39,002 nt of DNA from contig NZ_CANPVO010000049.1 of the NCBI RefSeq assembly GCF_947581785.1, forward strand, positions 1-39,002. Reading direction: 5' to 3'. This DNA comes from Candidatus Palauibacter polyketidifaciens (GTDB lineage: Bacteria; Gemmatimonadota; Gemmatimonadetes; Palauibacterales; Palauibacteraceae). The number at the start of each line of letters is the position of its first letter. The stretch's first letter is position 1. Shown piece by piece: positions 1 to 39,002 of this stretch. The notes beneath the pieces are model-generated. The model did not search any database, was not told the origin of the DNA, and saw nothing but the letters and a program-made list of their open reading frames with translations. Both the position numbers and the translations under genes were made by a program.

Positions 1-1
1 G

Positions 2-1249
2 CCCGACGGCTCCGGAGGCGAGCGGCTGACGCGCGGCGCGGAGACGGGGATCGTCCACCGGCTGACCCGCGTCACCGACGACGACGGGCCCGGCATCGAC
101 CCGGACTCACGTCCCTACCTGTCCCTCCACAACGACGGGACGGAGCAGCGCGGCTACGCCCGCTTCGCCGGCGGCTGGGCCAACGCGAGCGACGGAGATC
201 GGGCCGAGACCCTGATCCTGGAGGAAGCGCGCCTGGCCGGACTCACCCGCGCCGACAGCGTAGACGTCCTGCTCTACCGCTCCGAGCGCTTCGACGACCC
301 GCCGGACTACTTCGTCGCGGGTCCGGACCTCGCCGACCCCGCCCAGGTGACGCGGATCAACCCCTTCATCGACGAGGTGGCGTGGGGCCGGGCGGAACTC
401 GTCGACTTCACGAGCGAGTCGGGCCGCGACCTCCAGTTCGTCCTCCTCCTGCCCGCGAACTACGAGGAGGGTCGCGCCGTGCCCACGATCGTGTACACGT
501 ACGAGATCCTCACGCCGCAGATGCACTTCTTCCGCGTCCCCAGCGAGCGGGACCACTACAACTACACGGCCTGGAATCAGCACGGGTACGCGGTGCTGCT
601 GCCCGACATCGTGTACCGGGCGCGGGATCCGGGCGTGAGCGCGCTGGAGTCCGTGCGCGCGGCGGTGGCCAAGGCGGTCGAGATGGGGGTGACGGACCCG
701 GACGCGGTCGGCCTCATCGGGCACTCGTGGGGCGGCTACCAGGCGACCTTCCTACCCACGCGGACCGACATCTTCGCGGCGTCCGTGGCGGGGGCGCCGC
801 TCACCGACTTCGTCAGCTTCATGGGCCAGTTGCACTGGAACCCGGGCATCGCCGAGGTGAGCCACTGGGAGACCGGCCAGGCCCGCATGGGGGTGCCGTT
901 CTGGGAGGACCCCGAGGCGCACCGGCGGAATTCGCCCATCCACGAGGTGCAGAACATGGAGACGCCGCTGCTGATGGCGTTCGGCGACGAGGACGGCGTG
1001 GTGGACTGGGACCAGGGGACCGAGTTCTTCAACTTCGCCCGCCGCGCCGAGAAACAGATGGTGCTCCTGGTCTATGAGGGGGAGGACCACGGATTCCGCG
1101 AGGAGGCGAATCAGAAGGACTACCACCGGCGCATCCTCGAGTGGTTCGGGCACTACCTGAAGGGCGAGCCCGCCCCCGCGTGGATCACGGAAGGGGTGGC
1201 GCTCGACGCGCTGGAGGAGGAGAAGAAGCGCGTGGCCGGGAAACCGTGA
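2..1249 (+). CDS. S9 family prolyl oligopeptidase-like serine peptidase, 5' end outside window
   Basis: The reading frame is open from the first bases of the window, so this is the C-terminal part of a longer protein; the ATG/GTG codons near 347 are internal. The visible part holds the end of a beta-propeller-like region followed by an alpha/beta hydrolase domain. The nucleophile elbow GHSWGGYQ is encoded near 718-741, the catalytic Asp lies in GDEDGVVDWDQG (near 983-1018) and the catalytic His in EGEDHGF (near 1076-1096), which is the order and spacing of S9 peptidases (DPP4/acylaminoacyl peptidase type). It probably cleaves peptides in the periplasm or outside the cell, but the signal peptide is not visible. 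The next gene starts four bases after its stop, so the two may be co-transcribed. Confidence 0.9.
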   Translation, partial: PDGSGGERLTRGAETGIVHRLTRVTDDDGPGIDPDSRPYLSLHNDGTEQRGYARFAGGWANASDGDRAETLILEEARLAGLTRADSVDVLLYRSERFDDPPDYFVAGPDLADPAQVTRINPFIDEVAWGRAELVDFTSESGRDLQFVLLLPANYEEGRAVPTIVYTYEILTPQMHFFRVPSERDHYNYTAWNQHGYAVLLPDIVYRARDPGVSALESVRAAVAKAVEMGVTDPDAVGLIGHSWGGYQATFLPTRTDIFAASVAGAPLTDFVSFMGQLHWNPGIAEVSHWETGQARMGVPFWEDPEAHRRNSPIHEVQNMETPLLMAFGDEDGVVDWDQGTEFFNFARRAEKQMVLLVYEGEDHGFREEANQKDYHRRILEWFGHYLKGEPAPAWITEGVALDALEEEKKRVAGKP

Positions 1250-1253
1250 CGCC

Positions 1254-2237
1254 GTGACTCCCGCCGGCGTGCGCACCTGCCCGAACTGCGGGCGCGACCG
1301 GCCGGAGAGCTTCTGCGCGCACTGCGGGCAGAGCGACCGGGACTACGCCCGCGCCCTCCGCTCCGTGGCCGGCGAGTTCGTGCGCGAGACGTTCGAAGTG
1401 GATTCCCGCCTCTTCCGCACGCTGAAGCTGCTCATGTTCCGCCCCGGAAGCCTCACCAGGGAGTTCTCCCGCAACCGCCGCGCCGGCTTCGTGTCGCCGG
1501 TTCGGCTCTACATCTTCGCCAGCTTCGTCTTCTTCCTCCTGCTGTCGCTGCTGGGGGACATCGGCGAGGCGAGCGCGAACCTGACCGACGAGAGTGTCGA
1601 CCGCAGCCTGACCGCGGAGGACCGGGCAGACGCGGAGGACCAGGCGGACGCCGCCGCCCAGCCCCCGACGGAAGAGCAGCTCGCGGCCTTCAGGGCGGGG
1701 CTACCGCCGGAGCAACAGAGGAAGGCCGACGACATTCTCGCCCGGTCGGACGGCAATTCCCGGCAGCTTCTTCTCACCCTGGCCCAAGCGGGGAACCTCG
1801 AGGAGCGGCACTGGACCCTGAGGTTCTTCGTGCTGTCGATGATCGACATCGTTCACGATCCCTCGCTCATACCCCGGCGTTTCCTCGCGAACATGCCGAT
1901 CGCGATGTTCTGCCTGCTTCCGTTCCTCGGGCTGATCCTCGCCGTCTTCCATTTTCGGAAGAAGCGCTTCTACGTAGAGCACCTGGTTTTTGCCATCCAT
2001 GTCCAGACGTTCACGTTTCTCGTCTACTCGGTCGCGCTTCTGCTCCCCGAATCGGGGCCGGGCCTCTGGGTCCGCCTGAGCTGTCTGCTGGTTCCGTACC
2101 CCTACTTCGTCATTGCCCTCCGACGCTACTACGACAACGGCTGGATCCTGTCGGTGGTGAAGTCGGTCGGGGTCTACGTGCTCTACTCGATGGCGCTGAT
2201 CCCCGCGTCCCTTCTCTCCATCCTCGTGACCGGCTAG
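1254..2237 (+). CDS. DUF3667-like zinc-ribbon membrane protein
   Basis: 327 residues from a GTG start four bases after the preceding stop. The N-terminus has two CxxC knuckles (CPNCGR at residues 8-13, then FCAHCGQ), a short zinc ribbon, followed by a basic amphipathic stretch and the PVRLYIFASFVFFLLL membrane segment. About five hydrophobic segments follow; the loop after the first is long, acidic and glutamine-rich. A CxHCGQ ribbon followed by an SPVRLY-type first helix is typical of the DUF3667 family, which has no established function. The stop codon overlaps the stop of the convergent M20 gene by three bases. Function unknown. Confidence 0.75.
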   Translation: MTPAGVRTCPNCGRDRPESFCAHCGQSDRDYARALRSVAGEFVRETFEVDSRLFRTLKLLMFRPGSLTREFSRNRRAGFVSPVRLYIFASFVFFLLLSLLGDIGEASANLTDESVDRSLTAEDRADAEDQADAAAQPPTEEQLAAFRAGLPPEQQRKADDILARSDGNSRQLLLTLAQAGNLEERHWTLRFFVLSMIDIVHDPSLIPRRFLANMPIAMFCLLPFLGLILAVFHFRKKRFYVEHLVFAIHVQTFTFLVYSVALLLPESGPGLWVRLSCLLVPYPYFVIALRRYYDNGWILSVVKSVGVYVLYSMALIPASLLSILVTG

Positions 2238-3532
2238 GCTGGGCCGAGCAGTTCGAGGGTGGTGAGTGCGAGGGCCTGCGTGCACGCCACGAGGTCGTCC
2301 ACCGCGCACGACTCGTCCGGTTGGTGCGCCTCCTCGAGGGGGCCGGGGCCGTAGGCGACGCAGTGGTCGATGCCGGCGATGCGGGCGAAGTGCTTCTGGT
2401 CGTAGGTGCCGGGGCTCGCCACGAGTGCCGCGGGGTGGCCGACGACCGTCTCCACCGCGCGGGACAGCGCGGCCACGAGCGGTGAGCCGGGCGGTGCGGA
2501 GGTCGGATGCACGACCATGCGCTCCTCGATCGTGAAACGGCGCCCCGGGTCGTCGCCCTCCACCGACGCGACGAGGCGCTCGATCTCGGCGCGCACCTCC
2601 TCGAAGGATTCCTCGGGGATGAAACGGCGGTCGAAGGTCGCCGTGCAGCGGTCGGCCACGCACGGCGATTGGGTCGCCCCCCCGCCGGCCTGGCCCCCGG
2701 TGACCGCGTTGACGTTCAGCGAGGGGCGCCGGGAGGGTTCGGGCACGACGGGCAGCGCGGACAGGCGCGTCGCCAGTTCGGGAGCGAGCCGGGTTCGGAA
2801 GGCTTCCAGGAGGGCGCCCATGTCGTCGATGGCGCTACGGCCGAGGTGGCTCATGCTGCCGTGCGCCGCGTGGCCGTGGGCGATGACGTCGAACCAGTAG
2901 ACGCCCCGGTGCCCTAGGCACACGCGCGCGGGTCCGAACGGCTCGGGGATGATCGCGTACCGGGTGTCGTCGCTCGAGATGATCCCCGCTTTGCACAGGT
3001 GCGCGACCCCGGCGAAGCCGCCGCTCTCCTCGTCGACGGTGGCGCTGATGTCCACGGCCCCGGCGAGTTCGACCCCCGCCCGCCGCAGCGCCTCGACCGC
3101 GAACACCGCGGCGGCGATCCCGGACTTCATGTCCGACGCGCCCCTCCCGTAGAGGCGCCCGTCGCGCACCGCGCCCGCGAACGGGTCGACCGTCCACCCG
3201 TCGCCCGGGGGAACCACATCGAAGTGGCCGTTAAGGTGGAGCCGCGGGCCTCCCGGAGGGGCCGCGCCCCGTCCCACCACATTCACCCGCGGATATTCGG
3301 CGGTATGCTCGGGGCGCCCCTCCGCCGCCACGTATTCGACCGCCAGCCCAATCGTCTCCAGCCGCCGGCCGATCAGGTCGGCGCACTCCCCGTAACACTC
3401 CCCGGGCGGATTCACCGTGGGGATCCGGATCATCTCCGCCGTGAAGGCCACGATCTCGTCGACCGCGGCCTCCACCTCGGCGAGGATGCGGTCCTCCCGG
3501 CGAAGGTCGGTCGGCGGGTCTGCGTGGTGCAT
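2234..3532 (-). CDS. M20 family metallopeptidase / ArgE-DapE-type deacylase
   Basis: 432 residues. The family metal and catalytic motifs are in order: NGHFDVVP at about 101-108 (metal His and catalytic Asp), GRGASDMKSG at 129-138 (bridging Asp), DEESGG at 167-172 (catalytic Glu and metal Glu), EPFG further on, and a C-terminal His in LEEAHQPDE. These mark a two-zinc amidohydrolase that removes an acyl or amino-acid group from a small substrate; acetylornithine deacetylase, succinyl-diaminopimelate desuccinylase and carboxypeptidase G2 are possible relatives. There is no signal peptide, so it is cytoplasmic. It is transcribed divergently from the SDR gene at 3637 across about 100 bases and ends tail-to-tail with the DUF3667 gene. 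Confidence 0.9.
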   Translation of the reverse strand: MHHADPPTDLRREDRILAEVEAAVDEIVAFTAEMIRIPTVNPPGECYGECADLIGRRLETIGLAVEYVAAEGRPEHTAEYPRVNVVGRGAAPPGGPRLHLNGHFDVVPPGDGWTVDPFAGAVRDGRLYGRGASDMKSGIAAAVFAVEALRRAGVELAGAVDISATVDEESGGFAGVAHLCKAGIISSDDTRYAIIPEPFGPARVCLGHRGVYWFDVIAHGHAAHGSMSHLGRSAIDDMGALLEAFRTRLAPELATRLSALPVVPEPSRRPSLNVNAVTGGQAGGGATQSPCVADRCTATFDRRFIPEESFEEVRAEIERLVASVEGDDPGRRFTIEERMVVHPTSAPPGSPLVAALSRAVETVVGHPAALVASPGTYDQKHFARIAGIDHCVAYGPGPLEEAHQPDESCAVDDLVACTQALALTTLELLGPA

Positions 3533-3636
3533 CCGGATCTCCGGGCCGGGGGGACATGCGGGCCGGTTGCCCGGCGAGTGCGGTCCCTACATTGTGTCGC
3601 GCCCTACACCACACGAAACCCTGCCAGAGAATCCCC

Positions 3637-4425
3637 ATGACCGCGATGTTCAGCCTGAAGGGACGCACCGCTGCGATCGTCGGAGGCGGTTCCGGCATCG
3701 GCGAAGCCGTCGCGATCGGGTGTGCGGAGGCCGGCGCGTACGTGTCCTGCCTCGATATCGACGCGGACGCCGCGGCCCGCACCGCGGCCGCCATCCGGGA
3801 GGCGGGGGGCGAGGCCGACTCCGCCCGCCTGGACATCCTGGATGGCCCCGCCGTCACCGCCGCGTTCGAGGCCATCACGGCGGCCCGCGGGTCCCTCGAC
3901 GTCGTCGTCTGCACCCCCGGCGTGAACGTGCGCAAGCCGCTCCTCGACTACACCGACGAGGAGATCGACCGCGTGCTGGGCCTCAACCTCAAGGGGGGCG
4001 CTCACGTCATCCAGGCTGCGGGGCGGATCATGACCGCGCAGGAATCGGGTTCCATCATCCTCTTCAGTTCGATCCGCTCGGTGGTCGTCGAGCCGGGGCA
4101 GAGCATGTACGCCGCCACCAAGGCGGGAATCGTGCAGATGGTGCGCACCGCCGCGGCCGAACTCGGGCCCGGCGGGGTGCGGGTGAACGCGGTCGCGCCG
4201 GGCGTCATCGACACGCCGCTCACGGTCCCGATCAAGGACAACCCGGGCTGGTACGGCGCCTACGCCGCGCGCAACATCCTCAACCGCTGGGGCAGCGCCG
4301 CGGAGATGGCCGGCCCGACCGTCTTCCTCGCCTCTGACGCCGCCAGCTACGTCACCGGCACCGTCCTGTTCGCCGACGGCGGCTGGACCGCCATCGACGG
4401 GAGATACACGCCGCCCTCCGGCTGA
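3637..4425 (+). CDS. SDR family NAD(P)-dependent oxidoreductase
   Basis: 262 residues from the ATG at 3637. An in-frame start at 3556 exists, but the extra residues do not look like an SDR, and the Rossmann strand begins right after 3637. Motifs: GGGSGIGE dinucleotide loop near residue 14, an LDID acidic end of beta2 suggesting NAD(H), NxxG-equivalent N in LNLKGG, and the catalytic set SSIRS...YAATK with Ser 13 residues before Tyr. The usual NNAG turn is replaced by CTPG, which is uncommon but tolerated. The C-terminus GTVLFADGGWTAIDG is typical of classical SDRs. The substrate is unknown; the adjacent divergent deacylase suggests catabolism of a small molecule. Confidence 0.9.
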   Translation: MTAMFSLKGRTAAIVGGGSGIGEAVAIGCAEAGAYVSCLDIDADAAARTAAAIREAGGEADSARLDILDGPAVTAAFEAITAARGSLDVVVCTPGVNVRKPLLDYTDEEIDRVLGLNLKGGAHVIQAAGRIMTAQESGSIILFSSIRSVVVEPGQSMYAATKAGIVQMVRTAAAELGPGGVRVNAVAPGVIDTPLTVPIKDNPGWYGAYAARNILNRWGSAAEMAGPTVFLASDAASYVTGTVLFADGGWTAIDGRYTPPSG

Positions 4426-4572
4426 CCCCGACCATGGCGCCCGACTTCACGCACGCTCTCCCATACCTGCTCCTCCGGGTGGCGTTCGGCGCCGCCATGT
4501 CGAGAGGCCCCCGTCTCGTTGGGCCCGCCTGCATAGCGCGAGGAGACGCCGCCACGGGCAGCGGGACCGCGG

Positions 4573-5853
4573 TTACGCCCGCATGGTCGCCTGGCACGCG
4601 ATGGCGCGCGCGCCGATCCTCTCTTCCAGCCGATCAAGGATCGCGTCGTCGAGACCGTCGGCACGGGCGGCCGCGACGATGCCGGCCAACCGGCCGGCCA
4701 CGTCGACGGCAACGCCTTCGCACAATGCGTGCACCTCCGCGGCGGGGAGCTCCACGTCCCCGGCGAAACGTGTCCAGTGCCTTGTCCGGATGTATCCCAG
4801 ACGGGCTTCGCCGCCGATCTTCGTCGCCAGCTTGAGCCTCGGCTCGTAGTGCTCGGGATATGGCAGCAGGCTGGCCACATCGTACAGAGGGGCGAGAGAC
4901 GCTCGCCCGCCCGCGCCGATCAGCAGGGAGAAGTTCTTCGCGTGCGCGTCGGTTCCGCCGATGACCCAGTTCAGCGCGAGTGCGCGGACGAACCTCCGGA
5001 GGTCGTGCCCGGGACGGGTGGAGTGCGTTCGGATCGCCTGGGCCATGGCGCCGCAACCGGGACCGCCGTCGCTCTCGTACTTCGCCGTCGGCGGCAGGCC
5101 CATGGCCTGGCAGAGATCTTCCTGGTGGACTCGCACCAGGCCGTCGGCAGTCCCCACGCGGTCGTACCGTTCCACGACGAGCGCCGTCTGTTCGCCGAAC
5201 CGGCGCACCCGCGAGCGAGCCGCCGCGACGCCGAGCGCACGGGCGAGCGTCAGGCAGAGATGCTCGTTTTCGCAGTGTCCCGGAAAGCCGGGAATCGGAG
5301 GTTTCAGAATGTGCGTCGTGGGCGTCCGGCCGCGAGGCACTCCCCACCGACCGTCGGCGAAGTACAAAGCCGTCTTGGCCTGCGCGCCCGCAAGGCTGAA
5401 CCGGCCGGCGTCTCCGGGGAGACGCCACGCGCTCCCGTCCTCCTTCAGCGCGCGCAGGCGAGCGCCGACCTGCTCCTCCGTCAGCCAGTCGACCTCCGGA
5501 TCTTGCCCGCCGAGCAGGCGCTCGACGCGGTCGGGGGGCGCAAACTGGACTCCGCCCGGACAATCCTCGCCCGTCGCCCGCAGCAGGGAGAACGCGCTCC
5601 GCGCGGAGACGTGGAAGCGTCTCGCCCATCGCGCGAGAACGTTCTCGTTGTCCGGCAGGAGTCCCCACAGCCACGGTGCGATGCCGTCGTGCCCGTACTC
5701 GGCGCCGGCGAGAGGCATCGACAGGGACAGCGGGTATGCGCCCGGCGCCCGGCGCCACGCTCCATCGTACGAGAACGTGAGCCGCTCGTGCTTCCGGCGC
5801 GACAGGGATCCCATGACCTTGCCGTTCGCTACCGCGACAAGGCGTTCGGTCAC
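4573..5853 (-). CDS. hipA: HipA-like serine/threonine kinase toxin
   Basis: 426 residues from a GTG start that overlaps the hipB stop by four bases (GTGA). The HipA fold is clear: N-terminal couple domain with PLSLSMPL near residue 41, then the kinase core with FSLAGAQAKTAL at 152-163 (ATP/phosphate loop), HILKPP at 181-186, VVERYDR near 226-232, HQEDLCQ at 243-249, GGTDAHAKNFSL at 299-310 (catalytic Asp302 and Asn307) and LYDVAS near 323-328 (metal Asp). HipA kinases of this family phosphorylate aminoacyl-tRNA synthetases and cause growth arrest. All catalytic residues seem intact. The gene is the second of a two-gene operon with the HTH antitoxin upstream and is convergent with the SDR gene. 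Confidence 0.92.
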   Translation of the reverse strand: MTERLVAVANGKVMGSLSRRKHERLTFSYDGAWRRAPGAYPLSLSMPLAGAEYGHDGIAPWLWGLLPDNENVLARWARRFHVSARSAFSLLRATGEDCPGGVQFAPPDRVERLLGGQDPEVDWLTEEQVGARLRALKEDGSAWRLPGDAGRFSLAGAQAKTALYFADGRWGVPRGRTPTTHILKPPIPGFPGHCENEHLCLTLARALGVAAARSRVRRFGEQTALVVERYDRVGTADGLVRVHQEDLCQAMGLPPTAKYESDGGPGCGAMAQAIRTHSTRPGHDLRRFVRALALNWVIGGTDAHAKNFSLLIGAGGRASLAPLYDVASLLPYPEHYEPRLKLATKIGGEARLGYIRTRHWTRFAGDVELPAAEVHALCEGVAVDVAGRLAGIVAAARADGLDDAILDRLEERIGARAIACQATMRA

Positions 5854-6146
5854 GACTCTGGACCCTCGTGGGCTCCAACGATCGCCTCAATGTCGGGGAC
5901 GGCGATGCGGACGCGGGAACCTGGGGGCTCCGGGAACTTCTCGCCGTGGATCGAAAGCGACAGGTTGAGCGTCGCAAGTGTCTGAAACGCCTTGCCCAGT
6001 TCGGCTCGCGGCTTGCCGGCTTCGATCGCCACGATCCACTGCCGGCCAACGCCGGCCGCCCGTGCGAGGTCCGCCTGCGTCATTCCTCGCGCACGTCTGG
6101 CCCGGCGGATCAGGAGGCCGAGTTCGAGGGGAGTGCGAAACTGCAT
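5850..6146 (-). CDS. hipB: HipB-like XRE-family antitoxin
   Basis: 98 residues. A lambda-repressor-type helix-turn-helix spans about residues 8-60 (LGLLIRRARRARGMTQADLA, then AAGVGRQWIVAIEAGK), followed by a short C-terminal tail. It lies directly upstream of and overlaps the HipA gene, the standard antitoxin-first order. HipB proteins bind and neutralise HipA and repress their own promoter through palindromes. The region just upstream (6200-6245) carries two matching palindromes that fit such an operator. Confidence 0.9.
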   Translation of the reverse strand: MQFRTPLELGLLIRRARRARGMTQADLARAAGVGRQWIVAIEAGKPRAELGKAFQTLATLNLSLSIHGEKFPEPPGSRVRIAVPDIEAIVGAHEGPES

Positions 6147-6199
6147 CGCCTACCGTCCGGTTACGAGTCACTGTCACCGGCTAAAATGTATGCGATCAG

Positions 6200-6258
6200 C
6201 GACAATCATGCGATGTCGTCGAACTAAGACAAATCACGAATGTCTGCGAACGGCGACA
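6200..6258. promoter_or_regulatory. Tandem palindromic operator upstream of hipBA
   Basis: Two 17-base palindromes share the form GACA-N9-TGTC, at 6201-6217 and 6228-6244, each with one more complementary base pair outside (C/G and A/T). Their starts are 27 bases apart. A third half site GACA lies at 6255-6258, again exactly 27 bases on. They sit 55-110 bases upstream of the hipB start. Palindromic half sites spaced in register are what an XRE/HipB dimer would bind. The assignment to HipB is inferred from position. Confidence 0.6.
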
Positions 6259-6317
6259 ACTTCACGTCACAGATTGAGCGGGCGCCTCTCGAGTCTGCGG
6301 AGCCCGAGCCAGGCTCA

Positions 6318-7493
6318 TCAGGTGTGCCTGGCGCTCGCGACGAAGCGTCGCAGCCGGCGCACCGCGAGCGAAAGGCCGGTCCACACCATCAGCGCGGCCG
6401 CCAACGAGAAGAGTCCCGCCAGCAGCTGACCCGCAAGCCCCCAGTACTCTCCCGTGTGCGCGTACCGCAGGAACTGCTGCGCACGCCGCCCGGGCGTGTC
6501 GTCGGCGAATGATTTCCATGCGCGGGCGGTGCCGGAGGCGGCGTCCAGGGTGAGAACGCCGGTCCTGTGAGGCTGGCCCGCTCGGCCCGCCCGCACCTCG
6601 ACGCGGACCTCACCGTCCGAGGGGCGCGGCACGTTCAGGATCAGCGTCCGCCACTCCGGCGTCCACGCCTCGGCGGTAGCGAGGACGGCCCCCAGGTCGG
6701 GGTCCGGCGCGCGAGCGGGGTCCGGCACGCGGGCGGAGTCCTCCGCGGTCGCCGCCTCCTCGACCGCCGCTCCCTCGATTCCCACTCCTTCGGAAGATGA
6801 TTCGGGCGGCCATGCCCCGGCGGGCACCACGTTCCCCACGATCGGATAGGCCCGGTCTCCCACGGCCGGATACGACGAAGTGACTCCCGTTGCCGCGATC
6901 ACGACGAGCGGGAGGACGGACCAGATCCCGACCACCTGGTGCCAGTTGAGATCGCGCCGGGCGCCTCTCTCCCCGCGACGGAGAAGGATCGCGTTGGCGA
7001 GCGACCGCCGGGTGACGGGCCGCGGGATCCAGAGGATGGGTCCCGTGAGCAGCAGAAAGAGGAAGGCCAGGTTGAACGCCCCCGTCACCGCCCGCGCGCG
7101 ACGCACCGAGCCTCCCGAGACGTTGAACCAGCGGTGCCAGTTGTGGACGCTCTCGAAGAACCGCTCGAGTCCGCCCGGTCCCGTCGCCAGCACCCGCCCC
7201 GTGTACGGATCGACGCGGGCGTACCGGCCCTGCCCCTCGTGCACGCGCACGGGCGCGCCCGGGTCCGACCGATAGCTCAGCGACGTCGCCGCAAACCCCG
7301 CCGCCCCCGCGATCTCCTCCGGCGACAGTCGTACCGCACCCTCCGGCGCGGCCACGGCGTACCGTCGCTCCGCGAGTCCCGTCACCGTTTCCTCCAGCGA
7401 CAGGACCACGCCCGTCGCCGCCAGCATCAGGATCACGACCCCTGCGGCCGCGGCCACCGCGAGGTGCAGCCAGAAGATGACTGCCCGGATCAT
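6318..7493 (-). CDS. PepSY-associated transmembrane protein (ferric reductase-like)
   Basis: 391 residues with the layout of PepSY_TM proteins: helix 1 at about 5-31, a periplasmic PepSY-like segment with YARVDPYTGRVLA, the HNWHRWF motif after it (histidines that can bind haem), helix 2 near 136-157, helix 3 beginning at the NWHQVVG histidine (about 183-207), a second periplasmic domain, and helix 4 near 355-380. This family includes siderophore-linked ferric reductases and is usually found beside TonB receptors. Here it lies downstream of the HHH lipoprotein on the same strand and 2 kb from a TonB receptor gene. A role in periplasmic metal or siderophore reduction is inferred from family and context. 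Confidence 0.82.
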   Translation of the reverse strand: MIRAVIFWLHLAVAAAAGVVILMLAATGVVLSLEETVTGLAERRYAVAAPEGAVRLSPEEIAGAAGFAATSLSYRSDPGAPVRVHEGQGRYARVDPYTGRVLATGPGGLERFFESVHNWHRWFNVSGGSVRRARAVTGAFNLAFLFLLLTGPILWIPRPVTRRSLANAILLRRGERGARRDLNWHQVVGIWSVLPLVVIAATGVTSSYPAVGDRAYPIVGNVVPAGAWPPESSSEGVGIEGAAVEEAATAEDSARVPDPARAPDPDLGAVLATAEAWTPEWRTLILNVPRPSDGEVRVEVRAGRAGQPHRTGVLTLDAASGTARAWKSFADDTPGRRAQQFLRYAHTGEYWGLAGQLLAGLFSLAAALMVWTGLSLAVRRLRRFVASARHT

Positions 7494-7545
7494 CGCATCG
7501 ACGCCACGGGGCCGACGTCAGCCCGCGCCCCGCCAGGACCCGCGG

Positions 7546-8277
7546 CTATCCCTCCGGGTTCAGCGTCACGTAGCGCTCGAACCGCGCGACCTCGTTCTCA
7601 TCCACATACTTCCCGATCTCGCGGCGGAACTGGTCCATGTCGGTGTACGGGCGATACTCCTCGAACTCGTGAGCCATGCGATCGCTCATCCCCGGAACCG
7701 CCATGATCTCTTCGCGGGTGGCGCTGTTCAGGTCGATCGGGACGTACACGTAGCGCGCGAGCCGCTCGACCTCTTCCTCGCCCACGTACTTCCCGATTTC
7801 CATGCGGAACTCGCCCATGTCCACGTACGGGCGGTACTCCTCGAATTCATGCGCCATCCGGTCGCCCACACCCGGAATCCGCAGGATCTCGTCGGTCGTC
7901 ACGTCGTTGAGGTTGATCGGCAGCCAGAACGCGCCGTAGGCCGCGAGCGCCGCCTCGTCGCCGATCGCCTCCGCAAGCGCTCCGTGCAGATCCGCCGCGC
8001 TCAGGTAGGGCCGTCCGCCGACGACCGCCGCGGCAACCTCCGCCGTGATCCCGGGGACCGCGGTCAACTCGGCTTCGGTGGCGAGGTTGGGGTTCAGGAG
8101 GGCGGCCGCTGCATCGGCGGCATCCATATCGCCCATGGCCTCGGTGAACTCTGCGGCGGCGTGTTCGGACTCTGCAGCGGCGTGCTCGGACTCGGCCGCA
8201 TGTTCATCCCCGCCACAGCCGCCCGTCAGTACCGGGATCATGGCGATGGCAAGGGTTGCGGTGTGATGACGGGACAT
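7546..8277 (-). CDS. Lipoprotein with three helix-hairpin-helix (ComEA-like) modules
   Basis: 243 residues. The N-terminus is a short signal peptide ending in the lipobox LTGGC (Cys21), then a low-complexity His-Ala-Glu-Ser segment (HAAESEHAAAESEHAAAE, 26-43). Three HHH modules follow: one at about 62-115 (NPNLATEAELTAVPGI) and two near-copies starting near 121 and 181. MAHEFEEYRPY occurs at 141-151 and 201-211, exactly 60 residues apart. HHH modules of the ComEA type bind DNA without sequence specificity, but some of these proteins are only structural. The protein should be anchored in the envelope. The His/Glu-rich linker could bind metal, which would fit the neighbouring metal-uptake genes; that is inference. 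Confidence 0.8.
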   Translation of the reverse strand: MSRHHTATLAIAMIPVLTGGCGGDEHAAESEHAAAESEHAAAEFTEAMGDMDAADAAAALLNPNLATEAELTAVPGITAEVAAAVVGGRPYLSAADLHGALAEAIGDEAALAAYGAFWLPINLNDVTTDEILRIPGVGDRMAHEFEEYRPYVDMGEFRMEIGKYVGEEEVERLARYVYVPIDLNSATREEIMAVPGMSDRMAHEFEEYRPYTDMDQFRREIGKYVDENEVARFERYVTLNPEG

Positions 8278-8301
8278 GCTTCCTCGGCTCCTGGATTAGA
8301 A

Positions 8302-8316
8302 TGAGACCCATTCTCA
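8302..8316 (-). promoter_or_regulatory. Fur-family-like operator before the HHH lipoprotein gene
   Basis: The minus strand reads TGAGAATGGGTCTCA, a palindrome with TGAGA/TCTCA arms that matches the 7-1-7 Fur box form TGATAAT-N-ATTATCA at most outer positions. It is 25 bases upstream of the lipoprotein start at 8277. A related site precedes the TonB receptor gene. Metal control by Fur or a relative is inferred. Confidence 0.45.
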
Positions 8317-8450
8317 ACCGTCTCCGAAGATTCACGGCCGATTCGGCTGGGTCAAGGGTCCTCATCGGCACCGCTTGCCCTGCGGGCGTCAGCCGGTCGA
8401 AACCGTCCGGGCGGGATCCCAACTTCGTGCCCGTGGTGGGTGCCTGAAAA

Positions 8451-8513
8451 CCCGTACAAGGCCTTAAGCAAATTGAAAATTGCATTTTGGATTTGCTTAA
8501 GCCGATGCACGGG
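8451..8513. repeat. AT-rich 63-base imperfect palindrome
   Basis: The core is a perfect 11-base inverted repeat, CTTAAGCAAAT at 8463-8473 and ATTTGCTTAAG at 8491-8501, with a small inner AAAT/ATTT pairing. Outside it the arms resume as CCCGTACA (8451-8458) and TGCACGGG (8506-8513) with one mismatch. The core is markedly AT-rich in a GC-rich region and no gene covers it. It could form a large hairpin or cruciform. It is neither followed nor preceded by a T tract, so a simple terminator is unlikely. Confidence 0.6.
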
Positions 8514-8636
8514 CGGCGACACGCCCATGATTGCTCGAGATCTTCCCGCCGTGGCCCGGGCGGGCCGAGGTGGCCGTAGCCTTCGGGGGAGTCGGTTACT
8601 CGTCGATCCGGTGGACAACGTCCCTGGCATCTGCAG

Positions 8637-9434
8637 CTAGCCCGGCGACCTCAGGGACACGTGCAGGTGATCGGCCGTGCCCACGTGGCGGAGCGTGTGG
8701 AAGCCCATCGCCCGGAACGCGAGTTCGGCCGCGAGGTTCCGCCATGCGGGCCGGTTCATGGTGCGAAGATCCAGCGCATGGACGAAGCCGTCGTCCTGCC
8801 GGAAGTGCAGGGAAGACTCGTTGGCCGGAAGCCCCGCCCGGGCGTAGAACTCGGGCGTGCGCGCCGCATCGGTGATCACGGCGTCGGGGTCCGCCAGGAC
8901 GAAGACCGATACGGCCATCCGCAGCAGGGGATGAAGGCCCAGGTACTCGGAGCGCACCTCTTCCGACTTCACGTTCCCACCCGCGATGACGAGCAGCGAG
9001 TAGAGCACGAACGCGCCGGCGCCGAGCGCCGCGATCCGGGCCGCGAACCTCCGGAGCCGCTTCCCCGCCCCCAGGCGCCGGCTCGCCGCCCACGCGTAGA
9101 ACGCCAGGAGCAGCGCGGTGGCGGCCGCCGAGACCGCCAGAGAGGACCACGCCCCCAGCCCCCACTGCTGCCAGGCGAAGACGCCGCCGCGGACGAGGAG
9201 GACGAAGGGAAGCACCGCAAGCAGAACCGCCGTCACTCCCCACCGCACGATCCTGCGAAACCAGCGCCCCGGTCGCGTCCGGTCGCGACGGTCCAACTCC
9301 CCGGGCCCGCCCGCGTTCTCGGCACCCGGATACTCGACCGTCAGCCCGCTCACGTCTCCCTCGGTGACCCTGTCCATGCTCGTGCCTACGCAGAAGGTCG
9401 TCCGTTGGCTTCGGGCGAACAGGTCGCAGCTCAC
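8637..9434 (-). CDS. Membrane-anchored protein with C-terminal HxH motif, possibly M15-like
   Basis: 265 residues from 9434, or 246 from the ATG at 9377, which I find more likely because the first 19 residues look unstructured. After a basic stretch (RRDRTRPGRWFRRIVRW) there are three hydrophobic segments, then a C-terminal globular domain. That domain has SSLHFRQDDGFVHALDL followed 40 residues later by ADHLHVSL, resembling the SxH...D...HxH zinc set of M15/VanY D-Ala-D-Ala peptidases, although the His-to-Asp spacing is longer than usual. A cell-wall carboxypeptidase-like role is therefore only a guess. It is divergent from the TonB receptor gene. Confidence 0.6.
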   Translation of the reverse strand: MSCDLFARSQRTTFCVGTSMDRVTEGDVSGLTVEYPGAENAGGPGELDRRDRTRPGRWFRRIVRWGVTAVLLAVLPFVLLVRGGVFAWQQWGLGAWSSLAVSAAATALLLAFYAWAASRRLGAGKRLRRFAARIAALGAGAFVLYSLLVIAGGNVKSEEVRSEYLGLHPLLRMAVSVFVLADPDAVITDAARTPEFYARAGLPANESSLHFRQDDGFVHALDLRTMNRPAWRNLAAELAFRAMGFHTLRHVGTADHLHVSLRSPG

Positions 9435-9487
9435 CCTGTTCAGATTCCGGAGGCTGACGCGGTCATAGCAGCCCGGTTGCCCCCTAT

Positions 9488-9503
9488 TGAGAATCCATTA
9501 TCA
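9488..9503 (+). promoter_or_regulatory. Fur/Zur-like operator before the TonB receptor gene
   Basis: TGAGAATCCATTATCA has arms TGAGAAT and ATTATCA separated by two bases, one base more than the classical 7-1-7 Fur box. It lies about 85 bases before the receptor start in an otherwise GC-rich sequence. Metal-responsive repression of the receptor is inferred. Confidence 0.5.
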
Positions 9504-9588
9504 TTAGGGCCGCAATGCTCTCGGCCACTCCCCCGGCTCGACACCACCCGCAGCGAGCGAGAGCAACCGGAAGCCTTCCAGGACGGGC

Positions 9589-11802
9589 ATGATGAAACGA
9601 CTCATCGCAGTTCCTTTTCTTCTGATCGTGGGCCTGAGCGCCGCCGCGCCGCCTTCGGCCGCGCAGGCGCAACAGGACGAGGGCGTTATCGAGGGAATCG
9701 TTCGGTCGGCGGAGGGCGGGATGCCGCTCGCGGGCGCGACGGTCACGGTCGTCGGCACCGGCCGCGGCGCCGTCACCCACGGAGACGGGGCGTTCCGCAT
9801 CGCCGTGCCGGACGCCGAGCAGTACCAGCTCCGGGTCGATCGCCTCGGGTACGCAACGACGACGCTCGATGTCGGCCACGGAGAGCTGGCCACGGTCGAC
9901 CTTGAAGTCGCCGCCGTTCCTTCGCCCGATCTCGTTGTCACGGCAGTCCTGAGCCCCACGGTCGCGAACGAGGCCATCCGGCCCTCCGCGGTCTTCGCGG
10001 GGGAGGAACTGCAGCGGCAGCTGGCCGGAACCGTCGCGAAGACGGTGTCGACCGTTCCGGGCGTCGCCGTGAACAGCATGGGGCCGGGCACCGCCCAGCC
10101 GGTCATCCGCGGCCTGTCCGGAGACCGGATCCTCATCCTCGAGGACGGCCGGCGCGTCGGCGACGTCATCAACAGCGGCCTGGACCACGCCTCGGCGCTC
10201 TCCCCTTCCACGGCTCGGCGTATCGACGTGATTCGCGGGCCGAGCGCGATTCTCTACGGCAGCAGCGTCCTTGGAGGCGTGATCAACGTCGTGCGGGACG
10301 AGGTACCCCGCGCGGTGCCGTACCGCCCGACCGGCTTCGCCTCGATGCAGGGGCAGTCCGCGACGCGCGCCCTCGGGGGAAGCGGCGAGATGACCGTCGG
10401 AATCACCGAAAACGTCCCGCTCCGCGTCGAGGTGTCGAAGCGCGAGTCCGGGGATCTGCGGACGCCTATCGGGAGGCTCGCGGGAACCCAGACGGATGTA
10501 TGGAGCGCGTCGGCCGGAACCTCGTGGGTGGACGACTGGGGCTACGCGGGCGGGTCATTTCGCGTCTTCAGGAACGACTACGGGATCCCCGGGGGCTTCC
10601 TCGGCGGCCACACGAACCCGGTGCGCACGGAGCAGGAGAGGGCCGCGGGCCGCTTCCGCAGCGTCATCCGGCCCGGGCAGGGCCTGGAGGCGATCGAAGT
10701 CGATGCGGGCTACACGACGTACCAGCATCACGAGCAGGAGTCCTCCGGCATTCTCGGTGCGATGTACGAGCGCGAGATCGTGAGCGGCGAGGCTCGGGTA
10801 CGGCACGGGCGATGGGGTCCGTTCACATCGGGCGCCATCGGAACCAGAGTCTCGTTTGAGGACTTCGGATACGGAGGCGTGCTCTACAACCCGGATTCCC
10901 GGCGCAGGACGCAGGCCGCGTATCTCCTCGAGGAGATACAGCTCGATCCGGTCTCGATCGAGGCCGGGCTCCGCTACGATCGGGTCGAGCTGGAACCGGA
11001 CGAGGAGGACCCGACCTCCGACATCGGACACATCCGCTCACGTTCCTTCGACGCGCTTTCCGGATCGCTGGGTGCGCTTCTGCGGCTGTCCGGCCCCCTC
11101 ACCGTGGGTGGGAGCGTGGGCCGCGCCTTTCGCACCCCGGATGTACACGAACTCTACTCGGAGGGGCCGCACCTCGCGTCCAATTCCTTCGACGTCGGCA
11201 ATCCCTCGCTCGAGACGGAAACCGGACTCGGGATCGACCTGTTCGGGCGGCTCACCGGACAACGCCTGAACGCCGAGGCGACGTGGTTCCGCAACGCCAT
11301 CTCGGGCTACATCTTTCCGCAGGCGACGGGGAAACTCAGCCGCGTCCGGCTCCCCATCTACCAGTTCGTGGGAGAGGACGCCGTGCTCACCGGCTTCGAG
11401 GGCGTGCTCGAGTGGTCGATGCCGGCCGGATTCAAGGTGGAGGCCGCCGCGTCGTACGTGCGCGGCACGCTCAGCGCCACAGACGAGCCCCTCCCGTTCA
11501 TGCCCCCGCTCCAGGGCCGCTTCGCGATCGGCTATTCCCCGGTGGACTGGTTCGTGGAGGCCGAGACGCGGATGGCGAGGAGCCAGGAGCGGACCGGAAG
11601 GTTCGAGGAACCGACCGACGGATACGCGATCTTCGGCGTCTCGGGCGGCATGCGCTTCACCTTCGCCGGCCGGCTGCACGTCGTCACGCTCCACCTCGAG
11701 AATCTCGGCGACACCGAGTACCGGCATCACCTGTCGAGGGTGAAGGAGATCATGCCCGAGGCCGGCAGAGCCCTCAGCGTCTCCTACCGCGTCGTCTTCT
11801 GA
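9589..11802 (+). CDS. TonB-dependent outer-membrane receptor with CarboxypepD_reg-like domain
   Basis: 737 residues. A signal peptide (about 1-27, ending near SAAQAQ) is followed by a carboxypeptidase-regulatory-like beta sandwich at about 33-105 (IEGIVRSAEGGMPLAGATV), the plug domain at about 115-240 and a 22-strand-type barrel to the end. The plug carries QPVIRGLSGDRILILEDGRR and RGPSAILYGSSVLGGVINVV, very like ZnuD-type zinc receptors and related siderophore receptors. The C-terminus ends in an aromatic residue (YRVVF), as outer-membrane barrels do. It imports a metal or metal chelate using TonB energy; zinc and iron cannot be told apart from sequence. The upstream Fur-family-like site and the nearby PepSY protein support metal uptake. 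Confidence 0.92.
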   Translation: MMKRLIAVPFLLIVGLSAAAPPSAAQAQQDEGVIEGIVRSAEGGMPLAGATVTVVGTGRGAVTHGDGAFRIAVPDAEQYQLRVDRLGYATTTLDVGHGELATVDLEVAAVPSPDLVVTAVLSPTVANEAIRPSAVFAGEELQRQLAGTVAKTVSTVPGVAVNSMGPGTAQPVIRGLSGDRILILEDGRRVGDVINSGLDHASALSPSTARRIDVIRGPSAILYGSSVLGGVINVVRDEVPRAVPYRPTGFASMQGQSATRALGGSGEMTVGITENVPLRVEVSKRESGDLRTPIGRLAGTQTDVWSASAGTSWVDDWGYAGGSFRVFRNDYGIPGGFLGGHTNPVRTEQERAAGRFRSVIRPGQGLEAIEVDAGYTTYQHHEQESSGILGAMYEREIVSGEARVRHGRWGPFTSGAIGTRVSFEDFGYGGVLYNPDSRRRTQAAYLLEEIQLDPVSIEAGLRYDRVELEPDEEDPTSDIGHIRSRSFDALSGSLGALLRLSGPLTVGGSVGRAFRTPDVHELYSEGPHLASNSFDVGNPSLETETGLGIDLFGRLTGQRLNAEATWFRNAISGYIFPQATGKLSRVRLPIYQFVGEDAVLTGFEGVLEWSMPAGFKVEAAASYVRGTLSATDEPLPFMPPLQGRFAIGYSPVDWFVEAETRMARSQERTGRFEEPTDGYAIFGVSGGMRFTFAGRLHVVTLHLENLGDTEYRHHLSRVKEIMPEAGRALSVSYRVVF

Positions 11803-11855
11803 ACCTCGGCCCTTCCGGCCTACCTCCGGCATACGCGCCCGACCAGGACACTTGC

Positions 11856-11899
11856 CCCCCGCCCGACACGCCGAGAGGCCTCGGGCGGGGGTTATTCTT
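11856..11899 (+). terminator. Rho-independent terminator after the TonB receptor gene
   Basis: A perfect 11-base-pair GC-rich stem, CCCCCGCCCGA at 11856-11866 and TCGGGCGGGGG at 11881-11891, is followed by TTATTCTT. It lies 54 bases after the receptor stop. Confidence 0.85.
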
Positions 11900-11999
11900 G
11901 ATTCGAGGAGCCGACGGTCTACGTTGATCGAGCCGAACGATTGGCCCCTCCGGCGCGCCATGCCGTCTCTCCGGGCGAGGCCGAACTCCAGGGAGGAAC

Positions 12000-12431
12000 A
12001 TGATGCTCAGGAACATTCTCGCCGCGATCGTCGGCTACATCGCCATCGTCGCCGTGCTCTTCGCGCTCTCCTCGCTTTTTTGGCTGGCGCTGGGCCCCTC
12101 GCGCGCCTTCCAGCCGGGTACGTGGGAGGTCGCCGCCGGCTGGATACTCGGCTCCATCGGGATCGGGTTCGCGGGGGCGTACATCGGCGGACGCGTCTGT
12201 GCCCGCGTCGCGCACGACGCCAAGGGCGCCATGATCCTGATCGGCATGATGATCGTGCTCGGAGTGGTGTCGGCCCTGATTCCGGTGGAGGTGGCGACGG
12301 GACCGCGCCCCGATGACGTGTCGATGATGGAGGCGACCATGAGCGCCAGCCAGCCGGCATGGCTCCCCTGGCTCAACCCGGTGATCGGCGTCGTGGGCGT
12401 CTGGCTCGGATCGCGAAAGTTGCGCGCCTAG
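12000..12431 (+). CDS. Small four-helix membrane protein, function unknown
   Basis: 143 residues from the ATG at 12000 (a second ATG follows at once), with a good ribosome-binding site GGGAGG seven bases upstream. Four hydrophobic segments lie at about 5-30, 44-63, 75-96 and 120-139. The second has a GSIGIGFAGAYIGGRV glycine-rich helix seen in many small inner-membrane proteins. I recognise no named family. It stands alone between the receptor terminator and the MpaB-type gene. Confidence 0.75.
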   Translation: MMLRNILAAIVGYIAIVAVLFALSSLFWLALGPSRAFQPGTWEVAAGWILGSIGIGFAGAYIGGRVCARVAHDAKGAMILIGMMIVLGVVSALIPVEVATGPRPDDVSMMEATMSASQPAWLPWLNPVIGVVGVWLGSRKLRA

Positions 12432-12639
12432 CAGCCCGTCCCTGGGCCGCCGGAGTCGCGCCCGGCGGCCCATCCCGCTGCCGCCAGCGCGCGGCACGGC
12501 GCCAGGCGCCAGTCGAGTCAGACTGTGGCTGGTCCATGTCACTATCGAATATGCCGCCCAACAGTCCGATATATCTCCCAATTCATACCATTTACTTCTG
12601 TCCCGCCCCGGGACTTGAGAGCAGACTTTTTGAAGACGA

Positions 12640-13878
12640 TTGACCTGCGGCCACCGGCCCTTCGCGCTCGGCTGCCCCCCCGGCGCAGCAAGGCACCGCG
12701 AATTGAACATTCCGTCCTGTTACGTCGATGGCTACGCGGAAGCGTGGAAGGTGGATGCCAAGTTGGCGGAGCAGTACATCCGCCACACGAACGTAGGCGA
12801 TCCCGTCGCGGATGCCGTGGTGGCGGCACTGGCCACGACCGCCAGTCCCGCGGGGGTGCACAGGATCATTGCGGAGGCGCTTGAAGGCCGCGGGGACGTA
12901 CCGAAAGGCACGCCCCAGGTGCTGCGGGACCTCCTTGTCGAGACGGGTACCCTGCCGGACTGGTTCGATCGGGAGTTGTACCGTGACGCGACGCGCGCCT
13001 TTCTGCGCAACTCGGACATGGTCCTGGGCGCGCTGGTGGGCGGGGCGATCATCGAGGGCTTTTCGACCCTGATCAGCCGCTCCTTCCGTATCCGAGGGCG
13101 GATCACGACGAACGGGGTGCGGCGGCTCAAGCAGAACCTGCAGCAGTTGGTGGATCAGTATTTGCCCGGCGGTATCGAGCCGGGCGGCGACGGGTGGAGA
13201 CTGACGATCAGAATCCGACTGGTCCACGCGCAGGCTAGACGACTGATCGCGACGTCCGATGAATGGGATCACTCCGTATACGGGGTTCCTCTCAGCGCCG
13301 CCCACATGCTGCTTGGCGCCGCAGCTTTCTCCGGGCGGCTGATGCAGCATGTGTCGAAGCTGGGCGGCGATTTCAGCAAGAGGGATCGCGAGGCTTACGT
13401 ACACGTCTGGCGCCACACCGGTCTCCTGCTCGGGATACCCGACGAGATCATGTTTCGCGACTTCGAATCCTCGGTGCGCTGCTTCGAGATCGGGTCGCTC
13501 TGCGAACCTCCGCCCGCGGAGGACGCGATCATCATGGCGAACAGCATCATCAACAGCGCGCCGATCGTGCTGGGGTACGAGAAACCCGACGAGCGGCGTT
13601 CCATGGCGGCGTTCATGTACCAGGTATCCCGCGAGTTGATCGGCAACAGGCTGGCGGACCAGCTCAGGTATCCCGCCGCAAGACTGAAGAAAGAGGTGCC
13701 GTTGCTGCGGCTGCGGAACCTGGGCAACCGGATATTGCGCAGACTCGCGCCGCCGCTGGCCTCGTATCGCTCGATGGAACGGTTCAGCAGCCTGTTCGCC
13801 GTCTCGAATCTGGGCCGATACGAGCACAAGTACAGCTTGCCCACCTCGGTGTTCGACGAGGATTCGGCCGAGTGGTAG
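12640..13878 (+). CDS. MpaB/DUF2236-family oxygenase
   Basis: Up to 412 residues. The start is uncertain: there is no ATG before residue 127, so translation must begin at TTG 12640, TTG 12703 or another rare start. Family marks are the IRLVHAQAR segment at about 192-200, where the His is the expected axial haem ligand, and HVWRHTGLLLGIPDEIMF at about 255-272, matching the R-h-x-G-x-x-x-G-I-P block of the rubber-oxygenase (latex clearing protein)/MpaB group. Members are haem-dependent oxygenases that cleave or oxidise isoprenoid-like substrates. An aldehyde dehydrogenase follows 55 bases downstream and could oxidise an aldehyde product; that link is inference. Confidence 0.8.
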   Translation: MTCGHRPFALGCPPGAARHRELNIPSCYVDGYAEAWKVDAKLAEQYIRHTNVGDPVADAVVAALATTASPAGVHRIIAEALEGRGDVPKGTPQVLRDLLVETGTLPDWFDRELYRDATRAFLRNSDMVLGALVGGAIIEGFSTLISRSFRIRGRITTNGVRRLKQNLQQLVDQYLPGGIEPGGDGWRLTIRIRLVHAQARRLIATSDEWDHSVYGVPLSAAHMLLGAAAFSGRLMQHVSKLGGDFSKRDREAYVHVWRHTGLLLGIPDEIMFRDFESSVRCFEIGSLCEPPPAEDAIIMANSIINSAPIVLGYEKPDERRSMAAFMYQVSRELIGNRLADQLRYPAARLKKEVPLLRLRNLGNRILRRLAPPLASYRSMERFSSLFAVSNLGRYEHKYSLPTSVFDEDSAEW

Positions 13879-13933
13879 CGGCCGGCGCGGCGGCTGGCGC
13901 GGCTGACACGCCAACCCCCAAGGGACTCCGAAC

Positions 13934-15403
13934 ATGACCGACAAGACCCCCGAAACGATTCGCGACCGCCTCTGGATCGGGAACGAGTGGACGGATGCGC
14001 AGGGTGGCGGCACCTTCGCGACGGTGGACCCCGCGACCGAGGAGACGATCGCCGAGGTGGCGGAGGGGGACGCGGCGGATGTCGACCGCGCGGTGGCGGC
14101 GGCGCGCGCGGCGTTCCGCGACGACGCGTGGCGGCGGATGAACCCGCACGAGCGCTCCGGGCTGCTCTGGAAGCTGGCGGACCTGGTGGACGCGAACGCC
14201 GACGAACTGGGCCTGCTCGAGACCCGGGACAACGGCAAGCCGTACTTCGAGGCGCGGCAGGCCGACGTGCCCATCGCGGCGCAGGTATTCCGCTACTACG
14301 CCGGGCTCGCCGACAAGGTGCAGGGCGACACGATCCCGGTGCCGGGGCCCTTTCTCAACTACACGCTGCGCGAGCCCGTGGGGGTGGTCGGGGCGATCGT
14401 CCCGTGGAACTTCCCGCTGACGCTGGCGGCGTGGAAGGTGGCGCCGGCGCTCGCCTGCGGGAACACGGTGGTGCTCAAGCCCGCCGAGCAGACGCCGCTG
14501 ACCGCGCTGCGCCTGGGCGAGCTGGCCGGGGAGGCCGGGTTCCCGCCGGGGGTGCTGAACGTGGTGCCCGGCTTCGGGGAGACCGCGGGCGCGGCGCTGG
14601 TGCGGCACGCGGGGGTGGACACGATCACGTTCACCGGCTCGACCGAGGTGGGCCGGATCATCATGCGCGAGGCTGCGGAGACGCTCAAGAAGGTGTCGCT
14701 GGAGCTGGGCGGCAAGTCGCCGAACATCGTCTTCGCCGACGCGGACCTGGACGTGGCCGTGCAGGGCGCCTCGATGGGCGTCTTCTACGGCAAGGGCGAG
14801 GTGTGCGCGGCGGGGAGCCGGATCCTGGTGGAGCGCGCGGTGCACGACGAGTTCCTGGACGGGCTGAAGGGGCTTGCCGAGCAGGCGACGGTGGGCGACC
14901 CGATGGCCCCGACGACGCGCCTGGGGGCGATCGTGAGCGGGGAGCAGCTCGACCGCGTGATGGGGTACGTCGAGGCCGGCAGGCGCGACGGCGCGAACCT
15001 GGTGGCGGGCGGCGAGCGCGTGAAGGTGAACGGACGCGGCAACTTCGTGACCGCCACCGTCTTCAGCGACGTGGACCCCGCGATGACCATCGCCCGCGAG
15101 GAGATCTTCGGCCCCGTGGCGGCGGTGATCCCCTTCGACGACGTAGACGATGCGGTCGCCAAGGCCAACGATACGCTGTACGGGCTCGCGGCCGGCGTGT
15201 GGACCCGCGACATCGGCAAGGCGCACCGGCTGGCGGCGGAGATCGACGCGGGGACGGTGTGGGTGAACACCTACCACCAGTCGGCGCCGGGATCACCGTT
15301 CGGCGGCTACAAGGAGAGCGGCTTCGGCAGGGATCTTGGCTTCCACTCGGCGCTGGAGAAGTACACGCACCTCAAGAGCGTCTGGGTGGCGCTGGATCGA
15401 TAG
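13934..15403 (+). CDS. NAD(P)+-dependent aldehyde dehydrogenase
   Basis: 489 residues, full length for the family, with AAGGGA 10 bases before the ATG. Motifs: PWNFPLTLAAWK near 157-168, coenzyme loop FTGSTEVG at 233-240, catalytic Glu257 in LELGGKSPN, and catalytic Cys291 in GEVCAAGSR. The C-terminal PFGGYKESGFGRD block is also present. It oxidises an aldehyde to the acid in the cytoplasm; closest in style to betaine-aldehyde or general ALDH1/2-like enzymes. It lies just downstream of the MpaB-type oxygenase on the same strand and may share its transcript. Confidence 0.95.
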   Translation: MTDKTPETIRDRLWIGNEWTDAQGGGTFATVDPATEETIAEVAEGDAADVDRAVAAARAAFRDDAWRRMNPHERSGLLWKLADLVDANADELGLLETRDNGKPYFEARQADVPIAAQVFRYYAGLADKVQGDTIPVPGPFLNYTLREPVGVVGAIVPWNFPLTLAAWKVAPALACGNTVVLKPAEQTPLTALRLGELAGEAGFPPGVLNVVPGFGETAGAALVRHAGVDTITFTGSTEVGRIIMREAAETLKKVSLELGGKSPNIVFADADLDVAVQGASMGVFYGKGEVCAAGSRILVERAVHDEFLDGLKGLAEQATVGDPMAPTTRLGAIVSGEQLDRVMGYVEAGRRDGANLVAGGERVKVNGRGNFVTATVFSDVDPAMTIAREEIFGPVAAVIPFDDVDDAVAKANDTLYGLAAGVWTRDIGKAHRLAAEIDAGTVWVNTYHQSAPGSPFGGYKESGFGRDLGFHSALEKYTHLKSVWVALDR

Positions 15404-15466
15404 CGCGGGAGGCCGCGACGGATCGGCGGCCCCGGCGCTCAGCCCTCGCCGCTCAACTCCCGCCGC

Positions 15467-15952
15467 TCAGCTCGCGCCGTCTTCGATGTGGCGCTTGATC
15501 GCCTTGAAGTCGGCCTCGGTGCTGGCCTGGAGGGGGGCCTTCATCAGCTGCGGCAGCCATCTGCCCAGAGGGTTTTTGGGGCGGATCTCCAGCCGGAGTT
15601 CCAGTCGCGTCCGGCCTTCGTCCACCGGGACTAGCGTGTAGATCGAATGCCACCGCGCTCCCGCGCCGTTGGACATGTAGCGCACTCGCCGGTGGGGCTC
15701 GTACTCGATGCACTCGATGACGTTCCTGTGCAGCCTGGCGAATTTCGCGAACAGCACCTGGACCGCCGTCCAGTCCCGGTTTTCCCGGAACTGCGCCCCG
15801 ACGCCCATGGTCTCGTCGGAAACGAAGTCCACGCTTTCCACTTCGGGAATCGCTTCGCCGTGCCGGCCGCCGTGCGCGACCGTCGCGAACACGGCTTCCG
15901 GGTCCGCGTCGATCGTGTCGATCATCCGGGCCACGAGCACCGGCTCAGCCAT
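15467..15952 (-). CDS. SRPBCC / polyketide cyclase-like protein
   Basis: 161 residues from the ATG at 15952; the longer open frame upstream is antisense-like sequence inside the P450 gene. It begins MAEPVLVARMIDTIDADPEAV, the START/SRPBCC strand-helix entry, has a conserved beta-grasp pattern (GVGAQFRENRDW, HSIYTLVPVDEGRTRLELRL) and ends with a long amphipathic helix. Such proteins bind a hydrophobic ligand in a deep pocket. The start overlaps the 3' end of the P450 gene by eight bases, so the two are translationally coupled and may act on the same small hydrophobic molecule. Confidence 0.8.
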   Translation of the reverse strand: MAEPVLVARMIDTIDADPEAVFATVAHGGRHGEAIPEVESVDFVSDETMGVGAQFRENRDWTAVQVLFAKFARLHRNVIECIEYEPHRRVRYMSNGAGARWHSIYTLVPVDEGRTRLELRLEIRPKNPLGRWLPQLMKAPLQASTEADFKAIKRHIEDGAS

Positions 15953-17336
15953 GTCGCTCCCTGACGTCCGCCGTCCACGGTCCCACCACGCCGACGGCGG
16001 CATCGTTCCGGTTCGGCGGTTCGGCGGACCGGGGTTCCAGCCGGAGCCGCTCGGCGAGCACCGCCACGGCGAACATGAAGAGCCTCCTGGCGATGTCCAT
16101 CCCCTGGCAGAAGTGAGGGCCCAGGCCGAACGGGATGTAGGCATGGGCCGGACAGGGTGGGCGCGGATTCTCGAGCCAGCGCTCCGGCCTGAAGTCCGAC
16201 GTCCGATCCCAGTGCTCCGGTGCGTGGTGCAGTGCCCGCATCGCCACGTGAACGAGCGTCCCCTCGGAAATCCGGTACCCGCCGAGCAGACGGTCCTCCG
16301 TCGCCTCCTTGGGCAACATCACGGGCGTCGGCGGGTCGATCCGGAGCACTTCGTCGAGTACGGCGCTGGTGTACGGGAGCCTGTCGAAGGCGGTCTCGTC
16401 GATGCTGCCGCCATTCAGGACGGCGTCCGCCTCGCGCTCCACCTTCCGGCGGACATCGGGATTCGCGGCCAGATAGTGGACCCCGAAGGCGAGGGCGCTG
16501 GTCGGCGCGTCGATGAAGGCCGTGAGCAGGATGATCAGCTCATCCCGGATCGCCTGGTCGGTGTCCAGCCCTCCCGCGGCGCCATCGAGATCCATGGCCC
16601 GCACGTACTTCGCGACGATGTCGTTGCGTGAGTATCCGGAGGCGCGGGCTTTCAGCATGGCGGCGTAGAGCGCGTCGTCGACGAGCTTCACGCTCTTCCT
16701 CCCCCGCCGGAGGGTCGGCAGGGGCAGCGACTTGAGCAGCTTCGGTCCGGGCACGATGTCCAGCAGCAGGTACATCTTCTGCAGGTCGAGCGCGTCTTCG
16801 CCCAGTCGACGGGGAAGCTGGACGTCGCGGCCGAGGACGATCTCGACGATGGCGTCCCAGGCGAAACGTTCGAACTCCTTGACGAGGTCGGCGCCCTCGC
16901 CCCCATCGTCGCCCGCGAGGGAAAGGAGCCGGCCTCTCAGGCGGAGCGCCTTCTCGGCGATGATCGCCGCGTAGGCGCCCTCCGAGTCGCCGGCGAAGGC
17001 CGACGCCATGAACTCGCTTCGTCGCCGATGCTCTTCGCCCTGGTGCAGAGAGATCGAGCCGTACTTGAAGTCGTCCGTGAGGTCGCCGGGAAACCATGGC
17101 CGAAAGTACGGTTGCTGCGTGACCAGGACCTCGCGAATGAGTTCGGTGTCGAAGACGATGCAGCACTTCATGAACGGAAGTTCGAAGGAGACGATGTCTC
17201 CGTACTCGTGGCGGAGCCGGTTCGCGAACTCGCTGAAGTCGCTCGTCCGCTCTCGAAGGTTCCGGAGTCGTTGACCCTTCGGACCGGGCGGTGAAGGTAC
17301 GGCGCTGCCGGCTGATTCCTTCATTGAGCGGTTCAT
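15945..17336 (-). CDS. Cytochrome P450 with atypical I-helix
   Basis: 463 residues. The haem-binding loop is FGLGPHFCQG with Cys at about 410, the K-helix ExxR is EVLR, and PERW follows. The N-terminus has PPGPKG, a proline-rich hinge more typical of membrane-class P450s, but no clear membrane anchor. The I-helix reads LLTAFIDAPTSAL where most P450s have an AGxDTT-like block: the Gly is Phe and the oxygen-activating Thr is Pro. That suggests chemistry other than ordinary hydroxylation, or a substrate-assisted mechanism. It is divergent from a second P450 at 17451 and coupled to the SRPBCC gene downstream. Confidence 0.9.
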   Translation of the reverse strand: MNRSMKESAGSAVPSPPGPKGQRLRNLRERTSDFSEFANRLRHEYGDIVSFELPFMKCCIVFDTELIREVLVTQQPYFRPWFPGDLTDDFKYGSISLHQGEEHRRRSEFMASAFAGDSEGAYAAIIAEKALRLRGRLLSLAGDDGGEGADLVKEFERFAWDAIVEIVLGRDVQLPRRLGEDALDLQKMYLLLDIVPGPKLLKSLPLPTLRRGRKSVKLVDDALYAAMLKARASGYSRNDIVAKYVRAMDLDGAAGGLDTDQAIRDELIILLTAFIDAPTSALAFGVHYLAANPDVRRKVEREADAVLNGGSIDETAFDRLPYTSAVLDEVLRIDPPTPVMLPKEATEDRLLGGYRISEGTLVHVAMRALHHAPEHWDRTSDFRPERWLENPRPPCPAHAYIPFGLGPHFCQGMDIARRLFMFAVAVLAERLRLEPRSAEPPNRNDAAVGVVGPWTADVRERHG

Positions 17337-17365
17337 GGCAACACACTAGGGTCCAACGCGCGCTC

Positions 17366-17418
17366 GTGTACACTGTCCGATCCGTCCTCTGACTATGCGA
17401 TATGACTATCCTGTCATA
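17366..17418. promoter_or_regulatory. Palindromes in the divergent P450 promoter region
   Basis: The 114-base gap between the two divergent P450 genes holds TATGAC-N6-GTCATA (17401-17418), an 8-base perfect palindrome GTGTACAC (17366-17373) and two copies of TGACTAT. These are plausible operator sites for a shared repressor. No regulator gene is nearby. Confidence 0.4.
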
Positions 17419-17450
17419 CAGTTGCGGACTGTCCCGACATCACCAGCGGC

Positions 17451-18914
17451 ATGCAGTTTGAATCGAAGCCGTCCGGCACTACCCTCGTCAATCACACCGT
17501 CGCCTCCGGGAGCACCGCAAGCGTGACCACCACAGAACGGCGGACCGACCCCACAACCCGGCCGGATCGCCAGCTTCCTCCCGGTCCGCCGCGCAAGAAG
17601 CTCCGGACCATGCGCCGGCTGGCGGCCGACTACACCGGCTTCTTCCACTGGCTCTACGAACGCTGGGGCGACATCGTCTACTTCGAAGTGCCCAACGGCA
17701 GGCACTGCGCGGTCTTCGACCCGGACATCGCCGAGGAGGCCCTCGGGCGGAATCCGGAGCTGTTCCAGAAAGACACTCCGGCTTTCGCTTTCGAGGTCAT
17801 TCAGTCCCCCTGCCTCGCCAGGACGCCGTTCGGCGACGAGCACCGACGCCTCACGGATCTCATGCTCACCGCGTTTACTCCCGAGCGGACCGAGGCATTC
17901 AGGCGGATCGCCGTCTCGGAAGCCTCGTCCTTCGCCGAGGGGTTCACGGCGGGAAGCACCGTCGATTTCCGGGCCGAGGTCGAGCGCTACACATGGAACG
18001 CGCTGACGACTTCGATGCTCGGCGCCGGGAGTGAACTGGGCCCGGGGCCGGGTCTCGCCATGCTGAGGGCGGCCAAGCTCAGCTTCATCGTGTTCGCCAT
18101 GCCCGGTTACAAGCTGATCAGGAAACTGCCCCTGCCGCACGATCTGAAGGCGCGCAAGGCGATCAGACCGCTTGATACGGCCGTGTATGACTCGATCCGG
18201 AAGGCCAGGGATCCCGACAGTCGGGAAACGAGTCTGATCGCGCACTTCGTCCAGGCGACGGAGCGGGGAGAGTCGGACTGGTCCTTCAGCAGTGACTCGG
18301 AGATTCGCGACGAGGCGTACGCGGCGTTCGTCGGCGCCTGGGATCCGGCTGTTCATGCGATGGCCTACATTCCGCACTACCTGAGCCGCAATCCGGGGGT
18401 TCGGGCGCGGCTCGAGGAGGAAGTGGATCGCGTCGCCGGCGACCGGCCGTTGCGTGCCGAGGACCTCGAGCGGCTTCCTTACGCCGAGGCCGTCTTCAAC
18501 GAGCTGCTTCGTCTTCAGCCTGCAGCCCCGCTCCTGGTGCCCCGCCGGGCGGTGCAGGACACGTCGCTCGGCGGCTACTTCATACCAAAGGGCACTCTGG
18601 TCGACGTCGTCACGCACGTGATGCACCGCCGGGTCGACTACTGGCGGGACGCCGAGGAGTTCAAGCCTGAGCGCTGGCTGGAGGGACAGGCGTGCCCGCG
18701 CGGGGTCTACAAGCCGTTCGGCATAGAGCCCAGAGGCTGCAAGGGCATTCCCCTCGCCATGGCTGTCTGCGTCTCCGGACTCGCCGGCCTGGCCCGGAAA
18801 TGGCGACTGGAGCCGGAATCCGACGAGCTGCCGGCCGACGGCCTGGAAGTCGGCCTCCTGAGCGGCCCCATCCGCACCAGGGTCGTGCCTCGAGCCCTGC
18901 GGCTCCAGACCTGA
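17451..18914 (+). CDS. Second cytochrome P450, divergent haem loop
   Basis: 487 residues, starting at the ATG at 17451; an N-terminal extension of about 40 residues precedes LPPGPPRKKL. The cysteine loop is FGIEPRGCKG with Cys at about 430, so the usual GxGxHxC becomes GIEPRGC, and ELLR and KPERWL mark the K-helix and meander. The I-helix reads AFVGAWDPAVHAM and lacks the conserved Thr, with Asp-Pro in its place. Both P450s here share the PPGP hinge, PLP segment and missing Thr, so they look like paralogues that act on related substrates. No ferredoxin or reductase gene is in the window. Confidence 0.9.
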   Translation: MQFESKPSGTTLVNHTVASGSTASVTTTERRTDPTTRPDRQLPPGPPRKKLRTMRRLAADYTGFFHWLYERWGDIVYFEVPNGRHCAVFDPDIAEEALGRNPELFQKDTPAFAFEVIQSPCLARTPFGDEHRRLTDLMLTAFTPERTEAFRRIAVSEASSFAEGFTAGSTVDFRAEVERYTWNALTTSMLGAGSELGPGPGLAMLRAAKLSFIVFAMPGYKLIRKLPLPHDLKARKAIRPLDTAVYDSIRKARDPDSRETSLIAHFVQATERGESDWSFSSDSEIRDEAYAAFVGAWDPAVHAMAYIPHYLSRNPGVRARLEEEVDRVAGDRPLRAEDLERLPYAEAVFNELLRLQPAAPLLVPRRAVQDTSLGGYFIPKGTLVDVVTHVMHRRVDYWRDAEEFKPERWLEGQACPRGVYKPFGIEPRGCKGIPLAMAVCVSGLAGLARKWRLEPESDELPADGLEVGLLSGPIRTRVVPRALRLQT

Positions 18915-18959
18915 CGGGCCCGGATACGGGCGAGGAGTTCGTGCGGGTCGGCCTCTGCC

Positions 18960-18989
18960 GCGGTGGAAGACGGGCGGGATGTCATGGCT
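18960..18989. repeat. 30-base exact repeat, copy 1
   Basis: These 30 bases are identical and in the same orientation to 23686-23715. The second copy covers the start codon and first codons of the ureohydrolase lipoprotein gene (MTSRPSSTA). Here the same start codon and nine codons lie immediately after the stop of the 86-residue gene, on the same strand, and then diverge. Confidence 0.8.
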
Positions 18990-19248
18990 ATGTTTTTGCG
19001 ACGACCTTCAGGATCACGCCAGCCAGGTCCTCGATGTTGTCGACGATTCCGTTGATCTTCTCGTTGCGCGAGCCGGCGCCGTTCACGATCTCCATCAGCT
19101 CCGCCAGCCGCTGCTTGTCGCTGGGCTTCGGAAAGAGTTCGTTGATCTCGCGATCCGTCATCGTGGTCAGCGACGAGATGTCGCCAGCCAGGTCACGCGC
19201 GGTCTCCTGCCTGGCCTCCGCAGCGATCTCGCTCCAGTTCAGGCCCAT
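18988..19248 (-). CDS. Small helical protein, function unknown
   Basis: 86 residues from the ATG at 19248, which has AGGAG seven to eight bases upstream; an ATG at 19266 is in frame but lacks such a site. The protein is charged and mainly helical (NWSEIAAEARQETARDLAGD; KPSDKQRLAELMEIVNGAGS), with no signal peptide or membrane segment. It starts 10 bases after the stop of the lipoprotein gene and must be in its operon. I recognise no family. Confidence 0.7.
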   Translation of the reverse strand: MGLNWSEIAAEARQETARDLAGDISSLTTMTDREINELFPKPSDKQRLAELMEIVNGAGSRNEKINGIVDNIEDLAGVILKVVAKT

Positions 19249-19258
19249 GCTCGTTCTC

Positions 19259-19912
19259 CTATTCATTCGGTTCCGTGCCCGTGATGATCGCCTTGGCCGC
19301 TTCGATCCTGCGTAGATACTCGGCGGCGTCGTCGACACCCGCGCGGAGGCTCGACACCGCGCTGTCGACCCCGTCGATCACCCCGTAGACCCGGTCTTCC
19401 GTCACACCCGCGGCCTCGAGAAAGCGATCACGGTTCCCGGCGACCTCGGCCGCCGACCAGAGAAAGCTGGTGAGCGTGTTGTTGATCGCCGCCGCCTCGT
19501 CATACTCCCGTTCGATGCTCCGGCGGATGAGACGCTCCAGCTCATCGAGCGGCACCACGAGCTCGACACGCATCCGGTTGATCTCCTGCTGCAGTGCCGG
19601 GCCGGCGTCGACCAGAAACCGGAGGCGCTCGGCTTCGCTCTCGCTCTCGACGATGCGGCGCCACTCCGCGGCGACGTCCCGTCTGCTGAAGATCCTCCGG
19701 GCGAACTCCGGCACGAACGTCTCGTCGATGAAGCGGTCGACCTCACGGCGCTTGAGGTCGAAATACCGCTGCAGGAGCGTGATGTTGGCGTTCTCCAGAG
19801 CCCTGAGGCGCTGACCGAGGGCCTGCGACAACTCCGGCGCTTCGCTCGGAATGCTCGCGCACCCCGCCAGGACCGACGTCAGGAGCCCCAGCAGGGCAAG
19901 ACGGACTCTCAT
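19259..19912 (-). CDS. Helical lipoprotein, function unknown
   Basis: 217 residues. A signal peptide ends in the lipobox LAGC (Cys18). The mature part is almost entirely predicted helix with heptad-like charge patterns (LGQRLRALENANITLLQRYF, LERLIRRSIEREYDEAAAIN), suggesting a coiled-coil or helical-bundle envelope protein. I do not recognise a named family. It is followed by the 86-residue gene, forming a two-gene unit downstream of the SLC13-type transporter. Confidence 0.75.
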   Translation of the reverse strand: MRVRLALLGLLTSVLAGCASIPSEAPELSQALGQRLRALENANITLLQRYFDLKRREVDRFIDETFVPEFARRIFSRRDVAAEWRRIVESESEAERLRFLVDAGPALQQEINRMRVELVVPLDELERLIRRSIEREYDEAAAINNTLTSFLWSAAEVAGNRDRFLEAAGVTEDRVYGVIDGVDSAVSSLRAGVDDAAEYLRRIEAAKAIITGTEPNE

Positions 19913-20033
19913 GTATGCACTCTCCTCATGAGTCGAGTTCAGGGTCGCCCCCGGGTACGCCCGAGCGCGGGAATCAACGGGCGGTGTGCGGCGAGGGGGA
20001 CGATTCTACAAGGTCAGGGCACGACGCGCGGCT

Positions 20034-22391
20034 TCAGCCTGCGGGCACGAGCCGCCATACGAGGGGGAGGACGGTCAGGACCACGGCCATGACCAGGACC
20101 AGCAGCGGGAATCCCGCCTTGATGAAATCGACGAATCGGTATCCGCCGAAACCCATCACCAACAGATTGACCGGGTGGCCCACCGGGCTCATGAAGGCGC
20201 AGGAACTTGCCACCGCGACCGTCATCATCAGCGCCTGGGGCGAGAGTCCTTCACTCGTGGCCGTGCTGAGAGCAATCGGCGACATGAGGACCGACACCGC
20301 CGCCGTCGGCATCATCTGAGCGGACAGCGCGGTGATCAGGAAAAGTCCCGCCACCACGGCCAGAGGGCCGAAGTCCGCCAGAGATCCCAGCACCGCCTCG
20401 GCCACCAGCGCGGCCGTTCCGGATTCCTGCATCGCCAGTCCCAGGCTCAGCATCCCCGCGATCAGGACCACCGCCTTCAACTCGATACACCGATAGGCCT
20501 CTTCGATGTTGAGACAGCCCGTCAGCACCATCGCGACCGCTCCGATCGGCGCCGCGATGAAGATCGGCAGAAGGCCCGAGACCACCGAAGCCAGGACGCC
20601 CGTCATGATGACGGCGCTGACCGGAGCCTTCCGGCTTCGCACCACCTCCGCCGCCCCTTCGGTCATGACGAGGAAGTCCGGGTGTTCCACCAGGAGCGCG
20701 AGCTTGTTCCTGTCGCCGTAAAGCAGGAACGCATCGCCCGGGAGCAGTTCCATTCGCGGGAGCCCGCTCCGGTAGATCTTTCCATTCCGCCATATCGCAA
20801 GGATGGAAACACCGTAGTTCTTGCGGAACCCGAGTTCCTCGATCGTCTTTCCCGCGAACGTCGTGCGCGGAGAAAGCGAAGCCTCCGCCAGGCCGACGGT
20901 GTCCGACTCCAGCCGGCTGAAGTCCAGGGGACGGTTGTCGCCCACCGTCAATCCCTGGAGCCCCCCCAGAATCTCGAGATCCTCGAACCGCCCCCGGAGC
21001 AGGAGGACGTCCCCTCCCTCGAGTTTCGTGTCCGGATCCGGCATGAGAAGCTCTTCATCGGCCCGCAGGATCCCCACCACCGTCAGGCCGAATGCATCGG
21101 CCAACCGGGTTTCCGCGAGCAGCTGACCGGCGAGCAGCGATTCTTCCGAGATTCTGACGCTCTGGATCCGGCGCTCCAGCCGGTAGCGGGGAAGCAGTTC
21201 TCCTGCCGGCACGGAATGGACGGCGCCGAACGTCCGGTCCTCCCCCGGTGCGGCGAGGCGTCCGCTCTTCGCCGCAACCAGCAGGCGGTCCCCCGGAGCG
21301 AGCGTCATCAGCCGCAATCCCGTGCGATGCGCCCGATCGCCCCGCAGAATCGCGAGTACGTGCAGGCCACGGGTCCGGCGCAGATCCGCCTCTCGAACGG
21401 TCTGCCCGATCAGCGGCGAATCTTCCGCCAACTCCAGTTCCGCGACCTCGATGGAGGCGTCGGCGATCCGCTCCAGCGTTCGGTCCCGCGACTCGATCTC
21501 CAGGTGCTTCCATGCGCGCAGGGCCTCGAACCGCTCGAGGGTGCCTTCGACGACCAGCTCATCTCCCCCGCCCAGAACGAAGTCGGTCCCGGGCGCGAGG
21601 ATCATCTGCCCGCTTCGCTGCACGGCGACCACGTTGAGGCCCAGGGCCTGGCCCAACCGGCTCTGCTGCAGCGTCCTGCCCGCCAGGGTCGAATCGTCTG
21701 GGGCTCTCAGCATGCCGATCAGGCCGCGCAGGTCGTAGAGTCCCCCCAGATCCGCGGGAGTCGATTCCTTCTTCGGATCCCGGTCCGGAAACAGCCGTCG
21801 GCCCAGGAAAGTCATGTAGACGATTCCGACCGCGAGCGCGGTCAGCCCGACGGGCGTGAACGAGAACATCCCGAAGGGCTCGAACCCGGCGTCCTGCAGC
21901 GCCCCGTTGACGAGGATGTTCGGCGCGGTCCCGATCAGGGTCGTCATCCCGCCGAGCAGGGATCCGAAGGCGAGGGGCATGAGCAGCTTGGACGGCGGCG
22001 TCCCCGTGCGGCGGGCCATGTCCAGCACGACCGGCAGCATGAGCGCCGTGATCCCGATGTCGTTCATGATTCCCGACAGGAGGCCCACCGTGGCCATCAT
22101 CACCGCGACGAGGCGGCCGACTCCATCGCCCGATGCCGCCAGAACGCGCTGGCCAATGAAATGAGCCACCCCGGTCCGCGTGAGCGCTCCGCTCAGGACC
22201 AGGACCGAGGCGATGGTGATGACCGCTTCGTTGGCGAAGCCCATGACCGCCTGCTCGCCCTCGAGGATGCCGGTCACGACGAGACTCAGCATCACCATCA
22301 ACGCGACGAGGTCTACCCGGATCTTCTCGGTGACGAACAGGACCACCGCGACCGCGAGAATCCCCCCGACGACGAAGACCTCGAGATTCAC
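20034..22391 (-). CDS. SLC13/DASS-type permease with four RCK-C (TrkA-C) domains
   Basis: 785 residues. N-terminal membrane half about 1-200 (MNDIGITALMLPVVL near 110 and IGTAPNILVNGAL near 155 are the SLC13 signatures), a long soluble insert, and a C-terminal membrane half from about 590. The insert holds four repeats of the RCK-C/TrkA-C pattern (L-x-G-x-x-x-x-x-x-x-L...GL-x-V-x-A-I-x-R...L-x-x-G-D-x-L), starting near 235, 320, 415 and 505. Two RCK-C copies are usual, so four is notable. The family moves anions such as sulfate or dicarboxylates with sodium, and the RCK-C domains probably sense a ligand. It lies 75 bases after the ureohydrolase gene on the same strand. Confidence 0.88.
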   Translation of the reverse strand: MNLEVFVVGGILAVAVVLFVTEKIRVDLVALMVMLSLVVTGILEGEQAVMGFANEAVITIASVLVLSGALTRTGVAHFIGQRVLAASGDGVGRLVAVMMATVGLLSGIMNDIGITALMLPVVLDMARRTGTPPSKLLMPLAFGSLLGGMTTLIGTAPNILVNGALQDAGFEPFGMFSFTPVGLTALAVGIVYMTFLGRRLFPDRDPKKESTPADLGGLYDLRGLIGMLRAPDDSTLAGRTLQQSRLGQALGLNVVAVQRSGQMILAPGTDFVLGGGDELVVEGTLERFEALRAWKHLEIESRDRTLERIADASIEVAELELAEDSPLIGQTVREADLRRTRGLHVLAILRGDRAHRTGLRLMTLAPGDRLLVAAKSGRLAAPGEDRTFGAVHSVPAGELLPRYRLERRIQSVRISEESLLAGQLLAETRLADAFGLTVVGILRADEELLMPDPDTKLEGGDVLLLRGRFEDLEILGGLQGLTVGDNRPLDFSRLESDTVGLAEASLSPRTTFAGKTIEELGFRKNYGVSILAIWRNGKIYRSGLPRMELLPGDAFLLYGDRNKLALLVEHPDFLVMTEGAAEVVRSRKAPVSAVIMTGVLASVVSGLLPIFIAAPIGAVAMVLTGCLNIEEAYRCIELKAVVLIAGMLSLGLAMQESGTAALVAEAVLGSLADFGPLAVVAGLFLITALSAQMMPTAAVSVLMSPIALSTATSEGLSPQALMMTVAVASSCAFMSPVGHPVNLLVMGFGGYRFVDFIKAGFPLLVLVMAVVLTVLPLVWRLVPAG

Positions 22392-22466
22392 TCAGCCGCC
22401 GCGAGTCGGGGATCGCCCGGTCCATGGGGTTTCGTCATCCAGTCCTTTTTCCGCGCGCGCGGGCGG

Positions 22467-23711
22467 CTACCGGCGGCCGTCGTCGCGCGTGAGGGGACTC
22501 AGGTAGTCGCGGTTGCCGAGGCCGAGCTTCCGGAGAGCGATGCCCGTCATGCACTCGTCCACGATCTTCTTGGCGTTGAGCATGGTCGTGTAGCCGGGGT
22601 CGACGAGCGGGTTGAGTTCGACCAGGTCGAAGCCCACCACGTTGTTCTCCGAGCAGAGCCCGCGGACCATGTAGAAGACCTCCCGGGGCGTCAGGCCTCC
22701 CGGCACCGGCGTCCCCGTGCCCGAGGTGTAGGCCGGGTCCATGACGTCGATGTCGAAGGAGATGTGCAGGTATTCGGGGCCTTCGTTCGCCTGGTCGAGG
22801 ACTTCGGTCATGACGTTCGTCCAGCCGTCCCGGTCGATCTCGGCCATCGTGTGGTACCGCATGTCGTTCGCCCGCATCCACTCGAAGCCCGACGGCCCCG
22901 GCCAACTGCCCCGCAACCCCACCTGGATGAAGTTCCGGCCGAGGATGTGGCCGTCATCGATCAGGCGGCGCACCGGCTGCGCGTGCGAGATCAGGTGGCC
23001 GTGCCGGGCGTCCCCCGCATCGTAGTGCGCGTCGAAGTGGATGACGCCGACGTTCTCCTTGCCGTACACATCCGCGAGTCCCGCCACGTTGGCGAACTCG
23101 ATCGAGTGGTCCCCCCCGATGATCACGGGGATGGCGCCCGTCTCCGCGATCTCGCGCACCATGCGGCGGATCGGCGGCATGCTGCGCTCCACGCTCAGGT
23201 TGTCGATGGGCGCGTTGCCGTAATCGACCGCCGTGAGTTCGCTTCGCCACGAGATCATCGTCTCCATGCTGCCCACGCTGCGCCGCATGGCCCGGAGCGC
23301 GGTCGGTCCCTCGCCCGCCCCGCGGTACCCCACCCCCATGTCGACCGGCGCCCCCATGAAGGCGACTTCGACCTCGCCCGCGACGAGGTCCTCGGGCGTG
23401 CGCGCGATCGGCAGCCCGAAGAAGGTGAGGACGGATCCGACCTCGATGGGTCCCGGTTCCCGCGGAGGATCCCCGGAGATGTCCCGGTCCTGCCACACCG
23501 CGAGGTTGGGGTCGCTCGCGTCGAGCCGGATGATGGCCGAGTCGGCCGGGAGCGGCTCCCGTTCGGGGACGGTGTCGGGGGCAGCGTCCGTAACGGTGTC
23601 CGCCGGCGCATCCGTGGCCGCGACCTCGCCTGATTCCGGCGGCGGAACCTCGCACGCCGCCAGCAGCAGGCCACAAAGGAGGAGGGCGGTGGAAGACGGG
23701 CGGGATGTCAT
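22467..23711 (-). CDS. Ureohydrolase (agmatinase/arginase family) with lipoprotein signal
   Basis: 414 residues from the ATG at 23711. The N-terminus MTSRPSSTALLLCGLLLAAC is a lipoprotein signal peptide with Cys20, followed by an acidic, proline/alanine-rich linker of about 70 residues. The catalytic domain has the dimanganese motifs GGDHS, HFDAHYDAG and SFDIDVMDP plus the later Glu in DLVELNP, so it should be active. Agmatinases and arginases are normally cytoplasmic; an export signal here points to hydrolysis of a guanidino compound outside the inner membrane. A longer frame to 23819 exists but would hide the signal peptide. The SLC13-type permease is downstream on the same strand. Confidence 0.9.
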   Translation of the reverse strand: MTSRPSSTALLLCGLLLAACEVPPPESGEVAATDAPADTVTDAAPDTVPEREPLPADSAIIRLDASDPNLAVWQDRDISGDPPREPGPIEVGSVLTFFGLPIARTPEDLVAGEVEVAFMGAPVDMGVGYRGAGEGPTALRAMRRSVGSMETMISWRSELTAVDYGNAPIDNLSVERSMPPIRRMVREIAETGAIPVIIGGDHSIEFANVAGLADVYGKENVGVIHFDAHYDAGDARHGHLISHAQPVRRLIDDGHILGRNFIQVGLRGSWPGPSGFEWMRANDMRYHTMAEIDRDGWTNVMTEVLDQANEGPEYLHISFDIDVMDPAYTSGTGTPVPGGLTPREVFYMVRGLCSENNVVGFDLVELNPLVDPGYTTMLNAKKIVDECMTGIALRKLGLGNRDYLSPLTRDDGRR

Positions 23712-23715
23712 GGCT
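23686..23715. repeat. 30-base exact repeat, copy 2
   Basis: Identical to 18960-18989. This copy covers the start codon and first codons of the ureohydrolase lipoprotein gene and is probably the parental one. Confidence 0.8.
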
Positions 23716-23837
23716 TCAATCACGTCGGGCAGCCGGCGCGGAGGAGAGGGGATCGTCTCGGTGGGAAGCCTACGGAGCGCCACACCGGCGGGCAATCGGA
23801 GAGGCGCGTTCATGGTCACCGGGGGCAGAGTTTGGAG

Positions 23838-23872
23838 TTCGGGTCAGGGGACCCTAAACCCAAGAGCCCCGA
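23838..23872 (+). repeat. Short direct repeat A flanking the Abi-like fragment
   Basis: About 35 bases, roughly 85% identical to 24406-24441, ending in the exact shared block AACCCAAGAGCCCCGA. The repeat starts TTCGGGTC, similar to the T-arm of a tRNA. Repeats A and B enclose the truncated Abi-like gene. Confidence 0.6.
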
Positions 23873-23896
23873 GGACGAAACGGCCTCGGGGCTCTT
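23862..23896. terminator. Strong 13-base-pair hairpin, terminator-like
   Basis: AAGAGCCCCGAGG at 23862-23874 pairs perfectly with CCTCGGGGCTCTT at 23884-23896 around a nine-base loop. No T run follows on either strand beyond the TT in the stem. It lies between divergent genes, so it terminates nothing now present; it may be left from a tRNA or other transcript that has been lost. Confidence 0.55.
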
Positions 23897-24004
23897 ACCT
23901 CAGCGTCTTGCTGCACCCGAAGGCCTTTAGCAGTAGAGGACGACCTGAGGCATACACATGGAGTATCGTCAACTCTCACCCAAGCCGCAACTTGTGGAGT
24001 TGCT

Positions 24005-24403
24005 ATGCTATCGATCGAAGGTCTTCGAAGTGTGCTTTCGGCGGAGCGGCTGAGTGCCTACGCGCTGCCTGAGGACGCCGACGAAGTCGACACCGTCGCC
24101 AGATACCTCTGGAACCTGGCGCTGTGCAGCGCCCTCCAGCCAGCGCTTCATACCCTCGAGATTACCGTCCGAAACCGCCTCTTCAACATCTCCAGAAGGA
24201 TCGTAGATGAGACCAGGCTAAGTTTCGACAAGATCCCGTGTTGGCTCGACGCTCGTCCCCCGCTACTTGCTGACCGCGAGCGTCAGGCCGTCTCTCGTCC
24301 GGTTCGCGGCAGCGTCGAGGGCATCTCGCTTGATCCGATTCGCCCCGCCGCCAAGAACCCCAAACAGGATCCATGTGCGTTGGTCACTGGGAGCAGGGTC
24401 TGA
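24005..24403 (+). pseudogene. Truncated Abi-like (abortive infection) protein gene
   Basis: 132 codons. The first 95 residues match the start of Abi-like proteins: LSIEGLRSVLSAERLSAY, then VARYLWNLALCSALQPALHT and LEITVRNRLF, the helix that family members write as YLWNxALSxALxPxLxxLEVxxRNxL. Full-length relatives are about 200-330 residues. From about residue 95 the sequence (SRPVRGSVEGISLDP) no longer resembles the family, and the frame ends directly at direct repeat B. It is probably a broken remnant of a phage-defence gene. Confidence 0.6.
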
Positions 24404-24405
24404 TG

Positions 24406-24441
24406 TTCGGATCCGGGGGGCCCTTAACCCAAGAGCCCCGA
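24406..24441 (+). repeat. Short direct repeat B flanking the Abi-like fragment
   Basis: About 36 bases, the partner of 23838-23872. It shares AACCCAAGAGCCCCGA exactly but the right half of the hairpin seen after copy A is missing here, so copy B is cut in the middle of the old hairpin. Confidence 0.6.
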
Positions 24442-24488
24442 TGTGTATTCGTGGGGGGAAGAGCCAACGCGGTGTAGTGCTGAGTCGG

Positions 24489-24701
24489 TCAAGCCGGCAC
24501 CAGGCGCTGGCCCTTCGGTTCCGGTACGGGCCGTCCCAACTCACGTGCCCGGTCGATCCACAGCTGCATTGCATCCTTGATGTTGCTCAAGGCGCTCTCG
24601 TGATCGTCTCCGTGCGCCATGCACCCGGGCAACTCGGGCGCCTCGGCGACGAAAGCCTGATCATCGTCGCTCCAGTAGAGAATGATCTCGTACTTGTACA
24701 T
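24489..24701 (-). CDS. HicB-family antitoxin, apparently orphan
   Basis: 70 residues: MYKYEIILYWSDDDQAFVAE, then APELPGCMAHGDDHESAL and NIKDAMQLWIDRARELG, the standard single-domain HicB partial RNase-H fold. There is no C-terminal DNA-binding domain. HicB neutralises the HicA mRNA interferase. Its start overlaps (TGATG) the stop of an upstream frame of which only about 28 codons survive, and no complete HicA is visible on either side. Low-copy remains of a toxin-antitoxin pair are the likely explanation. Confidence 0.8.
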   Translation of the reverse strand: MYKYEIILYWSDDDQAFVAEAPELPGCMAHGDDHESALSNIKDAMQLWIDRARELGRPVPEPKGQRLVPA

Positions 24702-24790
24702 CAGTCGTCTGCTCCCAACTTGTACTTGAGGATCAGCTGCCGAACCTGCCTAACCCCGGCTTTAACACAAGGGTCCGCCGCAGTCTCAAC
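24701..24790 (-). pseudogene. 3' remnant of the gene upstream of hicB
   Basis: About 28 codons ending VRQVRQLILKYKLGADD and a TGA that overlaps the hicB ATG. The overlap shows that a coupled upstream gene once existed. The upstream part is replaced by the DUF6526 fragment. The residual sequence does not resemble the usual HicA C-terminus, so I cannot name the lost gene. Confidence 0.45.
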
Positions 24791-24803
24791 CGCCCATCAT
24801 CAG

Positions 24804-24860
24804 CGGGATTCCATCAAGCAGGCCGTCGAAGACTGGCGCGCCGACCACCAGCGCATCTGA
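24804..24860 (+). pseudogene. 3' fragment of a DUF6526 gene
   Basis: The last 18 codons read RDSIKQAVEDWRADHQRI and stop, nearly the same as the end of the intact DUF6526 gene at 38181-38234 (RKAIKEAVESWRADHQRI). The DNA is about 80% identical over the shared 48 bases. Nothing of the gene remains upstream of this point. Confidence 0.7.
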
Positions 24861-24931
24861 ACGGCACGCTCGCCGCGGTTCCCGGATGCGCGACGAGCCC
24901 GCGGCCAACCCTCCCTCTCGCGTAAGTCCAA

Positions 24932-24974
24932 TGGAGCCGCATCGGATTCGAACCGACGACCTCCTGCTTGCAAA
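24932..24974 (-). other. 3' half of a tRNA-Ala(TGC) gene, probable attachment site
   Basis: On the minus strand the 43 bases read from the anticodon loop TTTGCAA through the 3' anticodon stem GCAGG, variable loop, T-arm GTCGG-TTCGAAT-CCGAT and acceptor strand CGGCTCC-A. The match stops exactly at the 5' edge of the anticodon loop; no GCAGG partner strand, D-arm or 5' acceptor strand follows. One extra base separates T stem and acceptor compared with ordinary tRNA-Ala. A tRNA 3' half starting at the anticodon loop is the usual duplicated core left by tyrosine-recombinase integration. By its orientation the element should lie to the right of this point. Confidence 0.7.
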
Positions 24975-24990
24975 ACGTCGATCAGGGTTT

Positions 24991-25012
24991 GTGATTTACG
25001 GCAAGAAATCAC
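24991..25012. repeat. Inverted repeat next to the tRNA fragment
   Basis: GTGATTT (24991-24997) and AAATCAC (25006-25012) form a perfect seven-base inverted repeat around eight bases; TTTACG/CGTAAA forms a second, offset pairing. It starts 17 bases from the tRNA core. It could be a recombinase binding site of the element; this is inference. Confidence 0.4.
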
Positions 25013-25185
25013 GTAAAGTCAACTGGGACTGCACGATCTGCCGTTCTTGCCATGAGGCCACGACGAGCCCGGTCACGCTCGGATAGCGAGAAGATCGGCT
25101 CAAACAGCGGGAATCTGACGGGCCTTTGACGCTGACGTTCGCACTACACGAACCGGGGTCGCCCCTCCACCACAAGGAAGTCACG

Positions 25186-25428
25186 ATGATTCTGACGAAC
25201 AATGTCGTCCAGCGCATCCTCTGCATCAGGAACGGGGACTCCGTTGGTACCGCGTTCACCATCGATCGTGCCGTGGGGCAGTACATCGTCACCGCCCGCC
25301 ATGTCGTCGACGGCATGGCGTCCGCGTGCGCGGTCTCAACACGCCACGAGCTCCAGACATCCGTGGTGCGAGCGGCTAGGTGGACCGGAATGGTGGTCGG
25401 CCGATGGACCGCAAGATCTCCAACGTGA
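25186..25428 (+). pseudogene. Truncated trypsin-like serine protease gene
   Basis: From an ATG with AAGGAAG seven bases upstream, the product begins MILTNNVVQRILCIRNGDSV, then GTAFTI and YIVTARHVVDG, the first beta-barrel strands and catalytic-His block (TARHVV) of trypsin-like proteases. After about 44 residues the similarity ends and a stop follows at 25428. No Asp or GxSGGP block is visible in the other frames downstream. I read it as a 5' remnant with decay. Confidence 0.6.
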
Positions 25429-26279
25429 GCTGGATCCAGATGGGCGGTGTGCCGCAGAACGTGGTACTCACGTCGGAGTGCCGGAGAAATGGGTATTCCG
25501 TAGGGCAACGCGACTCCATACCGGTCAAGAGATCGGTCGGCCAAAATCTTGGATCCAGAGCGCCGACCCAAGGGCTAGGGCCGCGGGGATTTGCCCGAAC
25601 TGGAGCCGGAAGACGGGCCGTGCTGGCGTTCGACGCGGCGCGAGCGCAGGCTCGTTTCGATCCCGCTCGAGTGAAGCGTCAAAATCGTCAAACGGACGGC
25701 TTTGGGCGGGCATCAAGTGATCGGCTTCCTGCAGCGGTCGTCCACCCGTGGTCGCGGTTTCGTGACCCGCGGGAGCGGGTCAGAATCGATCGTGGTCGAT
25801 TGCTCGAGCTGGTATCCTCCAGGATGCCTTCCAGGCACGCGCGCGCCAGCGGGCAGGGATTCGAGCCCCTTGCTGCGACGTGGCGGACCATCCCGAGCGG
25901 GTGATCGGTCATACGACGACTCGGCGTCATGCCCAGCGGATCGCCCCTTCCGTTCGCGCGCGGGCCGGGCGATTTCCTGCTATCATTACCCTATGAACAA
26001 GGGACCCGACCTACACTGGATCGCCAGCTGCATCTGGGGCACCGCCGCCTCCACGCGGCGCTTGCACCCTCTAAGCAGGCTGTTCTCGACATGAGGGCTG
26101 CGGTGGATCCATCGGACTCATGGACCAGCGGTCCGAGCCTAGGCGGGCGCTCGTGGAGGCCGACCTGAGCCGCCAGCCGGTGACAAGCACCGACCGAGAG
26201 GTCAGCCATCTCGGACTCAGATCGGGTCGGTCACCTACTCTCCAAGAAACTAGGCCATGGAGGCAAGGGAGAGGTCGAG
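25429..26279. other. Gene-poor stretch between the protease remnant and the PRTase operon
   Basis: About 850 bases. Open frames of up to 170 codons exist but are arginine-rich and resemble no family. I see no RNA gene or clear mobile-element end. The stretch 25846-25870 looks slightly like a tRNA T-arm, but the pairing is poor. It is probably decayed sequence. Confidence 0.5.
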
Positions 26280-26963
26280 GTGCTTAAGTGGAGTGAGTTT
26301 CGCGGCTGGATGGCTTTCGACAGGTTATCCGAGGACGAGGGCGTGACGCGCGCGTTCACGGTCGGCTACCGCTTCAACGATGATCCCGCGGACCCGTGGA
26401 CGGCTCGCTTCAACGCATTCAAAAGGCAGCCGCACGCTGCCCTCCGTCGTGCAGGAGCGATGATGCGGGATGCTGTCCCCAGTCTCGTTGAAGGTCTCGC
26501 CGAAGACCTTGGGCTCGTTACCTCGAAGACAGTCTTCGTCCCGGCGTTATCGTCAAGCGAAACGGTCGCGTCCCCCGGCGGCGTACTGTGGCGCTTGGCG
26601 CAGTTCTGTGCCGAATGCTCGGGCGTGGAATTCGCGGGGGAACGGATCACGAAGAACGCGCACGAGCAACTCCACGGGCACCACGACGCCTCGAAGAGGA
26701 GCGCCATTCTGGCCGCCGCCGATTTCAGGTCGGAAGAGATACGCGCCGATAACGTCCTGATTCTCGACGACTTCATCACGAGGGGTAGCACGATGTCGCA
26801 CCTCGCGCGAGCCATGCTCGAGCGGAATCCTGAGCTCCTGATCTTCGCCGTCGCGCTCGGCAAGACGGAACGCCGTAGCTACTGTCGCGAGAATTTCGGC
26901 GTAGAGATATCGAACGAGCATGTGCCAAGTCGGTGGGAGAGGAGGTGGCTCGATGCGAAGTGA
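26280..26963 (+). CDS. Phosphoribosyltransferase-like protein, first gene of a three-gene operon
   Basis: 227 residues from a GTG with GGGAGAGG upstream. The PRPP-binding motif is NVLILDDFITRGSTM at about 159-173 (two acidic residues after hydrophobics, then T-x-G-S/T-T), as in ComF-type and orotate-type phosphoribosyltransferases. The N-terminus AFTVGYRFNDDPADPWT and the C-terminus with a CRENFG cysteine do not match a housekeeping enzyme that I know. The stop overlaps the DprA-like gene start by 11 bases. With DprA-like and HAD neighbours the set looks like a nucleotide-metabolite defence or stress module; this is inferred. Confidence 0.78.
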   Translation: MLKWSEFRGWMAFDRLSEDEGVTRAFTVGYRFNDDPADPWTARFNAFKRQPHAALRRAGAMMRDAVPSLVEGLAEDLGLVTSKTVFVPALSSSETVASPGGVLWRLAQFCAECSGVEFAGERITKNAHEQLHGHHDASKRSAILAAADFRSEEIRADNVLILDDFITRGSTMSHLARAMLERNPELLIFAVALGKTERRSYCRENFGVEISNEHVPSRWERRWLDAK

Positions 26964-27942
26964 TGTCGCCGGCGCGTCGCTGACCGCAGTCTCGATACTC
27001 GCGGTCATGAAGCTGAAGCGCATTGGGCGGGCGAGTGCCTTGGCCATCGTCGATCGGCCGATCAACGAAACACAACCCGAGAGTTGCCGCGAAGCCCTGT
27101 TGTACCGTCTTCGTGAGCAGCAACCCCGCGTTCAGTCCGCCACGATCTCGGATGCCTGGGCCAGGAGCGAGGAGCAGCTGAACCGAGGCTCTGAGCTAGG
27201 CGTGCACACTTTATCATTCCACGATGAAGGGTATCCTGCTCGTCTGCGGAAGATCTCCAATCCGCCGGCGCTGCTGTTCGTGAAGGGCAACGTGCAGGCC
27301 GTGCACGCGCCGCGGGCCTTGGCGGTGGTAGGAACACGCAAGCCAACGCCCGAGGGGAAGTGGCTGGCGCTGAGATCGGGATGCATAGCTGTTCAGAGCG
27401 GCTATGAGATCATCAGCGGCCTCGCTCATGGCTGCGACACTCTTGCGCACGAGGGGTGCCTTCAGGAGGGAGGCGTCGGAGTAGCAGTTATGGCGCACGG
27501 ACTGGACAGAGTCTACCCGGCGGCGAATCGTGACTTGGCGGACCGGCTCCTGGACACCGGAGGCTGCCTGGCGAGCGAGTACCCGGTGGGCATGACGCCG
27601 TCACGCTCAGCGTTCGCTGAACGTGACCGTATCCAGAGTGGACTCTCCGATGGCGTGCTCGTCGTCGAAACGGATGTTCGGGGTGGGACGATGCATACTG
27701 CGCGCTTTGCTCTCAAGCAGGAACGGGCGCTCGCGTGCTTCCACCTCGAGCACTTGGAGAGCTTTCGTTCGGAGATGACCCGGGGCAACCAGAAACTCGT
27801 CCGGGAGGGGGACGCGCAGCCGATCAGAAGTCGCACGGCACTCATCGAGTTCCTCAACGATCTGCGGCCGCCGAAAGCGACGCCGCCTGATCCCGAGCCC
27901 ACGCCCGCGATTCGTGACACGCAGAGGTGGCTCGGATTCTAA
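26953..27942 (+). CDS. DprA/Smf-like SLOG-domain protein
   Basis: 329 residues from the ATG at 26953, preceded by GGAGG. An N-terminal helical domain with LKRIGRASALAIV (helix-hairpin-helix-like) leads into the Rossmann-like DprA core: LAVVGTRKPTPEGK, IISGLAHGCDTLAHEG, VAVMAHGLDRVYPAANRDLA, CLASEYPVG, then FAERDRIQSGLSDGVLVVET and GGTMHTARFALKQER. The normal RNR of DprA is RDR. True DprA loads RecA on incoming DNA, but SLOG proteins in operons with phosphoribosyltransferases are thought to sense nucleotide-derived ligands. The gene overlaps both neighbours, so all three products are likely needed together. It also lacks the usual C-terminal winged-helix domain of competence DprA. Confidence 0.85.
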   Translation: MRSDVAGASLTAVSILAVMKLKRIGRASALAIVDRPINETQPESCREALLYRLREQQPRVQSATISDAWARSEEQLNRGSELGVHTLSFHDEGYPARLRKISNPPALLFVKGNVQAVHAPRALAVVGTRKPTPEGKWLALRSGCIAVQSGYEIISGLAHGCDTLAHEGCLQEGGVGVAVMAHGLDRVYPAANRDLADRLLDTGGCLASEYPVGMTPSRSAFAERDRIQSGLSDGVLVVETDVRGGTMHTARFALKQERALACFHLEHLESFRSEMTRGNQKLVREGDAQPIRSRTALIEFLNDLRPPKATPPDPEPTPAIRDTQRWLGF

Positions 27943-28445
27943 GCGTGATTATCTTCGATTTCGATCTCACCCTCGTCGACACGAAGCCCGTTGAAACACT
28001 GCGAGCGGCCAAAGAATGGCGCTTGGTCATGGCTCGGGTGCCGGAGCTGGAAGTATACGATGGCGTGCACGAGCTCCTCTCCGAGCTCGATGCGAACCGC
28101 CAGAGGCTCGCGATTGTCACCAAGAGCCCGGACATGATTCCCCGGGCGTTCGTGCGTCGGTACGGGTGGCCAGTCGACATCGTGATCGGTTACCACCAGG
28201 TGAGGAAGCACAAGCCGGACCCGGAGGGTCTGGTTCGGGCCATGTGCCAGGCCAGCGCGACGAGCGCTCAGACATTTCACGTCGGAGATCACCCCGAGGA
28301 TACGGAAGCCTCCCAACGGGCTGGCATCGCGGCAATAGGGGCGGGGTGGGGATCGACAGATGTCGCACTTCTCAGAGCATCGAATCCCGATTACCTGTTC
28401 ACGTCTGTGCAGGAGTGCCGGGAATTCCTGTTGTCAGTCCCGTAG
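27927..28445 (+). CDS. HAD-family hydrolase, third gene of the operon
   Basis: 172 residues from the GTG at 27927, overlapping the DprA-like gene by 16 bases; a GTG at 27945 just after its stop is possible. All HAD motifs are present: FDFDLTLVDT (nucleophile Asp), IVTKSP (motif II Thr), KHKPDP (motif III Lys) and HVGDHPEDTEAS (motif IV acids). It resembles phosphoglycolate-phosphatase-type enzymes with a short helical cap. It probably dephosphorylates a small phosphorylated metabolite, perhaps a product of the phosphoribosyltransferase; that link is inferred from the operon. Confidence 0.88.
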   Translation: MARILSVIIFDFDLTLVDTKPVETLRAAKEWRLVMARVPELEVYDGVHELLSELDANRQRLAIVTKSPDMIPRAFVRRYGWPVDIVIGYHQVRKHKPDPEGLVRAMCQASATSAQTFHVGDHPEDTEASQRAGIAAIGAGWGSTDVALLRASNPDYLFTSVQECREFLLSVP

Positions 28446-28553
28446 GCGCGTCGCAGACATTGAGTGATGATCGTGGTTGCCGTGCCCGCCTAGCGTGGCG
28501 AGCCCGCTGGAAGCGACAACCAGTCCAAAGCACCGATGGAGTCAGCGCATCGC

Positions 28554-28581
28554 TTGACACGCACCGTTTACAGCGTACGAT
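28554..28581 (+). promoter_or_regulatory. Sigma70-like promoter before the TIGR04141/DUF6119 gene
   Basis: TTGACA (28554-28559), a 16-base spacer and TACGAT (28576-28581). Transcription would start near 28588, leaving a leader of about 65 bases before the ATG at 28654. It is the clearest promoter in the island and means that this gene is expressed separately from the operon to its left. Confidence 0.65.
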
Positions 28582-28653
28582 GACGCACTTATCCAAGGCC
28601 AGTTCAACTACTTGCCACCCAACCTCCATCCCTCTTGCCGGATGTGCCATGTC

Positions 28654-30270
28654 ATGGGTTCCAGTCACTACTTTTCGATTTACCTACTAAAACCCAGCTA
28701 CAACGCGTCGTCGGCTCTGCGCGACGATCACGACCTCGTCCCGAACGTCACGGCGGATCGTCTGCCCCCAGGCGCTTCCCTGTATCTGTCCGAAAAAATA
28801 CCGATACAGGTCTGGTGGAAGGAATATTTTGGCATCGATCGTGATCTCAAGCAGGCATTCAAAGGCGCTCTCGTCTTCGTTCCGGCGTCCGAGAGAATAT
28901 TTGCCTTCTCATTCGGTCGCGCCTATCACAGCCTGAAGAACGCGAGCTACGAACCTGATTTTGGGTTGCGAGTCACACTCAATCTCGTCGACGCCAACAA
29001 GATCAAGAATACGGATATCGTCGAGCCAGCCAACGCCCGTCGGCGACGGACCCAGGTCCCTGTGTTGTCAGACTTAACGATCTTTGATTTCGATCACGAC
29101 AGCTCGGTACTCAAGAACCTTGCTGGCAAAGCAAAGGCGGCTCATGAACACCTTGTTCGAAACGTGTCTGGTCAAGACAGTCTCCGGATCAGCTCGGATG
29201 TTGAGGCATCGAATCTCCCTATGCTGTGCGAAGAGTTGTTGACGCACTACCAGTCGAATGACTATGAGAATGTATTTCCAGGGATTCGCGCCATTTCCCG
29301 GGTTAAAGATCCATCCCTTATCGAGCAGCTTGAGGAAAAGCTGGTGCTCGGTTTGAGAGGAACCGATCCGGCATTGTTACTTGGGGTGCCAGACTTTGTG
29401 GACTACGCTAGGCCGGTCCAGATCAGATACCGTGGTGCGGGTGGCAAGTTTGTACGAGATGATGTCGCGCTCGAATTGTACTACGAATATTTGTATACGA
29501 GGAACGTGTCGCCGGAATCGATCGAGCTGGAGGACCTTCAGCGACACAAGATCGAGCTCGTGGACGAAGACATGCGGCCGGGAGACAGGCATTCAATTAG
29601 GAAGGCGTTGATCTATGACACGCACTTGGAGGGAGAATCGGCCGGCTATCACCTGTTAGAGGACGTGTGGTATCGCGTGGAGAGAGATTATATGCAAATG
29701 CTGGAGACGGATATAGGAGAAATGTTTCAAGACACCGATCTACCTCCGTATACGCATGACCATAAGGATGAGAAGGACTACAACAGTAAGATGGAGGAAG
29801 AGCATAGCGGAGCGCTCTGTTTGGACGGTGAAGACATTTCTCCGGCGGGTGCGACGCAGGTAGAGCCCTGCGATTTCCTATGCGTGGAGGGGAGCGAGGG
29901 CGATGGGGAACCAGACGTCACGTTCGTCCACGTGAAGCGGTCTACGAGATCGAGCGGGCTGAGTCATTTATTTAGCCAAGGTACAGGGGCCATGGAGTTG
30001 CTGCTGTCGGAATCGGATTCAGTAGAGAGGTTGGAAGCGTTGGTGGCGAACCGCGAGGAGAGGTTGGGGGGTGTGCGATTGGCGGAAAGGCTCGGAGATA
30101 GGACGGTTCGGGTTGTCTTTGCCGTCGTGACGAACAAGGATCCACGCCGAACGTGGCGGAACCTACCGCTCTTCTCGAGGATCAATCTCCGCCGTGCGAA
30201 GCGCCAGTTTCAGTTGATGGGCGTCCCGGTGGCGATAGGATACATCCGGAACGAAACTTCAGGCGCGTAG
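28654..30270 (+). CDS. TIGR04141/DUF6119 family sporadically distributed protein
   Basis: 538 residues from the ATG at 28654, where the family pattern begins (HYFSIYLLKPSYN). Other marks are YEPDFGLRVTLNLVD near residue 105, the acidic central block (HKDEKDYNSKMEEEHSG), CDFLC followed by VTFVHVKRSTRSSGLSHLFSQG, and LPLFSRINLRRAKRQFQLMG at the C-terminus. This family is known to be patchily distributed and is often seen in defence islands; no biochemical function is established. The CDF...HVKR core looks like the acidic-Lys arrangement of PD-(D/E)xK folds, which I mention as speculation. Codon use is clearly more AT-rich than in host genes, consistent with transfer. It is convergent with the methyltransferase gene. 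Confidence 0.82.
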   Translation: MGSSHYFSIYLLKPSYNASSALRDDHDLVPNVTADRLPPGASLYLSEKIPIQVWWKEYFGIDRDLKQAFKGALVFVPASERIFAFSFGRAYHSLKNASYEPDFGLRVTLNLVDANKIKNTDIVEPANARRRRTQVPVLSDLTIFDFDHDSSVLKNLAGKAKAAHEHLVRNVSGQDSLRISSDVEASNLPMLCEELLTHYQSNDYENVFPGIRAISRVKDPSLIEQLEEKLVLGLRGTDPALLLGVPDFVDYARPVQIRYRGAGGKFVRDDVALELYYEYLYTRNVSPESIELEDLQRHKIELVDEDMRPGDRHSIRKALIYDTHLEGESAGYHLLEDVWYRVERDYMQMLETDIGEMFQDTDLPPYTHDHKDEKDYNSKMEEEHSGALCLDGEDISPAGATQVEPCDFLCVEGSEGDGEPDVTFVHVKRSTRSSGLSHLFSQGTGAMELLLSESDSVERLEALVANREERLGGVRLAERLGDRTVRVVFAVVTNKDPRRTWRNLPLFSRINLRRAKRQFQLMGVPVAIGYIRNETSGA

Positions 30271-30431
30271 GAAGCTCCACTAAGTTCTGTCCGGGCTACC
30301 TGGGCCGAAGCCTTCTTTGTGTATTCGGTCACACGCCTAGCGGAGCGCCCAAGCAACCTTCTCCCCCACGTCGCACATCGGAGTTAACGACGCCAGGGGG
30401 AAGTGGGCGCGTTCGGTGACGCCTGCCGCAC

Positions 30432-30446
30432 TGCGCGGAATGCGCA
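30432..30446. repeat. Small hairpin between convergent genes
   Basis: TGCGC-GGAAT-GCGCA at 30432-30446 lies in the 216-base gap between the convergent TIGR04141 and methyltransferase genes. There is no T run, so a termination role is uncertain. Confidence 0.35.
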
Positions 30447-30486
30447 TTGTTCACGATAACGGTGGTTTTGTGACAACCAAGAGCCA

Positions 30487-31422
30487 TCAATCGCTCACCG
30501 GCGCGTATGCTAGCTCATTTGCCAAGATATTCAGACAATCAGCTGTTGCGCTAGGTCTTACAACACGGTAGTGTCGTCGTATCATCTGAATCCTATTTCG
30601 TGGACCAAACCACAACTCGTCTTCCAGCTTCAACCAGTACGAGTGTTGCGTCTCGTTGTGGGACCGCAATGCGGCTACGCAAGTCGCCAATCGCAACTCA
30701 TCGGCAAACTCATGAATACTGCTACACATATGTGCTCTAGTAATATCTCTGTGCAACAAGACCCGACGCAACACATCCTCTCGTCCAAAACGGTAACTGT
30801 GAAACTCTCCGTGGGTTATCGTAAGATGTCTGGGTCGGAGGAGTTGCAGGAAGAGCCCAAGTGTCGGTAGCGTAGAGCCACATGTATCCAAGTCGACCAT
30901 ATCGATAGGCACACCAGCACTCCGCACACCCGCAGCAGCCACAACTGCATCACCGGTATATATGCTGACTCGCTGATCGTCGCTTCTAGCGTATGATTCC
31001 CATCCGTCTAGGCCTCCCTTCTCTCGGTGGAAGTCGCCATCCAATAAGTGCCCCTTCAACGCTGCGGTCTTCTTGGACGAACGGTCGACCGAGAACACGT
31101 GCGAGGCACCGCTCAGCCACTTCATCGTCTGGTGGCCAGCCCCCGCGTATGCTTCGAATACATTCGTCGGGGTGGTGCTGCTAGCCACCTTCTCGGTGAA
31201 CGCAGCCTTCTCATCCCGATATGACTTGCCGAACGTGTCTTCGCGGATGCGTAACCGGCGCTTCTTGCAATTGATCGACGCCCGCGTCCTATTCGGCAAA
31301 GCCGCCCGCAGCTTCTTGATGGCTACCACCCCGTCCTCCAATAGAGCCAACAACGTCTCTTCTTCCCGTTTGCTCCACGCCTGTGGCGGGCCGTCCGCTC
31401 GCCGCCGTTCGAGCTTGGTCAT
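30487..31422 (-). CDS. SANT/Myb-like DNA-binding domain fused to a class I methyltransferase
   Basis: 311 residues from the ATG at 31422, inside the ATGA overlap with the HerA-like gene. Residues 14-57 form a Myb/SANT-like helix-turn-helix (AWSKREEETLLALLEDG, then LPNRTRASINCKKRRLRI). The rest is a SAM-dependent methyltransferase: motif I FEAYAGAG at 89-96, acidic end of strand 2 in FSVDRS, and motif IV VDLDTCGSTLP at 176-186. A D-x-D-x-x-G-S motif IV is more like tRNA-guanine methyltransferases (Trm1-type) than restriction methylases with NPPY/DPPY. It is the third gene of the NurA-HerA operon. The target, DNA or RNA, is unknown. Confidence 0.78.
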   Translation of the reverse strand: MTKLERRRADGPPQAWSKREEETLLALLEDGVVAIKKLRAALPNRTRASINCKKRRLRIREDTFGKSYRDEKAAFTEKVASSTTPTNVFEAYAGAGHQTMKWLSGASHVFSVDRSSKKTAALKGHLLDGDFHREKGGLDGWESYARSDDQRVSIYTGDAVVAAAGVRSAGVPIDMVDLDTCGSTLPTLGLFLQLLRPRHLTITHGEFHSYRFGREDVLRRVLLHRDITRAHMCSSIHEFADELRLATCVAALRSHNETQHSYWLKLEDELWFGPRNRIQMIRRHYRVVRPSATADCLNILANELAYAPVSD

Positions 31423-33269
31423 CGCTCTGTCCTCGCTCGTCCCTTCACTGCCTCCCAGTACGGTGTCATGGCCTGGTGTGGCAACGGCGGCGCCCAGCCG
31501 TGAATCCTCACCCAGTCGGGTGTTCCGTTGAACGGCGATTTCACCCAAAATTGGCCGTGTCCGAAGCGGGCAGCAATCATGGCTGACTCTTTGTCCAAAT
31601 GCGCGTACGATCGATTCCCCGGATCCAGCTTCATTACGATCCGTGTCGGACACTGCTCGGGAACGATCTTGTGCAGGTCTCGGGGACTTTGTGTGCTGAG
31701 AATCAAGTGAATATCGAACTTGCGGCCTTCTCGCGCGAGCAGTTCAAATGTCCGCCGCAACCGATCAAACGTACCCCTGGATCCCACGACCGGAGGTCTT
31801 TCGGGCACGATTTGGTGCGCCTCGTCAAAAAACACGAAGACTTCTTTCAAGTCTCGTTTCCTGCGATAGAGCCACCGGACGAGCTGCATCTGCCACATTA
31901 GCCGCTCTTCGTAAGCCAGATGTTCAAGATACACGATCGTCGTTCCGTCAAAATCAAAAGCATCCAACGGATTCCGGTCGAGATCCATCGACGGCTGGTG
32001 ATGGTCAAAGTAGTTTTTCAGGTTGCTAAGTGCCCGTAGGGCTGCCCACGCCGTTGATGTGTAGTAGTTGGTACCGCCGCGACTCGTAAAGGAACTGCTC
32101 TTCGCCTTTTGCGCCTTTTGCACATGCTGGCGGATTCTCATCTCCAGACGGTCGATGGTGACTGGTGTGTTTCGGCGCTCCAAATCACCAGCCTCCTCGT
32201 CCAGCAGCATTGCGGCCTGCTCTGACGTAATGCGGAAGAGATACTCTACGTCAGAGGGTCTACCAAGATCTTGGAGACGCATCCCAATCTCATGGACCGC
32301 CACCCCTCGATTCCTAGCCAGCCTTTTTAGGAATTGAACAGAATCAGACCGGTCCCTCGACACGGGCAGCACGAGATTGAACGGACCAACGTTTTTGATC
32401 GCGTCCGGCGGGCTAAGCACCTGATCGTCTTTCAGATGCCGTTGCCACGGCTGGGGTGTGAGGAGTGGCACAAATGCAGGGTGCTTATCAGATGGGTTGT
32501 TGTTGAGAAAGAGTTGCGTGAGATCTCCCTGCACGTCGGTCATAATGACCCGATACCTGGGGTTCTTGATTTGGCGGATCTCAAGTGCCAGGTGCTTGAG
32601 GAGTACAGTCTTACCGCTGCCACTTTCGCCGACAATGAACATGTGTTTGTTGTCGAGACGTGCGATATCCCACCGATAAATGAGAAGTTCACCATTCTGT
32701 TCGTAGGGACGGCTACCAAATCCCACAGCCCCGAAAGGAATGCCCTGTTCGCGTATCGCCAATAGCTGGGACAAAACAGGTGCATCTGCCTCGGTACTAG
32801 GAAGTAGGTTTGGAAAGAACAGGCGACTCGAACCCGATGGCGGTCGCTGCACGGCGGATCGCGCGAATGTGTTCGCCTTGGAGTCTGGACCCCGGGTCAG
32901 CTCTTGGTTTAGCCGGACGCGTACCAACATCGGTTGAACGGAATGCGGACCATGTAATCCTGTGAGCAAGCGATGCGGATCATCCGCCTGGTCCTCCATG
33001 TAGAGCAGTGTCTCTCGGTCTGGATGAAAGGGTGATGTGCTCCGTACTCGTACAACCGTCCCGTCCAACCACACTTTTTCACCGTGCCGGTCGTCTTCAA
33101 CAAGTACGCGCGATCCGAAGGCAAGGTCAGGCATGGCCTCTGGATCATGCAGCAGGTACTCAGCGAACGCTCCTGACTGGTCAACCGAGAAGGGATTACG
33201 GACGTCGGCATAAGGGACGGCGGCACGCGCCTCCACGGACTCGGCCGGATTCGAAGCTGATTCGGTCAT
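31419..33269 (-). CDS. HerA-like FtsK/VirD4-superfamily ATPase
   Basis: 616 residues. A beta-barrel HAS-like N-terminal domain (FGSRVLVEDD...) precedes the motor. Walker A is VGESGSGKTVLLK with GESGSGKT at 214-221, Walker B VFVFFDEAHQ at about 477-486, a sensor LILSTQSPRDL near 522-532 and a C-terminal latch region. HerA forms hexameric rings that pump double-stranded DNA and partner with a nuclease such as NurA. The gene starts in a 4-base overlap (ATGA) with the NurA-like gene and ends in one with the methyltransferase gene, so stoichiometric expression is likely. All catalytic motifs are intact. Confidence 0.9.
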   Translation of the reverse strand: MTESASNPAESVEARAAVPYADVRNPFSVDQSGAFAEYLLHDPEAMPDLAFGSRVLVEDDRHGEKVWLDGTVVRVRSTSPFHPDRETLLYMEDQADDPHRLLTGLHGPHSVQPMLVRVRLNQELTRGPDSKANTFARSAVQRPPSGSSRLFFPNLLPSTEADAPVLSQLLAIREQGIPFGAVGFGSRPYEQNGELLIYRWDIARLDNKHMFIVGESGSGKTVLLKHLALEIRQIKNPRYRVIMTDVQGDLTQLFLNNNPSDKHPAFVPLLTPQPWQRHLKDDQVLSPPDAIKNVGPFNLVLPVSRDRSDSVQFLKRLARNRGVAVHEIGMRLQDLGRPSDVEYLFRITSEQAAMLLDEEAGDLERRNTPVTIDRLEMRIRQHVQKAQKAKSSSFTSRGGTNYYTSTAWAALRALSNLKNYFDHHQPSMDLDRNPLDAFDFDGTTIVYLEHLAYEERLMWQMQLVRWLYRRKRDLKEVFVFFDEAHQIVPERPPVVGSRGTFDRLRRTFELLAREGRKFDIHLILSTQSPRDLHKIVPEQCPTRIVMKLDPGNRSYAHLDKESAMIAARFGHGQFWVKSPFNGTPDWVRIHGWAPPLPHQAMTPYWEAVKGRARTER

Positions 33270-34525
33270 ACGTAGACCTCTGGAATATTGAGGTTGCTGT
33301 TATGTAACGCCGCGGTTGCTCGCCAGCGTAACCTAGATATTTCCGACGTTAGTTGGCAGCATCGATCAGCCTGCATCTGGATCAACGGTGCTTTTCTGCC
33401 TAGTTCGTGCTGCCACGCCACCAAACGCAGGGCCCACTCTACCTTTTCACAGTCACGCTCCCACATAAACTGCGGAACCTCCATCCGAATGTACCGATGA
33501 GGTCGGGAGCGACTAAGGTAGTAACATACCAGCGGTGCTAACTCCTCCTCTTGGTCAACGACTTTTCTCCGTGCGCGTGGAACCGCTCGAACTAGCGGTG
33601 TTCGATCACCAGGACTCATAATCCTAGGCAGCAACACCGAATCCGTAGACACGGACTCTAGAGTCGAACGAGTGATGTTCTGCCCCGGAAACCAGTGGTC
33701 GCGCAGATCTGATTGACCAAGCAATAGCTCAAGCAGCAGCGTGGACTCAGAAACCCGTTTTGAGACGGATACCAAAACCTGCTCGTGCCATTGGAAGACA
33801 GGAGCCAGCCCAGACACCGTGTCGGCAGGAGAAACGCTAGTCGAGAACAGCGGGCCATCTCGAATGCACACGCCACGTTGGTGAAAGGGGACATCTCGTA
33901 GCAGTGCGAGTTCTAGATTCTGCTGTAGACTCACGGCCAAGCCTAGTGCCTGAGATCCGGGGTTGCTGTTGGCCGCGCCCGCTTTGTGCCGGTACAAGAG
34001 AGGCTCGGAGAGCCCTTCAGGGTCTAGCGCTAAAGCCAGCAGGTCGAAATTCTCGGACCCGGAGGCGGGTCTCCTGACGTGTGAATACAGGTTGTCATCG
34101 AATGCATTACCGTCCACCAACAGCAACCCGGCAGAATCAAGAGTCTTGTGGTTCGTATATGGCTTATCGGGCGATTCCGAATACTTGAATGATACCAGAG
34201 CGCTCCGGGCTATGATGAAGTAGAATGATGCATGATCGAAGCGTTGATTACTGCCGTCGATACTGTGGATATGAACTCCAGCGACGTCGTGACGGTCCGG
34301 AAGTGGGAGGGGACGTGGTGTCGCGTGGTCTTCCGCCAGTTCTATGGAGTGGTAGGCGTGAGACTTTAAATCCAGTTGTTGCCCATAAACGGTCTGCTGG
34401 AGTGCTTCTAGTGCCTCTGCTGACAGGGCAGGCAAGTCGGTGGGGGGACCTCGTGGTGGCAGCTTGCGGTAGTCCGCGTCGTTGCGGAGCGAGGTTAGCG
34501 CGCCGGTGAAGAGGTTGTCAAGCAT
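33266..34525 (-). CDS. NurA-domain nuclease, first gene of the HerA operon
   Basis: 419 residues from the ATG at 34525; longer frames add residues that do not resemble the family. NurA signatures are present: HIHSIDGSNQRF at about 85-96 (first metal Asp, D90), a second acidic strand CIRDGPLFS near 220-228 (D223), and the C-terminal RYIRMEVPQ and HELGRKAPLIQMQADRCCQL blocks. NurA is a metal-dependent 5'-to-3' exonuclease that works with HerA at DNA ends; in bacteria such pairs have been linked to antiviral defence. Operon partner and order match that model. Codon use is AT-rich for this genome. Confidence 0.85.
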   Translation of the reverse strand: MLDNLFTGALTSLRNDADYRKLPPRGPPTDLPALSAEALEALQQTVYGQQLDLKSHAYHSIELAEDHATPRPLPLPDRHDVAGVHIHSIDGSNQRFDHASFYFIIARSALVSFKYSESPDKPYTNHKTLDSAGLLLVDGNAFDDNLYSHVRRPASGSENFDLLALALDPEGLSEPLLYRHKAGAANSNPGSQALGLAVSLQQNLELALLRDVPFHQRGVCIRDGPLFSTSVSPADTVSGLAPVFQWHEQVLVSVSKRVSESTLLLELLLGQSDLRDHWFPGQNITRSTLESVSTDSVLLPRIMSPGDRTPLVRAVPRARRKVVDQEEELAPLVCYYLSRSRPHRYIRMEVPQFMWERDCEKVEWALRLVAWQHELGRKAPLIQMQADRCCQLTSEISRLRWRATAALHNSNLNIPEVYV

Positions 34526-34554
34526 CGTGTCTCTCGGTTTACGGAATCGCGAAC

Positions 34555-34570
34555 GGCCTCCACGGAGGCC
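34555..34570. promoter_or_regulatory. Perfect palindrome in the nurA leader
   Basis: GGCCTCC-AC-GGAGGCC, a 16-base perfect palindrome 30 bases upstream of the nurA-like ATG. It could be an operator or fold in the mRNA leader. It is the only notable structure close to the start of the defence operon. Confidence 0.4.
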
Positions 34571-35210
34571 TTCCAATCGGATCGACCCTACGCTGAGTGA
34601 GCCAGTTCCGCGACGAACGGGAGATCCAACTGGGCCCGTGAAGTCTAGCGACGGCGAGGGAGATGGCTGTGTAGCATGGCGGCACGTCTACGGTGACGGC
34701 GGGGGAGATTCCAGTCGCGCTGGTTGTCTCAGCGGCGATCCACGTAGGTAGGGGAGCGGGACGACAGATTGGCGTGACCTCGGCTTGCTCCATGATCCGC
34801 TCCGGAAGCTCTTCATGGCGTGTGCACTCGGTGTCAGATATCGAGTTGGTCAATATAACACCGCCTCCCTCGCGGCGAATCGGCTCTCACCGAACTCGCC
34901 AGCGGTAGCGATTCCCCGCCGGACGCCACCATTTCTAGGCGCCATCCCCGATCCGCGCGGTGAGCGCCCCGCCGTGGGCCGCCCGAATGACCTCACGCTG
35001 CACAGGCGGCTCGATGGTAGCTGGGAATCTGACACGATGCCGTATCATTCAACGGCATCTCGCACGATCTGCCCGTATTCTTGAACTTGATGTCGGGCTC
35101 TGCCGGACATCACCGACGATACGACGGACGGCATCCGTCAGCCTGTCATGGCCCGTACTTCCGTAGGTTGCCGGCGACTCCCGGCTAAGCACCGACGGCC
35201 GGGTCGCGCG
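34571..35210. other. Gene-free stretch at the right edge of the accessory region
   Basis: About 640 bases without a convincing gene. It holds a cluster of hairpins: GATGCCGT/ACGGCATC (35036-35059), TGTCGGGC/GCCGGACA with one mismatch (35091-35109) and GACGGA/TCCGTC (35123-35139). These lie just beyond the stop of the hydantoinase-type gene, read leftwards, and may act in termination, or mark an old integration boundary. I find no match to the tRNA-Ala core here. Confidence 0.45.
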
Positions 35211-36638
35211 CTACGGCGCCCGCCATCTCCCGCGGCGCAGCAGTTCACCGCTGCCCGCCCCTGCCAGCACCTCCCCGTTCTCGTACACCACCTCGCCGCG
35301 GCGGAGCGTCATCACGGGCCAGCCGGTGACTTCCCACCCCGAGTAGACCGAGAAGCCGGCGCCGGAGAACATGTCCTCGTCGCGGATGGTGCGCGTCTCG
35401 TTCGGGTCCCAGAGGACGATGTCGGCGTCGGAGCCCACGGCGATCGTGCCCTTGCGCGGGTAGAGGCCGAAGAGCCTGGCGGCGTTAGTCGAGGTCACCG
35501 CCACGAAGCGCTCCTCGGATATGCGTCCCCGGACAACGCCCTCTGAATAGAGCATCGGCCGCACCACCTGGAGGTTGCTCAGGCCGGCCCGGTGACTGGA
35601 GATGGTCTGCGACGGGTCCAGCTTCTCCTCGCGGCGATAGGCGACGTGGTCCGTGGCGAGGACGTGCACGGATCCGCTGGCGATGCCCGCCCACAGGGCG
35701 TCCTGATCGGCCTGCTCGCGAAGCGGCGGCTGTCCCACGTAGAGCCCGCGGTCGGGGCCCTCGAAGCGCTCGCGGGTGAAGTGGAGGTAGATGGGGCGGG
35801 TCTCGACGAAGACGCTGAGCCCGCGGTCCCGGGCCTCCTGCAGCACCCGCAGCGCGCCTGCGGAGGAGACGTGAACCGCGTAGATGGGCGCCCCGGTGGC
35901 CTCGGCCATGGCGACCGCGCGCTGGCAGGCGACGACTTCGGCGAGCACGGGCCGGCTGTCCGGGAAGTACTCGAGCGAGGTGCGCTCGGCGGCTGTCAGC
36001 TCGGCGATGGCGTGGGCCAGGATGGGCCAATCCTCGCAGTGCACCATCGTCAGGATGCCGGCGCGCCCCGCCTCGGCCATCGTCGCCATATGATTGGGCA
36101 CTGCGGCGTCGAACGTGGTCCACACCATGAAGATCTTGGTGCTGGTCTGGCCGGTTTCGCCGCCGAGGGTCGTCATCTCGGCCTGCTCGGTTCCGGGGGT
36201 GATGCCCGCGTGCAGGATGACGTCCGCGATCGCCTGCTCACCGATGACCGCCGCCTCGCGCTCGATCGCCTCGGCGAGGGTCTGCTCTCCGGCGGGAAAG
36301 GCGAAGTTCGAGATCGTGGTGATGCCTCCCGCGAGCGCCGCCTGCGACCCGGTGCGGTAGTCGTCGCGGGTGCGTCCCCCCAGGTGGACGTGGGGATCCA
36401 CCCCGCCCGGCATGACCCGCAGCCCGGTGGCATCGATCACGCGGGCGCCGGCCCCCGCGGCCAGTCCGGTCCCGATCTCGACGATGGTCCCGTCCCGCAC
36501 CCGCACGTCCGCGTCGAATCGCCTCTCCGAGGTGACGACGGTGCCCCCGCGGATGAGGATCTCCTGCGTGGCCGTGACGGCCTCGAGCGGGCTGGTCGCG
36601 GCCAACGCCGCGAGGAACACGCAGTGACGGCGGAGCAT
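35211..36638 (-). CDS. Secreted dihydropyrimidinase/hydantoinase-type amidohydrolase
   Basis: 475 residues from the ATG at 36638, chosen because MLRRHCVFLAALAATSPLEA then reads as a signal peptide. Amidohydrolase motifs: DPHVHLGG (metal histidines), STKIFMVW (the Lys that is carbamylated in hydantoinases), MVHCED and YAVHVSS (metal histidines), and LATDHVAY (catalytic Asp). The usual HAENGD is MVHCED here. The enzyme should open a cyclic amide such as hydantoin or dihydropyrimidine, probably in the periplasm, which is unusual. The window shows no partner gene. A longer frame to 36689 also exists. GC content and codon use are host-like, so the island ends before it. Confidence 0.88.
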   Translation of the reverse strand: MLRRHCVFLAALAATSPLEAVTATQEILIRGGTVVTSERRFDADVRVRDGTIVEIGTGLAAGAGARVIDATGLRVMPGGVDPHVHLGGRTRDDYRTGSQAALAGGITTISNFAFPAGEQTLAEAIEREAAVIGEQAIADVILHAGITPGTEQAEMTTLGGETGQTSTKIFMVWTTFDAAVPNHMATMAEAGRAGILTMVHCEDWPILAHAIAELTAAERTSLEYFPDSRPVLAEVVACQRAVAMAEATGAPIYAVHVSSAGALRVLQEARDRGLSVFVETRPIYLHFTRERFEGPDRGLYVGQPPLREQADQDALWAGIASGSVHVLATDHVAYRREEKLDPSQTISSHRAGLSNLQVVRPMLYSEGVVRGRISEERFVAVTSTNAARLFGLYPRKGTIAVGSDADIVLWDPNETRTIRDEDMFSGAGFSVYSGWEVTGWPVMTLRRGEVVYENGEVLAGAGSGELLRRGRWRAP

Positions 36639-37034
36639 GGGCACGGATCGTCGGAAGATCATGGCGAATAACATGCCGATCGCGAACACCGATCGGAACA
36701 GCGAGATCGCAGTGGAGGCACCCAGCGTGTGAACCGGGCCGAAGGTGTCGAGCGCAGCATCCCGAGACGTGTCGCCTCCTGCTCGTCAGCCCGGGTGGCG
36801 GATCGAGCCTGAGCAGAAGGAACATGATGGGCAGCACCCCGAGCAGGACCAGCGCCCACCGCCGGTTGATCGCGGGGTCGGGTGGTCCAAGCCGCGCAGG
36901 GGAGCGGCCTTCAATGTCGCTTGGCCCCGCGTCGCCCGACCGCGCACGCCCCACCGGTCGGTTGACGTTTCACAGCTGCGATTCTTATTTTGATTCAAAC
37001 TAAATCACAATATGACTCATCATGAGATCAGGAA
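36639..37034. promoter_or_regulatory. Intergenic region with promoter and palindromes before the FitA/VapB-VapC pair
   Basis: The last 75 bases are AT-rich against the GC-rich host. A sigma70-like promoter reads TTGACG (36962-36967), 18 bases, TATTTT (36986-36991). Palindromes TTTGATTCAAA (36989-36999) and CTCATCATGAG (37016-37026) overlap or follow it and suit autoregulation by the antitoxin. The part from 36639 to 36950 holds no gene I can support. Confidence 0.5.
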
Positions 37035-37295
37035 ATGAAACAGCTCACCGTTAGAGGCCTCGGGGACGATCTGACCGGGGCGATTCGCCGTTTGGCGAAC
37101 CGCGACGGAACATCGCTCAACCGAGCCGCCGTCAAACTGCTGCGCCGGGGGGCGGGGCTGGAGGGCAGACAGGCGGCCGACGCGGTCGGGTCGTCGCTGG
37201 ATTGCTTCATCGGCTCCTGGAGCGACGCGGAGGCGGACGAGACCGAACGGGCGCTCAGGCACTTCGAGACGATCGACGGGGCCATGTGGGATTGA
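37035..37295 (+). CDS. FitA/VapB-like ribbon-helix-helix antitoxin
   Basis: 86 residues. MKQLTVRGLGDDLTGAIRRL is the ribbon strand and first helix, and ANRDGTSLNRAAVKLLRRG the second helix of a FitA-type RHH DNA-binding domain. The C-terminal tail (about 45-86) should wrap the toxin; it contains FIGSWSDAEADE, typical of FitA/VapB tails. The stop overlaps the likely TTG start of the PIN toxin. Confidence 0.88.
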   Translation: MKQLTVRGLGDDLTGAIRRLANRDGTSLNRAAVKLLRRGAGLEGRQAADAVGSSLDCFIGSWSDAEADETERALRHFETIDGAMWD

Positions 37296-37681
37296 GGGTG
37301 CTGCTCGACTCGAACGCTTATGTGCAGCTCATGCGGGGAAGCGAGAACGTAGCCGGGATCGTGCGAAGAGCCGAGGAGGTTCTGCTGTCGACGATCGTGC
37401 TCGGCGAACTGCTGTACGGCTTTCGCTACGGCGCGCGCTACGAGCGCAACGCCCGCGCGCTGCGCGCCTTCCTCGACAATCCCTACGTTACCGTGGTGCC
37501 GGTCGGAAAGACCACGGCCGACCGGTACTCGAGAATCGCGGCGGCTCTGCGAGCAAAGGGCCGCCCGATCCCCACCAACGATATCTGGATCGCCGCCCAC
37601 GCCATGCAGACGGGAGCCGACCTGGTGTCGGCTGACCGCCACTTCGAGCACGTGGAAGGAATCGCCTGGGTTCGCCTCTAG
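37292..37681 (+). CDS. vapC: VapC-like PIN-domain ribonuclease toxin
   Basis: 129 residues from the TTG at 37292, overlapping the antitoxin stop (TTGA); GTG at 37298 is an alternative. PIN acidic residues are all present: LLDSNAY (first Asp), STIVLGELLYG (Glu), TNDIWIAAHA (Asp) and SADRHFEHV (Asp). VapC toxins cut tRNA or rRNA. The pair looks complete and functional. Confidence 0.9.
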   Translation: MRVLLDSNAYVQLMRGSENVAGIVRRAEEVLLSTIVLGELLYGFRYGARYERNARALRAFLDNPYVTVVPVGKTTADRYSRIAAALRAKGRPIPTNDIWIAAHAMQTGADLVSADRHFEHVEGIAWVRL

Positions 37682-37800
37682 CCGCGTGGTCCGCGTCGTG
37701 GTTTCGGGTCCAAGAAGCCATCCGCGACGCTTGCCCCGCAGTCGCCCCACCGCGCATTACTCCTGCACGCGACGCGCCGCACCGGAATCCGGAGTTGCCA

Positions 37801-38234
37801 TGCCCCAGCCGCAGAGCTACGCGAACCACGCCAGGCGCCCTCCGCTGTTGTTCCTCGTCGCGTGGTCCCTCGCCACGGCCGCTACGGTAGGCGTCGGATA
37901 CCGGGTTGTCGTGGATTACAGCGCAGAGACGCTGGCGCTGTTCGTGGTCGCCGCATGTACGGCGATAGGCCTGCCTCTTGCGCGGCGCTTCTCACTGGGC
38001 GTTCAGGACCGGGTGATCCGCCTGGAGGAGCGCCTCCGCCTGGAAAAAACGCTGCCGGACGAGCTGAAGGGCGAGATCGAGCGGCTGACGACGGACCAGC
38101 TCATCGCTCTGCGCTTCGCGTCGGACGCGGAACTGCCCGGGCTGGTGCGCCGCGTCCTCGCGGGTGAGCTGACGAGCCGGAAGGCTATCAAGGAGGCCGT
38201 TGAGAGCTGGCGGGCGGACCACCAGCGCATCTGA
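37801..38234 (+). CDS. DUF6526 family membrane protein
   Basis: 144 residues. The N-terminus QSYANHARRPPLLF is the family signature, followed by two hydrophobic segments (about 16-37 and 43-61) and the conserved cytoplasmic part VQDRVIRLEERLRL, TTDQLIALRFASDAELPGLV and the C-terminal AIKEAVESWRADHQRI. Its function is not known. The same C-terminus occurs as a fragment at 24804-24860, on the far side of the accessory region. The convergent LRR frame continues through its antisense strand. Confidence 0.85.
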
Positions 38235-39002
38235 CAGGGGGGCGAGGCCCGCGACCCGGACAGGATCCGCGTGTTGGAGTATCGATCCACGGCTCCCGGA
38301 CGCGCAGTCTTCCCCTCCGTTGTGGTCTTCGATCGAGTCCAGCCACGCCTGGAATCTCTCATCGGTCGGCGCGCAGAGATCGGTCTCGTACCAGTGGAAA
38401 AGGGAGAGCGACAGTTTCACGAACGTTCCAGGTATCGGACCCGACAAGTTCGTCTCGCGGATCCACATCCTCTCCAGCGATTTGAGGCTCCCGAGTTCCG
38501 GCGGAAGGGATCCGGTCAGCGCGTTTCGGGATAGACTCAAGTCTGTGAGATTCCCGAGACTGGCCAGTTCGGCCGGGATGGGCCCCGTCAACTCGTTGTC
38601 CCAAAGAGTCAAGACTTCGAGATTCACGAGATTTCCGAGTTCGGGCGGAATGGATCCCGTTAGCTCGTTCCCTGAAAGAGTCAGGTCTTTGAGGTTGGCG
38701 AGATTGCCGAGTTCGGCGGGGATCGGCCCCGTCAACTCGTTGTCCCAAAGAATCAGGAATTCGAGATTTGCGAGATTGCCGAGTTCGGCGGGGATCGGCC
38801 CCGTCAACTCGTTGCCCCAAAGAATCAGGAATTCGAGATTTGCGAGATCCCCGAGTTCGGGCGGAATGGATCCCGTTAGTTCGTTCCCTGAAAGAGTCAG
38901 GTCTTTGAGGTTGGCGAGATTGCCGAGTTCGGCGGGGATCGGCCCCGTCAACTCGTTGCCCCAAAGAATCAGGAATTCGAGATTTGCGAGATCCCCGAGT
39001 TC
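37992..39002 (-). CDS. Leucine-rich-repeat protein, 5' end outside window, with suspicious C-terminus
   Basis: The frame is open at the right edge. Seven or more 24-residue plant-type repeats (LTGPIPAELGNLANLEFLIL) end in a capping region with two cysteines (DLCAPTDERFQAWLDS and GGEDC), after which family members usually stop. Here the frame runs on for about 100 codons, the last 80 of them antisense to DUF6526. That tail (VVRPPALNGLLDSL...) resembles no protein. I suspect a lost stop codon or a frameshift near 38300. Such LRR proteins are exported and bind ligands or surfaces. The signal peptide would lie outside the window. Confidence 0.75.
   Translation of the reverse strand, partial: ELGDLANLEFLILWGNELTGPIPAELGNLANLKDLTLSGNELTGSIPPELGDLANLEFLILWGNELTGPIPAELGNLANLEFLILWDNELTGPIPAELGNLANLKDLTLSGNELTGSIPPELGNLVNLEVLTLWDNELTGPIPAELASLGNLTDLSLSRNALTGSLPPELGSLKSLERMWIRETNLSGPIPGTFVKLSLSLFHWYETDLCAPTDERFQAWLDSIEDHNGGEDCASGSRGSILQHADPVRVAGLAPLSDALVVRPPALNGLLDSLPARQLTREDAAHQPGQFRVRREAQSDELVRRQPLDLALQLVRQRFFQAEALLQADHPVLNAQ
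38515..39002. repeat. 72-base tandem repeats coding the LRR domain
   Basis: The DNA repeats with a 72-base period, and some units are nearly identical over 70 bases or more (compare 38694-38765, 38766-38837 and 38910-38981). Low divergence points to recent duplication or gene conversion, so copy number may vary between strains. Confidence 0.75.

Follow-up and report, generated by a model that had tools for sequence, protein, structure and literature searches.

The stretch of DNA analysed here, 39,002 nucleotides of a contig of Candidatus Palauibacter polyketidifaciens and hereafter the window, contains an operon of three minus-strand genes predicted to encode, in this order, a NurA-family nuclease, a HerA-type DNA translocase and a methyltransferase with a Myb/SANT domain; the open reading frames and strands were verified. 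The source genome assembly comprises 3.2 Mb in 52 contigs. A first-pass annotation, based on the sequence alone, had placed the three genes and both of their 4-base ATGA overlaps exactly where we find them, and its three gene calls, the SANT domain included, agree with the Pfam matches, family profiles and AF2 models. It had also described the nuclease, Walker and methyltransferase motifs as intact, and the window copy indeed has IDGS and RDGPL, Walker A and B, and motifs I and IV. The features of the operon are as follows (all on the minus strand; counts refer to the window operon and its relatives described below).

33266..34525, minus: gene 1, NurA-family nuclease, 419 aa (P0001); PF09376, E=1.1e-5, above cut-off
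34256..34258, minus: Asp90 in the IDGS motif, predicted catalytic; kept in 6/9 operons, Ala in L012 and L015, Asn in L014
33857..33859, minus: Asp223 in the RDGPL motif, predicted catalytic; kept in 6/9 operons, Glu in L012 and L015, Asn in L014
33266..33269, minus: ATGA stop/start overlap between NurA and HerA, read from the sequence; an ATGA overlap is shared by the gene pair of L011
31419..33269, minus: gene 2, HerA-type hexameric DNA translocase, 616 aa (P0002); PF05872 and PF01935 above cut-off
32607..32630, minus: Walker A, GESGSGKT; invariant in 9/9
31815..31838, minus: Walker B, FVFFDEAH; DEAH invariant in 9/9
31419..31422, minus: ATGA stop/start overlap between HerA and the methyltransferase, read from the sequence
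30487..31422, minus: gene 3, Myb/SANT domain plus class I SAM methyltransferase, 311 aa (P0003); AF2 model and family profile
31243..31377, minus: three-helix Myb/SANT domain, approximately residues 16-60; AF2 helices 18-29, 35-41 and 47-60, MYB21 profile match, Pfam Myb
31129..31152, minus: methyltransferase motif I, AYAGAGHQ (SAM-binding); invariant in 7/7
30871..30894, minus: methyltransferase motif IV, DLDTCGST; invariant in 7/7, not NPPY/DPPY
30787..30816, minus: family-specific motif THGEFHSYRF; THGE, HS and RF invariant in 7/7

The GC content of the operon region is 53-60%, compared with ~61-73% elsewhere in the window, in keeping with the AT-rich codon use noted in the first-pass annotation. 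No att-like repeats were found in the flanks of the operon. The locus around the island (window 20022-37686) is rearranged relative to the congeners G056 and G071, in which an amidohydrolase gene, the 36949-37686 gene and the 20034-22391 transporter gene are contiguous; in the window the island separates them. An empty site was not observed, as the contig from the same species stops before the island and the congeners are rearranged at the locus.

Structure and sequence comparisons point to the same identity for gene 1. The 13 best PDB matches of its AF2 model (pLDDT 74) comprise only NurA structures and TM1739, an RNase H-like nuclease, with E=1.7e-8 against D. radiodurans NurA (7f6d), and the protein is 30-46% identical to those of seven relatives, each adjoining HerA. 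The product of gene 1, which is the sole NurA found in the source genome, has the features expected of the nuclease of a HerA-NurA pair, namely an RNase H-like fold with predicted catalytic aspartates in IDGS and RDGPL. The one NurA match in the search of the window's own phylum, in genome G300, proved to be an artefact, being antisense to a metalloprotease gene. The HerA-type translocase likewise has the HerA domains and the Walker A and B motifs expected of the partner motor; it shares 45-54% identity with eight relatives, and its family profile matches solved HerA structures (best 8yho, 1.8e-13). Matches to the PADLOC HerA models were generic (~1e-14 to 1e-20), the best being to mad8 (5e-19), and the protein scored 51 bits against NCBIfam HerA_antiphage, for which the cut-off is 800.

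Gene 3 by itself gave no significant match in Pfam, NCBIfam or PADLOC. It is 42-46% identical over its full length to six relatives encoded directly downstream of HerA, and when these were combined with the window protein in a family profile, Myb domains ranked first (MYB21, E=0.0036); one relative also matches Pfam Myb_DNA-binding (5e-4). The AF2 model (pLDDT 78) shows a Rossmann methyltransferase preceded by a three-helix domain, as anticipated by the SANT-methyltransferase call. Myb/SANT domains usually bind DNA. Fold ranks 1-3 for gene 3 in the PDB were taken by Trm1 structures (2dul, 2ejt and 2ytz; E ~2e-8 to 5e-8), at a TM of ~0.51 by query length and with other class I methyltransferases close behind; further RNA methyltransferases were among the next ranks. 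Methyltransf_15 matched 4/7 members weakly (best 0.003), and the Trm1 Pfam family matched none of the seven. The gene 3 motif DLDTCGST is similar to what we take to be motif IV of Trm1. The known DNA-methyltransferase motifs (NPPY/DPPY, PCQ) are absent from gene 3, and none of the seven members has a DNA-methyltransferase Pfam match. By sequence and model, the catalytic part is Trm1/TGS1-like and not that of a standard DNA methyltransferase, so that a DNA self-mark is only something we infer. The earlier proposal of a DNA-binding methyltransferase providing a self/non-self mark holds for the SANT domain and the SAM-dependent fold, but the enzyme is not of the type typical for DNA methylation. 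Across gene 3 relatives, the SANT part is 38-52% conserved compared with 43-46% for the catalytic part, with no sign in these sequences of the diversification of a restriction-modification specificity domain. We also noted that HGEFH (HxExH), within the family-specific motif, lies after the fifth methyltransferase strand with H, E and H invariant. To our knowledge this motif does not occur in Trm1; it could bind metal or take part in catalysis.

Relatives of the operon were sought by scanning 84,980 species genomes with a degenerate pattern for the HerA core. The alignments behind this pattern and behind a degenerate methyltransferase pattern included invented variants, which served only to define what was searched for; matches were verified against the sequence of the window itself, the three window proteins being compared with the relative loci by tblastn. 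Since the search for relatives relied on two short peptide patterns, the number of relatives is a lower bound: at least eight true relatives, from Bacteroidota, Ignavibacteria, Balneolales and others, were among the matches listed (L016, a generic HerA, was rejected). NurA is directly upstream of HerA in 8/8 of the relatives listed, and in 6/8 the methyltransferase is directly downstream, namely in Neolewinella lacunae (L008), a Chryseobacterium-labelled genome (L009), a member of the Sphingobacteriia (L010), a member of the Ignavibacteria (L012), Bacteroides reticulotermitis (L014) and a member of the Balneolales (L015). Intergenic spacing in the relatives is within ~30 bases. With the window included, the order NurA-HerA-methyltransferase occurs in seven genomes among the scan matches listed, and since it recurs in six genomes other than the window's, the gene order is not due to chance. 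These relatives confirm the first-pass suggestion of a conserved set with fixed order and show that adjacency of the methyltransferase to HerA-NurA is not peculiar to the window. Of the other two relatives, L013 has NurA-HerA on a contig that stops 20 bases past HerA, and L011, which carries a Deltaproteobacteria label but archaeal-looking genes, has NurA-HerA without the methyltransferase, which is at odds with the proposal that the third gene is obligate. Among the L011 genes, those for a proteasome subunit and for a KH beta-CASP nuclease of archaeal type were recognised by reading of the sequence; the contig is probably archaeal or from a mislabelled genome.

Whole-genome searches of the relatives found the methyltransferase once per genome, in the operon only, and no stand-alone copy was detected in 395 sampled genomes of the window's own phylum or in two further samples, of 198 and 183 genomes. 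Nuclease and methyltransferase occur together in one conserved operon in all seven genomes that have the methyltransferase, but three of these have a NurA that appears to be inactive. Pairwise identities of HerA correlate with those of the methyltransferase (r=0.87, 7 taxa) and of NurA (r=0.82), consistent with movement as a unit; the correlation between NurA and the methyltransferase is weak (r=0.44, 6 taxa). These comparisons tie gene 3 to the NurA-HerA pair both by gene order and by evolution. Very few genomes have the operon: it is present in ~0.5% or less of those sampled (1/395 in its own phylum and 2/395 in the phylum of N. lacunae). All three genes are absent from another genome of the same species and from the listed genomes of the genus. 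Searches with the single proteins yielded no close relatives in plasmids, phages, viral contigs or the 395 own-phylum genomes, only distant HerA matches, and nothing in the genome-contig collection matched the degenerate methyltransferase pattern as a relative, whereas the degenerate HerA pattern did yield relatives.

Both predicted catalytic aspartates of NurA are missing in L012 (6443-7723, IAGN/KEGA), L015 (854-2164, IAGD/KEGP) and L014 (6407-7713, INGS/KNGP), despite intact HerA and methyltransferase motifs in all three, which implies that the nuclease is not always needed. The frameshifts in L014 may be sequencing errors; this is less likely for the aspartate substitutions. The three-gene set of the first-pass annotation describes the window well, but five relatives (L009, L010, L012, L014 and L015) add a fourth gene after the methyltransferase, encoding a protein of ~510 aa with SLFN_AlbA_2 (Schlafen/AlbA_2) and HATPase_c_4 domains (9752-10318 in L010, 10466-11989 in L012 and 10441-11979 in L014). 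A DUF5131 protein precedes it in L009 and L015, where the two genes span 10441-12737 and 4869-7215, respectively. In its five genomes, the fourth gene was found only at the operon, although in L010 it seems to be divided between two contigs. Searches of the complete genomes to which the window, L008 and L013 belong did not find it. Aspartate loss is seen only in operons with the fourth gene (3/5 versus 0/4 without), too few cases for us to claim a link; the pattern suggests that the nuclease job was dropped or passed to another protein in the fourth-gene branch.

By raw count, defence-type genes adjoin 8/9 operons. Three such features lie beside the window operon, and a defence-island setting is supported.

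28612-30270, plus: DUF6119/TIGR04141 protein, E 6e-123, convergent with the operon
26280-27942, plus: ShosTA-like pair, a phosphoribosyltransferase (ShosT, 4e-7) and a DprA-like protein (ShosA, 3e-73)
24005-24403, plus: PD-T4-5 fragment, 7e-6, matching the first fifth only

The ShosTA-like pair is followed by a gene for what reads as a HAD-like protein (window 27927-28445), and a 26-nt direct repeat, 92% identical between its copies at 23847-23872 and 24416-24441, flanks the PD-T4-5 fragment; fragment and repeat together are a possible scar. Among the relatives, L013 has a DUF6119-like gene upstream of NurA on the opposite strand (22% identity to the window DUF6119) as well as HEPN_LA2681. The neighbours in L010, L014 and L012 are PDC-M38A (3e-297), Shedu (3e-20) and a mad3-like AAA protein (5e-29), respectively. 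The DUF5131 protein of L009 corresponds to PDC-M41B (1e-102)/M30B, and L015 carries a homologue by sequence. The AbiP-like neighbour of L008 (6e-4) is a weak match, and no defence-type neighbour was recognised in L011.

HerA-NurA is a classic machine of archaea, and opinion is now divided on whether it serves repair or antiviral defence; in bacteria, HerA motors that have SIR2 or DUF4297 as partners protect against phage. The window operon resembles the HerA-NurA complex of archaea and Deinococcus (PDB 7f6d, 9x1l) in both protein families, the adjacency of their genes and the intact motifs, but it belongs to a divergent clade, has a methyltransferase as third gene, is patchy in distribution and island-borne, and has no Mre11/Rad50 seen nearby. 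With SIR2-HerA and DUF4297-HerA it shares an effector gene beside the HerA gene; its effector is instead NurA, it includes a methyltransferase, and the operon contains no SIR2 or DUF4297 gene. MADS, the eight-gene (mad1-mad8) methylation-associated defence system, has a similar HerA in mad8, whereas the operon has three genes, no other mad gene and a different nuclease; the methyltransferase of one relative matches mad2 weakly (0.0019). In PADLOC-DB 2023, no model matches the window NurA or methyltransferase, HerA matches only the generic models and mad8, and the three-gene set has no name. A literature search, which did not extend to subscription papers, found no description of a NurA-HerA-methyltransferase set of this kind, and two surveys, of HerA/FtsK capture systems and of BREX-related systems, do not mention NurA (PMC10853773, PMC12839542). 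The novelty claimed in the first-pass annotation is nevertheless narrowed by an operon of Thermus ICETh1, in which the order NurA-HerA-methylase has already been described with a methylase of another family (PMC5365140, PMC7767461). This nearest described operon also combines NurA, a HerA/FtsK motor and a methylase in a low-GC accessory element. It differs in its pfam01555 methylase, its type IIG restriction enzyme, its role in DNA donation and its location in an ICE that has an integrase and att repeats, neither of which was found beside the window operon; the likeness to its motor, TdtA, is by published description.

A defence role for the operon appears likely, and it is probably a bacterial immune system without an earlier description. 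More specifically, we lean, somewhat beyond even chances, towards a compact, rare and horizontally spread anti-invader system resembling restriction-modification, on the strength of the three folds, the intact window motifs, the fixed order across phyla, the restriction of the methyltransferase to the operon in the genomes searched, and the defence neighbourhoods. HerA pumps double-stranded DNA into a NurA dimer, as established by HerA-NurA biochemistry. Here, a HerA hexamer would thread double-stranded DNA into the NurA dimer, which would degrade it, and the Myb/SANT plus Trm1-like methyltransferase would bind DNA, either marking host DNA as self or licensing loading sites for the motor-nuclease. 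The HerA-NurA complex would in this way destroy invading DNA while methylation protects the host. Gene 3 would suit a self/non-self component because it combines predicted DNA-binding and SAM-dependent catalytic domains; the inferred methyl mark is the weakest step. The operon shares with restriction-modification a nuclease and a methyltransferase in one operon, but not a known DNA-methyltransferase family, and the RNA-methyltransferase-like fold, the conserved SANT part, the dead-looking NurAs and the L011 pair without methyltransferase all raise doubt about this reading. We know of no case of guanine N2 methylation serving as a restriction mark in DNA. A bolder version, which we regard as rather doubtful, would make the operon a new class of restriction-modification with a SANT-guided Trm1-type self-mark, possibly on an exocyclic amine such as guanine N2, and with unmarked DNA passed to HerA for destruction by NurA. 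Anti-phage systems that combine HerA with other effectors are well established (PMC11291478), and the HerA-NurA complex of T. kodakarensis, for which the authors suggest an antiviral role, cleaves the two strands of double-stranded DNA (PMC12977600).

The same genes could be read in other ways. Gene 3 might act on RNA, at a tRNA-like guanine N2, or be a non-catalytic DNA-binding recruiter or sensor, giving defence without a methyl self-mark. The Trm1 and other RNA-methyltransferase fold ranks, the weak matches in four of seven members to Methyltransf_15, a family of RNA cap guanine-N2 enzymes, the missing DNA-methyltransferase motif IV and the existence of NurA-HerA without gene 3 in L011 point this way. 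Trm1 is the closest fold; gene 3 departs from it in its N-terminal Myb/SANT domain, its operon with a DNA motor and nuclease, and the missing Trm1 Pfam match. The invariant SAM-binding motif I and motif IV argue for catalysis, and the Myb/SANT domain for DNA, leaving this alternative unlikely. It is still less probable that the operon serves the repair of DNA ends, as a module comparable to the HerA-NurA of archaea and Deinococcus to which the methyltransferase is accessory: NurA and HerA do have the folds known from the repair complex, and the archaeal-looking L011 has the pair alone, but no Mre11/Rad50 was recognised next to the loci read, the distribution is sporadic with absence from the same species, the NurA active site is lost in three operons, and the neighbours are defence genes.

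Equally improbable is a transjugation-like module for DNA donation, in which HerA would export host DNA processed by NurA as in ICETh1. The last three genes of the Thermus TthHB27I-NurA-TdtA-methylase cluster have the same order as the operon. In T. thermophilus, tdtA (FtsK/HerA) is co-transcribed with the upstream nurA and the downstream methylase gene, and DNA donation needs TdtA and NurA, with only a minor effect of methylase loss (PMC5365140, PMC7767461). Against this, no integrase, att-type repeat, tRNA, relaxase or restriction enzyme was recognised beside the window operon, the Thermus pfam01555 methylase belongs to another family than gene 3, and defence genes are the operon's neighbours.

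A conserved bacterial operon in which HerA-NurA is joined by a dedicated DNA-binding methyltransferase would link HerA defence with the archaeal HerA-NurA machine. Such an operon would make the antiviral role of HerA-NurA directly testable, as well as the idea that a guanine methyltransferase fold of the tRNA type was taken over for the marking of DNA.
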